Of a stretch of DNA of 64,000 nt, positions 1 to 64,000 are shown piece after piece (the first letter of the stretch is position 1; each line of letters begins with the position of its first letter). A program made the position numbers and the translations under genes. The notes beneath the pieces are model-generated. The model made no database searches and was not told the DNA's origin. It saw nothing but the letters and a program-made list of their open reading frames with translations. This DNA is from Cephalotus follicularis. Lineage: Eukaryota > Streptophyta > Magnoliopsida > Oxalidales > Cephalotaceae. Location of the stretch: assembly GCA_001972305.1 (NCBI GenBank), contig BDDD01001475.1, forward strand, positions 154,751-218,750. Reading direction: 5' to 3'.

Positions 1-196
1 AATAAAACTGAATTTTATTCTTTAACAAACCAATAGGAGGGTATCAAAGAAGGAGTTATCCGTACCTTTGCGTAAACACTAAAATTATCCTCAAGAGAAA
101 ATCAAACAATCCTACGCAGCACTTCCATTGGTACAGTTATCTAAACAATAATTCAAATAAGATATGAGTCACTGATTTATCTAGAACAAAGCCGAA

Positions 197-360
197 GCTG
201 TCGACTCTTTTAACATAAACGTCAACTTGGAAGACAGAGCATCGACACTTTACAAAAATAAAACAAGATGGTGTCAATGCTTTGCATAAACAAAATAGAA
301 TTATTCACAATTGTGGGAAGGTCGACGCTTTGATGAAACAAAGGGGTAAGGCGTCGGCGC
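197..360. repeat. TCGAC-motif array (LTR fragment)
   Basis: TCGAC or one-base variants (TCAAC, TCAAT, TCGGC) begin at 201, 222, 242, 274, 322 and 354. The steps are 21, 20, 32, 48 and 32 bp. The flanks differ from unit to unit, so only the short core is repeated. The same core and spacing recur in other LTRs of this window. Confidence 0.6.
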
Positions 361-454
361 TTACATGAGCTTTGGTGTTTTTACAGTGCTACACGAATGA
401 TAAAGGAGTGAGGCTTAAGACATGTGAGCAGACTAATCTAACTCAACACCCATT

Positions 455-712
455 AACATTGCATGCATACACACGGGCTGCACTCACGCACACGACACGC
501 ACGGCACACACAGCCTATACACACACCAAATGCATAACTCACTTTGTGTACACACAACAAAACACACAGCACACACATGGATGTTACCCGTAAGACACAC
601 ACACCACACATATGCGTACATTACATGCAACACACACTCCTGTACACATGCACATACACACTCTGTTTTCATAGCACACACACACAACCAACACACTCAC
701 ACATGCAGGACG
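455..712. repeat. CA/ACAC-rich degenerate microsatellite
   Basis: An imperfect run of CACACA and CATACA words. Open frames here consist almost only of His, Thr, Tyr and Cys codons and are a by-product of the simple repeat, not a gene. Confidence 0.85.
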
Positions 713-1411
713 ATCCCGACGCCGAGCATGGACAAAGGTGATGGATTTGTGGGCAACAACATTGTCATCAACCAGCTAGATCAACCATCAACGATGCCGA
801 TGGACACAAGAATAAAAACAGCAAAAACAGGGGAGGAACAAACATATGCGTAAATGGTGGCTGTGTTAAGGAGCGGGATGGAATCAATCCCTAAACATGT
901 GATCGGGTTCATATCCAACCCGACCATGATCCAAGATAAACACCGTGACCTCCAATGGCGTCGGCTTACGCAGAGAGAATTAGCTTAACACATGCATGCC
1001 TTTATACAGTGGATATCAAAAGGATCGGTTCACCACAAGGAAGAGAGAAACCGAACCTGGAGTGATGTACTATGGAGACTAAGCAAGATGCTTCCCTCTG
1101 AGCTGCAACAATGGTGCTTCACAGAGAGAATGAGGGAGAGAGCCGAAACAGGGAGACAAAGAGAGATTAATGCTTGCATCATTAGATGGTTTATATCATT
1201 GCATAACAAGATCTTATACCAAAGCTTAGTGAATCAAACCTGGATGATGAAGGAGCCGACGGTGAAAGCGCAAGAAATCTCACTGTGATGGCTCAACAAT
1301 GGCGTCCGACCGTGTAGGTGAAGAAGAAGAGAAATAGCAAAACAAAGAAAAGAAGGTGGCTGGCTTTTAAAGAGGCAAAACGCGTGAGAAGCAAAAATAA
1401 GGAAAAAGAGA

Positions 1412-1642
1412 TATTGCATGGGAAAGATATAGAAAGTGAGAGATGTCTGTAGAATGCATAAGTGAGAGACAGCCAATACGCGGGAGAGAAATGCAAGGAG
1501 AGAGTGTTGATGCAGGAGAGGATAAGTATTGCATGGGAAAGATATAGAAAGTGAGAGATGTCTGTAGAATGCATAAGTGAGAGACAGCCAATACGCGGGA
1601 GAGAAATGCAAGGAGAGAGTGTTGATGCAGGAGAGGATAAGT
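1412..1642. repeat. 115-bp tandem duplication
   Basis: Two adjacent copies with a period of 115 bp. The first starts at 1412 with TATTGCATGG and the second at 1527. They look identical by eye and include GAGAGTGTTGATGCAGGAGA near the end of each copy. The identity suggests a recent local duplication inside the LTR-like sequence. Confidence 0.9.
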
Positions 1643-2046
1643 GAGAGAGTGGGAGAGAAACCATTTGGGAGAGTGAGAGATTTTGGGAGAGAGGGTGGCG
1701 GCAAAAGTGCAAAATTAAAGAAAATAAACTATTTCCTTTTCTAATTGATTTTGCATAATTGGTTTTTAAAACAAAATGGACATTTCCCTTTTTAAAAGAT
1801 TTTCTTCTTAAAATGCATAATTTGGCTTTTCCAAACAAAAGTGATAAATGGTTTTAAAAATATATTTTCTTTAACCATTTACCAAAGATATTTATTGGCC
1901 AATATTTGGAATTAAATTAATCCAAACAAATCAAAATTTTGGGTTATTTATATCTAAAACAAATAGGCAGTCTACAAATATTAATTAAAAAGGGGTCCAT
2001 ATAAAATAAAATAAAATAAATTTTATTCGGAAAAACGGGTATTACA

Positions 2047-2630
2047 ACCGTCATGTCTCCTTGACGTAACTCCATTAATTCTGTCTTTCTCCTGTCTCGC
2101 TCCATCTGTGGAACATAAGCTGCAGAGAACTCTGATTGAAATCGGTCCCAAGTTCTGTCCAGATTTAAAGATTCCCACTTTGCTTCAACCATTTCCCACC
2201 AATGAGTAGCTTCACCCCATAGGCGGTACATAGCAAAGGTAATCTTCTGCTCATCGGTACACCTCAAGGCATTAAATATCCTCTCCATGTCTCTTATCCA
2301 TCGCTCAGCTACATTGGCATCCAACTCTCCCAGGAAGGTAGGAGGATTCTGCCTCATGAACCGCTCCAGGTCTCTGCCAAAATCACCAGCGTGATTGACT
2401 TCTGGAACACACTGTCGGGCTTGAGTAGCCTCATACATCTATCTTATTTGTTCCATGTGAGCAGCATTGGCTTGGATCTGCTGTTGGAAAAGATCAGCCA
2501 TGCGCTCGAAGTTACTCCTCTCATCTTGTACTGGAGGAACATTCACTTCCGGGGCATTTCCGTGAACAGGCGGGGCATCGTTCGCCTCGTCAGCTCTACG
2601 CCTTCCACGTCTGCCTCTCCTTCGATCCAT
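2047..2630 (-). pseudogene. gag: Tekay-like gypsy gag, N-terminal fragment
   Basis: Encodes the capsid part of a chromovirus gag. The likely start is the Met at 2630, opening MDRRRGRRGRRR, a basic N-terminus. The conserved block follows: MRQNPPTFLGELD, then RWIRDMERIF, then YRLWGEATHWWEM, then FSAAYVPQ and finally MELRQGDMTV. One TAG (2439-2441) breaks the frame after about 63 codons. The frame is cut at 2047, just after DMTV, by the LTR-like sequence to the left, so the gag C-terminus, zinc knuckle and pol are missing. The intact homologue at 36356-37220 continues with AEYQARFVELARH at this point. It shares the LTR at 2739-5480 as its 5' LTR. Confidence 0.9.
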
Positions 2631-2722
2631 TCTGTTTCCTATATGGAATGACAAAAATCATTAGGAAACAATTCACTTAATTTTTCTGAGAAACTTATCC
2701 CAGCTTTGCATATATGGAATAT

Positions 2723-2734
2723 GCTCTGATACCA
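2723..2734 (-). other. Primer-binding site (initiator Met-tRNA type)
   Basis: On the minus strand this reads TGGTATCAGAGC, the classic plant retrotransposon priming site complementary to the 3' end of initiator tRNA-Met. It lies 4 bp inside the LTR edge at 2739, so the LTR to its right functioned as a 5' LTR for the gag fragment to its left. Confidence 0.9.
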
Positions 2735-4071
2735 TGCTTGTCACACCCCGTATTTCCATTCACGTACAATGGACCAGCATATGTGGTGATATCAGAATTA
2801 AGCATAAAATAATATTCCAGCATTTCAATTAACAACCATAATTAAATTTGCGGAAGCATTCTATAGGCCGGAATATATAAAAACCGTCCGCACGTATCCC
2901 ATACTACGTGCGGGTAATCCAACAATTATCCTTACATAAAAGGAAATACAACATAACGAGCTATGAACCGTTCAAAATCAAATTACAATACAACATCATA
3001 AATGATCAACCTTAAATAACAAAAGATGCTCTCCAAACTTCAGCAGCAGTCTCCAAATGTCTTGCTTAATCTGAAATTGTAGGGGTTAGCCGTTGTCCTC
3101 ACTTGGCTAAGTAGGAAAATAATGCATGCTAAGAAATATATGAATGCAACATGTATGACAGTTTATATCAAAATAACATTTAAATGAGCCAATATAAGAG
3201 CAATCATGCCAAGTGGCCATAAGCAATCCATATGCAAGAATACCGCATAAGGGTACAATCAATTCAACACTCACTTGGGTGTCACATGTCGCTAACTCCT
3301 AGCACCGACTGTGCACCACCTAACTATCACCTTACGCTCTGAAGATGATAGAAAAGGTAACACTTACTACCGACATTGGCGGGTAGTTTAACAATCAATT
3401 TCTGCATTGCAGAACACTGGGGTGATACTCTGGCCAACTCCTGGCACCCAGAATCACGTTCCGTAGTCAATGACAACCTCCGCCACTGAACCACGGCACT
3501 CATAGACAATCAATTCAATCAATTCAGTTCAATAATATTACAGATGTCAATAGTATGCAATATAAAGTAGTTTTCTTTAGAAACTTTGGCAATTCACTAA
3601 TCGTACCTCTCTTCGGAGGAAAACGATATCACTTCGATAATGGTCTCCATTTTGGGAAACAAAACAGTAGGTACCTCTCATATAGGAGGAAAATCAATAG
3701 TTCATTATTCACTTGAAAATGATAGTTGATATCATAATTTGGGTACATAGCCCATAATTAGTTTCCAATCCTTGAATACAAGTGGTAGTGGTGTTAATAG
3801 CACCAAAACAGTATATACTAACAAAACAGTAGTATATTCAGTAACAATATCATAATTCAGTAGCTCTTGTAAACAATGGTTTCCATTTGAAAATAGTCTT
3901 TAAAACCATGAGTTGTATATATAACACATAGTTCGTTCGATCGTTGCAATATAAGTGGTAGAGATGTTAAATAACATCAAACAGTGTACACTATATGGTG
4001 GTAACATATACAATTCAGTAACGGTACCAAACAGTAGCAATTCAATCAATCTTGTGCAATTCTACCCAGAA

Positions 4072-4185
4072 CAGTCGGCTGCTCTCAAGAACCAGTCGAC
4101 TGTTGGGTTGTGTAGTCGACTGCATTGCCTTGGCAGTCGACTGGATAGGTTGAGTAGTCGACTGCCAAGGGTGGCAGTCAACTGC
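4072..4185. repeat. CAGTCGACTG array, 21-bp spacing (element A LTR)
   Basis: Near-perfect 10-bp palindromes (CAGTCGACTG, CAGTCGGCTG, TAGTCGACTG, CAGTCAACTG) start at 4072, 4093, 4113, 4134, 4155 and 4175. The steps are 21, 20, 21, 21 and 20 bp. Sequence between the palindromes is not conserved. Confidence 0.9.
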
Positions 4186-5189
4186 CTCTGCCCAGAAAAT
4201 GCAGAAATAGCAAGTCATGTAATGCCAAGTTCAATTTTCAATCAGTTTAATACATGTAATTATGCAGAAAATATCCATACATAATATGCATACTCATATC
4301 TTCCATGACATATCATTACCCCTACCTCAAATCGCTATCCCAAGATCAATTGAGTTTGATCTTTCTCTTTAAGTTCCAAGTCAATTTTAACCAATCACTC
4401 TTTCAATTCCAGCAGAATCACTCTATGCATGTTTGTTTATGAACATATGCATCAGTACCAATAAGTTTCAATAACTTAACAGTAGCTTAATCACTAACAC
4501 AATTAAGTCTTAACCTTCCTTTACCAATTTCCTTTTGAATTCTATGTCAAGTACCATTCAATCTAGGATTCATTGATTCTAAGTGTTTGACAGAATATAT
4601 ATTCATACATAGGAACCATTAAGCACATATCATAACACTAACAACAATTAAAATCCATCCTAGAGACTATATCACCAATTCCACTAGCTCCAGTTTACTA
4701 CTTTCCATTTCAATTCTAAGAATTGTTGATTCTAATCCATTAACAGAAGATATTTAACATTCCTAGTCATATATTACCAACATAACAACAGAAAATTCGG
4801 ATCAATGACTTACCAAGAGTCTAAAGCTTCAAAGGTTCCTTCTTTGAGCTTTCTCCAATCCTACCAATGCAAGCTTTCAATGATTCCTCACTTCACTTAG
4901 TGTTTCTAACACTCCAACACCATTCAATCAGCTGATCTAAGTCTCAAAGGCTTATAATTTCGTCAGATTCCTACCTACTCACATGCACTCACATTTTTCT
5001 TTCTTTCTTTCCACCTCATGCATTGTCCTCTCTTCACTTTTCTCTCATTAATTATCAAATTGCAGGTTGTTGATATGTAGAGAACATGCAAACATTCCAC
5101 TTTTGCATGTTCTGGCAGGTGGTGGATGCATGTGCCCATACCTACCTGTCATTCTTGTCTTGCACATGCCAGGAACCTGTTCTGGAAAT

Positions 5190-5275
5190 TCCAGTCGACT
5201 GGCTATAGTGGGCAATCGACTGCCCTCCTCACGTGGCCACCAGTCGACTGTTACCCTGTGACAGTCGGCTGTTTG
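5190..5275. repeat. CAGTCGACTG array, second cluster in element A LTR
   Basis: Four palindrome copies: CAGTCGACTG, CAATCGACTG, CAGTCGACTG and CAGTCGGCTG. The first two are about 21 bp apart. A diverged piece of this cluster is seen again in the LTR fragment at 9001-9189. Confidence 0.8.
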
Positions 5276-5480
5276 GGCTAGTTTAGGGTTTCCAACCTTT
5301 GATACATCTCCAATTGCACATCCAATCAACCCCAAACATTTACCAATCATAGAAATTAGTATAATTGGACAAATAACTCAATTAAAATGTATATTTTATT
5401 TCAAATTTGGATCAATATACATTAATTGAAGTTACGGTTATTACAACAATATACACGAATTGCGAATTACGGTTATTACA

Positions 5481-5491
5481 TTCCCCCCTCC
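5481..5491 (-). other. Polypurine tract of element A
   Basis: GGAGGGGGGAA on the minus strand directly precedes the LTR start at 5480. This is the second-strand primer site of the pol element to the right. Confidence 0.85.
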
Positions 5492-5521
5492 TTAAAGAAA
5501 ATTCGTCCCCGAATTTAGCCT

Positions 5522-6640
5522 TTACATTCCGAACAAGTGAGGAAATGTCTCCATCATTTCGTTTTCACGCTCCCACGTAGCTTCCTCAGTACCGTGAAAA
5601 CACCACAAAAATTTTACCATAGGAATAGTCTTATTCCTCAGCACCTTCTCCATTCGATCCACGATCCTCATCGGCCTCTCTTCATAAGACAATTTATTAC
5701 TGATGAATCTAAGGTCATAGCTCAATATGTGAGATGGGTCGGGCACGTATTTCTGTAACATAGAAACATGAAATACGTTATACACACCCGACAAACTAGG
5801 CGGTAGTGCAATCTAATATGCCACATCTCCCACTCTCTCTAGTATCTCATAAGGTCCAATATACCTTGGAGCCAACTTCCCCTTGAGGCCAAAACGGTGT
5901 ATCGCTTTTGAAGGCGAGATCTTCAGGAAAACATGATCCCCCTTATTGAATTCTAGCTTCCTCCTCTTTACATCGGCGTAACTCTTCTGCCAAATTTGTG
6001 CAGCTAGCAGTCTCTTCTTGATTATTTCCACTTTATCAGTAGTCTCTTGTACCAAGTCAGGTCCCAGTACTTGTCTCTCACCTACCTCCTCCCAACAAAT
6101 AGGCGATCTGCACTTTCTCCCATACAAGGCTTCATAGGGAGCCATTCTAATGTTGGTGTGATAGCTATTGTTGTAAGAGAACTCAATCAGTGCCAGATGA
6201 TCCTCCCAACTCCCAGCAAAATAAATCACGCAAGCCCGTAGCATATCTTCAAGAGTTTGAATGGTACGCTCAGACTGTCCATCGGTCTGTGGGTGGAACG
6301 CAGTACTGAAGTTCAATGTCATTCCCATTGCCGCTTGGAACTTTATCCAGAACCTTGAAGTGAATCTAGCATCACGGTCACAAACAATACTGACCAGCAA
6401 TCCATGCAATCTCACTATCTCCCGGATATACAATCGAGCCAACTTCTCGATAGAATACGTCATGTTCATTGGAAGAAAGTGAGCAGACTTAGTGAGTCTG
6501 TCCACTACAACTCACACTGCTTTGTGCTGATTCCATGAACTTGGTAATCCCGACACGAAGTCCATGGTCACATGCTCCCATTTCCACTCAACCACTGGTA
6601 GCGATTGTAGCAGTCCCGCAGGTTTCTGATGTTCAGCCTT
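5522..6640 (-). pseudogene. pol: Integrase with chromodomain, Tekay-like element A
   Basis: Integrase core and C-terminal targeting domain. The core reads MDRLTKSAHFLP, then IVCDRDARFTSRFW (second catalytic Asp region), then [20 protein letters not shown] (catalytic Glu). The GPY/F-type segment LAPRYIGPYEILERVG follows. The tail has VFHVSMLQKYVPDPSH and then a chromodomain-like end: RIVDRMEKVLRNKTIPMVKF and EEATWERENEM, which places it among chromoviruses. An in-frame stop at about 5812 separates GPY/F from the tail, and the zinc-binding N-terminus (right of 6510) has further stops. It was once a functional integrase and is now dead. Confidence 0.9.
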
Positions 6641-6727
6641 TACTCTCTAACAGGTCAAACATATTGCTACATATTCAGCAATCTCTCTTTTCATACCACT
6701 CCACCACTAATTCTTTTTCAGGTCATG

Positions 6728-8387
6728 CTACAACTTGGAACTTCCATGGTGAACACTGTATTTTGACTTGTGGGCTTGCTGCAGTAGTTCATCCCTGATG
6801 CTCTCGTCATCCGGAACACATATCCTTCCTCGGAACCTCAATATGCCATCATTATGGATGGAGAATTTAGAATCAGTGTCTAGGTTCTCACGAATACTCC
6901 ATAACTCGGTGTCACTGTACTGAGCAGTCAGAATACGCTCCAGAAGTTCCGGTTGTGCTCTAAGATTTTCCACAATAACTCCTCGGATAACCATGAATGG
7001 ATACCATCTCTGAAATTCCTCTAATAGCTTCCACTGTGAAACAATTGCTCCAACAATCATTGCTTTGTGACTCAGCGCATCTGCCACTACATTCGCCTTT
7101 CCTGGGTGGTATTGAATGTTGCAGTTGTAATCATTAAAGAACTCCACCCATCGTCTCTGTCTCATGTTGAGCTCCTTCTGGGAAAACAAATACTTTAAGC
7201 TTTTTTGGTCAGTGAAGATCTCAAATGGAGCACCATAGAGATAGTGCCTCCATTTCTACAAAGCAAATACTATGGCTGCCAACTCAAGATCGTGTAGGGA
7301 TAATTTTCTTCGTACGACCTTAACTTCATCGATGCGTATGTAATCACCCTACCATGTTGCATAAGAACGCATCCCAATCCTTTCCTAGAAGCATCAGTAT
7401 AGACAGTGAAACCCTCATTACCTTCCGGTAATGCCAATACTGGAGCCGAAATCAACCGACTCTTCAACTCTTTCAAACTTGCCTCACAAGAATCATCCCA
7501 CACAAAACTTGACTTCTTTTGAGTCAACTGTGTCAATCATGTAGCAAGCTTCAAAAACCCTTTGATGAACCTTCGGTAGTAGCCAGCCAATCCCAAGAAG
7601 CTACGAACCTCAGTAACGCTCCTCGGTTGGGGCCAATCTACAATACTCTCTATCTACAAACCTCAGCACTTGCTGAATTTGGCGAACAACTGTTCCTTCC
7701 GTAATGTCTGCAATACAACCCTCAAATGCTGCATGTGTTCCTTAATGTTCCTCGAATAAATCAGGATGTCGTCTAGGAATATAACGACAAACTGGTCAAG
7801 ATAGGACTGGAACACTCTGTTCATCAAACACATAAAGGCTGCAGGAGCATTTGTCAAACCAAACGGCAGTATCAGAAATTCGTAATACCATATCTGGTTT
7901 GAAATGCGGTCTTCTCCACATCACCTTCCCGAATCCTCAACTGATGATAACCTATTCTCAGGTCAAGTTTGGAGAACACAGCCGAGCCTTGCAATTGGTC
8001 GAACAACTCCTCGATATGTGGCAGAGGATACTTGTTCTTCACAGTTACTTGATTTAGCAGCCTGTAATCAATGCATAGCCGCATCGATCCATCCTTCTTT
8101 TTCATAAACAGGACTGGTGCTCCCCACAGTGACACACTCGGTCTGATGAAGCCCTTATCAAGATAATCCTGCAATTGAGTCTTCAACTCCTTCAGTTCAG
8201 CAGGAGCCATTCGGTACGGAGCTTTTGATATAGGAGCAGTCCCAGGCAATTGTTCGATGCTAAACTCTATATCTCTCTCCGGTGGAAACAAGGTGAGATC
8301 ATCCAGAAATACATCAGGAAAATCACATACAACAGGAACTTGTTCAATACTAGGCGTACCTTTCGTGTGATCAATCACATACGCCAA
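6728..8387 (-). pseudogene. pol: Reverse transcriptase and RNase H, Tekay-like element A
   Basis: RT reads [11 protein letters not shown], then [69 protein letters not shown] and the active-site box [12 protein letters not shown] (about 7760), all in family order. RNase H follows with [13 protein letters not shown] (7400) and [20 protein letters not shown] (7100), the usual tether before integrase. The catalytic DD pair survives, but the frame is broken by stops near 7872, 7660, 7270 and 7190. This is a degenerate gypsy pol core. Confidence 0.92.
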
Positions 8388-8417
8388 ATAGCCTTCACAT
8401 CCTTGCTTGAAATACTT

Positions 8418-8993
8418 CTATGGTCTAGTATACGAAATGATCGGAGTAGAAACATTCTTCTCCCTGATAAACTTACACTCAGTCCCATCTTGAAGATAAA
8501 AGGTCATCATCTTGTTATAGAAATCAACACAAGCATGATGAGCATACAACCAGTCCATCCCCAAGATTACATCAAAATCCTGGATAGGTAATACTATCAA
8601 GTCAGCAGATAACTGAATCCCAGCTACCGTGATCTCACAATCTTTCATTATAGTATTAGACAGAAGACAAGTACCACTTGGAGTACTCACCTCCAATACA
8701 TAAGGTAATCTAGAAGTAACACCATGCAAGTTACAAGCAAATTTAGATGCAATAAATGAATGTGTGGCACCAGGGTCAATCAGTACGTGAGCTAGTATGC
8801 CATATATAAAAATGGTACCTACCATAGCAGTAGTAGATTCTAGCACATCATCTCTAGATAAGGTGTAGACCCTACCTTTCACAATCCCTTTCCCGGTATC
8901 CTTCCGCGGTTGAGTAGCTGCAACACTACCACTCGCACTAGCACTTCCCTGTTGTTCGCGTGCTTGATCCCTCATCATTGGATAACCATTCAC
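8418..8993 (-). pseudogene. Gag tail and aspartic protease, Tekay-like element A
   Basis: Begins in the gag-protease linker (RKDTGKGIVKGRVYTLSRDD) and runs into the retropepsin-like domain: HVLIDPGATHSFIASKFACN, then LPIQDFDVILGMDWLYAHHA. The catalytic triplet D-S/T-G has become D-P-G, which should abolish activity. A stop at about 8417 cuts it from RT. Upstream (right), the zinc knuckle and the rest of gag are absent, and at about 9001 the sequence jumps into LTR sequence, so several kilobases were deleted. Confidence 0.88.
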
Positions 8994-9000
8994 CTCTACG

Positions 9001-9189
9001 GTCCAACCAGTCGAATGTTCCCCTGTGACAGTCGGCCGTAGGTGGCGGATTTTGGGTTATTTAAGTTTATCCCCTCAATTAAATTCACAACCACAATTCA
9101 TATAACAATTGGACATTAAAATTCAATGTAAGGGCATATTTATTCATCAAGACTACAATATACACGAATTACGAATTACGGTTATTACA
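9001..9189 (-). mobile_element. Remnant of element A 5' LTR (outer end)
   Basis: The last 70 bases match the right end of the LTR at 2739-5480 in order: ACAATATACACGAATT, then ACGAATTACGGTTATTACA ending at 9189. Further in it has a CTGTGACAGTCGGC unit like 5258-5275. Only about 190 bp of a 2.7-kb LTR remain, joined directly to the gag-protease linker. The two copies are clearly diverged, so the element is old. Confidence 0.75.
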
Positions 9190-10062
9190 AAGTCTGTGAG
9201 AAGTAAGAAAAAAGAGAAGAAGTTAGTGAGAGGTAGGTAGGAAGAAGAAGGAAGAAAGGGAAGGTGCGGTGCAAACTCTGTCTGGGTGAGTTGTGAGTAC
9301 TCCCTGTGAGGTTCAAGCTCCTCATTCGTTGGATCCTTACTTCTAGCGTGACTGAGTATCTCCTCTACAAGTCTTGGTTCTCTTATTCTCCATTTCTTCT
9401 GTAGTCAAACATGGTTAAAGGTGATTCTCACTAGTCTTTGATGTCCTTACTCAAGTGTGGTACGGTGGATTCGGAGTCCTCGGTACACTGAGCAGTGAGT
9501 TGGTATCCCTGGTGTGTTTCACATCTAAGATGGTGAATGTGGATCCGCTGGTAGATCCGAAGCTCTAGATGGGCTGTTCGAGTTCTGGGAATATGAAGAA
9601 TCCAGTGGTATGGTGGATTCAGAGTTCCAAGGAACTGATAAACGTTGCAGGAGCTGGTCTTGAGAGACCCAGGTATGTGACGTTTTACTGTGGTTTCGTG
9701 TATGGTTATACTAACTTAACCATTTTGTGTTGAGATGTTTTGTGAGTTTGTGTTTTAGCATTCAGATTCTAGGTAGACGCGGTTCCTCAGATCTTATATG
9801 ATGAATACAGCTGTTATGGCCATGTAAGATGCGTGTTCTGGCAGGGAGTTAGGGTGATGTGCATCCTGGTAGAGGAGTCAGTTGATGTATATCCCCTGCT
9901 GAGTAGTGCATAATAAGCTTTCATTGTAGAGTAGTCCACGTCGGGTGTCCCTTGGTGAGCAGTGCATGTCAAGCATCTTCTTGAGCATTTACCAGTTGAA
10001 GTGTCTCCTCGGTTGTGGCTAAGCGGTGATTCACGGGCCACTTGGAACGAAACTAATGCTAC

Positions 10063-10245
10063 GTGATTGCCGATGAGGTAGCTCCTCGATCGATGTTCAT
10101 ATAGTGTAGTGCTAAGCTCGTGATTGCCGACGGGGGTGGGCTTGCGTAGCCCCTCGACCGATGTTCATGTAGTGAGGTGCACCAAACGTGTGATAGCCAG
10201 GGAAGGAGTGCTCACGTAGCCCTTTTGTCGATGTTCATGCGGTGT
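10063..10245. repeat. 57-70 bp tandem repeat, three units
   Basis: Units start with GTGATTGCCGA or GTGATAGCCAG at 10063, 10120 and 10190. Each contains GTAGC(C)CC..CGA.CGATGTTCAT. Unit length varies by an internal insertion. Confidence 0.75.
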
Positions 10246-10622
10246 TCTGGAAGTGGGTATCTATATGTGTATATGAGGGATGTGTGCAGTCTGGTAGCCC
10301 ATGACCATGTTGATGGATCTTCAACGGAGTTGTTATTTGTGCTTGCTGAGGTGGTTCTAGCTATGGAAGTGTGAGAGTAAGGAGTTTTCCTTAGTTTTGG
10401 TCGTCCTCCCGACCTCGAACCAGCTCGGTCCCTGAAGACGATTTGTCGGGTGAGCCCTAGTGGATCCCTTGGGTAATGGGTCGGGGTGAGATTTCATCTC
10501 CTTATTGTAAGTTGAGCGTTGGTGGGACCTCGAGTAGTTTTCCCAATGCTTGGCGTTTGTCCCTGGGCCTTGTGTTGATCCCTGGCATTGCATATGTTAA
10601 ACGTTGTCGTTTCCTTGTGCAC

Positions 10623-11007
10623 GGGCATTGTTGTTGTGGTCGTCTCCCCAGACATTGCTGAGTGTAGTGTCTCCTCAGGCATTGTTGAGTGTAGTGTCTC
10701 CTCGGGCATTTGCTGTTGTGGTCATCTCCTCGGGCATTTGTTGTTGTGGTCATCTCCCCAAGCATTTGCTGTTGTGGTCGTCTCCCTAGGCATTTGCTGT
10801 TGTGGCGGTCTCCCCGGGCATTGCTTGTTAAGGTGGTCTCCCCGGGCCTTGCTAGTGTGATGGTCTCCTCAGGCATTTCTTTTTGTGGTGGTCTCCCCGG
10901 GCATCGCTTGTGTGACGGTATCCTTGAGAATTTGCTTGTGTAGTGGTCTCCCCGGGTATCACTTGTGTGGTGGTCTCCTTGGGTGTTGACTAGCGAAGTG
11001 GCTTCTT
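10623..11007. repeat. 27-28 bp tandem array, about 14 units
   Basis: Units resembling GGGCATTTGCTGTTGTGGTC plus TCTCCCC start at 10623, 10650, 10677, 10704, 10732, 10760, 10788, 10816, 10844, 10870, 10899, 10926, 10954 and 10981. Every step is 26-29 bp. The step is not constant, so no single reading frame is kept along the array and the open frames here are not believable proteins. Confidence 0.9.
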
Positions 11008-11229
11008 TGGTGTTTTGTTGAAGAGGCCTTCTAAAGCGTGAATCTCCTCGGGCTACCTGGTCTGGTGCTGGGAGTTAGTTGGTATCTATGGATGGTTGAT
11101 ATCCGTGGATGGGCTGTTGTTCCGTGGGTGGTCTGGCTCGTTGCCTGGTACTTGGTAGCACTTGTGGCCTGGTACTTGCGGAGCTCGTTGTCTGGTGCCT
11201 TATAGTGGTTGTGATCTGTTATGGTCTGT

Positions 11230-11483
11230 CGTTGTGGTTCCCCTGGCATTGTGATCTGTTGTTGTGGTCTTCCATTGTGATTCCCCTGGCATTGTGGTCT
11301 GGCTTGTTGTCTGGGCAGGCAGTGCTTGTGGTTCTGCTTGTTGTCTGGGCATGCAGTGCTTGTGGTCTAGCTTATGGTCCGGTACCTTGCAGTACTTATG
11401 GTCTGGCATTGTGGTCTGACATGTTGCAGCGGTCGTCGTCTGACATGTTGCAGAGGTCCTCGTCTGGCATGTTGCAGAGGTGG
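11230..11483. repeat. GTGGTCTGG-rich tandem repeats, including three 24-bp units
   Basis: Imperfect units of about 32 bp (CTTGTTGTCTGGGCAGGCAG, then GCTTGTGGT...) are followed by three regular 24-bp units starting TCTGACATGTTGCAG at 11415, 11439 and 11463. Confidence 0.8.
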
Positions 11484-11550
11484 TGATCAAGGGTCCAGAG
11501 GAGAAGGTCTATGGAGGATGTGTTTCCCCTGGCCATAGACCAAAGTGTTA

Positions 11551-11716
11551 AGTGATCAAGTGCAGAATACGAGGGTGCTCTCCTCGAGTCTAAGTGATAC
11601 GGTGCGTATTGGTGTCTTGGAAGACAATGTTAAGTGATCACATGTAGAACACGTGGGTTCTCTCCTGAGGTTTAAGTGATACGGTGCGTGTTGGTGTTTT
11701 GGAAGACAGTGTTGAG
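11551..11716. repeat. 82-bp tandem duplication
   Basis: Copies start with AGTGATCA at 11551 and 11633. Both contain AAGTGATACGGTGCGT followed by TTGGAAGACA. A weaker third partial copy follows to about 11740. Confidence 0.8.
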
Positions 11717-12475
11717 GATTAAATGAAACGGTGAGTTGAGGCTCTCCTCTCGTTGAAGTCCCCTGCTCCTTTTCATAATACATCCTTGGGATGCTCTCCT
11801 CGGGTCATGTTGAGTAGTGGCCTCTGGTTGGCATAGCTCCCTTGAATGAAGGAAGTCTGGTGCGGCTTCTCTGCCATGGATGGCCGGTGTGGTTATCCTT
11901 TCATTCTCTGTATTTGCTAAGCTATGTAACCCTGTATGTAATGAACTTCATACTAGTGGAACCTCTGGATGATTGAGGAAGTGGACGTAGGCATATTCTG
12001 TGCCGAACAACTATAAAAATGACTCTCTTTCTACTCTTTCCTTTATCATGTATGTGTGCATGATATGTCCTTGTTGTTGTATTTCTGGTCCTCTGCCGTG
12101 GAGGAAGAGGATAGGCAGGACCTTGGCGCGTGGCGCCAGTCCGCTGCAGTGGGCAGCCGAGGTGCAGGTGGACGTCCAGTCCTCTGCTCCCATGATGTGC
12201 TGGGAAGAAAAGAAAAAAAGAGTATGAAGGAGATGATGACAGAAGGTTTTTCATATGACCAGTTTGTGCCATAGGTTATGGTTAAAGTCATCCCAGTTTT
12301 TTTGTAACGGCTCGGGTTAGAGTTCGGGTCGTCACAATGGGATTCGCGTAAAATTGTGGGAGCCTGGGAGGTGAATACACCTAAAAGATTAAAGACCAAA
12401 TCTTTAAGGTTATAAATATTGAAATTGAATTTATCTGATTATTGTTGTCTTCTTTTTATATCTACAAACATCGCA

Positions 12476-13317
12476 ATGACAAACCCACTCACTGTTATTC
12501 TTGAGAAGAATCAGCTCACAGGTCCAAACTATGTGAACTGGCTACGGAATGTCAGAATAGTTCTGAATTCTAAGGACATAGGTTATGTCATAGAGGCCCC
12601 TATGCCAGCACTGCCTGCTATAGATGCCTCAACTGAGGACCGTGCCATTTATAAGAAATGGGTAGCAGATGACAAGAAAGTCATATGCTATTTGATGGCC
12701 TCGATGAGCAATACCCTACAAGTCCAGCATGAGATGATGCGAGACTGTAGGGCTATTCTACTGCACCTCCGTGAGTTATACGGAGAGAACAGTAGGAATG
12801 CTCGGTTCCAGGTCATTGCTGAGCTGTATGGAACTAAAATGGCTGAAGGATCTTCTGTTAATGATCATGTGCTGAAGATGATCAATACGATTGAACGTCT
12901 TGAAGCTCTAGGCATCGTTCAGGATGCTGAATTGAGCATTAATCTTATCCTTCATTCGCTCCCACCTTCCTTTTGTGGTTTTATCACCAACACGAATAGG
13001 ATTTTAGCTACTTTGACTGACCTGTGAACATGTATAGGGGCAAGGTGCCAGTCATGATTGTAGGACAGTCCCATAGGCCCAATAGGAAGGGCAAGTCAAC
13101 CTCTGCAAAGGGGAAGGCTAAAAGTGGGACGCTGCCAACATGACAAGCATCTTTTAAACTAGGGACAGCTAGACCACCTAGTCAAGGAAAGCAGCAAGTT
13201 GTTGCTACGCCAGATACTGCTTCAAGAGTTGCACCTGCTAAGGAGAGTGCCTCAGAACCACCTGCTAAGGGACCCTGCTTCCACTGTGGGAAGCTGGGAC
13301 ATTGGAAGAGGAATTGT
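12476..13317 (+). pseudogene. gag: copia-1 gag with zinc knuckle
   Basis: Start chosen at 12476 (MTNPLTVILEKNQLTGPNY), the usual start for this type of copia gag; upstream codons are leader. The capsid part reads NYVNWLRNVRIVLNSKDIGY, then ARFQVIAELYGTKMAEGSS and INLILHSLPPSF. A TGA near 13025 ends the first frame, and a second stop follows near 13141 before the Lys-rich linker. The knuckle CFHCGKLGHWKRNC (13276-13317) is a complete C-X2-C-X4-H-X4-C. The product would package the RNA; the stops prevent full-length gag. Confidence 0.9.
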
Positions 13318-14706
13318 GTGACATTCCTGAAGGCAATTGGCAAAGGTATGCCCAATTTGTCTTATATAGAGGTGAACATATATATACTTGATTCATCTTC
13401 CTGGATTTTAGACAGTGGGTGTGGTATTCACATATGTTCTAATTTACAGGCCCTCACCGACAGAAGAAACCTGGAGAAGGGTGAGGGAGATCTACGGCTT
13501 GCGGATAACTCGGTTGTTGAAGCCATAGCTGTAGGATCGGTCAGGATTTTGTTGCCTTCTGGCTAGTGTTTTGTACTTAAACATTGCATTTATTCACCTC
13601 GCATTTTGCGGAACATCATATCTATTCCGGCATTAGATGCCGAAGGTTTTAATATTGTTTTTAAGGACAAGTGTTGTACCATTTTGATGAATGATGTTTT
13701 ATATGCAAAATGCTTCCTTCATGAAGGATTATATATATTGAATAGACATGAAATTGTTTTCAATATGCAAAAAGACAATAACAAAAAGAAAGATGAAAGT
13801 GATCTATCTTACCTATGGCACTGCAGACTTGGTCATACTGGTGAGAAAAGAGTACGCCGATTGATCTCGGATGGATACTTTGATTTTTTAGAGTATCAAC
13901 TGTTTCCAACTTGTGAACCTTGTCTCAAAGGCAAAATGACCAAATATCCCTTCACTGGGAAAGGGGAAAGGTCCCCAGAACTATTGGGTCTAGTACATAC
14001 TAATGTGTGTGGACCAATGACAGTGGATGCCAGAGGTGGATATTCCTACTTCATAACCTTTACGGATGATCATTCTCGTTTTGGTTATTAGTACCTGATG
14101 AGGCACAAATCTGAAGCCTTTGAAAAGTTCAAAGAATTCAGACAAGAAGTAGAAAAGCAGACTGGTAAAAGTCTGAAGACTCTTTAATCATATCGATATG
14201 GAGAGTATCTCTCCACAGAGTTCTTAAATTATCTCAGAGATAATGGGATTATCTCTCAGTAGATGCCTCCTGGAACACCACAGCATAATGGTGTGTCTGA
14301 AAGGAGAAATCACCCCTTGCTTGACATGGTGCGCAGCATGATGAGTGATGCTGGACTTCCACTGTCTTTTTGGGGTTATGCCTTGGAGACTACTATTCTC
14401 ATACTGAATAGGACTCCAACAAAATCTGCTCCCAAGACGCCATATGAGATATGGAACGGGAAGAAACCCAATCTTAGTTATCTGAGAATATGGGGATACA
14501 CTGCATATGTCAAGCAGGCAGCAACAGATAAATTGGACTCTAGGTCCATAAAATGTAAACTTGTGGGATATCCTAAAGAAACAAGAGGATATTATTTCTA
14601 TTACCCACCTGACAACAAAGTGTTTGTAGCAAGACAAGCTACTCTTCTTGAGAAGGACTTCCTATTGGAAGACAGTAGTGGGAGCATAATAGAGTTGGAT
14701 GAATGA
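13318..14706 (+). pseudogene. pol: copia-1 protease and integrase
   Basis: Protease: SSWILDSGCGIHICSN at about 13400, with the catalytic D-S-G intact. A stop at 13564 and an untranslatable gap precede the integrase. Integrase: the zinc-binding region LWHCRLGH...CEPCLKGKMTK (13810-13935), LVHTNVCGPM (first catalytic Asp region), ITFTDDHSRFGY, a broken stretch with stops near 14090, 14187 and 14262, then PPGTPQHNGVSERRNHPLLD with the catalytic Glu. The end runs through RTPTKSAPKTPYEIW and YLRIWGYTAYVKQ. The order protease-integrase-RT is what defines Ty1/copia. Confidence 0.9.
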
Positions 14707-14769
14707 TCCATAGAACCACGAGTTGACGACGTTTCCACTCCTGTTCATATTGATGAGCCTGATACATCG

Positions 14770-16458
14770 GTGGCCAAATACACACAACCTCTGCGTAGAT
14801 CTACCCAATTACCTAGGGAACCTGAGAGATACTATGGTAGATTCCTCATTAAAGGAACCCAAGAGGTAAATCTCATGAATGATGATCCGGTTGGCTACAA
14901 ATGGGCCATATGTGATATGGACTCAGAGAAATGGCTTAGCGCCATGAATTCCGAAATGGAATCCATGTACTCCAATCAAGTTTGGGATCTAGTGGATGTA
15001 TCCGAAGGGGTTAAACCCTTAGGTTGTAAATGGATTTTCAAAAGGAAGCTTAGAGATGATGGGAAGGTGAAGACCTTCAAAGCTAGGATCTTAGCCAAGA
15101 GCTACAATCAACGAGAAGGGATTGATTATGAGGAAACTTTCTCTCCCGTAGCCATGCTTAAATTCATTCGGATTTTACTTGCTATAGCTGCATATCTTGA
15201 CTATGAGATATGGCAAATGGATGTGAAAACTGCCTTTCTCAATGGTGACATTGATGAGGACATATATATGACTCAGCCTGAGGGTTTTATATCCACTGGT
15301 GAGGACCAGAAAGTGTGTAAGCTTCTGAAGTCCATTTATGGACTAAAGCAAGCTTCAAGAAGCTGGAACATTCAATTTGATGAAACGATCAAAGAGTTTG
15401 GTTTCATAAAGTATCAAGATGAACCATGTGTATAAAAGCTTAGTGGGAGCTCAGTGAGCTTTGTGGTCTTGTACGTTGAGGACATTCTCCATATATGAAA
15501 TGATGTGATCATGTTGTCTAACATAAAGGCCTGGTTATCCAACGTTTTCTCCATGAAAGACTTGGGAGAAGCTTCCTATATCCTAGGTATAAAGGTCTAT
15601 AGGGATAGATCAAGAAGGATGATAGAGTTATCCCAGTCTTTGTACATTGACAACGTGCTTAAGAGTTTTGGCATGGAAAATTCCAAGAGAGGTTACTTGC
15701 CCCCATGTCATGGAATTTCACTTTCTAAGTAGATGTCTCCTAAGACAACTGAGGAAAGACAAAGGATGATGCATATTCCTTATGCTTCGACGATTGGAAG
15801 TATCATGTATGCTATGCTTTGCACTAGACCAGATATCGCCTATGCTGTAAGTGTTACAAGCAGATATCATTCAAATCCAGGTGAGCAACACTGGAAGGCT
15901 GTCAAAGATATCCTCAAGTATCTTAACAGGACTATGGATTTATTCTTGATGTATGGAGGAAAATGTTTGAAGATTGAGGGTTATACTGACTCTAATTTTC
16001 AAACAGATGTGGATGATTCAAAATCGACCTTGGGGTTTGCGTTCACCTTGAATGGTGGTGCAGTGAGTTGGAAGAGTTCCAAGCAGCCTACCACTGCAGA
16101 TTCAGTGACAAAAGCTGAATACATTGTGGCATCGAAAGTTGCCAAGGAAGGTGTATGGATGAAGAAGTTCATCGAAGATTTGGGTGTAGTTCCTGGCATT
16201 CATGATTCGGTATCTTTATACTGTGATAACAATGGAGTGATAGCGCAAGCCAATGAGCCTCGATCACACTCAAAGTCTAAACACATTCTCATGCGCTTTC
16301 ACCTTATACGTGAGATCGTTGATTGAGGAGATATAAAAGTGGAACGAGTTCCAGGAGAAGACAACACTGCAGACGCGTTTACTAAAGCATTACCAAAGGC
16401 GGTCTTTGACCGACACCTGGATGCCATGGGTGTGAGACACTACAGCAACTGGCTTTAG
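14770..16458 (+). pseudogene. pol: copia-1 reverse transcriptase and RNase H
   Basis: RT reads NQVWDLVDVSEGVKPLGCKW, then EGIDYEETFSPVAML, IWQMDVKTAFLNGDIDEDIY and YGLKQASRSWN. The active-site box is LYVEDILHI in place of YVDD, so one catalytic Asp has become Glu, and a stop follows within a few codons. RNase H reads SKSTLGFAFTLNGGAVSWKS, then EAEYI-like KAEYIVAS, LYCDNNGVIAQANEPRSHSK and TADAFTKALP. The natural stop is TAG at 16456-16458 after HYSNWL. Stops at 15434, 15498, 15730 and 16324 interrupt it. Confidence 0.92.
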
Positions 16459-16460
16459 TC

Positions 16461-16473
16461 ATTAGTGGGAGAT
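16461..16473 (+). other. Polypurine tract of copia-1
   Basis: ATTAGTGGGAGAT directly precedes the LTR start TGTTAGAGATAA at 16474. Confidence 0.8.
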
Positions 16474-18160
16474 TGTTAGAGATAAAGTCCTGCAAGCTAG
16501 TACTGAGCTTGTATTTACTCTATCTTGTATATAAATTCAATAAACATGTTTATATTTTATCATTGGCTATGAGTTCATTTCTTTAATGCATGATTAAATG
16601 GTAAATGAATGTCCAGGAATAAAGTTAGAGAACCAAGTTCATGATGAGATCATGATGTGAGAATTGGAATCTCGGTATACTTTATTTCGAATCTTCCTGG
16701 TCATAGGATTGACACTCAGGGCATGATTAATCCGGATAAACCAGCACGTACTGTCAGATGGATAAACAGAGGGTGACCGATCTCATACTACTCGCATGGT
16801 TGATGCTATGACAACTAAGTGGGTGCTCGTTAATTTATTAATGAGTTCACTGAAGGTGACTATTGATAGAATTTGTGTATGGAGTTTTACTTACATGTTA
16901 GACAAAATTGTAGATTTACAGCAGTGCATATGGTCCTTGGACATGAGCCATCACTGGATATCTTGTGCATAGGGTGCTGTGTTTTGATGATGCTTGAATA
17001 CATATTCAATGAAGTGTATACAAGCATTAGTTAGACACAGTACGCTTATGTATGGAGGCATGTGAGAGCGCAATAATGAATCCATTGCTTCTAGTAAAAG
17101 AAGATTATGCTCATGATGATTTTCGTTAGAAATTAAGCCCCTGGCCAGGCTAGGCACGATATCAAGAGTGTGATATCATTGGTTGAATATTAGAGGGGCA
17201 CCTCTACTATTATTTAGGCTGACGAAAGATAGTCACGAGAATAAAGATTAAATTATTGGGGTTTGACATAATCCGTACCCTATATTTAATCATAGCATTG
17301 TCAATGGAAAGACTATACGTGTGTGTACCTGTAAATAGTGGTTCGCAGATAATTCATATTGCGTGGGGGTCATTATGCATTGCTAGATGTCGATGCCGAC
17401 CTGTAGGATGCCTGAGATTAAATGTATAGTTCATCTTGGAAGAAAATAATTAAAAGATTTTTAATTCGAAATGTCCGATATAATATTTTTTATGTGATAA
17501 TAAATAATTGTGAGTGTCACAATTTAATCCTACGGCCAGTGTAATAGTGAACCCATAGGGTCACACACAATACAGGTTGATAAATCTGACACCATACGAG
17601 AGAAAAATAATTAGAATAATTATTTTCTAATTATATTTAATGAGATTAAATCTCTTTAATACGATTAAGGAAAGTATATAAACATATAAGGAAGAAATGC
17701 TATTTATGCTAGATGAGATTCTTGCATAAAATAGGAGATTAGGACTTTAGTTTTACACGTTTTATCTAGCAATAAAACAAAAAACAAAAAGTCTCTCTCA
17801 GACAACAGTCTCCTAACATTTTCTATTCCTCTCTCAAAAGGTGTTTTCTCTGGTTCTTTCAAGAATAAGAAAAACACAATACATAGAAAGGCAAGAGTTG
17901 CGCAGCTTGAGAAGCATCGGTGTTGGTAATAAAGGCTTGGTGTGGATACCTTGGAGGCCTGCTGTTCTTGGAGGCTAGAACCACAATCAACAAAGAAGGA
18001 GCCACTCCGTTTTATGAGCATATTCCGCCTGCTCTTTCTATTGTTTCATATCTGTTTTCTAATTGTATATACATGCTCAATTGATCCTGGAATGAATTGT
18101 ATGGTGTTTAGTCATGAGATGACGACAGTATTGTATTCGGATGCATGCCTCTAGATGTTG
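16474..18160 (+). mobile_element. copia-1 3' LTR, right end uncertain
   Basis: Starts TGTTAGAGATAAAGTCC straight after the polypurine tract. No open frame with a recognisable domain occurs in about 1.7 kb. The right end is not resolved, because no 5' LTR exists for comparison; FAR1-like coding similarity begins at about 18190, so the LTR must end before that. It carries no TCGAC array, only one isolated GTCGATGCCGAC near 17388. Confidence 0.65.
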
Positions 18161-18165
18161 TTTAA

Positions 18166-19640
18166 TCACCAAAAGATTCCAATAGTACTTGCGTTAACAT
18201 AGCCATCGAAAAATGAGTGTATGCTCTCACTTCTCCCACTAGTGGTCATGCCTGCAAAAAATTTATCACTCAAATACGCATTTACCCAATATTGCCGCAA
18301 GTTATATATATTTCTTAGCCAACTTTTTGTCTCTATCAAATACTTTTCATTTAACACCTCCCAACCCTTCTCAAATTCCTCAATGCTCATGCTCTTAATC
18401 CATTTATTGAATGCCTCGGAGAAACCCTCATAATGTATGCGCAAGGGCTAAAGATGCTCCAAAACATGTTTTCTGATGTGCCATGCGTAAAAGAGATGAT
18501 GTATTGGGTATCTGGAAATACCCTCTTGATTGCATTACACATAGCACTATCTTTGTCAGTAGTGATGGCCTTAGGAGGTCTATGAAACATACACTTCAAA
18601 AACTATTGAAAGAGCTATTCAAATGTCTCTTCTCTCTCATTCTCCAACAGTGCAGCACCAAATAAAATTGAATGACGATGATGATGATGATTGACTCAAA
18701 AAAAATGTGCAAAGGGAAGCCAGAAATTATTTATTTTATACGTCACATCAAAGACCACAACATTACCAATTTGTGAATATGCTTCTCTTGACCTCCCATT
18801 GGCCTAGAAAACACTTCTAAAAGACCTGTCTTTAGCTCAGTCCACTGTGAAATAGTAAGTATCATCTGTACTTTCCCTTTCTTGAGAATGTTTCATGATT
18901 CCAAAGCATTCTTGACCTACATTGTTCTTCCTCTCAATTGACAAGTAGTCTGAACATTGTTTTGGGGTTACATCCATTTCTTGGTTACTACTAACAGCAT
19001 TCACAACCTTTGTTATTTAAAAAGGTCTGACGCCTGCTTGATTAAGTACAGTTATTAGAGCTTCGCATGTCATAAATTGTTTGAAATTGTCTGTGAGAAT
19101 GATGCTTTAACACTTTTGATGGAGTTATGACATGATTGTGCATGTCATTGAACTTTCCACAATCCGCTCACCATTCCTTGCTAAAGCAACCTCCATCTTG
19201 TCCATACAACTTGTTTTTGTATCTCAGCGATATTGATTTTCTTGTTCCCCTCCATCATGCAAAGGTTTTTTTCCCTTCCTTATTGCACATATATATTCCT
19301 TATGACCTTCCCCATGGACCTAGACTTGGTATTCATTTTATTGTGAGTTCCAAACCCCTTGGTTAATGCATAACTATTGTAGAAAGTGTATACATCATCG
19401 CTTATCACAAATGCCTTCCCAATAATTGGTTCAACATTATCTTTGTCAAGAGATGTGTCTTCACCATAACATTACTATTTCCTTTTCCATCATCCATAAC
19501 ACTAGGAATGCTCACCTCCTCTATATTTTGATCTAGATAATTATGTTACTCATCTTCCACCATCAACAATCCTCGTGCATCAATTTTTGCGATGAACCAC
19601 AAATTGTCTTGTGAATGTGCATCTGGTATATTGGTCATCC
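18166..19640 (-). pseudogene. FAR1/FHY3-like (MULE-derived) gene, heavily decayed
   Basis: On the minus strand three blocks appear in FAR1 family order. A FAR1 DNA-binding-like block (about 19430 to 19260) reads KAFVISDDVYTFYNSYALTK, then GFGTHNK. A MULE transposase-like core follows (about 18780 to 18480): GNVVVFDVTYK with an Asp, then FHRPPKAITTDKDSAMCNAI with a second Asp. The C-terminal part (18444 to 18190) reads RQYWVNAYLSDKFFAGMTTS and then GRSESIHSFFDGYVNAS. Many stops and frameshifts lie between. In plants this family covers light-signalling transcription factors tamed from Mutator transposases, and also true MULEs. No terminal inverted repeats were seen, so which of the two this was cannot be decided. 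Confidence 0.85.
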
Positions 19641-19743
19641 CAGTGCTTTGACAGTAATTGTACAACATAGCCTTTAAGTATTAAAATATTCTCATACTAC
19701 ACATCAAGATTGATATGAGAAAATTTCTACTCATATAAAACTG

Positions 19744-19797
19744 CCACGTGTCCTCTTGAACTACCGCCACGTTTCTTTTGGAGCTACAGACACGTGG
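19744..19797 (+). promoter_or_regulatory. Three ACGT-core (G-box/ABRE-like) elements in Tat-1 U3
   Basis: CCACGTGTC (19744-19752), CCACGTTT (19767-19774) and GACACGTGG (19789-19797) are spaced about 23 bp apart, roughly 150-200 bp upstream of the TATA box. ACGT cores of this kind are known plant bZIP-binding sites. That they drive the element is inference. Confidence 0.5.
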
Positions 19798-19950
19798 TTG
19801 GACCATACATAATTTAAAATTGTAACGCACAACATAACGCTCCGGTGCCAAATAAGGAAATGGCGAGATACTCGGCCGTTTCCTAGGGGTACAATAATCA
19901 TCTCCGTAATACAAGCTGATGGTAGGGAGGAAGTTACAATCAGGTGATCC

Positions 19951-19957
19951 TATAAAT
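19951..19957 (+). promoter_or_regulatory. TATA box of Tat-1 LTR
   Basis: TATAAAT in the context CCTATAAATACC, about 270 bp before the LTR end, is conserved in the Tat-2 LTR. Confidence 0.6.
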
Positions 19958-20222
19958 ACCACAAAGCAACTCTTCACACAGGTCGGTCAGTTTGAGACTT
20001 AAAGAACCTTATTGTATCTTCTCTGCCACTATCTAACTTAAGCATCGAAGAGTCCCCGGGAGTAAAACATCTTGGATCTTAGTTTAGTTTGCTTTTTGTG
20101 TGCAGGGAGGACCTCGAAACACATATCTTACATCATCCTCAAAGCATATGATGCGTTTTCCTATACAAATCAAACCTCTACACATACGGGACTATTGTGG
20201 TGTTGATTTCGACATCAACAGT

Positions 20223-20239
20223 TGGCGCTATCTGTGGGA
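20223..20239 (+). other. Primer-binding site of Tat-1
   Basis: TGGCGCTATCTGTGGGA follows the LTR by 2 bp. Tat-2 has TGGCGCCGTCTGTGG at the same place. This TGGCGCC.TCTGTGG type is the one used by Tat-group elements rather than the Met-tRNA type used by the other elements here. Confidence 0.8.
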
Positions 20240-20262
20240 AACGCAACAAAAAGTTATTTGAA

Positions 20263-22020
20263 CTATGCCTCCAAGAAGAATCACCAATTCTACGGCTGCA
20301 GGCAGCCAAGCCGCCGCTGATAGTCAAGCTCCTACCGCAATACAAGCTCCACAACAAGCTCCCATCACCGGGGAGCAATTCAACCAGCTTCTCTAGGAAA
20401 TGGGGAGGCTTACAACATTGCCAGCGAATAACTAGGCCAGCCAAACTCATGGTGGTCCAAGCCGACCAGACCTCCAAGATCATGCTGGGCTGAGAAGACT
20501 AGCCATAGAAGTTCAACAGCCCTAAGGGGCCAGATGAAACCCATCGAGGAGGGCCATGCGTCCTCCAAGGAAGTCGGAGATTAATACATCTCTGAAGGCG
20601 GAGTCATCGAGTGCCAGGGATTATAGCTATAATCCCCAACAAGACCTTCCAGAGCAAGATCTGATGGAAGAGGACTACACAGTTGAGGAGGAGGAGACCC
20701 GAGCAAGTTCCTATGCCTCGCGAAGGACGGAGACCCGACCGAGGAGTAGGTCGGACCACTTGGTCACGCTAGCAAGGAAATCATAGGTTTCTAGCAAGAC
20801 TAGGAACATAGAGGATATCGAGCAGACCATGAACAAAAGGTTTCCCGAGATGGAAAGGAGGCTCAAGGGATCCGAGCACTCGAATGAGTACCTGTCAGAG
20901 GTACGAAATATCAATTGTACGCCCTTCACAACTGAGATAATGAGGGAGCGTATCCCAAGAGGATTCCAGTTCCTGAATCTTAAGGAGTACGACGGGTCCA
21001 GCATGTGAGCTATTATACCCAGATCATGCTGGTACACCAATCTTCAGATGTTGTACTTTGCCGAGGACTCCCGGCAACTCTAATAGGTACAGCCCAGACG
21101 TGGTATGCGATGCTTCACCAAAACACAATGGCGAACTTCAAATAGTTCACGGAGATGTTCGTCACCAAGTTTCTCAACAACACCACCCAGAGGAAGAACT
21201 CAAACCATCTGATCAACATGGTGTAGGGGAAGGATGAGTCCCTCAGAAACTACCTCACCAGATTTAACAAGGAGTCTCTGATGGTGAAGGATTTGGAGTC
21301 ATCCTTTGCTCTGGAAGCTCTAAATAGTGGGTTGAAGGACAACTCACCCTTCACCTTCTCCCTCATGAAGAAGCCTGCTCTGGACATGGCAGACCTCCTG
21401 AGAATAACAGAGAAGTATGTCAATGTAGAGGAGGCTATGGCGGCTAGGAAGCAGAAGACTTCCCGGTTGGGTCAACAGGTGGAGAAAGAGAGCACTTACG
21501 AAGTGCTCCAGGGAAAAAGCAGAAGAGAAAGGAAAGGTCAGAGCTAACCAAAGATGACATTAGGCACAAACTCTCCAGGAAAGAGAAGTCACCAAAAGGG
21601 GGAACACTGATTCCCAATTATAACAACTTCGCCCCTCTCTTAGAGACGCGAACGAGGATACTAGCGATGGAGAAGGACAAGGTCCATATCTAGTGGCCAG
21701 GCCCATTAAGATCCCCAGCGGAGAAGAGGGACTTAATCAAGTACTGTTGGTACCACCATGATCATGGGCATGATACGGAAGAGTGCAAGCACTTGAAGAA
21801 TCAAATATAGGACCTGATCCGTAAAGTTCATCTTAGAAAATATGTTGACAGAGATGCTCCCTAGGGAAGAAGGGAGCGCAGAGAAGAAGCTCCGCAACAG
21901 GAAGAGGAGCAGCAGCCCAAAGGTGTGATCCACGCCATCTCTGGAGGAGTCACATCTGGTGGCGACCATAGCAGGGCTAGAAAAGCCTATTCTAGGCAAA
22001 CATTTGCTGTGTAACAATAC
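20263..22020 (+). pseudogene. gag: Tat-1 gag
   Basis: The start at 20263 reads MPPRRITNSTAAGSQAAADS, matching MPPRKNINN at the Tat-2 gag start. Conserved blocks follow: NIEDIEQTMNKRFPEMERRL, TTEIMRERIPRGFQ, LINMVQGKDES-like sequence around 21220, then LEALNSGLKDNSPFTFSLMK and LLRITEKYVNVEEAMAARKQ. The late zinc-type motif KYCWYHHDHGHDTEECKHLK is at about 21740. It carries numerous stops (for example near 20395, 20493, 20785, 21007 and 21546). Gag of this group is long, and this one keeps most of its length but cannot be translated in one piece. Confidence 0.88.
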
Positions 22021-22059
22021 ACGCATAGCAAGAGGTTAAAGACTGGTGAAGAAGATGAG

Positions 22060-22494
22060 GTAATATCCATCTCAGAGGCGGACTATGAGGGAGTACGTCT
22101 CTCTCACGATGATCCTGTGGTAGTGACTCTTCAAGTGGAATTATTCACTCTGAAGAGAATCTTCATTGACAGTGGAAGCTTGGTGGACATCCTCTACAAA
22201 CATGCTTTTGATCAGTTGAGGATTCTGGCTGACCAGATAAGGCCAGTGAAGACTCATCTCGTAGGCTTCGTGGGAGAGATGGTCCATCCTCTGGGATCCA
22301 TCGATTTGTCAATGGTTGCGGGCATAGCCCCACACCATACCCAAGTACATATGACATTCCTGGTTGTTGATACATCGAGCCCGTACAATGCTATAATTGG
22401 GCGACCAGGATTGAACTTGATGGAGGCAATAATGTCGACAAGGCACTTATTGGTAAAATTCCCAACCAAGTTTGGTGTGGCCAGACTGCCATAA
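22060..22494 (+). pseudogene. Tat-1 aspartic protease
   Basis: Reads VISISEADYEGVRLSHDDPV, then RIFIDSGSLVDILYKHAFDQ with the D-S-G catalytic site, and later TFLVVDTSSPYNAIIGRPGL, the C-terminal protease signature. The stop at 22492 separates it from RT, although the two should be fused. The motif itself is intact. Confidence 0.88.
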
Positions 22495-22532
22495 AGGACA
22501 AGGGGAAAGGAAAAGCCCTTCCCATAGCTAAC

Positions 22533-23430
22533 ATGGAGCTCAGAGGAGAAGCGGAGCCTGAGCGTCCACAGCCCATGGAGAAGGTCATACAAGTGCCTTT
22601 GGAGGAAAGCGATATAGAGAAAGTATTTCAGGTTGGCTCCCAACTTGGAGAGGTGGAGAAAGAGGAACTAATAACGTTCCTCAAAAATAGCAGAGACGTA
22701 TTCACCTGGTCAACAAAGGAGGTCCATGGGATCAGTCCAAAGGTAATGGTGCATAGGCTAAGTGTGGATCCAATGAGGCCTCCGACCAGGAAAAAGAAGA
22801 GAAATTTCACCCCCGAGAGGCAACAAGTGATAGCATATGAAGTTAATAAGCTATTGCAAGCGGGATTTATAAGGGAAGTGCAATACTCTAATTGGTTTGC
22901 GAACCCGGTCCTAGTTAAAAAGGCCAACGGCAAGTAAAGGATATGCATAGACTTCACAAACCTCAATAAAGCTTGTCCAAAAGACCACTTCCCCCTCCTA
23001 AAGATTGATCAATTAGTGGATGCAACCTCCGGTTATAGAATGTTGAGCTTATTGGATGCTTACTCTAGCTACAACCAAATCCCTATGTATGGACCAGATG
23101 AGAACAAGACAGCCTTCATCACTGATAAGGGTATGTATTGCTACAAAGTTATGCCCTTCGAATTAAAGAATGCTGGAGCGACCTACCAACGATTGGTCAA
23201 CAAAATTTTTGAACCTCAAATCGAGAGGAATATGGAGGTTTATATTGACGATATGCTTGTCAAGTCACCAACGTGGAGTCATCATATTAAAGACTTGGAA
23301 GAGACCTCTGAGGTATTGAGAAGATACAAGATGCGCCTCAACCCTTCCAAGTGTACTTTTTGGGTCACTTCTGGTAAGTTTCTTGGATTCATCGTCTCCA
23401 GCAGGGGAATAGTGGCCAACCCATAGAAGA
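22533..23430 (+). pseudogene. pol: Tat-1 reverse transcriptase
   Basis: Blocks in order: ESDIEKVFQVGSQLGEVEKE, then HRLSVDPMRPPTRKKKRNF, AGFIREVQYSNWFANPVLVK, a stop (TAA, about 22935) replacing the residue after KANGK, RICIDFTNLNKACPKDHFPL, YRMLSLLDAYSSYNQIPMY, TDKGMYCYKVMPFELKNAGA and the catalytic box VYIDDMLVKS at about 23240. NPSKCTFWVTSGKFLGFIVS closes the domain. The active-site DD pair is intact. Confidence 0.93.
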
Positions 23431-23559
23431 TCCCGGTGATCTAGAGCATAATCTATTAGGGATGTGCAGAGACTGAATGGAAAAATTGTAGTCGTGAGAA
23501 AATTTGTTTCCAAGTCAGCAGAGAAGTGTCTTCCCTTCTTCAAGGTGTTAAGGGACCCC

Positions 23560-24465
23560 AAGTGGTTTCTCTAGTCTGAATAATGTCAAGCAACCTTTGA
23601 GAAATTGAAGGAATACTTGGCTTCCCCTCCTCTAATATCAAAACCAAAATACGAGGAAGACTTATATTTGTACATTGTTACAACACAAGGCGCAATGAGT
23701 GCAGTGCTAGTCAGAGAAGAGGACAAAGTTCAAAGGCTGGTGTATTATGTGAGCAAGGCCTTGAATGGTGTCGAGGGTAGATATCTAGAGGTAGAGAAGT
23801 ATGCCAATGCTCTGATCATTGCGGCAAGAAAGCTCAGGATGTATTTCCAAGCCCATACTATCAAAGTTTTAACTAACAAGCCACTTAGACAAGTACTAGC
23901 GAAACGAGACATGTCAGGAAGGTTGGTCAAGTGGTCTGTCGAATTGGGTGAATGCGACATGAAGTTTGAAGCCAGACCAGCAATAAAATTACAAGCCTTG
24001 GCTGACTTTGTGGGAGATAATACACCACGGAGTGTATGGAAGAGGACTCCTCTGAAAATGAAAAGGGGTTATGGAAGCTATTAGTTGATGGGTCATCATG
24101 TATATCCATAAGTGGAGCAAGATTGGTGCTGACTAGTCCAGATGGGTGGACCTTAGAGTATGCTCTGAGATTTGGGTTCAAAGCAAGAAACAATGAAATG
24201 GAATGGGAAGCTCTGATTACTGGATTGACAATAGTGAAGCACTTAGAGGTTCAAAAACTTGAAGCCTCTAGTGATTCTTAGCTGGTGGTTGGTCTTGTAA
24301 GTGGAGAGTATGAAGCCAGAGAAGAGTCTATGGCTAAATACTTAGCCCATGTTCAGAGTTTGAAATCGGCTTTCCAAGTATTCTGAGTTTTGAAAGTTCC
24401 CAGAGCAGAGAATGTCATAGCAGACCAGTTGTCCAAATTAGCTACTGCGGGTGAATTAGAAAAAA
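23560..24465 (+). pseudogene. pol: Tat-1 dual RNase H (RT-linked plus second, aRNH-type)
   Basis: The first RNase H reads EDLYLYIVTTQGAMSAVLVR, then RLVYYVSKALNGVEGRYLEV and TDKPLRQVL-like sequence ending ADFVGD near 24020. A second RNase H starts with KGLWKLLVDGSSCISISGAR, then [20 protein letters not shown] and a degenerate D-S segment before ENVIADQLSKLATAG. Having a second, archaeal-type RNase H between the RT unit and integrase is a known hallmark of Tat-lineage gypsy elements. The frame shifts near 24080 and stops occur at 24280 and 24385. Bases 24174-24250 recur exactly at 32141-32217. Confidence 0.88.
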
Positions 24466-24474
24466 AATCAAGTC

Positions 24475-25789
24475 ATGCTTGTAGACTATCTAGATAGGCC
24501 TACCATCTCAGAGGTGGATGTGATGGACATCGATGTTCAACAAGTGCCAAATTGGATGACTCCATTTATTAGTTGGCTAAGGGATGGAATTTTGCCAGAG
24601 AACCCAGAGGAGGAGAGAAGATTGGTATGCAGATCCAACAGATACCAATTAAGTGAAGGGATCCTCTACAAAAGATCATTCTCCTTCCCTTTGTTGAGAT
24701 GTCTAGCCCCCTCAGAGGCCGACTACGCTCTAAAGGAGGTCCATGAAGGAGTATGTGGAAATCACACGGGAGGCACAACCTTGTCCAATAAATTGTTAAG
24801 GCAGAGCCATTTCTAACCGACCATGCACCAAGATACCATCGACTTTGTGAAGAAGTGTGATAAGTGTCAGAGGAATGCCAACATAAGCAGAAGACCATCA
24901 GAACCTTTGAGGTATATCACTATCCCTTGGCCCTTTTGCGCAGTGGGGAATGGACTTTGTCAGACCATTACCAGTGGTAACAGGGCAGAGAAAGTACCTC
25001 ATCATGGCAATGGACTACTTCACCAAATGGGTGGAAGCAGAGCCCATGGCCACAATAACGGAGAGCAAGATGGAGAGCTTTGTATGGAAGTCAATCATAT
25101 TCAGATTTGGAGCCCCAAGAGCAATTGTCTCTGATAATGAGAAGCAATTTGATTACGAAGCTTTTCAGAATTTTTGCAAAGAGTGAAGAATTGAGTATAA
25201 GCTTGCCTCAGTGGCCTACCCCCAAAGCAATAGCCAAGCAAAGGTCATTAATAGAGAAATCATCTTAGGGTTGAAAAAATGCCTCAAAGATAGCAAGGGA
25301 AGATGGACAAAGGAACTACCTAGTGTACTATGGGCTTATAAAACTACTCTCCGGACGACAACTGGTGAGTCCCTATTTAGCCTTTGTTTCGGATCGAAAA
25401 CTATGTTACCAGTGGAGATTGGGGTGCACTCTCCCAGAGTGGTGCACTTCAATGAAGTTAATAACAAAGAAGCTTTGAGGAATCTCCTCGACTTAGTGGA
25501 AGAGCTTAGAGATAAAGTAGCAATCAGAGTAGCAGCCTACCAACAGAGGGTGAGTCACTATTACAATGAAATGGTAAATCCCCGACCACTAAGGGAGGGA
25601 GATTTAGTCTTTAGAAACGCAGCCATAGCTGATCTCACTGGAACTAAAGGAAAATTAGCTCCTAATTGGGAGAGACCCTACAAGGTGAAGAAAGTGCTCC
25701 GACCTGGAACATTCAAACTTGAAATTCTTGGGGGCAGGGAGATTCCTAGAGTTTGGAATGTCTATCATCTAATGAAGTATTACCAATAA
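24475..25789 (+). pseudogene. pol: Tat-1 integrase
   Basis: N-terminal zinc-binding region: HEGVCGNHTGGTTLSNKLLR and CDKCQRNANISRRPSEPLRY. Core: FTKWVEAEPMATITESKMES, then AIVSDNEKQFDYEAFQNFCK (Asp) and VAYPQSNSQAKVINREI (Glu). C-terminus: VFRNAAIADLTGTKGKLAPN, then VLRPGTFKLEILGGREIPRV, ending NVYHLMKYYQ at 25789. Stops sit near 24816 and 25187 and a frameshift near 24945. It matches Tat-2 integrase (57797-58960) closely. No chromodomain is present, as expected outside chromoviruses. Confidence 0.92.
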
Positions 25790-26963
25790 AGATTGTAAAA
25801 ATGTACAAATGTTCAAGAACATCAATGAAGAGAAGTTGTTCTTCTAAAAAGATCAGTTCCAAGATAGTAGTTCCAAGTTTGCAAGGGACAGGAGGTCCAA
25901 TGTTCACGTCCTTAAACCTCTGAACAGCCTCTAACAAGTTCACTCAACAAAAGCTTTAATACAAGCTTATCAGACCACGCTCCTAAGGGAGTAGTCAGAA
26001 AAGACTCCCAATGGAGTGATCAGAGCATGCCTTAATACAAGACCAGAGCTCTCCTAGTCTCATGCAGACCAAGCACCTAAGTAGACTAAAGTCTCGAACA
26101 GACTAAAGTCCCCAATCCGAGAAGACTCCCGTCATATGAGCACTTAAGACTCCCGTCAGAGGAGCATCTAAAGCTTTAATACAAGCTCATTAAAGAAGGA
26201 TCCCACGACAGTAGTCAAACAAGGTTGTTCAAGGAACATCCTTCAACACTTCGACAAATAAAAGACTCCTAAGGCAGCATTTAAACAAAAAAGACACCTA
26301 AGGGACCAATCGTAAAAGACCCCTAAGAGGGAAATCAGAAAAGACTTCTAAGGAAGCAATAAATAAAGACTCCCAATGGAGCAAATGCTGGTCGGCAAAC
26401 CCATAAGAACTTGTCCGACCAGACTAATATCGTATCTTGAGAGGCGAACACATAAAAACTCGCAACGATCAAGGTTGTTGAACTGAGCACTTTGATACAA
26501 GTGTCCCAAAGGGGACTAGAAAGCTCAGACAACCTGGTCTGAAAAATATCAGACCAGACGAGATCCTGGTCTGCAAATCCATAAGAACTTGTCAGACCAG
26601 ACCTAAAACTTAGTCTGTGAACACTTAAGAACATGTAAAGACCAAGTCTCTTTGCCTAAGCACTTTGATACAAAGTGTCCTATGTGGGATGTAAAACTGA
26701 GGCAACATAGTCTGAAAAATATCAAACCATTATGAAAGAAGTCTACAAATAAGATAGACTAAGTAAAATTTCCAAAAGGAAATATAAAGCTCGGATGAAG
26801 CAAAAAATTAAGTTTTATTACTTAAATAAAAATTCTTAAGGGAATGACAAAGCTCAAAAGAGACAGAAGTCAAATTTTATTTATCAAAGAAGAAATTATA
26901 TTACAAAAGCTTACAAGGCAAAAAGAAAAAATTCTAGCCTAAGCATCATCCCCTAAAGGGATA
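25790..26963. repeat. Tat-1 spacer between pol and antisense gene, AGACTCC repeats
   Basis: No gene. Degenerate units like AAAAGACTCCTAAGGGAG recur between 26000 and 26385 (for example 26004, 26125, 26149, 26262, 26290, 26317, 26339 and 26367). CAGACCAG and CTGGTCTG words follow (26400-26600). The Tat-2 spacer at 56760-57790 has the same repeats on the opposite strand, so the repeats belong to the family. This segment would hold the 3' ends of both convergent transcripts. Confidence 0.75.
26534..26557. other. Perfect 9-bp hairpin in Tat-1 spacer
   Basis: CTGGTCTGA and TCAGACCAG pair perfectly around the 6-base loop AAAATA. A degraded copy lies near 26708-26730 (GTCTGAAAAATATCAAACCA). It might act in transcript end formation, but no T- or A-tract signal is diagnostic in plants. 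Confidence 0.55.
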
Positions 26964-27662
26964 TTATATATAAGAGGAGAAGTACACTTGAGAGTCATTG
27001 GATTGAGGAGGCAAAGCAGGATCCACAGCAGGACCAGTGTAAGGGACAATCGCTCGGGCGAGACGTTCTCCTTCCTCTAAGGCAAGGAGAGCTTTCTCTT
27101 GCTCTGCATCAATCCCCTCGGGAAAAAATTCGAACTCAGCCACTGACTGACCACAAACAATAGAATCAAGAAGAGCCTTCGGATGACAAGCAACCAAGTT
27201 ACGGTAGGTGTAGAAGCCCCTGCGATAGAGTATCGCAGACTCCTTAAGGACTTCCTCTTAAAATTCTTGAGAATCCCTAAAGTCATCCACGGCCTTAGTC
27301 AGAGCACCTTGGAACTCTGTTGAAGCTTTATACTCCACAAGGGCCTTGTCAACTACCGCCTGTGTCCGAGAAGCCTCCGTCTCCTGGATCCCAGAGAGCT
27401 TCTCTTCCATAGCCTTCAACCGATCCTAAAGCTTTATATTATAGTGAATGGCAAGATCCTTCTCCCTCGTCTCCTTGGCTAGAGCTTCTAGAGCCTGCCT
27501 CTTCTCCTCAATCACAGAATCTTGGGCCCCGGGAACATCCTCCAGCTGGGTACGGGCTGCATCAGTCAACTTCTTGAGCTCTATAACCTCATCGCGAAGC
27601 TGGTCGATGAGCTCATGGTCATCTTTGTAGCTCTCTATCATTAGATAGGCATCGTTCAGAGC

Positions 27663-27736
27663 CTGGCACGGAAAGATCAAAGTCAGAGGAAGAGCAAAGA
27701 GCAAACTTAATAAGAAAAAAAGAGAGAGCTACATAC
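27663..27736 (-). other. Spliceosomal intron 2 in Tat-1 antisense gene
   Basis: The minus-strand donor is AGG|GTATGT and the acceptor is TGCCAG|GCTCTG; length 74 bp. Removing it joins SNIR to ALNDAY in phase 0. Tat-2 has an intron at the same codon boundary (NLR|ALNN, 55881-55951). The intron contains stops in the coding frame. Confidence 0.75.
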
Positions 27737-28236
27737 CCTAATGTTGCTTTGAAGATAGTGGTTGAAGAGTTGGTTAATTTCCCAATCCTTCCTCGCATTC
27801 ACCTCAGCAGGAAGAAGGAACAACCGGTCAAGCTCAAACAGCACCCCTAGAGTGTTCAAGTCAACACCCAAGCTAGCCAGCACTCCAAGCTCCTCCTCAA
27901 TCTGGCCGGCGTCCACGAGAACATCAAGGTGGACAGAGCCCCAAGGACCTACCTCGGGAGCATCCTCCCGAGAAGAGTCTTCCCCACTCTTCTTCTGCTT
28001 TTTGGATGGAAGAGTTGATTGGTCCTTGGAAATTCGCTTGCCACGGGCAGACCTTGCCCTGGCAGCCTCAGCCTCATCAGTAGCAGCAGCAACAGCGGCA
28101 GCCTCCTTCGTTGCTATCTTCTCTTTCACTATAGCGACTTTCTTCAAAGCTATATGCCTCTCCTCCTCAGCAGTAACCTTTGTTTTCTCTCTGGCAGCTT
28201 TCAAGACAATAGTTATAGATCACCGAGAAGCCATTG

Positions 28237-28340
28237 CTGTAGAGAACCATAAGAATATAGTCAAAAGTATGACAAAAAAATAATGATTAAACTAAAAATT
28301 GAAGGCATTAGATGCAGAAGATGTGAGGAAGGCTTAATAC
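28237..28340 (-). other. Probable intron 1 in Tat-1 antisense gene
   Basis: The donor is AAAGCT|GTATTA and the acceptor is CTCTACAG|CAATGGCTTCTC; length 104 bp. The 3' junction CAG|CAATGGCTTCTC is shared with Tat-2 (55363/55364). The donor context is weaker than for intron 2, and ATG within CAATGG could alternatively be a start codon. Confidence 0.5.
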
Positions 28341-28461
28341 AGCTTTCCCTCTCGTTAACGGGTGAGGTCATGGGTTCTTCTCTGCTATTTTGAACCCCCT
28401 CTCTCTCTATCCCCATTGGGATCTCCTCTTCCTCATCCAAGGCATATTGCCGACCAGGGGA

Positions 28462-28466
28462 CATGT
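28462..28466. repeat. Left target-site duplication of Tekay-B
   Basis: CATGT next to the LTR start at 28467. The right copy is CATGC (44970-44974). They differ by one C/T change, and joining the flanks restores a continuous antisense reading frame. Confidence 0.8.
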
Positions 28467-29441
28467 TGTCACACCCCGTTCCCATTAACGACATACAAGT
28501 CAAGGCAATCAACATAAATCCAGCTTATTTAAAATACGATAAATTTAAAACTTTAAATCCATTAACATCTTGCGGAAGCATTTAAATATAAGCTGAATGT
28601 AAACCAAACCATACGTCCTATACCACATGATTCCAATATTTAATATAGTTATACCATTGTCAACTACCCTCTAATGGAGCGTGATCAAAGTCGATTAACA
28701 TCATTAATACAGTAATCCAAAATAAAACATGTTTTAATACATTGTTTAACATTTATTCAAGTAGATAAACTCCATCTCTCCTCTGATCCGGCCGCACATG
28801 GTCGAAATCCAAGTCACTGCATCAATCTGTAATAGTTGGGGGTTAGCCTTTGTCCTCACTCGGCTAAATCATAAGTGTAATTCAGGGTCAATGATAATGA
28901 ATGTCATGTAATGAATGCATCCATGATGCAATACATAGTATATCACAATACATACATACATATATATATATATAAATCAAACTCATGATGCTCGCACTCT
29001 GTGTTCAGCAATCATGGTAACCCGTGTTACTTGCACGATGTGTCTAGTAACATTGTATTTGGGCGTTCCTAGCCATCTCCTGGCCCCTAGGAAACATCCC
29101 GCCACCAGCCATCGGCGATACTCCGTCACCCCAGCCAGTACGGCATCAATCACAATCAATCAATCTAATCTAATCTAATCGTTTCCAAGTAATTTATAAA
29201 ATACTAGAAATAATACATTTATTTTAAAACGTATTGCATATTTGAAACCGTGTTTTGATCCGTCGAAAACATACATTTATCAAAATATACATTTTCATAT
29301 CAAATAATGATTTGTATAAAATCGTGTACATATTTCTAAAATGAATAAAACACTTTAGAATCATTCACATTTCAATCATCAATTCATTTCATATCAAAAT
29401 GCGATGCAAACATATGCTGAAAATACAAGTCAGTCCCTCAA

Positions 29442-29600
29442 CAGTTGGCTGCCCCTTCATGACAGTCGGCTGTTTCCTTTAAACAGTCGGCTGTCCTGTA
29501 TTTGGTAGTCAGCTGCCTCCATTAATAGTCAGTTGTCTCATTTTTGACAGTCGACTGGCCCTTCAACAGTCGGCTGTCTCCTCAAGACAGTCAGTTGTTT
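29442..29600. repeat. CAGTCGGCTG array A, Tekay-B 3' LTR
   Basis: Cores begin at 29442, 29463, 29484, 29506, 29526, 29548, 29567 and 29588. The steps are 21, 21, 22, 20, 22, 19 and 21 bp. Variants are CAGTTGGCTG, TAGTCAGCTG, TAGTCAGTTG and CAGTCGACTG. The corresponding cluster in the 5' LTR (43680-43860) has one extra unit. Confidence 0.92.
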
Positions 29601-29679
29601 AGTGAACATTACGCCTTTTTTCACATCGCCACTCACCCCAACATTGCCATCTCAGCAAATCCGGGTGAAGTGACACATG

Positions 29680-29912
29680 GACAATCGACTGTCATCCTAA
29701 ACAGTCGGTTGTGCCATCAATTAGTCGGCTACCTTCTCTAGGAAATCGGCTAATCATACAGCAGGAGAAAACCTCCATTAAAATGCATGAACAGTCGACT
29801 GGCTCCTTAGCACATTCGGCTGTTTCCCTCGAGAAATCGGATGTTCGCACTGAACAGTCGACTGGTAGCCTTAAACAGTCGGATGTCCTCTTTGGACAGT
29901 CGGCTGGTCCTA
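29680..29912. repeat. CAGTCGACTG array B, Tekay-B 3' LTR
   Basis: About ten core units from 29683 to 29912, several exactly CAGTCGACTG, with about 21-bp spacing between neighbours and one longer gap around 29750-29790. The counterpart in the 5' LTR is 43938-44168. Confidence 0.85.
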
Positions 29913-30429
29913 CGCACGGTGCACAAAAACAGTAGAAAATACATGCAATCATCAATCCAAATCCAAACACAACAGAGCGTTTATCATCAATAACACATTT
30001 CATGCTCATATCACAGTCCATTGCATGCATTTCATTAATGAACGTCCATTATAACAGAACTTAAATCACATTTATAAAATTTCCCCTACCTTTGAATTCC
30101 AAGTTAGGAATTTCAATCCACCTCTTTAAGTCCCGGATCCAAGGCTTTCAAAGCTCCCAGGTCCGTCCAACGACTCCAACAGGTCCGGCTCTCCCACTGG
30201 TTCGAGTCTCCAAGCTTCCGGTTCAAGTGTGGAGCATTCGGGCTCAACCTCTCTCTCTATTTTCTTCTCCTTTCTTCCTCACAACTCTCTATCTCTTTGA
30301 ATTGCTTATGGGAAGAGGAGAGAAAATGTGTTTCTCCCTCTTCTCTTTCTTTCTTTGTCGACACAAACCCCAAAAATTACTTTCCCCCTGTCATGCCAGG
30401 TCTGGCAGCACGTTATACTGTCTGACCCG

Positions 30430-30558
30430 TGGTAGTCGACTGCTTTGCTTGGCAGTTGGCTACCTCTACTGACAATTTCCAGTCGACTGTTTCCTCAGCA
30501 GTCGGCTGGTACACTAAAGGGGGTCCAGCTGACTGCCTCCCAAGGACAGTCGGCTGCC
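30430..30558. repeat. CAGTCGACTG array C, Tekay-B 3' LTR
   Basis: Six core units (TAGTCGACTG, CAGTTGGCTA, CAGTCGACTG, CAGTCGGCTG, CAGCTGACTG, CAGTCGGCTG). The 5' copy at 44708-44820 lacks one unit. Confidence 0.85.
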
Positions 30559-30708
30559 CACCTAGTTCCCACACATTACACAATTTCCTCTATATTTTTA
30601 TGAAAACTTTAACATACAAGATGGGAAATTCATGATTCTCATTAATTCAAAGAGTAATTTACATCGGGAAATACATCATTACACTTAACGAAAATCCCGG
30701 GCGTGACA

Positions 30709-30719
30709 TCCACCCCTCC
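30709..30719 (-). other. Polypurine tract of Tekay-B
   Basis: GGAGGGGTGGA on the minus strand abuts the LTR start at 30708. Confidence 0.85.
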
Positions 30720-30754
30720 TTCGAGAAATTTCATCCTCGAAATTAAAATAGTAC

Positions 30755-31506
30755 TAAAACAAAAGAGGGTAACGCTCTCTAATGTCCTCCTCGCGTTCCC
30801 AAGTCGCCTCATCGGGTCGATGGAACTACCACTGAACCTTCACCATAGGAATGGTTCGGTTTCTCAATACTTGCGTCTTCCAATCCATAATCTGTACCGG
30901 TGACTCCTTGCAAGAAAGGTCATTTCGTACAGGAACTGAATCACAATTCAAGACATGTGATGGGTCTCGAATATATCTCCTCAACATAGACACATGGAAG
31001 ACATCGTGCACATTTGACAGTGCAGGAGGTAAAGCAAGCTGATAAGCCACCTCCCCAACTCTCTCTAAGATCTCGAAAGGACCAATGTAGCGCGGAGCTA
31101 ACTTTCCCTTCATCCCAAATCTCTGCACGCCCTTCCATGGTGAAACCTTTAAAAACACATGATCACCAACGTCGAAGGTCAGAGGCCTCCTCTTGACGCT
31201 ATCAACATAGCTCTTCTACCGGCTATGAGCTGCAAGTAGTTTCTCCTTGATAAACCTAACTTTCTTGGAAGTCTCCTCCACCAGATCCGACCCAAGTAAC
31301 AGTCGCTCACCAACCTCATCCCAACAAATGGGTGATCTACACTTTCTTCCATACAAAGCCTCGTATGGTGTCGTTCCAATATTGGAATGATAGTTGTTAT
31401 TATAAGAAAACTCTATCAGAGGAATGTGGTCCTCCCAAGTACCAGCAAAGTCAATAATACAAGCTCGGAGCATATCCTCCAAAGTCTGGATGGTACGCTC
31501 TGACTG
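30755..31506 (-). pseudogene. pol: Tekay-B integrase C-terminal half and chromodomain
   Basis: Reads [20 protein letters not shown] and [20 protein letters not shown] in the core. It then reads MFLKVSPWKGVQRFGMKGKL, LAPRYIGPFEILERVGEVAY (GPY/F type), NVHDVFHVSMLRRYIRDPSH and the chromodomain-like QIMDWKTQVLRNRTIPMVKV. A stop replaces the residue after VQW (about 30826); DEATWER-type sequence continues behind it to about 30755. A further stop near 31213 splits the core from the GPY/F part. The tail is the part that in chromoviruses binds histone marks and steers insertion into heterochromatin. Confidence 0.88.
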
Positions 31507-32005
31507 ACCATCGGTCTGTGGGTGAAAGGCAGTGTTAAGGTTCAGCTTCGTCCCAAAAGCTATCTGAAACCTCTTCCAAAAGTTGGAAGTAAAGATCTAA
31601 TCTCTATCACAAACTATACTCACAGGAACATCGTGCAACCCTACTATCTCCTTGATGTATAACCGAGCCAACTTGGTCGCAGAATCTGTGACGTGGGTAG
31701 GCAAAAAGTGAGCCGATTTGGTAAGCTGATCCACAATAACCCACACCGCATTGTGACGGTTTCGAGTCAGAGGAAAACCTGAAACAAAATCCATCGTCAC
31801 ATGCTCCCATTTCCACTATGGAATCGGTAAAGGCTGTAACAAACCCGCTGGCCTCTAGTGCTCAGCCTTAACTGTCTGACAAGTATAACACTTTGCGACA
31901 TAGTCAGCAATCTCTTTCTTCATGCCGGACCACCAGTAGTTCCTTCTCAGGTCTTGATACATTTTTGTGCTGCCAGGATGTAAGAACCCAAATTTCCAAT
32001 TAAGA
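31507..32005 (-). repeat. Duplicated integrase segment, left copy
   Basis: 499 bp almost identical to 32236-32734 (offset 729). By eye three differences are seen, all G here versus A in the right copy. It contains MTMDFVSGFPLTRNRHNAVW and VIVDQLTKSAHFLPTHVTDS plus the first 27 bases of the solo LTR (TGTAAGAACCCAAATTTCC...). It therefore arose after the solo LTR insertion. This copy is continuous with the rest of integrase at 31506. Confidence 0.93.
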
Positions 32006-32235
32006 TATTATTTATGTTTGCTATTGTGTAATTGGCAGATATTTCAAGGGACCCGTAGTATGACCCTACGCTCGGGGAGTACGGGGGTTCCGCTCCCCGG
32101 TGAGCGGACGGGGGGTCCCGCTGCCCGGACAGCGGGCGGGGGGTTCAAAGCAAGAAACAATGAAATGGAATGGGAAGCTCTGATTACTGGATTGACAATA
32201 GTGAAGCACTTAGAGGTCCCTTGAAATAATATCTT
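32006..32235. other. Filler between duplicated segments, with captured Tat-1 fragment
   Basis: 230 bp unrelated to integrase. It contains a GC-rich block (32065-32140, CCCGGTGAGCGGACGGGG and similar) and 77 bp (32141-32217) identical to Tat-1 RNase H 24174-24250 (encoding [16 protein letters not shown]). Its flanks form an inverted repeat: TCAAGGGACC on the left against GGTCCCTTGA on the right, and AAGATATTATTT against AAATAATATCTT. It looks like templated filler from DNA break repair. Confidence 0.85.
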
Positions 32236-32734
32236 ACCATCGGTCTGTGGGTGAAAGACAGTGTTAAGGTTCAGCTTCGTCCCAAAAGCTATCTGAAACC
32301 TCTTCCAAAAGTTGGAAGTAAAGATCTAATCTCTATCACAAACTATACTCACAGGAACATCGTGCAACCCTACTATCTCCTTGATGTATAACCGAGCCAA
32401 CTTGGTCGCAGAATCTGTGACGTGGGTAGGCAAAAAGTGAGCCGATTTGGTAAGCTGATCCACAATAACCCACACCGCATTGTGACGGTTTCGAGTCAAA
32501 GGAAAACCTAAAACAAAATCCATCGTCACATGCTCCCATTTCCACTATGGAATCGGTAAAGGCTGTAACAAACCCGCTGGCCTCTAGTGCTCAGCCTTAA
32601 CTGTCTGACAAGTATAACACTTTGCGACATAGTCAGCAATCTCTTTCTTCATGCCGGACCACCAGTAGTTCCTTCTCAGGTCTTGATACATTTTTGTGCT
32701 GCCAGGATGTAAGAACCCAAATTTCCAATTAAGA
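32236..32734 (-). repeat. Duplicated integrase segment, right copy
   Basis: Second copy of the 499-bp segment, continuous with the solo LTR and, beyond it, with RNase H. Reads [20 protein letters not shown] (zinc-binding region), [11 protein letters not shown] and then DQLTKSAHFLPTHVTDSATK and PVSIVCDRD. Relative to the left copy, the three changes seen are all G to A on the plus strand, the pattern left by deamination of methylated C on the other strand. Confidence 0.92.
32703..32707. repeat. Left target-site duplication of solo LTR
   Basis: CAGGA, repeated exactly at 33822-33826. The pol reading (HP|GSTKMYQ) continues across once the LTR and one copy are removed. Confidence 0.92.
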
Positions 32735-33821
32735 ACCCACTTTGCGATATTATTTATTGCTAAAAGTCGACGCGTTGAAGTTATATGAGTCATTGACAAA
32801 CTGGCTAAAACGAGTCGACGCTTTTCTTGAAGAAGTCGACGCCTTTCGTAGCAGTCGACGTTTTAATCTTAAATGTCGATGCGATGAAGCTATATGCATC
32901 AGTTGACCTAGACAAAGACTTAAAGGAGCCGACGCCTTTCAGAAAGAAGTCGACGTCTTCACTACAAACAAGAGATAAAATCTGACTTTTTGGCATTTTG
33001 TGAGTAAAATTCTTTAATTAGGGACACGTGGCAGGCTAGGGGAAGGTTTTATAAGGTTTTATCTTGGGATCTAACAAGTGCAACACTTGGATTGGTTGAA
33101 AATTAATCACATGGGTTGCCAAGATAAGGTAATTAAGTGTGAAGAAACTTACCCAAGAAGCCATCTCCCTATTTAATGACAAACAATGCATGAAGTCAGT
33201 CATTTTGAGCTAAGGAAGGAAGTGTTTCTGCAGATAAGGAAGTGGAGAATTCATAGTAAGCAATAGAGAAAGGAATTCAAAAGCTAATGTAAGGAAATTT
33301 TCTACCCATTGTTTACAAACATCCCCTGTTTTGACAGCAGCTTATTTTATTGATAACTTCTTCAATTCGTGTTTAAACACCTTACTGAGCTATTTTGAGC
33401 TCATTCCTTTCGATGTTGTGTTTCAAATAAAATGTTTTCAGGAAACAAATGAACGGAGAGTGCGAGCTTGAGGAACCTCTTTAGAAGCAGTTTTTGAGAA
33501 ACAAAGACAATGCGATGATACTCGCACTATATTTTGTTATGAAATATGAATAACGTTTTTCCGCTGTAATATATATGTTTATGTAGAAAAAGGATCCTGT
33601 GTAATGTAGACCTATGACGTGGTCATGACTTTTTTTTTATAAATGTTTATGTGAATTGAAGTTTATGTACGATATTTTCTTTTTTACAAAGTGTACATTT
33701 ATGATGTTATGTACTTATAAAGAAGAGTACCTAAGAATGGAACGTTTCACACCCAACGTAGCGCCACCGATCTTTGGAGTTCGCTTTGAGTTTAAAGTGG
33801 ACTCGGGTCGGGGTCGCTACA
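32708..33821 (+). mobile_element. Solo LTR (1114 bp) inside Tekay-B pol
   Basis: Starts TGTAAGAACCCAAATTTCC and ends GTCGGGGTCGCTACA, flanked by exact CAGGA duplications. It interrupts the RNase H-integrase linker of Tekay-B between SQYSIHP and GSTKMYQ. No internal region or second LTR remains, so it is the product of LTR-LTR recombination. It carries a TCGAC array at 32764-32954. No coding content. Confidence 0.93.
32764..32954. repeat. GTCGACG array in solo LTR
   Basis: Cores: AAGTCGACG (32764), GAGTCGACG (32812), GAAGTCGACG (32831), CAGTCGACG (32851), ATGTCGATG (32872), CAGTTGACC (32900), GAGCCGACG (32926) and GAAGTCGACG (32946). The steps inside clusters are 19-21 bp, with others of 26-48 bp. 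Confidence 0.85.
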
Positions 33822-33826
33822 CAGGA
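33822..33826. repeat. Right target-site duplication of solo LTR
   Basis: CAGGA, identical to 32703-32707. Confidence 0.92.
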
Positions 33827-34788
33827 TGTATACTGTACTGCGACTTATGCGCTGCATTTAATAACGCACCTTTTATCTCAGGATCATCCAGAAGACACAC
33901 CCGTCCCCGAAACCTCAGAATACAGTTAGAATGCATCTGAAAATCTGACTTCGGACCCAGATCCTTGCGAATCTTCAGTAGTTCAGGAACACGCAACTGT
34001 GCATCATTTATATGGTCCAGTAGTGTCGGCTGCGCTTGCTTGCTAGCCACAATAACCCCCGGTGCCTGATTAAACGGAGACCATTTTTGAAAGTCCTTTA
34101 ACATCTTCCACTGAGATATCATTGTGTTAGCAATCATAGCCTTAAGGCTTAAGGCATCCGCGACCACATTCTCTTTCCTGGGATGGTACTGAATGCTACA
34201 ATCATAGTCATTAAAGAACTCAACCCATCTTCGTTGCCTCATGTTCAGTGTATCTTGACAGAAAAGATACCTCAAACTTTTGTGGTCAGTGAAAATCTCA
34301 AACTGTGCTCCATATAAATAATGTCTCCATTTCTGAAGAGCAAAGATAATCGCGGCCAATTCAAGATCACGCGTCGTGTAGTTCTCCTCATACGGCATTA
34401 GCTTCCGCGAAGAATAAGCGATCACTCTGCCTCGTTGCATCGACATGTAACCCAATCCCTTACCTGAAGCATCACTATAGACTACAAAGCCCTCGTTACC
34501 CTCAGGTAACGCCAAAACAGGAGCGGAAACCAACCAATCCTTCAGATATAAAAAACTGGCTTCACATTCATCATCCCAGATGAACAAAGTCTTCTTCTGA
34601 GTAAGCTGCGTCAACGGTGCAGCTATCGTCAAAAAGTTCTGGATGAAGCTCCAATAATATCCCGTCAAACCAAGAAAACTGTGTACCTCAGTCACATTCC
34701 TTGGTTGCGGCCAAACTCGCACCACCTCAGTCTTTGACGGATCCACAGCCAAACCCTCTCCGGATACAATGTGACCAAGAAAAATCAC
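33827..34788 (-). pseudogene. pol: Tekay-B RT end, RNase H and linker to integrase
   Basis: An uninterrupted frame of more than 300 codons. It starts in the RT connection ([20 protein letters not shown]). RNase H follows: [20 protein letters not shown] (catalytic Asp), [20 protein letters not shown] (Glu-containing helix), [20 protein letters not shown] (Asp) and [20 protein letters not shown] (Asp). The linker ends [20 protein letters not shown] and then HKSQYSIHP, where the solo LTR cuts in. A stop at about 34830 separates it from the RT core. All visible RNase H acidic residues are present. Confidence 0.92.
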
Positions 34789-34830
34789 ATGATCAAGCCA
34801 GAACTAACACTTGCCAAACTTGGTATACAA

Positions 34831-35547
34831 CTAATGCTCTCTGAGAATCTGCAAAACCAATCTCAGATGATAGGCGTGCTCCTCTTCACTCCTTGAGTAC
34901 ACCAATATGTCATCGATGAACACTACCACAAACTGATCCAGGTAAGGTCGAAACACATCATTCATTAGCGACATAAATGCCGCCGGTGCATTGGTGACAC
35001 CAAACGGCATTACCAAAAACTCATAGTGACCAAACCTAGTCTGGAAGGTAGTCTTCTCTATATCTCCTTCCTTCACTCTCAGCTTGTGATAACCCGACAT
35101 CAGATCGAGTTTGGAGAACACCCTTGACCCTTGTAACTGATCAAACAAATCCTCAATATGTGGAAGAGGATACTTATTCTTGATAGTAGCCTTATTCAAC
35201 ATTCTGTAGTCGATACAAAGCCTCATCGACCCATCCTTCTTTTTCACAAATAATACTGGCGTGCCCCACGGAGAAACACTGGGCCGAACAAAACCCTTTT
35301 CAATTAGGTCTTGCAAGTGTAACTTCAACTCTCGCAACTTCGTAGGAGTCATTCGGTAAGGCACCTTAGAGATAGGAGTCATACCTGGTACTAGGTCAAT
35401 CACAAACTCCATGCTCCTCTTTGGTGACAAAGACACCAAATCTACAGGAAACACATCTGGATATTCGTTCACAATAGGGACATCCTCCAGGCACTTACCT
35501 TTCTCCCTTCTTCTGTTAATCACATGTGCCAGAAACCCTTCACACAC
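34831..35547 (-). pseudogene. pol: Tekay-B reverse transcriptase core
   Basis: Frame of 238 codons: [20 protein letters not shown], then [100 protein letters not shown] and the active site [13 protein letters not shown], all intact. It ends in LQILREH with a stop where the family reads QLYTKFGKC. It is the same family as element A RT (6728-8387) but much better kept. Confidence 0.94.
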
Positions 35548-35559
35548 TTTTTCTAGATA

Positions 35560-36239
35560 TCTCGATGCCCGAATAAAAGATATAATCGGTGTTGAGAACC
35601 CTTTGTTTCCCTTGAACTGTATAGTAGTTCAGTCAGGTAAGCAAAAATCCACAGTCTTATTATAACAGTCCATGTATGCACGGTAAACTGACAAACAGTC
35701 CATACCCAAGCTGACATCAAAATGATGTATGGGCAATACAATCAAATCTGTATACACTGGAACACCTGCCATAGAAATCTCGTAACCTCTATACACTGAA
35801 TCTGTACACATGGAACCCCCAGTAGGTGTACTCACATCAAGAATATATGGCATGGAATCAGGAGGCACATTTAAACATGATGCAAATCGGGAAACAATAA
35901 AAGAATGCGATGCCCCCGAGTCCATCAGCACTCCAGTAAAAAAAAACCATAAACATATATAGTACCTCCCACAACAGAAGTAGACTCTGGAACCTCTGTC
36001 TGAGTGAGAATGAAAACTCTACCTTTCACGATACCTTTGCCGGTATCTCTCCGCTGTGACGGTCCAGGTGCAGATCTGCTACCACTCGCTGGCCCAGTAG
36101 GTGCTGTCATTTGACCCCTTGGGCAATCCCTCGCCATGTGGCCAGACTCCCCACATCTCATACACAGCCCTTTCTTCAACCAACAGTCTTTCTGAATGTG
36201 ACCCATACGGTCGTAGGCAGAACAATCTCTGAGCCTCAT
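35560..36239 (-). pseudogene. Tekay-B gag zinc knuckles and protease
   Basis: Two knuckles: CSAYDRMGHIQKDC, in which the second Cys has become Tyr, and CMRCGESGHMARDC, which is complete. The linker GKGIVKGRVFILTQTEVPES follows, then protease MLMDSGASHSFIVSRFA with D-S-G intact and VLPIHHFDVSLGMDCLSVYR. A frameshift near 35930 separates linker and protease, and a stop near 35628 the protease and its tail. Confidence 0.9.
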
Positions 36240-36355
36240 GTTACTCCCCTGACTGCAGACTGACTGGATCTATTCTTTGGTGACTTTGATGGTGAACCGC
36301 TGCCCTGCCATTTCGATGATGCTGGCCTAGACTGAGTAGAAGTTTGTTTACTCTA

Positions 36356-37220
36356 CTATGCTCGGGCCCTCTCGTCCTGGTCTTCACTCAATACACTCTC
36401 TATCAACCTTGCCTTCTGGGTAACTTCCACAAAAGTACCTAGCTCCATAACTCTAATCCGAGACCGAAGATTCGGTCGCAGGCCTCTCAAGAACCTCCGA
36501 ATCTTCTTTTCTTCGTCGGCCACCAGATAGGCTGAATGTCTGGCAAGCTCCACAAATCGGGCCTGATACTCGGCCACAGTCATGTCACCCTGGCGCAGCT
36601 CCAAGAGCTCTGTTTCTCTCCTTTCCCGCTCTATCCGGGGTACTTAAGCCTCCAGGAACTCCTCCTGAAACCCCTCCTAAGTACTAGCAACTCTGGTGGT
36701 CTCCCATTTAGCTTTGACCATCTCCCACCAGTGAGTGGCCTTACCCCATAATCGGTACACAGCAAATCTCAGCTTCTGCCTGTCAGTGCACTCCATCACT
36801 TCAAATATCTTCTCTAGATCCTGTAGCCACCTCTCAGAAATAGTGGCATCAAGCTCCCCTTTGAAACTGGGAGGATTCTGTCTCATGAACCTCTCAAGGT
36901 TCCTTCCAAACCGATTACTGTCATCATGTACACCCTAAGCAGGAGCCATCTACTAAGCCTGAGCTTGAGCATACAATCTCCGCATCTCCTCCATGTTCGC
37001 TGCATTAGTAGCCATCTGCTGCTGATTACCAGCTATCTGCTACTGGAAATAGTCAGCGATGCGGTCCATCGGATCTCTCGCATCAGGTGCCGCCTCTGGA
37101 ATATTCATGTTGGCAGCCCCCTGTGGAACATTATTCATTGGATCCCCCCATAAGATTTACCTCCCCGGGAACATCCTCATCAACAATGTTATGCCTTCCG
37201 CTTCTTTTCCGACCGTCCAT
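36356..37220 (-). pseudogene. gag: Tekay-B gag capsid part
   Basis: Likely start at 37220 (MDGRKRSGRHNIVDEDVPGE). After a stop-ridden stretch the capsid core reads MRQNPPSFKGELDATISERW, LQDLEKIFEVMECTDRQKLR, VYRLWGKATHWWEMVKAKWE, then MELRQGDMTVAEYQARFVEL, RHSAYLVADEEKKIRRFLRG and LRPNLRSRIRVMEL. Stops lie near 36644, 36677, 36940-36955 and further right. The block order equals that of the gag fragment at 2047-2630. Confidence 0.88.
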
Positions 37221-37345
37221 TTGTTCCTATAATAGAATAACATAAACCATCAAGAACAATCTTAAATCATTAATGAACTTTCCTTATAGGAACACATATT
37301 TAATTGCCAAGGACAATCTCCTAGCTAAGCATATAATGGTTATAT

Positions 37346-37357
37346 GCTCTGATATCA
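37346..37357 (-). other. Primer-binding site of Tekay-B
   Basis: TGATATCAGAGC on the minus strand, one base off the canonical TGGTATCAGAGC, 4 bp from the LTR edge at 37362. Confidence 0.85.
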
Positions 37358-37361
37358 CTGC

Positions 37362-37845
37362 TGTCACACCCCGTTCCATTATAAAACATACAAGTCAAGG
37401 CAATCAACATAAATCCAGCTTATACAAAATACGATAAATTTAAAACTTTAAATCCATTAACATCTTGCATAAGCATTTAAATATAAGCTGAAAGTAAACC
37501 GAACCATGCATCCCATACCACATGATTCCAATATTTAATATAGTTATACCATTGTCAACTGCCCTCTATCGGAGCGTGATCAAAGTCGATTAACATCATT
37601 AATACAGTAATCCGAAATAAAACATGTTTTAATACATTGTTTAACATTTATTCAAGTAGATAAACTCCATCACTCCTCTGATTCGGCCGCATATGGTCGA
37701 AATCCCAGTCACTGCATCAATCTGTAATAGTAGGGGGTTAGCCTTTGTCCTCACTCGGCTAAATCATAAGTGTAATTTAGGGTCAATGATAATGAATGTC
37801 ATGTAATGAATGCATCCATGATGCATACATAGTATATCACAATAC
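37362..37845 (-). mobile_element. 5' LTR of Tekay-B, inner part
   Basis: Starts TGTCACACCCCGTTCC and follows the 3' LTR closely (28467-28955) until 37845, where similarity stops at CACAATAC and SIRE-type copia coding sequence begins. Confidence 0.92.
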
Positions 37846-38551
37846 GTTTATTGGACAAAGAGAAGGCAATGTTTATGTTATTAATTTAAATGACCTTCAA
37901 AATCAAAATGTAAAATGCCTTGTCTCCTTAAATGAAGATAGTTGGATGTGGCATAGAAGGCTTGGACATTTGAGTATGAGAACAATTGCAAAAATTTTGA
38001 AACATGACCTAGTTAAAGGTCTTCCAAAATTGAGTTTTCTAAAAGATAAATTGTGTGATGCTTGCCAACAAGGTAAACAAATAAGAGCAAGTTTTAAACC
38101 TACAAACATTGTTGCAACTTCTAGGCCACTCAAACTACTCCATATGGATCTCTTTGGACCAATAAACATAAGAAGCTTAGGAGGTAAATCTTATGCCTAT
38201 GTTATTGTTGATGACTACACTAGGTACACATGGGTTTATTTTTTAGCACATAAAAGTGAAACTTTTACTTTCTTTGCCATTTTTTGTAAAATTGTTCAAA
38301 AAGAGAAAGGAGTTTCAATTTTGAAAATTAGAAGTGACCATGGCAAAGAATTCGAAAATAATATTTTTGATGATTATTGCATTAAAAATGGTTTTAAACA
38401 TGAGTTTTCAACCCCTAGGACTCCTCAACAAAATGGAGTTGTTGAAAGGAGAAATAGAACTTTGGAAGAAATGACAAGAACAATCTTTGCGAAAATGATT
38501 TACCAAAGTATTTTTGGGCCGAAGCCACAAACACCGCATGCTATATTTTGA
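37846..38551 (+). pseudogene. pol: SIRE-like integrase, N-terminus missing
   Basis: Reads FIGQREGNVYVINLNDLQNQ, then the zinc-binding MWHRRLGHLSMRTIAKILKH with CDACQQGKQIRASFKPTNIV. The core follows: LLHMDLFGPINIRSLGGKSY (Asp), ILKIRSDHGKEFENNIFDDY (Asp) and TPQQNGVVERRNRTLEEMTR (Glu), with the triad complete. The first codons up to 37845 belong to the surrounding LTR, not to this gene. A one-base shift near 38490 moves the frame to the next segment. This wording of the integrase core is characteristic of SIRE/Maximus elements. Confidence 0.92.
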
Positions 38552-39153
38552 ATAGAACATCAATAAGGCCTATTCTCAAAAAGACTCCATACGAGTTATG
38601 GAATGAGAGAAAGCCTAACATTAGCTACTTTCGTGCCTTCGGATGCAAATGTTTCGTTCACAACAATGGAAAAGACCAACTTGGTAAGTTCGATTCTAAA
38701 GCGGATGAAGGTATATTTCTTGGCTACTCTCTCACTAGTAAAGCTTATAGATGTTTCAATAAGCGTACTTTATTAGTAGAAGAATCTATGCATGTTGCAT
38801 TTGATGAGTTACATGATTCTACTTCACATGTTCTTGATAGTATACATTTTCATGAACCTTTGGTGGACCTAGATATAGAACCTAAGGAAAATTACCAAAA
38901 AGAACTTATGGATAAGACTTATAAGGTAGTTAGTGACCACCCATATGAGGCTATCATAGGTGACATTCAACAAGGCATTAGGACTAGATCTAGAGCAAAC
39001 ACTTGTAACTATGTTGCATTCCTATCCCACCTAGAACCCAAGAACTTTGTAGAAGCAGAAAAAGATGAATATTGGATTTTAGCTATGCAAGAAGAGCTAA
39101 ACCAATTTGATAGAAACAAAGTTTGGTTTTTAGTACCTAGACCAAAGGTATAG
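38548..39153 (+). pseudogene. pol: SIRE-like integrase end and RT start
   Basis: Continues in the new frame as LNRTSIRPILKKTPYELWNE, RKPNISYFRAFGCKCFVHNN and KADEGIFLGYSLTSKAYRCF (integrase C-terminus and linker), then GIRTRSRANTCNYVAFLSHL and AMQEELNQFDRNKVWFLVPR (RT N-terminus). A second shift at about 39147 leads into the long RT-RNase H frame. Confidence 0.9.
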
Positions 39154-39164
39154 GAACTAAATGG

Positions 39165-40550
39165 GTGTTTAGAAACAAAATGGATGATCAAGGGACCATT
39201 ATTAGAAACAAGGCTAGACTAGTTACCCAAGGCTATTCACAAGAAGAAGGAATAGACTATGATGAGACATATGCCCCGGTTGCTAGACTAGAATCCATTC
39301 GATTGTTGCTTGCATTTGCTTGTTTTAATAATTTCAAATTATATCAAATGGATGTGAAAAGCGCTTTTTTAAATGGTTTTATAAAAGAAGAGGTGTATGT
39401 TGAACAACCTCAAGGTTTTGAGGACCCTCACTTTCCAAATCATGTTTTCAAACTAAATAAAGCTTTATATGGACTCAAACAAGCCCCTCGTGCTTGGTAT
39501 GAGAGATTGACAAAGTTTTTAACTGGAAACGATTTTAAACGAGGAAATGTCGATATCACTCTTTTTACAAAATCTAAAGGTAATGATCTACTTATTGTTC
39601 AAATTTATGTTGATGATATTATCATTGGATCTACTAATGATTTTTTATGCAAGGAATTTTCAAATACAATGAAATCTGAATTTGAAATGAGTTTAATGGG
39701 AGAGCTCAACTCTTTTCTTGGACTACAAGTCACACAAAATAAAGATGGGATCTTCATCAACCAAAAAAAATATACAAAGGATATTCTCAAGCAGTTTGGG
39801 ATGGAGAATGCTAAAACGAGCAAGACACCTATGAGTACCTCTACAAAGTTTGACAAAGATGAACAAGGTAAATGTATCGATCAAAAGCTTTATAGAAGTA
39901 TGATAGGTTCTTTATTGTACTTAACTGCAAGTAGACCCGATATTTTGTTTAGTGTGTGCTTGTGTGCCCGTTTTCAATCCAATCCTAAAGAATCTCATTT
40001 ATGTGCTGTGAAAAGGATTTTTAAATATCTTGCATACACACCTACATTAGGCTTGTGGTATTCCCGAGACTCTAGTTTTGATTTACACTCTTACTCGGAT
40101 GTCGACTTTGGTGGTTATAAAGTAGACCGCAAGAGCACTAGTGGCTCATGCCAATACCTAGGGAGCATGCTTGTCTCTTGGTTTAGTAAGAAGCAAAATT
40201 CAGTAGCTTTATCCACCACTGAAGCTGAATATATTACAGTAGGTAGTTGTTGTGCGCAAATTCTTTGGCAAAAGCAACAATTGGTTGATTATGGTATATG
40301 TGTTAAGGATGTATCTATTAAATGTGATAATACTAGTAGTATTTGTCTTGCTAAGAACCCAGTCCATCACTCTAGGACAAAACACATTGACATTATATAC
40401 CATTTCTTAAGAGAACATGTAGAAAGTTGTGACATTGTTTTAGAGTATATTCCTACCGAAAAACAAGTGGCGGATATTTTCACCAAACCACTAGATGAGA
40501 ATTCTTTTTCTAAGTTTAGAAAAGAATTAGGTTTATGTGAGCTTGAATGA
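39165..40550 (+). CDS. pol: SIRE-like reverse transcriptase and RNase H, intact 461 codons
   Basis: Longest clean copia frame on the plus strand. RT reads EEGIDYDETYAPVARLESIR, LYQMDVKSAFLNGFIKEEVY, KALYGLKQAPRAWYERLTKF and the active site VQIYVDDIIIGSTNDF with both Asp. The connection NSFLGLQVTQNKDGIFINQK leads to RNase H: LHSYSDVDFGGYKVDRKSTS, ALSTTEAEYITVGSCCAQIL and IKCDNTSSICLAKNPVHHSR. It ends naturally at SKFRKELGLCELE. The first codon shown is a frame entry after a shift, not a genuine start. The catalytic residues look usable, but nothing upstream is. Confidence 0.95.
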   Translation: MFRNKMDDQGTIIRNKARLVTQGYSQEEGIDYDETYAPVARLESIRLLLAFACFNNFKLYQMDVKSAFLNGFIKEEVYVEQPQGFEDPHFPNHVFKLNKALYGLKQAPRAWYERLTKFLTGNDFKRGNVDITLFTKSKGNDLLIVQIYVDDIIIGSTNDFLCKEFSNTMKSEFEMSLMGELNSFLGLQVTQNKDGIFINQKKYTKDILKQFGMENAKTSKTPMSTSTKFDKDEQGKCIDQKLYRSMIGSLLYLTASRPDILFSVCLCARFQSNPKESHLCAVKRIFKYLAYTPTLGLWYSRDSSFDLHSYSDVDFGGYKVDRKSTSGSCQYLGSMLVSWFSKKQNSVALSTTEAEYITVGSCCAQILWQKQQLVDYGICVKDVSIKCDNTSSICLAKNPVHHSRTKHIDIIYHFLREHVESCDIVLEYIPTEKQVADIFTKPLDENSFSKFRKELGLCELE

Positions 40551-40664
40551 TGTTTATTATGTTTGAATGATATGTTTGATTGAATGTTATATTGATGTGA
40601 TGATTTTTTTTTGTTATTGTTCTGTTTTTTTTTTGCTTGATTTTGTGTTCTGCTTTACAAAAAT

Positions 40665-40910
40665 GTCGACTTCTTTTCTGGAAATTCTATGTTTTACAAA
40701 ATCACGTCGACTTCTTTTCTGCAAAACTTTATGACTTACGAAAATCACGTTGATCTCTTTTCGAAAACATCGACCTCTTTGTGTTTCCCTGAAACACGTC
40801 GACTTCTTTTCAATAACGTCGATGCTTTTTAAAACGCAACGTTTTCTGAATCGATTTCTTCCGTTCATTTAAAGAACGCGCCGATTTCTTTTGAATCACG
40901 TCGACGTCTT
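40665..40910. repeat. CGTCGACTTCTTTTC array, internal region of SIRE fragment
   Basis: Between RNase H and the env-position ORF: TGTCGACTTCTTTTCTG, CACGTCGACTTCTTTTCTG, CACGTTGATCTCTTTTCG, ACATCGACCTCTTTG, CACGTCGACTTCTTTTC, AACGTCGATGC and CACGTCGACGTC. Spacing is longer at first (about 43 bp) and then about 20 bp. The orientation is opposite to that of the array in this element's LTR. Confidence 0.8.
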
Positions 40911-40959
40911 TTACTCTATCACCAAATTCGGCTAGAAGGTGAAATTGCAACAAAATTGA

Positions 40960-41447
40960 AGAAAGAGGACACTTACAACAAGAGTACTTTGAATCGGATG
41001 GGGTGGAAAAAGCAAGAAGGGATTTGGACCTATTGCCCCAAAGTTGATCAAGGGCCAAGGATTGCAATTGAATAGCAAGAAGAGAACCCTCCTTGGGAAG
41101 CTCAAGGAGAATCTGCACCTGCTCTGCCTCAAGCTCAAGGAACCTCATCCTCTATTGATTATGACAGAGTGATAGAGTTCGTGCGCTCAAAATTTGATTC
41201 TATGCAAGCTTTGCTTGAAGAGAAATTTGAGCAAGTGAACACGCGGCTCACTAGCTTGGAGAAATATCATGAGATGATTCGCTCCGATTTTGAAAACATG
41301 GATGACACCATCTACTACAATCTAAAAGTCGTAAAGAGGCGTCTAAAAAGAATGGAACGAAAACTTGCCGATTCCAAGACTATTGATGGTTGCGAAGAGA
41401 CTTCTGGCGATGAATCCAATTCCGATGCCCCTCCTGCTGCTGCATGA
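40960..41447 (+). pseudogene. SIRE-like env-position ORF, C-terminal remnant
   Basis: Recognisable from NKSTLNRMGWKKQEGIWTY onward. After a TAG near 41072 it reads EENPPWEAQGESAPALPQAQ and SSIDYDRVIEFVRSKFDSMQ. A long helical, probably coiled-coil segment follows (KFEQVNTRLTSLEKYHEMIR, YNLKVVKRRLKRMERKL), then an acidic end and a stop at 41447. SIRE/Maximus elements carry such an extra ORF after RNase H, often called env-like. No signal peptide or membrane helix is visible in what remains. The N-terminus is lost in the TCGAC array region. Confidence 0.7.
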
Positions 41448-42060
41448 TCTTGTTGTTGTTTCTGTTTTGTTTCTTGTTGCTGTTTTTGTTTTTAGTTATG
41501 TTGTAATGAAACTAAGTATTTATTTATAGTTTTTGTAAGAACAAAGTTTGTTAATGAATTTATGATATTAATGAAATGTTTATGTGTTTATGAAATTATG
41601 TTTATGAGATGATGTTTATACAGTTTTATGAATTATGTTATGATTGTGTTAAATGAATGTGTTTCTCAATTATTGCCGAAAATTATGTTCATTGCCAATA
41701 TTTGTGATATTTTGTGAATAATGCCTATGATCATACTCTTTTCACCCCTGCTTATTTTAAGGGGGAGCTAATGTTTTCTGCCTTTTGTAGAACTTTTTGA
41801 TGCTATACAAAAAAGGGGGAGAATAAGCTCAAAATATGTAAGTATTAAAGGGAGAATTGGGCTCAAGCTCAAGGTTAATGTTAATTTGGAGAAAAGGCTC
41901 ACATATTGGAGAAATTGTTCAAAGAAGCAAAACTTATAGCTTATTTGATATTGCACACTCAATATGATTTTTGCAAGATATCTTTATTTGTTTTCTCTTA
42001 TGTTTTTTAATTGGTATTACTTTGCTTTATGCCTTTTTGAGCAAATTTTTGCATCATCAA
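41448..42060 (+). other. SIRE-like 3' noncoding region
   Basis: T-rich, no gene seen. It includes several short purine tracts (AAGGGGGAGCTAATG near 41760, AAAGGGGGAGAATAAGC near 41813) resembling the terminal polypurine tract, a known habit of SIRE-type elements. Confidence 0.65.
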
Positions 42061-42072
42061 AAAGGGGGAGAT
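42061..42072 (+). other. Polypurine tract of SIRE-like element
   Basis: AAAGGGGGAGAT directly before the LTR start TGTTGACG. Confidence 0.88.
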
Positions 42073-43351
42073 TGTTGACGATTTAGTCTCAATCTTAGTT
42101 TTGATGATAACATATTTACATTTGACAAGTTTACTTGATGTGCAAGAAATTACAAAGTTCAAAACCAAAGCAAAAGTCATCTGCAGAAGAAGACATCGAC
42201 CCTCAACAAATGACATCGACGTCCGTACAGAAAGACATCGATCCCTTTCAAGAAGACATCGACGTCTTTCATGCCAGAAGTTACAGGTCAAATTTGCATG
42301 AAGACATCGACTCCTACAAGCAAAGACATCGACGTCCGTACGAAAGAAGTCGATCCCTATCTGAAAGACATCGACGTCTTTAGGTACCAAAGTTACAGGA
42401 CAATTTCGAGTAATGACATCGATGCTTGTTTGAGAAGACATCGACGTCCGTACAAAAGATATTGACGCCTTTCCATAGACATCGATGCCTTTCTAGAGCT
42501 ACCTGCATTTCCCAGAAAATGCATCGACTCCCACAGAAGAAGTCGATGTGATGTTCAAAGATTCAAATCCTGGAGATTTCCCTGAAATGACATCAACGCC
42601 TTTAAAAAGACATCGACGTCTTTTTAAATGGTTTGACCCGGGAAACATGGAACGGCTAGTACGCACACTTCCAATGGCTATCAACGACCAAAGACATCGA
42701 CGCCTTTTTGAAAGACATCGACATATTTATATTAGGAGACAAAAATCAAAGATTGCAACTACACATGTTTTATATCAAAAGCTTCCATGATTTATGCAAC
42801 GGCTACAAATCTTTTCTGCCTATAAAAGGAAGAAAGAAACCTCAGAAGAACATAGAGAACAACACTGAACTACATCAATTCAATAAGAATCACACAATCA
42901 AGAGAGATTTCATATTCAAGCATTCTAGTGTGCAAAAAGCTCAAAGTGCTCAATAGTGTTCTAACAAGCTTCTAAGCTTTATCCTTTGAGATTTTCTGAG
43001 TGTTTCATATTGAGAGCTGTATTATTCATATCAACCTATTTGAGAGGTTATCTTGTAAACACTTTCACATTTTACTTGTAAAAGAGGAGAATCCTCCAAG
43101 GTCTTGTGATTGAGGTCAATCACGAAGTTGTAAGGTCTAACGAATTGCTGCCTTAATCAATTCGAGATAGTGGAAACTCAAGGAGCTCCCTTGGGAAAAG
43201 TGGACGTAGGCAAGAGTTAGCCGAACCACTCTAAATTCGTAGAAGTTTTTCTTTCCCTTTACTCTTTAAATTTAAAGTTTTTAAATTTCTGATATTTACT
43301 CAATATTCAATTCACCCCCCCTCTTGTATATTGCAAGAGTGTTTTATTTCA
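42073..43351 (+). mobile_element. 3' LTR of SIRE-like element
   Basis: Starts TGTTGACGATTTAG after the polypurine tract and ends GTGTTTTATTTCA at 43351, after which Tekay-B LTR sequence resumes (GGCGACACTCC). TATAAAAGG at 42822-42830 is a good TATA box. It carries the most regular TCGAC array of the window. The right end is inferred from the return of Tekay-B LTR similarity. Confidence 0.82.
42192..42490. repeat. GACATCGACG array with 111-112 bp higher-order period (SIRE-like LTR)
   Basis: GACATCGAC-type cores start at 42192, 42212, 42234, 42255; 42303, 42325, 42346, 42367; 42415, 42437, 42458 and 42478. Inside each group of four the steps are 20-22 bp. Groups are separated by 48 bp, giving a 111-112 bp higher-order unit whose four members differ in flank (for example the second always continues GTCCGTAC). 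Scattered pairs follow to about 42725. Confidence 0.93.
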
Positions 43352-43679
43352 GGCGACACTCCGTCACCTCAGCCAGTACGGCATCAATCACAATCCATCA
43401 ATCAAATCAAATCTAATCATTTCCAAGTAATTTATAAAATACTGAAAATAATACATTTATTTTAAAATGTATTGCATCATTAAAACCATGTTTCGATCCA
43501 TCGAAAACATACATTTATCAAAATATACATTTTCATATCAAATAATGATTTGTATAAAATCATGTACATATTTCTAAAATGAATAAAACACTTTAGAATC
43601 ATTCGTATTTCAATCATCAATTCATTTCATATCAAAATGCGATGCAAACATATGCTCAAAATGAAAGTCAGTCCCCCAA

Positions 43680-44168
43680 CAATCGGCTGCCCCTTTATGA
43701 CAGTCGGTTGTTTCCTCATGACAATCTGTTGTTTCCTTTAAACAGCTGGCTGTCCCGTATTTGGCAGTCGGCTGCCTCCCTTAACAGTCGGATGTCTCAT
43801 TTTTGACAGTCGGTTGCCCCTTTAACAGTCGGTTGTCTGCTCAAGACAGTTGGCTGTTTCGTGAACAGTACTCCTTTTTTTTACTTCGCCACTCACCCCA
43901 ACATTGCCATCTCAGCGAATCCGTGTGAAGTGACACGTGGACAGTCGACTGTCATCCTAAACAGTCGGTTGTGCCATCAATCAGTCGGCTGCGTTCTCTT
44001 GGTAGTTGGCTAATCATACAACAGGAGAAAACCTCCATTAAAACACATTTACAGTCGACTGGCTCCTTAGCACAGTCGGCGGTTTCCCTCGAGCAGTCGG
44101 CTGTTCACATTGAACAGTCGACTGGTAGCCTTAAACATTCAGCTGTCCTCTTTGGACAGTCGGCTGGT
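43680..44168. repeat. CAGTCGGCTG arrays A and B, Tekay-B 5' LTR
   Basis: About 20 core units in two clusters, matching 29442-29600 and 29680-29912. A unit GACAATCTGTTGTTTCCTC near 43721 has no counterpart in the 3' LTR. Confidence 0.88.
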
Positions 44169-44707
44169 CCTACTCGCGGTGCATAAAAATAGTAGAAAAT
44201 ACATGCAATCATCAATCCAAATCCAAACACAACAGAGCATTTATCATCAACAACACATTTCATGCTCATATCACAGTCCATTGCATGCATTTCATTCGTG
44301 AACGTCCATTATAACGGAACTTAAATCACATTTATAAAATTTTCCCTACCTTTGAATTCCTAGTTAGGAATTCCAATCCACCTCTTTAACTCCCAGATCC
44401 AAGGCATTCAAAGCTCCCAGGTTCGTCCAACGACTCCAACTGGTCTGGCACTCCCACTGGTTCGAGTCTCCAAACTTCCGGTTCAAGTGAGGAGCATTCG
44501 GGCTCAACCTCTCTCTCTTTTCTTCTCATTTCTTCCTCACAACTCTCGATCTCTTTGAATTGCTGATGGGAAGAGGAGAGAAAATGTGTTTTATGGAGAA
44601 AATGCGTTTCTCCCTCTTCTCCTTCTTTCTCTGCCAACACAAACCCCAAAAATTACTTTCCCCCTATCATGTCAGGGCTGGCAGCACGTTATACTGTCTG
44701 ACCCGTG

Positions 44708-44820
44708 GTAGTCGGCTGCTTTGCTTGGCCATTGGCTACCTCTGCCGACTGTTTCCTCAGCAGTCGGCTGGTACACTAAATGGGGTCCAGTCGACTGCCT
44801 CCCAAGGACAGTCGGCTGCC
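44708..44820. repeat. CAGTCGACTG array C, Tekay-B 5' LTR
   Basis: Counterpart of 30430-30558 with one unit fewer (the CAGTCGACTGTTTCC unit is fused to its neighbour). Confidence 0.8.
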
Positions 44821-44969
44821 CACCTGGTTCCCACACATTACACAATTTCCTCTATCTTTTTATGCAAACTTTAACATACAAGTGGGAAATTCATGATTCT
44901 CATTAATTCAAAGAGTAATTTACATCGGGAAATACAAAATTACATTTAACGAAAATCCCGGGTGTGACA

Positions 44970-44974
44970 CATGC
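44970..44974. repeat. Right target-site duplication of Tekay-B
   Basis: CATGC; the left copy 28462-28466 is CATGT. Confidence 0.8.
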
Positions 44975-45775
44975 TCAGCCCCACACGACGCAGATGATCC
45001 TGGAATATGGTAGAGTTCACCTTGTTTGGCTCCACTGTAGAGGGCTTCGCCAGGTTTTCAATCTCGACTACAGTCAAAATTGTCCTCTGGTTGAGACGTT
45101 GGGTATCCAATGAGTTGCACCATTGGCAAGGAGTGAAGCCGGGGAGATTCCTAACAAGGAAGTACCTCCCCCTCCAGCATTTGACAGATTTCGTAGGTTC
45201 CACCAACAGCTTCTTGGTCTGACCAATGAGCGACTTGAAATAATAACCGCTCTTGCTAGGTGATGCATTGAGGGAGTGAAACTCCTTGAATAGCCCCACT
45301 GTCGCTGTCACCGCGTCTCCAAACACTTCACCAAGAAGCCTATGATGAAGGCCCAGGATTGTACTTGAAGCAGTGAAAGATGAATTTGTAAGTGCCTCAA
45401 AATTTCAATGGCAAAGGGTGGTATGGGGAGTCTCAGGCCGTGCGACAGAGCATCTTCAAACACCACAAAGAGACTAGGTTTACTTTTTATGGTCTCCTTG
45501 AGATCTCGGGGGTGAAAGAACTCCAAGCTCCTCGGGAAACAGTATTTTTTGCACAGTTCTTTCACTCTTTCATGGAGGAGCACACTCCTATCGAAGTGAG
45601 TCCTGAAGACTTGGACCCCAGCCTCGGTAAAGGTGACATCAGGAGCACCCGCAGCAGCGGCGTCCATGGCCTCCTCTGTACCAAGAGGTCGCTCGGCGAC
45701 ATTCACCTTTCCTATCACACGGTGCACCTCTGAAGGGGTAGTGATTTGTCTGGTGGTTTGTTTAACCCTAGACAT
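44975..45775 (-). pseudogene. Tat-1 antisense gene, N-terminal half
   Basis: Start chosen at 45775 (MSRVKQTTRQITTPSEVHRV); the ORF upstream of it is hydrophobic and lies in the 5' leader. The conserved domain reads LKETIKSKPSLFVVFEDALS, LRLPIPPFAIEILRHLQIHL and LLQVQSWAFIIGFL. After a frameshift near 45325 it continues GEVFGDAVTATVGLFKEF, SPSKSGYYFKSLIGQTKKLL and SVKCWRGRYFLVRNLPGFTP, ending in DHLRRVGLSM at the Tekay-B edge. Removing Tekay-B and one target copy gives GLSMSPGRQYALDEEEE, so this and 26964-28466 are one gene. The domain resembles the plant 'putative gypsy-type transposon' family; its biochemical role is unknown. Confidence 0.82.
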
Positions 45776-46007
45776 CTGGAGATTCACGAAGAAGAGAGAG
45801 ATGGAGAGAAGACAAGAAAAACCCAAGAAAAAGCCCAAATAATTTCGGGAAACAAATTGAAGAGCACGGCTCAGCTGAGATTTTTACAAATTAAGAAATT
45901 GATTGAAAGTTTAGGAGTTCGAAAGCAGTGAGAGAACAAAGGTTTTCAAATCTGAAGAAGAGTAAAGAAACTTCTCAAAGAAGAAGGAACAATTTAAAGA
46001 GCTCTAG
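45776..46007 (-). other. Leader of Tat-1 antisense gene
   Basis: Purine-rich on the plus strand, with no domain. It lies between the likely start codon and the copia-2 LTR at 46008, and presumably holds the transcript 5' end and part of the promoter, now cut off. Confidence 0.5.
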
Positions 46008-48165
46008 TGATGGAAACGGAAAAACCGAATCCGGTGCCAAAATCGGACTCAGGCATATAGGGTGTAGAACAAAGCAAAAACATACAAACATGGCAACGGA
46101 AGAACAACCAATAAAACAAATGCAGTCCATAAAGGCATGTCCACAGACCACATGGATCACCACATCATCAATAGAATTGAATTGGTGTCACCGTAGCATA
46201 CAATGGTGACACACTATCATGGCAAGAAGAGAAGGACCAAGACATATACCAGCGGGTGAAGTCTCCTTCTTTCTCTGCCGCTACACGCTTAGGAAGACAC
46301 CAAACACGTTGCTTCCAAAATCCCTGGTACAGAAGCTACTAGTGTATGAACTCTCTCTCTCTCACCAAGCTTAGAAAAAGTAAATTGATATTGACCGAGG
46401 ATGTCAAAATCAATCCACCCTAGATAAGCACTTGCTTGATGTTTAACAATGAAGGGAACACAAACAATCTGCAGAGAGAAATTCGACTTTTTTTCTTTTC
46501 CCAGCAAAAACTCTACTCATTTCTTTTTTTAATTACATTTTCTGCGGAAAATACTTATCACTAGTCTCCTTCTTCTCTCTCCCACTCTCCCATTCACTTA
46601 GGATCATGGTCCTCACTCCTAGGGAGTCTGTGGCCATGATCTCCACGTTCCCATAACATGCAAGAATGGGAGATGGCTGCTGGAGATGAGAGAGAAAATG
46701 TGCCCATGAAGTGAGCTCGTGCACAGGTTGCACGTTCTGCTCAAAGACGTCGCGCCTTCCAAAGGACATCGACGCTCATGCAATGTGGCACTAAGAACAT
46801 CGACTCTTTCTATAAGACATTGACGGCTATAAAATCATTAAGCATCGACATCTTTGTAAAAGACGTCGACGCTTTGTTTGGCAAGTGAAAGAATTAGAGT
46901 CTAACTCTTTTAATGATCTCATGTACCCTTCAAATATTGGTTAAGTAAGATCAAACATATGCGTTTCCACAAAATGCAAAATCCACATAACCGATATTTG
47001 ACACCAAGACTTAATATGTCCAACATATTAAAGAACTAATCATTATAAGGCAGGGACCCTTTAAAATCTTGGTTAAGACAATAGGTGTTCATAAATTACC
47101 AAAATACCCCTAGGGTCCGGTTTAGCCATTCTAAATGGTCTTTGACCAATTTAAATGCTATTGGAATAATATCCAAATATTATCCAGATGGAAAAATTAA
47201 TCTAATTAATTTTCCCATAATTTATTACACACCTCATAAACCCTAAATTTTCTAAGTCGTCGGTTCACGTGTACTATAATCCCTTGTCATGCTTGGCCCC
47301 GATTGAGGTCTAGGGTAAGGATATGTGTCAACCCTAGATAATACCTCAATGACTAAAATATCTGATCATTACTAGGACCTTTGGTAAACTTTCCAAAAAT
47401 ATAATTTCCAGTCTACCTCAACCTTGGCCAAGGATTTCATAAGTCCAAAGTATAATCAGATCATAATAGAGTCGATCAGCTTCTCTCAGGTGTGACAATC
47501 CCATATTACGCACTAACTTATATTCGTACAGATTCGATCATACCCAAAGACCGCCTGATTGCCAGCCCTGCGCAAGGACTAGGTAAGGTGGAGATCAAAG
47601 TATAACCGTTTCCATACAATATAGAGTAATCGCTCAGGTCTAAGGATCAGACGAGTTTGAGAACTCGCTAAGTGATGATCACTTATACACAACCGCAACA
47701 AGTAGGAGTCACTATTGACACGAGAAAAGCGACTATCCAAATAGTGTCTCCTACGCGGGTCCAGTTCAATGCACACGTTCATAGCACGCACCCCGTATTT
47801 TCCCTAGTGTCCAACACATATGGTAGTGAGAGAATCCATCCTCCAATTCCATGAGCAGGCAACATACGTGCAAGTCTATCCGGTTCACTAATGCCCACAA
47901 AGTGAACCTATGACTTGGAACTAATTTCACATAAGGAATAAGGTAACCTATCTCACAGCCTCCATGCTAGGAATCCAACCTTATGTCAGGGCATCACAAG
48001 TGTAAGCAAGTAAATAACAAACTCCTTCAATTAAGTGATAAAACACAAGTGATATTGCCATAACAAAGTAGCACACATCATATATAAGGAATAAGATTGT
48101 GTCATACAAGATAAGATATAAAATGACAACCCATCTAATGGCTTGTCGGGTCACTAGATCTAACA
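46008..48165 (-). mobile_element. copia-2 3' LTR (2158 bp, complete)
   Basis: The plus strand starts TGATGGAAACGG and ends CTAGATCTAACA, i.e. TGTTAGATCTAG...CCGTTTCCATCA on the minus strand. The right edge abuts the polypurine tract. The left part aligns with the 5' LTR 54010-55197, with a 23-bp indel near 46337 (54340-54363). The TCGAC array is at 46746-46870. Confidence 0.92.
46746..46872. repeat. GACATCGACG array, copia-2 3' LTR
   Basis: Cores at 46746 (GACGTCGCG), 46765, 46796, 46816, 46841 and 46862 (GACGTCGACG). Steps are 19, 31, 20, 25 and 21 bp. The array is repeated in the 5' LTR at about 54776-54902. Confidence 0.88.
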
Positions 48166-48176
48166 ATCTTCCACTT
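48166..48176 (-). other. Polypurine tract of copia-2
   Basis: AAGTGGAAGAT on the minus strand before TGTTAGATC. Confidence 0.82.
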
Positions 48177-48186
48177 GACCCTCAAG

Positions 48187-50376
48187 TCATGCACTGCTAT
48201 AGCCTAGACCCATCATCCCATGATGATGTTCCAGAGCCTTGGTGCCCATTGCCTTGGTCAGTGGATCTGATGTGTTCTTCTCTGAGGAGACCCTCTCAAG
48301 CTGTATATCTCCCCTACCAATAATCTCACGGATCAAATGTTAGCGCCACTCGATGTGTTTGGATCGCTGGTGAGACCGCAGTTCCTTTGCTTGTGCTACA
48401 ACACCATTATTATCACAGTATATTACAACTAGACTAATAATGGATGGAACAACTCCTAGTTCAGTAATAAACTTGCGCATCCATACACCCTCCTTGGTGG
48501 CATCTGAGGCTGCTATGTACTCAGTTTCTGTGGTAGAATCTACAATAGTCCCTTGCTTTGAACTGCGCCAGCTCACAGCTCCACCATTAAGTACAGAAAA
48601 GTACCCAGAGACAGATTTGTGATCATCTGGATCACTATCAAAACTAGAGTCTGTGAAGCCCTCCAATTTCAGCTCACTATCTTTTCCATAGATCAAGAAC
48701 ATATCCTGAGTCCTCCTAAGGTACTTCAGGATTCCCTTGACCACTTCCCAGTGCTTCTCACCATGATCAGACTGAAAACGACTTGCCATACCCAGGGCAA
48801 GTGCAACATCAGGCTTAGTACATAACATGGCATACATGATCGACCCTACTGCCGAAGCATAAGGTATCCGACTCATGCATGCTCTCTCTTCAGATGTCTG
48901 AGGAGACGTCTTTCGATAAAGATGAATTCCTTCACCTATTGGCAATAGGCCTCTCTTGGAATTCTCCATGCTAAACCTCTTCAGTACCTTGGTGATGTAC
49001 TGGCTTTGGGAAAGCCCAAGCAACCTATTGGATCTATCCCTGAAGATCCTAATACCCAGTATATAGGTGGCTTCTCCCAAATCTTTCATGGAAAAATTCT
49101 TAGTTAGCCATATTTTTGCAGACTGCAACATCCCTACATCATTCCCAATGAGTAGAATGTCATCTACATATAGCACTAAGAAAGTAATACTAGGTCCCTC
49201 TTGCTTTCGATAAACACATGGCTCATCTACATTTTTAATAAAGTCAAAAGCTTTGACTGCTTCATCAAAACGTAGATTCCAGCTACGAGATGCTTTCTTT
49301 AGTCCATAGATGGACCACTCGAACTTGCACACCATGTGCGGGTGCTCGGAAGATGTAAACCCCTCAGGTTGGGACATATAAATGTCCTCTTCAAGATGCC
49401 CATTTAAGAATGTCGTCTTGACATCCATTTGCCATATCTCATAATCATAATGAGCGGCAATAGCTAGCAAAATCCTAATGGTTTTAAGCATGGCGACAGG
49501 TGAGAAAGTTTCAGTATAGTCGACTCCATGTCGTTGCCTATACCCTTTCGCCACTAATCGAGCTTTATAAGTCTCTATTTTTCCATCTGCATTCATCTTC
49601 TTCTTGAAGATCCATTTGCAGCATATAGGCACTATGCCTTCGGGTGCTTCAACCAAATTCCATACGTGGTTGGAGTACATGGAATCCATCTCAGATTTCA
49701 TGGCTCCTAGCCATGCTTCAAATTCAGTGCCTTGCACTACTTCTAGATAGCTAGCAGGCTCATCATCTTGAATGACGTTTATCTCATCAGTACCATCAAT
49801 GAGGAAACCAAACCTCTCAGGTGCCAATTGGATTCTGCCTGATCTCCTCAAAGGAGCTCTGCCTAACTGAGAACCATTCTCAACCTGAGATCCAATCTCA
49901 GTTGTGTCTGTTGAAGGTCTAACCTCCAACTCCTCCATCTCCTGTGTGGTTTCTACCTGTGGTAACTCCTTGAGTTCCACCTTACTCCCACTGTCTCCTT
50001 CAATAAGATATTCCTTCTCTAGGAACACAGCATTTTGTGAAACAAATATCTTTTGTTCGCTAGGGTGGTAGAAATAGTATCCTTTAGTTTCTTTAGGATA
50101 CCCCACAAACCTGCAACGGTCCGACCGCGCTTCCAGCTTATCTGCATCAAGCCTCTTGACATAAGCAGGACAGCCCCAAACCTTCAAATGGTTCAGGCTG
50201 GGTTTCCTCCCTGACCATACCTGGTATGGAGTAGAAGGCACAGATTCTGAAGGAATCTGATTCAAGATATAAGCAGCTGTATCTAGGGCATAACCCCAGA
50301 GATAGGTAGGAAGGTCAGAAGAAGACATCATCGATCGAACCATGTCTAACAATGTCTGATTCCTCCTTTCGGACAC
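48187..50376 (-). CDS. pol: copia-2 integrase end, reverse transcriptase and RNase H
   Basis: 678 clean codons down to 48340, then one stop (WR-TAA-HLIREIIG) and 50 more codons to the natural end GLGYSSA at 48187. The first codons (SERRNQTLLDMVRS) are inside integrase, just after its catalytic Glu region, so the start is a frame entry and not a true initiation site. RT: NHVWNLVEAPEGIVPICCKW, GVDYTETFSPVAMLKTIRIL, IWQMDVKTTFLNGHLEEDIY and the active site VLYVDDILLIGNDV, intact. RNase H: FTDSSFDSDPDDHKSVSGYF, DSTTETEYIAASDATKEGVW and VIYCDNNGVVAQAKELRSHQ. It is close to copia-1 (14263-16458) but much better preserved. Confidence 0.95.
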
Positions 50377-50404
50377 ACCATTATGCTGTGGTGTTCCAGG
50401 AGGA

Positions 50405-51111
50405 GTTCACTGAGATAGAATTCCGTTATCTCTAAGATAAACTAGGAATTCAACTGACAGGTATTCTCCACCTCGGTCCGACCGAAGCATTTTAATCGAT
50501 TTACCTGTCTGTTTTTCTACTTCAAGCCTGAACTCCTTAAATTTCTCAAAGGATTCTTACTTGTGTTTCATCAGATACACATAACCATACCGAGATAAAT
50601 CGTCAGTAAAGGTTTTGAAGTAGATATAACCACCTCGCACACTGACTGACATAGGACCACATACGTCAGTATGGACTAAACCCAGTAAGTCCATAGCCCT
50701 TTCTCCTTGACCAGAGAAGGGTGATTTGGTCATCTTTCCCAATAAACAAGATTCACAAGTTGGATAGGACTCTAAGTCCTGAATATCAAGGAGGTCATCC
50801 TTAACCAACTGTGATAGCCTAGCATCACTAAGATGACCAAGTCTACAATGCCAAGTATAGGTTTTATTTAGCTCAGTTTCTCTTTGTCTTTTCTTATTAT
50901 TACTTTGCTCAATGGACAGGAAATTTGATTGTGAAGTATTCAAGACATATAATCCATTGTTGATAACACCATTACCAACACAAACATTGTTCGAATATAT
51001 AGAACATCCAATGTCTTGGAATTTAAGCTCCAAGCCCAAAACACATAAGTGAGAAACACTTAAAATATTCCTTACAATATTCATAACAAAGTAGCATGGA
51101 TCCAAAGTCAA
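50405..51111 (-). pseudogene. pol: copia-2 integrase, N-terminal and core
   Basis: Starts in the protease-integrase linker (PCYFVMNIVRNILSVSHLCV). The zinc-binding region is YTWHCRLGHLSDARLSQLVK with CESCLLGKMTKSPFSGQGER. The core follows: LGLVHTDVCGPMSVSVRGGY (Asp), TFTDDLSRYGYVYLMKHK, a stop at about 50557, then KMLRSDRGGEYLSVEF-type sequence (second Asp) and a stop just before PPGTPQHNGVSERRN at about 50406. Confidence 0.9.
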
Positions 51112-51930
51112 TACATAACCATTACATAAATAAACATCACAAATTCCAACAGCTTAAGCAATGATCCTAGATCCATCACCAAGCCTCAAGTCCAGGTCTC
51201 CTGCTCCAAGATTTCTAACTTTTCTTAGTCCCTGCATTGAATTGCAAAGGTTAGTTCCACATCCAGTATCTAATACCCATGAAGAACTACTATTCAAAGC
51301 TAGATTAAGTTCAATCATGAACATACCTGATGTACTCGCACCATGTGGGTTATCAGCAGAGACAGCAGCAACAGCAACACGACAATCCTTTTTCCAGCGC
51401 CCGGTCTTACCGCACTGGAAACAAGCACCTTCAGCAACTAACTTCTTCATCCGATCTTTGGAAACACTCCCATTGGCTCCAAGCTTCCCCTTCTTCTTCT
51501 TTTGCTTCTTCTTACCCTTGCCTTTTGTGTTGACAGGCATGAGTACACCTTTCCCTTTACATGAAGACGAGGCACTGCCCTTTCCTTGGGCAGACCTAGA
51601 AGAAGGAAGAAGTAGGGAGTGGGTCTTTGACTTTCGAGACTCAAAATCGGCCTCAACCGTCCTCAACATAGCAATCAGCTCAGACAGAGTCACCTCTATC
51701 TTGTTCATGTGAAAGTTAACCAAAAACTGTGAGAACGACTTAGGAAGGGACGTCAAAATAAGATCCACATATAGATCATGGTCCATGACAAACCCTAATT
51801 GAGCCAGCTGCTCAATCATGTCTATCATCTTCAATACATGCTCATGGACTGAAGCTCCCTCTTGCATCTGCGCCTTGAAGAGTTTGTGTGATAGATTGAA
51901 CCTTTGAGCCCTCGACTCAGCTCCATACAT
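51112..51930 (-). pseudogene. copia-2 gag C-terminal half and protease
   Basis: Reads MYGAESRAQRFNLSHKLFKA, GASVHEHVLKMIDMIEQLAQ and LILTSLPKSFSQFLVNFHMN (capsid), a Lys-rich linker and the knuckle CFQCGKTGRWKKDC, in which the third ligand His has become Arg. Protease follows: SSSWVLDTGCGTNLCNSMQG with the catalytic D-T-G, then LDLRLGDGSRIIA and a stop at about 51152. The loss of the knuckle His should weaken RNA binding. Confidence 0.9.
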
Positions 51931-51933
51931 CTC

Positions 51934-52233
51934 CTAAAGATGGAGTAGTATAGCAGATAAGGTCTCAATCTTCTCATTTTGACGCTGAAGCTTGGGTGTC
52001 ATCCCAAGAAGGGCAAGACATCTAGCATGCTCATCATTTTCTAGCCACTTGGCTAGTCGCTCACTCTCTTCGAGCGTCAGATCTTCACCTAGTGAAGGAG
52101 GCCCCCCAGTCATCACATAGGCCATTTTATTGGACGTAAGGACGATCTTGAGGTTACGGTGCCAATCCTTGAAGTTGGGCCCATCAAGTTTGTTTGTCTC
52201 AAGTATACGGGGCATTGCATTTGATAAAGCCAT
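51934..52233 (-). pseudogene. gag: copia-2 gag N-terminal part
   Basis: Start at 52233: MALSNAMPRILETNKLDGPN, then FKDWHRNLKIVLTSNKMAYV, LEESERLAKWLENDEHARCL and LSAILLHL, followed by one stop before QEMYGAESRAQRF. It is the counterpart of copia-1 gag at 12476 (NYVNWLRNVRIVLNS). The single stop is the only barrier in gag. Confidence 0.92.
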
Positions 52234-52424
52234 TCTAGCAACCTAGATAAGGAAATATAAGCATGAGTTACATTTATTCCAATTTTAACATATGACAACC
52301 ATAACACTTGGTCTTTAGTTCTTATGGTTCCTCCCACTATTCTAATCGTATCCCATACCCCCATATTGAATTCGAGAAGTCCAACTTCCTAGTGGGGATT
52401 GGAATCCATCGCAATCATATTATA

Positions 52425-52727
52425 GCCTCAGTTAGGGCATGACAAACTATAATATATCCAATGGGTAGGCTTTCTTGCCAATTTGTATCCAATACAAAAT
52501 CCAATCATAGTATTCGGCCTTAGATTCAATATTGCCTCAGCTAGGTCATGACAAACCATCTGAATCTTGATAAGTCAAGTACCCAGAATTTTCATTGGAA
52601 TGCACTAGTTTTAACACCCACACGTAGGCTTGTCCAAGTGCTAAAACATAGCCACCCTTTGCGGTGCCCAACACTGACGTTGACATAATATCCCCAAGTT
52701 ATCAGCCTCAGCTAAGGCATGACAAAC
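52425..52727. repeat. Dispersed 22-bp element in copia-2 leader, three copies
   Basis: GCCTCAG(T/C)TA(A/G)G(G/T)CATGACAAAC at 52425-52446, 52534-52556 and 52705-52727, separated by 109 and 171 bp of unrelated sequence. Conservation of 22 bases amid diverged spacers suggests either an old duplication or a retained signal. Confidence 0.75.
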
Positions 52728-53525
52728 CAATAGCGCAGGAACACTACTCAACGAAAATTGTGGAAGGCCACGGGGAACCACTCCATGGGTTCCTACGTTA
52801 AGACTTATTATTAAAGTGAGGGAATTTGCGGTCTCAAGTTTTAAATACCATGCCATTAATTAATTCATTGGTTGTATTAGCCAATTCCAATTAATTACGG
52901 CTTAGCATGCAAGACGTGTATCTTATGCACCTTGGACATATTTCTAAAATATGTCAATGGATTGGCAAGGACATTAGTAGTAGTGACTTGAGCCCAAAAT
53001 CACTACTAGGTCTTCCTAGGTGTAAAGATTTAAATCTATTTATTACAACAATAACCATGCATACATGGCCTTCAAAAATCTTGTACTCCATTTCTCCTTG
53101 CCTCCATCTCTCCTTGTAAGGTCTTCTTTTACATAAAAGTACTTTACATTTTGAAAAGGGAATTACATTTAAAAATTACAAGAAGAAATAACAAAAGTAA
53201 GAAAAAATAAATGGTGCACGCAGGCACCTTATTACAGACCTTTAAAATAATAAATAAATAACATTCATCCACACATAGAAAACCATAAACTCGGTCAATG
53301 TCCTTTTTTGAGTCATCCATTGTGCATAAGACTTATATAATATCCAATATTATAAAACACAAATAAAACAAATGCCGTAAATAATAACCAATTTTACAAT
53401 TTAATTTAAGAATTGTTAACTGATCAAACTCCCACTAAATCAAGCAATGATTTTTTATTTTATTTTCTAAGTGCCGAAATGTATAAAATCTAATTTTATT
53501 GAAAAACAGTTTGTTTTTAACAAAA

Positions 53526-53711
53526 GACGTCGACGCTTCCCAGAAGGCGTCGACGCATTTCACGAAAACTGTTGAAAAAGGCATCGACGTTTATCAACAA
53601 CATCGACGCGTTTTCTGGGAATAGATGAACAAGATATCGATGCGTTTCAAGAGCATCGACGTGTTTCACGAGAAGATGAACAAGACATCGACGTCTATCA
53701 AGAACGTCGAC
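53526..53711. repeat. CATCGACG array in copia-2 leader
   Basis: Cores at 53526, 53546, 53580, 53599, 53633, 53652, 53684 and 53703. The steps are 20, 34, 19, 34, 19, 32 and 19 bp, a strict alternation of about two and about three helical turns, giving a 51-54 bp double unit. It lies about 290 bp downstream of the priming site, in the packaged RNA. Confidence 0.9.
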
Positions 53712-53996
53712 GTCTATAACCCCCTGGGCAGTTTCTGCATTTCAAAAAATGCAGAAAATAATAGTTTAGACTTTGGCATTCCAATCTGGCAATCCAAACT
53801 GTACTATGCATGTTCCAAACATAATCTAAACACATTAAAACAATATCCCCAAGACAAAAACACAATGAAATCCAAATTCATGCAATTTTCACTAAGGCAC
53901 TTTGAAAATCTAGTTTGATCATAAAACATCTCCAGCAATTAAACCGTTAATCAGTTCGTCATCTAAAGCATAAATTCAATCAAGATGATGTGGGAC

Positions 53997-54008
53997 GCTC
54001 TGATACCA
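53997..54008 (-). other. Primer-binding site of copia-2
   Basis: TGGTATCAGAGC on the minus strand, exactly the initiator Met-tRNA complement, 1 bp from the LTR edge at 54010. Confidence 0.92.
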
Positions 54009-54009
54009 C

Positions 54010-55197
54010 TGATGGAAACGGAAAAACAGATTCCGGTGCCAAAATCGGACTTAAGCATATAGGGTGTAAAACAAAACAAAAACATACAAACATGGCAGTG
54101 GAAGAACACCCAATAAAACAAATGCAGTCCATAAAGGCATGTCCACATACCACATGGATCACCACATCATCAACAGAATTGAATTGGTGTCACCATAGCA
54201 TACAATGGTGACACACTAGCATGGCAAGAAGAGAAGGACCAAGAGATATACCAGCGGGTGAAGGCTCCTTCTTTCTCTGCCGCTAGACGCTTGGGAAGAC
54301 ACCAAACACGTTGCTTTCAAAATCCCTGGTACAGAAGCTACTCCAACCTGCAAGAACCAAGAACCAAGTGTATGAACTCTCTCTCTCTCTCTCACCAAGC
54401 TTAGAAAAAGTAAATTGATATTGACCAAGGATGTCAAAATCAATCCATCCTAGATAAGCACTTGCTTGATGTTTAACAATGAAGGGAACACACACAATCT
54501 GCAGAGAGAAATTCGACTTTTTTTTCTTTTCCCAGCAAAAACTCTACTCATTTCTTTTTTTAATTACATTTTCTGCAGAAAATACTTATCACTAGCCTCC
54601 TTCTTCTCTCTCCCACTCTCCCATTCACTTAGGATCATGGTCCTCACTCCTATGGAGTCTATGGCCATGATCCCCACATTCCAATAACATGCAAGAATGG
54701 GAGATGGCTGCTGGAGATGAGAGAGAAAACGTGCCCACGAAGTGAGCACGTGCACAGGTTGCACGTTCTGCTCAAAGACGTCGATGCCTTCCAAAGGACA
54801 TCGACGTTCGTGCAATGTGGCCCTAAGAACATCGACTCTTTCTAAAAGACATCGACGCCTATAAAATTGTTAAGCATCGACGTCTTTCTAAAAGACGTCG
54901 ATGCTTTGTTTGGCAAGTGAAGCAATTAGAGTCTAACTCTTTTAGTGATCTCATGTACCCTTCGAATATTGGTTAAGTAAGATCAAACATATGTGTTTCT
55001 ACAAAATACAAAATCCACATAACCGATATTTGACACCAAGACTTAATATGTCCATCACATTAAAGAACTAATCATTATAAGGCATGGACCCTTTAAAATC
55101 TTGGTTAAGACAAGAAGTGTTCATAAATTGCCGAAATACCGCTAGGGTCCGGTTTAGCCATTCTAAATGGTCCTTGACCAATTTAAATGCTATTGGA
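54010..55197 (-). mobile_element. copia-2 5' LTR, outer 45% missing
   Basis: Starts TGATGGAAACGG and follows the 3' LTR to AATGCTATTGGA at 55197 (compare 47163), then stops. About 1.0 kb of LTR, including its outer end and promoter region, is absent. Confidence 0.92.
54776..54902. repeat. GACATCGACG array, copia-2 5' LTR
   Basis: Six cores matching 46746-46872 (GACGTCGATGCC, GACATCGACGTTC, AACATCGACTC, GACATCGACGCC, GCATCGACGTC, GACGTCGATGC). Some cores differ between the two LTRs by single C/T changes, e.g. GACATCGACG versus GACATTGACG. Confidence 0.88.
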
Positions 55198-55266
55198 GCC
55201 GAGGAGGACATCTCAGAGGGAGAGGGAGCTCAAGATAGTTCCATACCCCCAGTTCGGGGGAAAGTT

Positions 55267-55363
55267 GTACAAAGCGTTTGTCTCCTCCACTGCTAAGTTT
55301 AGTGTCCCTTTCACCTTTCTTATATTTTAAATCACTGACTTTGATTTTTGTATCTTCCTTCAG
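55267..55363 (+). other. Probable intron 1 in Tat-2 antisense gene
   Basis: GTACAAAG...CTTCCTTCAG|CAATGGCTTCTC, 97 bp, T-rich before the acceptor and with stops in all useful frames. The acceptor is shared with Tat-1. The exon phases do not match perfectly here, so a small indel or a different donor is possible. Confidence 0.5.
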
Positions 55364-55880
55364 CAATGGCTTCTCAGCGCGACTTCTCTGCTATTTTGAA
55401 CGCCACCAATAAAAAGAAAGCGTCTGTCGCGGGAAGATCAAAGCATAAAGGGAAAGTTCCCGAGACCGATGGGTCAAGGCCGAAAACCAAGGCTCCTCCC
55501 CCTGTTAAGGTCTTTGCTGCCACTGAGAAGAGGAGTGAGGCAAGCAAGCAGTCCGGACACAAGAACTCCCTTGGTGTTGTTCATGTTCCTCTGATGAAGA
55601 GGAGCAGAAAGGGGAAAGGTGCTAAGGACGTCAGGAAGGGAAGAGATGTCGAGGACGTCGCTACTCTCGGTGCAAGTTCTCAAGATCCAATTATGCTAAT
55701 CGGGAGGTTGAGGATATGCTCAATGACCTAGAGGCCTTGGACAGTTCCAAAATACATTTGAATGCTCCTGGGGTCCCTCAAGCGGTTAGTCAATTGGTCT
55801 TATTTCCTCTGGAGATGATGGCGAGGGTAAACTGGTCCAATAAGGAGTTGGTGACTCAGTGTATTTGGAGTAACTTGCGG

Positions 55881-55951
55881 GTAAGAGATCTCTTCCTCTG
55901 TTATACCCCTCCTCTTTTTTTTGTGCTCTGACAGGTATGCTTCTCTAACAG
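55881..55951 (+). other. Spliceosomal intron 2 in Tat-2 antisense gene
   Basis: Donor GCGG|GTAAGAG and acceptor CTAACAG|GCTCTGAAC, 71 bp, with a T-rich tract before the acceptor. It joins WSNLR to ALNNTQL in phase 0, the same position as in Tat-1. Confidence 0.78.
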
Positions 55952-56757
55952 GCTCTGAACAATACTCAACTGATGGGGGAGAACTTCTCTGCAATTGTTG
56001 CAAGGGATAGGAAGCTGAGGGCTGACATGGAAGCGCTGGAAGAGATTGCTCGCTCTACCCAAGCCTAGTTGAATGAAGTCCTTAAGGTTCAGGACTCTTT
56101 GGTAGAGGAGAAGAAGTAAGAGGTCGAAGACTTGGAAGAGGAGAGGCCGATAAGATGGAATTCGAAGGGGAACTCGGCCGTGTCAAAGAGAGGTGCCTTG
56201 ACCTTGAAGCAAAACTTGAGCGCCAGCAAAGAAAAAATGAGATTCAGCTGAGGAGGGAACGGGAGAAGTCCATGGCAGAGTTCAAGTTCTCAGACGAATT
56301 CCAAGCGTTGATGAAGTCCTTTGTGGAGGAGTTCAAAGCTTCGAAAGACTTCGAGGATGCAGTGTTTGAGGACGCGGTCGATTACTTCCGTCGAGGTTTC
56401 TATGCTTGCAGAAACTGGGTTTCTTCCCTTCATCTAGACGTTCCTCTGGGTGGTGTGGTATATAGCTCAGCGACCAATGCCTTCGTTTTCTACCCTGAAG
56501 GGGTCGATGAGGAGGAAGAGAAGTTCAATCTTGCTTTGGAATAGGGGGCTTCGTCTGCTATGGGAGAAGAGTTAACAAGGACCGGGTCTCCAGACTTGGT
56601 AATCTTGCCCTCGGATCCTACCCTGGACTCCTCCATCATCCAAACTTCTTCGGGTCTCATGGATCCCACTTCAGAGCTTGTGGTTCCTCCTATGGCTGGG
56701 ACCTTTGTTCCTCCTCCTCCAGAGGATGATCCTTTAAACGGTGCTCCCATAGCTTAG

Positions 56758-57796
56758 TCTTGTAGGCTAGTCTCTTGCTTGTAACCATCTTTCTTCTTCT
56801 CGCTTTTTAATTGTAAAAGCTTTTGATGTTTCTGAACTTGTAACCTCTAAAGTGTTAATAAAAAACAGACCTTTTTGTCGTATCGGATACTGCCTTTATT
56901 TTTTTGCATCGTGTGCTTGAGCCTTACATATATATATATATCATAATTCCCTTGGGAATTTTATCTCAGTCTAACTTATAGACTCCTCATATATGTGATC
57001 ACTTAAGCTTTATAATCCATGTAGGACACTTTGTTTCAAAAGTGCTTAAGTAATGAGACTTAGTCTTTACGAGTTCTATCGTGTTCGTAGACTAAGTTTT
57101 TGGTCTGCTCGGACAAGTTCCCATGAGTTTGCCGAGCAGGATCTCGTCTGGTCCATCATGTTTTGAACCAGGTTATCTGAGCTTGCAGTCCTCGTAGGGA
57201 CACTTGTTTCAAAGTGCTCAGTTTCACGAACTTGATCGTTACGAGTTCCTATGGATTCTCCTTTCAAGACACGATTTTGGTTTGGTCGAACAAGTTCCCA
57301 TGGAGTTGCCGATCAGTGTTCACTCCCTGGGGAGTCTTATTGCTTCCTTGGAAGTCTTTTATTTGTATGGTTTTAGATGCTCATCGGGAGGATTCTCTCC
57401 TCGGAAGGAGTCTTTTTTGCTCCTCGGAATGAGTAGTTTTTTGCTCATCAGGAGGAGTCTTTAGAGCGCTCCTCGGAAGGAGTCTTTTCGGACCTTAGTC
57501 TGTTCGAGACCTCGGCTGGTGTTTGTTCTCCCTTAGGAGCTTGGCTTTGTGAAAGCTTTAGAAAGCATTGGACCTGTATCGAGATGTGCTCTGAATGCCT
57601 CCTTAGAAGCGTGGTCTGACATGCTTAATGTAAAGTTTCACAATTAAGGGAATTGATCGGTGGCTGTTCAGAGGTTTAAGGTTATGAACATTGGACCTCC
57701 GATCCCTTGCAAACTTGGAACTATAATCTTGAACAAGTATTTTTTTGAAAAAAATTCTATTTCATTGATGCCTTGAATTTGTACAACTTACAAAAT
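56758..57796. repeat. Tat-2 spacer between antisense gene and pol, GGAGTCTT repeats
   Basis: No gene. GGAAGGAGTCTTTT-type units between about 57325 and 57490 mirror the AGACTCC units of the Tat-1 spacer on the other strand. A TA microsatellite lies at about 56927-56941 and an A/T-rich stretch after the antisense stop resembles a plant poly(A) region (AATAAAAAAC at 56856). Confidence 0.72.
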
Positions 57797-58960
57797 TTAT
57801 TGATAGTATTTCCTCAGATGCTCGGCATTCCAAGCTCTGGCAATCTCCCTTCCCCCTAGAGTTTCAAGTTTGAATGTTCCTGGGCAGAGCACTCGCTTGA
57901 TCTTGTATGGTCCTTCCCAGGTGGGGGCTTGTTTTCCTCTGGTACCGGTTGGATCTGCAATAGCTGAGTTGTGCAGGACTAGATCTCCTTGCCTTAGTGG
58001 TATAGGGCTTAACCTTTTGTTATAGTAACGGCTCACCCTCTGTTAGTAAGCAGCAACTCTGATGGCGGCCTTGTCTCTGAGCTCTTCTACTAAATCAAGG
58101 AGGCATCTAAGTCCTTCTTCATTGTTCTCCTCAGTGAAGTGCACAACCCTTGGTGATTGTACACCAATCACCACCAGTATCATAGCTTCAGTTCCAAAAC
58201 ATAGGCTGTATGGGGACTCACCAGTTATGGTCCGAGGAGTGGTTCTATATGCCCATAGTACACTTGGTAGCTCCTATATCTATCTTCCTTTGTTGTCTTC
58301 AAGGCGCTTCTTTAAGCCCGAGATTATTTCTCTATTGATCACCTCGGGTTGACCATTACTCTGGGGGTAGGCTACTGAGGCAAGCCTATGCTCTATTCTC
58401 CACTCTTTGCAAAAGTCACGGAATGCCTGGCAATCAAACTGTTTACCATTATCTAATACTATTGTCCTCAGGACCCCAAATCTACAGATAATGGATTTCC
58501 ATACAAAACTCTCTGTGTTTGCTTCTGTGATTGTGGCCAGGGGTTCTGCTTCTACCCACTTGGTAAAATAATCCACTGCTACAATGAAAAACTTCCTCTG
58601 GCCTGTCGCCACGGGTAGTGGTTAGACGAAGTCCATCCCCCATTGTGCAAAGGGCTAGGGGGCCGTGATAGACGTTAGAGGTTGAGAAAGTCTTTCGCTT
58701 ATGTTTGCGTTCCTCTGGCACTTGTCACATTTTGTTACTGAGTCTATAGCATCTTGATGCAAGGTCGGCCAGTAGTAGCCCTGCCTTAATAGCTTGTGGG
58801 ACAATGTCCTGCCCCCCGTGTGGTTGCCACAAACTCCTTCATGGACTTCCCTTAGAGCATAATCGGCCTCTAAGGGAGTCAAGTATCTCAGCCAAGGAAA
58901 AGAGAAAGACCTTTTGTAGAGGATCCCATCTCGGAGATGAAATCTGTTTGATCTGTACAC
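57797..58960 (-). pseudogene. pol: Tat-2 integrase
   Basis: N-terminus: MYRSNRFHLRDGILYKRSFS, HEGVCGNHTGGRTLSHKLLR and CDKCQRNANISERLSQPLTS. Core: VDYFTKWVEAEPLATITEAN, LRTIVLDNGKQFDCQAFRDF (Asp) and VAYPQSNGQPEVINREIISG (Glu). C-terminus: LHNSAIADPTGTRGKQAPTW, VLCPGTFKLETLGGREIARA, ending in AEHLRKYYQ at 57797. Stops near 58278 and 58038 and a frameshift near 58650 break it. Close to Tat-1 integrase over its whole length. Confidence 0.92.
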
Positions 58961-59059
58961 CAGTTTTCTTGCCTCTACGGGGCCTCGGGTAAAATCCCGT
59001 TCCTCATCCAGTTGATGAATGGAGTCATCCAGTTTGGCTCATGTGGTAAGTCTATGTCC

Positions 59060-60130
59060 ATCACCTCTACTTATGAGATGGTGCGTCTGTCCAGGTAGTC
59101 TACTAGCACGGTTTGATTCTTCTCCAGCTCCTCTGTCGTGGCTGTTTTGATAACTGGTCTGCTCGGGCGTTTTCTACTCTGGGTACTTTCAAAATTCTTA
59201 GAACTTCGAAAGCTGACTTCAAGCTCTGGAAATGGGACAAGTACTTGGCCATTGAGTCTTCTTAGGCTTCATACTCTCCACTTTCCAGACCAATTACTAG
59301 TTGAGAATCACTAGAGGCTTCTATCTTTTGTACCTCCAAGTGCTTTGCAATTGTCAGCCCGGCTATCAGAGCTTCCCACTCAGCTTCGTTGTTTGTAGCT
59401 TTAAACCCAAACCTCATAGCTACTCAAATGTCCAACCATCTGGGCTTGTTAATACCAACCCTGCTCCACTGCTAGTAACGCAGGATGAGCCATCCTTGGA
59501 TAACTTCCACATCCCCCTCTCGTTCTCGGAGGGGTTCTCCTCCATACACTTCGTAGGTGTATTTTCTCCACCAAAGTCGGCCAAGACCTGTGATTTGATT
59601 GCTGGTCTGGCTTCGAACTTCACATCATCCTCGCCTAGTTCGACTGATCACTTGATTAACCTTCCTGAGGTGTCAGGCTTTGCAAGAACTTGTTTGAGCG
59701 GTTTGCCAGTCAGAACCTTGATTGTATGGGCTTGAAAATATGGCCTTAATTTTTTGGACGGTATGATTAAAGCATAAACGAACTTCTCCACCTCTGGGTA
59801 CCTCCCCTCAGCATCATTCAAATCCTTGCTCACATAATACACCGGCCTCTGAACTTTCTCCTCCTCCCTGACTAGCATTGCACTCACTGCGCCCGAGGTG
59901 ACCGCAAGGTACAAATACAAGTCTTTCCCGTCCTAAGGTTTTGAGATCAGGGGAAGGGAAGCCAGGTTTTCCTTCAACTTGTCGAAGGCTGCTTGACACT
60001 CGTCTGACCAGGAAAATCCATTGGGATCCCTGAGCACCTTAAAGAATGGGAGGCACTTCTCAGCTGATTTCGAAACGAATCTGCTCAGGGTCGCTATATT
60101 TCCATTCAGTTTTTGAACATCCCTGATGGT
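59060..60130 (-). pseudogene. pol: Tat-2 dual RNase H
   Basis: The first RNase H (59920 to 59585) reads MYLYLAVTSGAVSAMLVREE, RPVYYVSKDLNDAEGRYPEV, LRPYFQAHTIKVLTGKPLKQ and KFEARPAIKSQVLADFGG. The second RNase H (59540 to about 59160) reads MWKLSKDGSSCVTSSGAGLV, then a stop after DGWTFE and, beyond it, GLKATNNEAEWEALIAGLTI-like sequence and RAENARADQ-type sequence. The DGSS acidic start of the second domain is kept. Same architecture as Tat-1. Confidence 0.85.
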
Positions 60131-61059
60131 CTAGGGAGGCCTTATACTCTGAACTGCCATGATCTTCTCTGGGTTGGCCTCTATTTCTCTGCTTGAGACC
60201 ATGAACCCGAGGAACTTGCCAGAGGTGACCCCAAAAGTGCACTTAGATGGGTTAAGTTTCATGTTGTATATTCTCAGTACCTCAAATGTTTCCTCCAAAT
60301 CTTTAATGTGGAGGCTCCTGGCTGGGGTCTTGACGAGCATGTCGTCGATGTAGACTTCCATGTTTCTCCAAATCTGAGGCTCAAAGATTTTGTTGACCAG
60401 TCGTTGGTAGGTGGCCCATGTATTCTTCAGTCCAAAGGGTATGACCTTGTAACAATACATCCCTCGGTCCGTGATGAAAGCTGTCTTGTTCTCGTCAGGC
60501 TCGTACATAGGGATTTGGTTGTATCCCGAGAAGGCATCCAAAAAACTTAACATTCTGTAGCCCGAGGTCGCATCCATCAACTGATATATCTTTGGGAGAG
60601 GGAAGTGATCCTTAGGACAAGCTTTGTTGAGGTTTATGAAATCAATTCACATCCTCCACTTGCCATTTGCTTTTTGACCAGTACTGGGTTCGCCAGCCAG
60701 TCTGAGTAATGCACTTCCCTTATGAACCCTGCCTGCAATAGCTTGCTTACCTCCTTGGCTATTGCCTACTGCCTCTCAGGAGCAAAGTTCCTCTTCTTTT
60801 TCCTGGTCGGAGGCCGCATTGGATCCACACTTAGCTTGTGAACCATTACATTTGGGTTGATCCCACGGACCTCCTCTGCCGACCAAGCAAGTAAATCTCT
60901 GTTGTTTTGGAGGAATGTTATTAATTCCCCCTTCTCTACCTCTCCAAGCTGTGAGCCAACTTGAAACACTCTTTCAATGTTGCCCTCTTCCAGGGGTACT
61001 TGGATCACGCCCTCAACAGGCTGTGGATGCTCAAGTTCCACGTCTCCTCTATGCTCCAC
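60131..61059 (-). pseudogene. pol: Tat-2 reverse transcriptase
   Basis: Reads EGNIERVFQVGSQLGEVEKG, VHKLSVDPMRPPTRKKKRNF, then a stop near 60765, FANPVLVKKQMAS-type sequence with a stop, and MMDATSGYRMLSFLDAFSGY (the A-box Asp), TDRGMYCYKVIPFGLKNTWA, the active site VYIDDMLVKT intact, and NPSKCTFGVTSGKFLGFMVS. It pairs with Tat-1 22533-23430. Confidence 0.92.
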
Positions 61060-61207
61060 ATTTGCAATAGGAAGTACCTTTTTCCTTCCCTTTATCCATA
61101 ATGGCTATCTTGTAGCACTGTCTTGCCGCCTGTTGATCTCCTCTGGCTTCCCCCACGCCAAACCTCATAGGGAACTTCATCAATAAGTGTCTCGTGGACA
61201 CTATCAC

Positions 61208-61623
61208 CTACATTAAGTTCAGACCTGGTCTCCCTATTATGGCATTGTAAGGGCTTGGTATGTCCACTACTAGGAACATCATCTCCACTTGGGTCTGGCG
61301 TGAGTCCATGCCTTCAACCACGGACAGGTCGATGGATACTAGAGGATGGACCATCTCCCCTGCAAAGCCAACCAGTGGGATCTTCACGGGCTTTAGCTGG
61401 TCAGCCGGTGTCCTCAACTGATCAAATGCGTGTTTGTACAGGATATCGGCCAAGCTCCCCCTACAATGAGAATCCTCTTCACAGTGAAAAGTGTCACTTG
61501 AAGAGTTACCACCACTGGATCATCGTGAGGGAGACGTACTCCCTCATAGTCTGCCTCCGAGAAGGATATCACCTCCTCTTCTCCACCTGTTCTCATCCTT
61601 TTGCTGTGATGAATTTGCTGCAC
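61208..61623 (-). pseudogene. Tat-2 aspartic protease
   Basis: Reads EEEVISFSEADYEGVRLPHD and VTLQVTLFTVKRILIVGGAW, where the catalytic D-S-G has become V-G-G, then after a frameshift MADILYKHAFDQLRTPADQL and MMFLVVDIPSPYNAIIGRPG. The catalytic Asp is lost, so the protease is dead independently of the frameshift. Confidence 0.88.
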
Positions 61624-61679
61624 AGCAAGGGATTTCCTCCCATAGGCTTTTCTGGCATTCTTATGGTCGCCACCAGACG

Positions 61680-63389
61680 TGACCCCCCAGAGATGGTGTG
61701 GATGACACCCCTAGGCTGTTACTGCTACTCCTCCTATTGCCAAGGTGCCTCTTCTCTCTTTTGCTATCTTCTTCCCTGAGGAGCATCTCTGTCTATATAC
61801 TTGCGTAGATGCTCCTTTTGAATCAGGTCCTCAATCTGATTCTTCAATTGCCTACACTCCTTGGTATCGTGCACATGGTCATGATGGTACCCGCAGTATT
61901 TTTCCACATCCCTCTTCTATGCTGGGGACCTCATCTTTTCAAGCCATTGGACTCCACAATGAGCATTCTGGTGCGTGTGTCCAAGAGGGGGCGAAGTTGT
62001 TATAGGATGGGATAGGTGCCCCTCCCTTGGGTGAGTCCTCTCTCCTGGAGAGTTTGTGCCTGAGGTCTTCGTTGGACAGTTCTGACCTCTCATTCCTCTT
62101 CTCTTTTTTCCCGGAAGCATTTCATGAATGCTCCCCTTTCTCCTCCTGAATGCCCGACCAGGGTGTTTTTTTTTTGCTAGCCGCCATCTCCTCCTCGGCA
62201 TTGACATATTTTTCTGCTCTCTTCAGCAGGTCTACCATGTCCAATACGGGTTTCTTCAAAAGAGAGAAAGTGAAGGACGAGTTGTTCCTCAGCTCACTAT
62301 TCAATGCTACAGATTCCCTGTTGAATCTGGTAAGGTAATCTCTCCGTGACTCATCTCTTCCCTGCACCACATTGATCAAATGGGTAGAGTGCCGAGGATT
62401 CCTGTCAACATTGACTGGTGCAACCCAATCGTGGTATTTCACCATGGCTAAGGGTTCGGTGGAGAATTTCGATCAGTTTACGGAACTGTTCGTAATTAAG
62501 TTCCTCAACAGTACTACGCAGAGGAGGAAAGTGTGGTGTCCGCGGCTTGGTGCACCAACATGGTTTGAATGTAGGTGCGCACATGTTGGATGGGATCCGT
62601 GGACATATCATATTTGTCGAGACTTGGGATCCGGAATCCGCTGGGAATGCGCTCTGCCATGATCTCGGATGTGAAGGGGTGAGCGCTAACGTTACGCACC
62701 TCGGACAGACGTCCCCTCTGCTGTTCCGCTCCTCGGAACCTTCTCTCCATCTCAGCAAGCCTTTTATTCATTGATTGCTCCACATTCTTAACGTTCCTGG
62801 CCCTGCTAGAGACTCGTGACTCCCTGGCAAGTGTGGCCGCGTGGTCTACCCTGCTCCCCTGGACCGTTCCTGGTCTGCGTGGGGCATTGGATCGCGCTCG
62901 TGCATCCTCTGCCCCCCTGGCTCTCCCCTGGGGATCCACCTCCATGGCTTAGTACTTAGGATGCACTCTTCTGGGATCGTTGGGCTGATCCCGAGCAGTT
63001 GATGACTCTGCCTTCTGAGATGCATTGATCTCAGGTCTCCTCCCCAGGGAAATATTATCCCACGACCGCCTCGGGGGGAGTCTTTCTCCCCTTGGCAGGT
63101 TTCACCTGGCACCTCTAGGGTGTCCAATCTCCACCATTGGCCTGTCAAGACCGCTTTGTTCTCGGTCGTTTGTTCGGGCAGGTCCAGCCTGACCCTGGTT
63201 CGCTAGATTGGTTGCCAATAAGTTTGTGAGGCGCTCCATTCCTTGGATCAACTAATTAAACGGCTCTCCAGTGACAGAAGCTGGTTCCGGTACCGCAACT
63301 TGGCCGGCTTCAGGAGGAGGAGGTGGGATCGCCTGTTGTCGGCTGCTGGTGGCTCCAGGCTAGTTGTTGATGTTCTTTCTCGGAGGCAT
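61680..63389 (-). pseudogene. gag: Tat-2 gag
   Basis: Start at 63389 (MPPRKNINN), 29 bp from the priming site. Blocks: VKNVEQSMNKRLAEMERRFR, TSEIMAERIPSGFRIPSLDK, YDMSTDPIQHVRTYIQTMLV, then STHLINVVQGRDESRRDYLT, RFNRESVALNSELRNNSSFT and LLKRAEKYVNAEEEMAASKK. Further left a zinc-type motif is readable around 61890 (KYCGYHHDHVHDTKECRQLK). Several frameshifts and stops occur, notably near 62945, 62515 and 62120. Confidence 0.85.
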
Positions 63390-63417
63390 GATTCTTGATG
63401 GCTTTTTGCTGCATTTT

Positions 63418-63432
63418 CCACAGACGGCGCCA
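63418..63432 (-). other. Primer-binding site of Tat-2
   Basis: TGGCGCCGTCTGTGG on the minus strand, 2 bp inside the LTR edge at 63435. Confidence 0.85.
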
Positions 63433-63434
63433 AC

Positions 63435-64000
63435 TGTTCATGCAGAAAACCTTCCTTCAACAGTACCCTACATGGAGGGCTTTGATTTGTTAATGGAAAT
63501 GCTAGAATCTATGTCCGAGAAGAAGCTTTGGTGATTGATAATCGTTGCACAAGTGAAACAAACACGTTGAAGGTCTAAGAGGTTGTTCTCCCGGGGACAT
63601 TCCGGCGCTCAAGTTAGGCAATGCACAAAGAGTTTTAGGTACTTTAGAGTGTAAAAATGGCTGACCTTTGTTTTGACTATGAAACTGGTATTTATAGTGT
63701 TGGTTTGTAACTGCCTGAGCGTGTAAATCGGAGGTGGTTGCTGTGCCCCTAAGGAAATGCCAAGGATTTCGGACATTTCCCTTTATCTCCGCCGTATTTG
63801 GTGATACATTCCCTATAAGACGTTTATCATATCTTATCTTTCCATGTTTGAATAGGTGAATCCTAATGTAGGATGATTTTATGGCCTCATCCTGTGGAGG
63901 ACGAGGAAGGAGAGGTCCTCTAGTCTCTTAGCAGTTTTAAGGTCTTCAATGTCGAGACCTTCTTCAAGGGCTGGCGCCTGAAGCATTAGGTCCTCTGCAA
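63435..64000 (-). mobile_element. Tat-2 5' LTR (runs off the right edge)
   Basis: The plus strand starts TGTTCATGCAGAAAACC. Read on the minus strand the LTR ends GCATGAACA before the priming site. A TATA box TATAAATACC (minus strand, 63688-63697) lies about 255 bp before the LTR end, at nearly the same distance as in Tat-1. Confidence 0.82.

Follow-up and report, generated by a model that had tools for sequence, protein, structure and literature searches.

The promoters of SV40 and HTLV-1 carry 21-bp enhancer repeats, in which transcription-factor sites stand two turns apart upstream of the promoter. In plants, the closest described structures are the RM boxes of Sireviruses, palindromes that Bousios et al. 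(2010, PMC2829016) found in high number at two places, the part of the LTR above the TATA box and the linker that precedes ENV. According to the available text of that paper, the boxes are linked with CpG islands, some of them are centred on TCGA (Vitis CGGTCGACCG, Tnd-1 ACAATCGATTGT), and the RM is Sirevirus-specific and absent from classic Copia elements. The same text proposes only database-predicted stress factors for the RMs and calls for experiments. It makes no mention of regular spacing: the terms 'periodic' and 'bp apart' are absent, while 'spacing' and 'helical' occur in the reference list only. Sirevirus work from 2016, as described in the available parts of PMC5311732 and PMC10760457, proposed that clusters of LTR palindromes are cis-regulatory and are also hotspots of small RNAs.

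The 64-kb window examined here, that is, the whole stretch of DNA that was analysed, holds nested LTR retrotransposons of plant type, and these element types suggest that it is plant DNA. Palindromic boxes with a TCGA or TCGG centre are present in the LTRs, and in some internal non-coding parts, of several element families: a Tekay-type Gypsy element in two diverged copies (Tekay-A and Tekay-B), a Sirevirus-like Copia element, a second Copia element (copia-2) and one unclassified LTR-like fragment. An earlier note on this DNA had described them as TCGAC-type cores repeated at regular steps in LTRs of unrelated families. Our results favour, with somewhat more confidence than doubt, the view that these arrays are cis-regulatory clusters of sites bound by putative host proteins.

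Elements and box arrays of the window

Superfamilies were called with Pfam, run on ten open frames, and the names Tekay and Sirevirus-like were given tree-free, from landmarks and resemblance. Only retroelement domains were detected among the ten frames, one of which had no family at all. The lineage name Tekay was assigned by resemblance, and we take Del and Tekay to be one lineage. A member was expected to combine a Gypsy-type RT with LTRs of the form TGTCACACCC ... GGGTGTGACA; RVT_1 and the Tekay-B LTR ends are present, the Tekay-B LTRs being bounded by TGTCACACCC and GGGYGTGACA.

The 3' LTR of Tekay-B (28467..30708, minus strand) has the ends TGTCACACCC ... GGGCGTGACA, and the 5' LTR (37362..44968, minus strand) is split by the Sirevirus-like element at 37846-43351. 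Each holds two arrays on the minus strand. In the 3' LTR, array 1 (29441..29906) has twelve boxes, CAGTCGGCTG-like for the most part, and array 2 (30432..30556) has five, at steps of 47, 19, 27 and 21 bp, the box at 30530 scoring below the shuffled maximum. In the 5' LTR, fifteen boxes form array 1 (43679..44166) and five form array 2 (44708..44818). Also inside Tekay-B, at 31504-32734, lie two 502-bp copies that are 99.2% identical and separated by 227 bp. A 77-bp stretch at 24174-24250 recurs identically at 32141-32217, within that 227-bp gap, and is possibly a recent small insertion or copy.

The Tekay-A LTR starts at 2739 and has an approximate right end near 5400. Array 1 (4071..4184, minus strand) consists of six CAGTCGRCTG-type boxes at steps of 21, 20, 21, 21 and 20 bp, and array 2 (5191..5271, minus strand) of four boxes at 21, 28 and 21 bp, which align with Tekay-B 44741-44818. 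In the region 2723-5400, a primer-binding-site-like word adjoins this LTR on its left and minus-strand pol frames lie on its right; internal sequence thus seemingly flanks the LTR on both sides, an arrangement that seems to resemble tandem elements joined by recombination. At 8993-9190 there are further short stretches that match the Tekay-A LTR, perhaps an LTR remnant, with two Tekay-type boxes 21 bp apart (9012 and 9033) that score below the shuffled maximum.

The Sirevirus-like element (37846-43351) is of Copia type, with a Copia-type RT (RVT_2, E 9.9e-78 by Pfam), and its 5' end was not recognised. Tracts of AGGGGGAG occur at 41760, 41814 and 42063 and nowhere else on the plus strand; all three precede the 3' LTR (42073..43351, plus strand), and the last is followed by ATTG at the LTR start. 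A TATA box, TATAAAAG, stands at 42821, below the box cluster, of which the last box has its centre at 42719. Landmarks of this kind (polypurine tracts, attachment site and TATA box) have been reported for Sireviruses in the available text of PMC2829016. The LTR array (42188..42728, plus strand) comprises eighteen boxes with the consensus AAAGACATCGACGYCTTT and includes a 111-bp internal duplication. A further nine boxes form a linker array (40660..40911, plus strand) upstream of a coiled-coil-like open frame, the candidate ENV.

The second Copia element, copia-2, lies on the minus strand between LTRs at 46008-47165 (3') and 54010-55197 (5') that are 92.5% identical, and it has RVT_2 and a Copia-type gag by Pfam; no AGGGGGAG tract is found at its 3' LTR junction. 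The two Copia elements are distant, with an identity of 34% over 423 aa between their RT frames. A third Copia frame (14707-15435) is 62% identical over 216 aa to the RT frame of copia-2 and 50% identical over 119 aa to that of the Sirevirus-like element. Six boxes occur in the copia-2 3' LTR (46739..46876, TCGA being retained in four) and six in the 5' LTR (54773..54908). Another eight lie in the leader, the interval between 5' LTR and gag (53522..53717), where steps of 19-20 bp alternate with steps of 32-34 bp; all three arrays are on the minus strand.

The unclassified LTR-like fragment carries seven boxes (32762..32957, plus strand) and a TATA-like TTTTATAAGG near 33050, which was seen by eye and not caught by the TATA pattern. 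At the left edge of the window, a cluster with no assigned strand (196..361) has up to six weak boxes. Three of the six sites have TCGA, and the cluster is at most a candidate array in a putative LTR. Elsewhere the earlier coordinates proved right, for Tekay-A, Tekay-B, the fragment (then called a solo LTR), the Sirevirus-like LTR and copia-2. They had not covered the linker array at 40660-40911, the continuation of the Sirevirus-like LTR array to 42728, or the second Tekay arrays at 5191-5271, 30432-30556 and 44708-44818.

Three further repeats of the window may be recorded. A 115-bp unit is duplicated exactly in tandem at 1412-1642. A minisatellite at 10622-10983, with a 28-bp unit in about 13 copies, lies inside a 190-codon open frame; its step is not two turns. 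The regions 21323-26682 and 57022-62301 are related in opposite orientation, with pieces 75-80% identical; self-comparison gave no LTR pair for them, and they have no lag-21 signal.

None of the 13 array segments is overlapped by an open frame of at least 180 aa. In the Sirevirus-like LTR, about 100 bp separate the end of the array from the TATA box TATAAAAG below it, and the copia-2 arrays lie in the LTRs and leader, the TATA pattern finding nothing in the copia-2 LTRs. Tekay-B has two TATA candidates, each conserved in both LTRs (30076/44336 and 29198/43436). If the former is used, there are arrays on both sides of it; if the latter, both arrays are upstream. The observed/expected CpG ratio is 1.32 in the Sirevirus-like LTR array against 0.40 in the rest of that LTR, 1.62 against 0.33 for the copia-2 LTR and 1.82 against 0.73 for the fragment, and it reaches 2.51 in the linker array and 2.11 in the leader array. 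The Tekay arrays, at 0.50-0.80, are not above the rest of their LTRs (0.70-1.04).

Box sequence and spacing

The window holds 144 copies of TCGAC, where 100 shuffles lead one to expect 61 (sd 8). The boxes come in two flavours. The Copia flavour, with the consensus AAAGACATCGACGYCTTT, is an imperfect 18-bp palindrome with 18 sites in the Sirevirus-like LTR, 9 in the linker, 8 in the copia-2 leader and 6 in each copia-2 LTR; the linker boxes of the Sirevirus-like element have a variant right half. The Tekay flavour, CAGTCGRCTG, is a 10-bp palindrome with 10 sites in Tekay-A and 17 and 20 in the Tekay-B LTRs. The seven sites of the fragment at 32.8 kb have a box intermediate between the two. The TCGAC-type core of the earlier note does not describe most boxes of Tekay-B, which are CAGTCGGCTG-like; TCGA is present there in 6 of 17 and 4 of 20.

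With a matrix from the boxes of the copia-2 5' LTR and leader, 30 outside places scored above the best of 8 shuffled windows, and all 30 lie in listed arrays (14 in the Sirevirus-like LTR, 7 in the linker, 4 in the fragment, 1 at the left edge and 4 in the other copia-2 LTR). The Sirevirus-like-trained matrix gave one match above the largest shuffled score, 24.3, which is a single outlier among 8 shuffles (the remainder reached 9.8-15.7); all of its top 27 matches outside its own LTR lie in listed arrays. The Tekay-A-trained matrix found 21 places, 20 of them in listed Tekay-B arrays and one, at 30551, extending an array. There were no Tekay sites among the 40 best matches of either Copia-trained matrix, no Copia sites among the 40 best of the Tekay-A matrix, and no match between Tekay LTRs and Copia arrays in the LTR cross-comparison. 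A single motif common to both superfamilies, as had been supposed, is thus not borne out: the Copia and Tekay matrices miss each other's sites, and NYCGRN at the centre is all that is common. A common box is found in both Copia elements and the fragment, and Tekay shares only its centre. Since the matrices do not cross-detect, more than one protein may be involved.

Of 107 sites, 86 contain RYCGAC on one strand or both, compared with 46 of 1,375 other CGs, a difference that is partly circular, and so descriptive, since the sites were picked by motif. The recognition motif of a barley CBF/DREB activator is (G/a)(C/t)CGAC, according to the title of a reference cited in PMC4971604, and it fits the same 86 of the 107 motif-selected sites. 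Mimicry of the W-box TTGAC by 5-methylcytosine in TCGAC is no more than speculation and was not retained.

The regular recurrence of the boxes at 19-22 bp is confirmed by mechanical scans that are free of by-eye choices. We scanned for CAGTCGRCTG with up to one mismatch and for GACRTCGAYGYC with up to two, and considered adjacent spacings of up to 60 bp. The first scan gave 44 sites, with 24 of 31 close adjacent spacings at 19-22 bp, and the second 39 sites, with 14 of 23. When the window was shuffled ten times, either pattern matched only 0-4 sites per shuffle, and no spacing of 19-22 bp arose. In ten curated array segments, a set that omits LTR partners, the range of 19-22 bp takes in 43 of 69 adjacent spacings (7, 13, 20 and 3 at 19, 20, 21 and 22 bp; mean 20.4), whereas random placement over the same spans with a 14-bp minimum gave a mean of 11.5 and a maximum of 24 in 20,000 trials. 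These site lists were curated by eye. Weak candidates at 32916, 42269 and 42682 and the isolated 30018/44278 were omitted, the left-edge centres were moved by a few bases, and boxes 30530 and 30551 (spacings 27 and 21) were recognised only later. The curated spacings are all 19 bp or longer, a minimum that would be compatible with a protein footprint of some two turns; the omitted weak candidates would yield some shorter spacings (9, 14 and 16 bp).

A motif-free lag scan of the 13 array segments ranked lag 20 or 21 first or second in nine, the exceptions being the left edge, array 2 of Tekay-A (TekA2), a Tekay-B segment (TekB5b) and the copia-2 leader (53 first, 19 second). In a blind lag scan of the whole 64 kb (200-bp windows, z >5), the two Tekay-B LTRs alone gave a lag of 21 (z 6.0 and 6.4), and the other arrays are therefore visible through their boxes and not through overall repeat similarity. 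It had also been claimed that all cores lie on one face of the helix. This goes too far: the 26 curated spacings outside 19-22 bp prefer multiples of 10.5 bp weakly (P=0.039), and some, at 25, 28, 47 and 48 bp, fall out of phase. With the remaining spacings so weakly phased, we reject the idea that every box keeps a strict helical register.

Possible constraint on the boxes and competing explanations

Within the arrays tested, boxes are better conserved than spacers, with the exception of the copia-2 LTR, where three spacers reach an identity of up to 0.83, equal to that of the boxes; the test covered Tekay-A array 1, Tekay-B, the fragment, the Sirevirus-like LTR and copia-2. Spacers had been thought to lack conservation altogether. 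This is so in Tekay-A array 1, with a spacer identity of 0.26-0.29 (expected 0.27) beside a box identity of 0.88, and is not so in Tekay-B, the fragment, the Sirevirus-like LTR and copia-2, where spacers are above random and tandem duplication has therefore contributed. A comparison between elements was possible for Tekay-A array 2 (21, 28, 21) and Tekay-B array 2 (19, 27, 21), where, in an alignment of this single array that was anchored on the boxes, 35 of 38 box positions are identical (2 gap columns) and 14 of 41 spacer positions are (10 gap columns). This retention is the best evidence for a putative constraint on the boxes.

Taken alone, the spacing of any one array is weak evidence of constraint, since the LTR pairs have few indels for their number of substitutions (6 per 120 and 4 per 59). 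In a simulation of neutral tandem-repeat decay at the observed indel rate, 7% of runs kept all five spacings of Tekay-A array 1 at 20-21 bp, and 1.6% did so at a higher rate. The evidential force of the spacing would lie instead in the recurrence of the same step across families. Common descent of whole LTRs is ruled out as the source of this recurrence between families, as had been argued before: among up to six listed matches per pair of LTRs, cross-family matches lie in the arrays, and only Tekay-A and Tekay-B also match outside them. Within LTR pairs, boxes show no less divergence since insertion than the remaining LTR sequence. This rules out purifying selection by the host on genomic copies; these copies being unprotected, any selection acts on active elements.

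If the arrays are clusters of host-protein binding sites, a dimeric or otherwise symmetric host DNA-binding protein would recognise the palindromic box with its YCGR centre or, should the boxes be unrelated, a few proteins would do so, the Copia and the Tekay box each having its own. Local duplication would multiply the boxes, and selection on active copies would keep them. The centre-to-centre step of about two turns would put neighbouring proteins side by side on one face of the DNA, which may allow cooperative binding, and the bound array would serve as an enhancer for the element promoter and, in the Copia elements, perhaps as a CpG island too. It is a more doubtful proposition that, in this plant, both superfamilies converged on rows of YCGR palindromes at two-turn steps that are read by the same host protein family. 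If this were true, unrelated elements would share one switch for waking up or escaping silencing. Few of the host proteins on which plant retrotransposons depend are known. A near-identical Copia box, a Tekay box of the same kind and a two-turn step would provide a cheap probe for such a protein, an oligonucleotide of 42-63 bp. It would also show whether a single host signal acts on unrelated transposons, and whether the arrays carry regulation to nearby genes.

An effect on chromatin is an unlikely alternative. The boxes would then be bound either by a host factor directing methylation or demethylation or by an anti-silencing protein that the element itself encodes, in the way that VANC proteins act on the tandem-repeat targets of VANDAL transposons. 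The targets of VANC are short motifs that accumulate in tandem repeats of non-coding parts, according to the available text of PMC5735166 and PMC10398659, and the Copia arrays are CpG-rich. However, similar boxes in different families fit a host factor better than an element-encoded protein, Pfam found no candidate gene among the ten open frames, and sites that silence an element should be lost by it.

It is also conceivable, if improbable, that the arrays act in the transcript, by folding into hairpins that become small-RNA hotspots, as reported for the LTR palindromes of maize Sireviruses. All ten arrays tested fold below shuffles (z -2.1 to -9.2), compared with -1.6 to +0.7 for four control LTR segments, and when spacers were shuffled around fixed boxes, the native sequence still folded better in two arrays, the left edge (z -2.25) and Tekay-A array 1 (z -3.0). 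For Sirevirus palindromes, the available parts of PMC5311732 and PMC10760457 report small-RNA hotspots. Yet seven of nine arrays showed no gain in folding over versions in which only the spacers had been shuffled (|z| <2). This test is weak for the Sirevirus-like LTR and copia-2, since boxes of 18 bp were held there and not much spacer remained to vary. As the boxes alone account for folding in these seven, the hairpins are mostly a by-product of the palindromes, and RNA folding is rejected as the sole cause; nor does pairing give any reason for a two-turn step. Given the maize data, it is plausible that small RNAs arise from the array hairpins.

A functionless origin, with repeats of about 21 bp produced by replication slippage and now decaying as a minisatellite, seems to us quite improbable. 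The above-random spacers of Tekay-B, the fragment, the Sirevirus-like LTR and copia-2 point in this direction, as do the 111-bp duplication in the Sirevirus-like LTR and the low indel rates, which let spacing persist. Against it, conservation is higher in boxes than in spacers, both within tested arrays (except the copia-2 LTR) and in the one array compared between the two Tekay copies. Slippage also leaves the box shared by two distant Copia elements unexplained, and the genuine minisatellite of the window (10622-10983) steps by 28 bp. It is very improbable that the presence of arrays in several families records transfer of a segment between elements, by recombination of co-packaged RNAs or nested insertion, and not repeated selection for the same protein. 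In favour of transfer, the Sirevirus-like and copia-2 LTR arrays can be aligned with 65-69% identity over 87-173 bp, and the 18-bp box, down to an asymmetric position, is common to both. Against it, alignments of similar score are obtained in several registers and on either strand, as a periodic palindrome predicts, the boxes are oppositely oriented relative to the two elements, and the Tekay boxes have different flanks.

Comparison with known systems

The papers found on the exact decamer included none on a retrotransposon, LTR or palindrome, judged by title or the start of the abstract, and searches on RKD/RWP-RK motifs, GTCGAC in LTRs, Tekay palindromes and Sirevirus or Gypsy CpG islands gave no such arrays among the matches listed, as far as the available text of these goes. 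Among viral contigs, a two-box pattern scan gave 5 stretches, which is chance level by a rough estimate, and three protein-based scans gave 32, 1 and 9 pattern matches, none of which was confirmed as a relative.

The repeats of SV40 and HTLV-1 differ from the arrays described here in their factors and hosts and in having far fewer copies. VANDAL elements resemble them in having short, protein-bound motifs that are multiplied in tandem in non-coding transposon parts and evolve fast; the VANC motif YAGTATTAY differs in that it is not palindromic, reaches high density in a single family and has its binding protein encoded by the element (PMC5735166, available text). Cruz et al. (2014, PMC4029996, available text) described plastic CpG islands in Del (Tekay) elements, and the likeness lies in a variable regulatory LTR region in the Del lineage. 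Eudicot Del LTRs are without a CpG island in that account, and the Tekay arrays here are likewise not CpG-enriched; the string 'palindrom' is absent from its main text. The maize Sirevirus motif, CACCGGACNNNGTCCGGTG, differs from the boxes of this window in the text available. Judging from the same partial sources, a palindrome shared by different kinds of element is not without precedent.

The closest likeness is to the Sirevirus RM boxes. The Sirevirus-like element has the same layout, with 18 LTR boxes and 9 linker boxes upstream of a candidate ENV frame. The published RMs except Tnd-1 carry a CGG-CCG signature, in the available text, whereas the boxes here read ACATCGACGY or AGTCGRCT, and a CGG-CCG core is found neither in the Copia consensus AAAGACATCGACGYCTTT nor in the Tekay box CAGTCGRCTG. 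Boxes are also not restricted to Sireviruses: they occur in copia-2, which has no AGGGGGAG at its 3' junction, and boxes of a related kind occur in the Tekay elements, with their RVT_1. The arrays are most likely related to the Sirevirus RM boxes and are present here outside Sireviruses as well. Relative to the literature, in the parts of it that were available, what is new is the box sequence, its presence in a Copia element without the Sirevirus tract, the related boxes in Tekay elements and the two-turn step.
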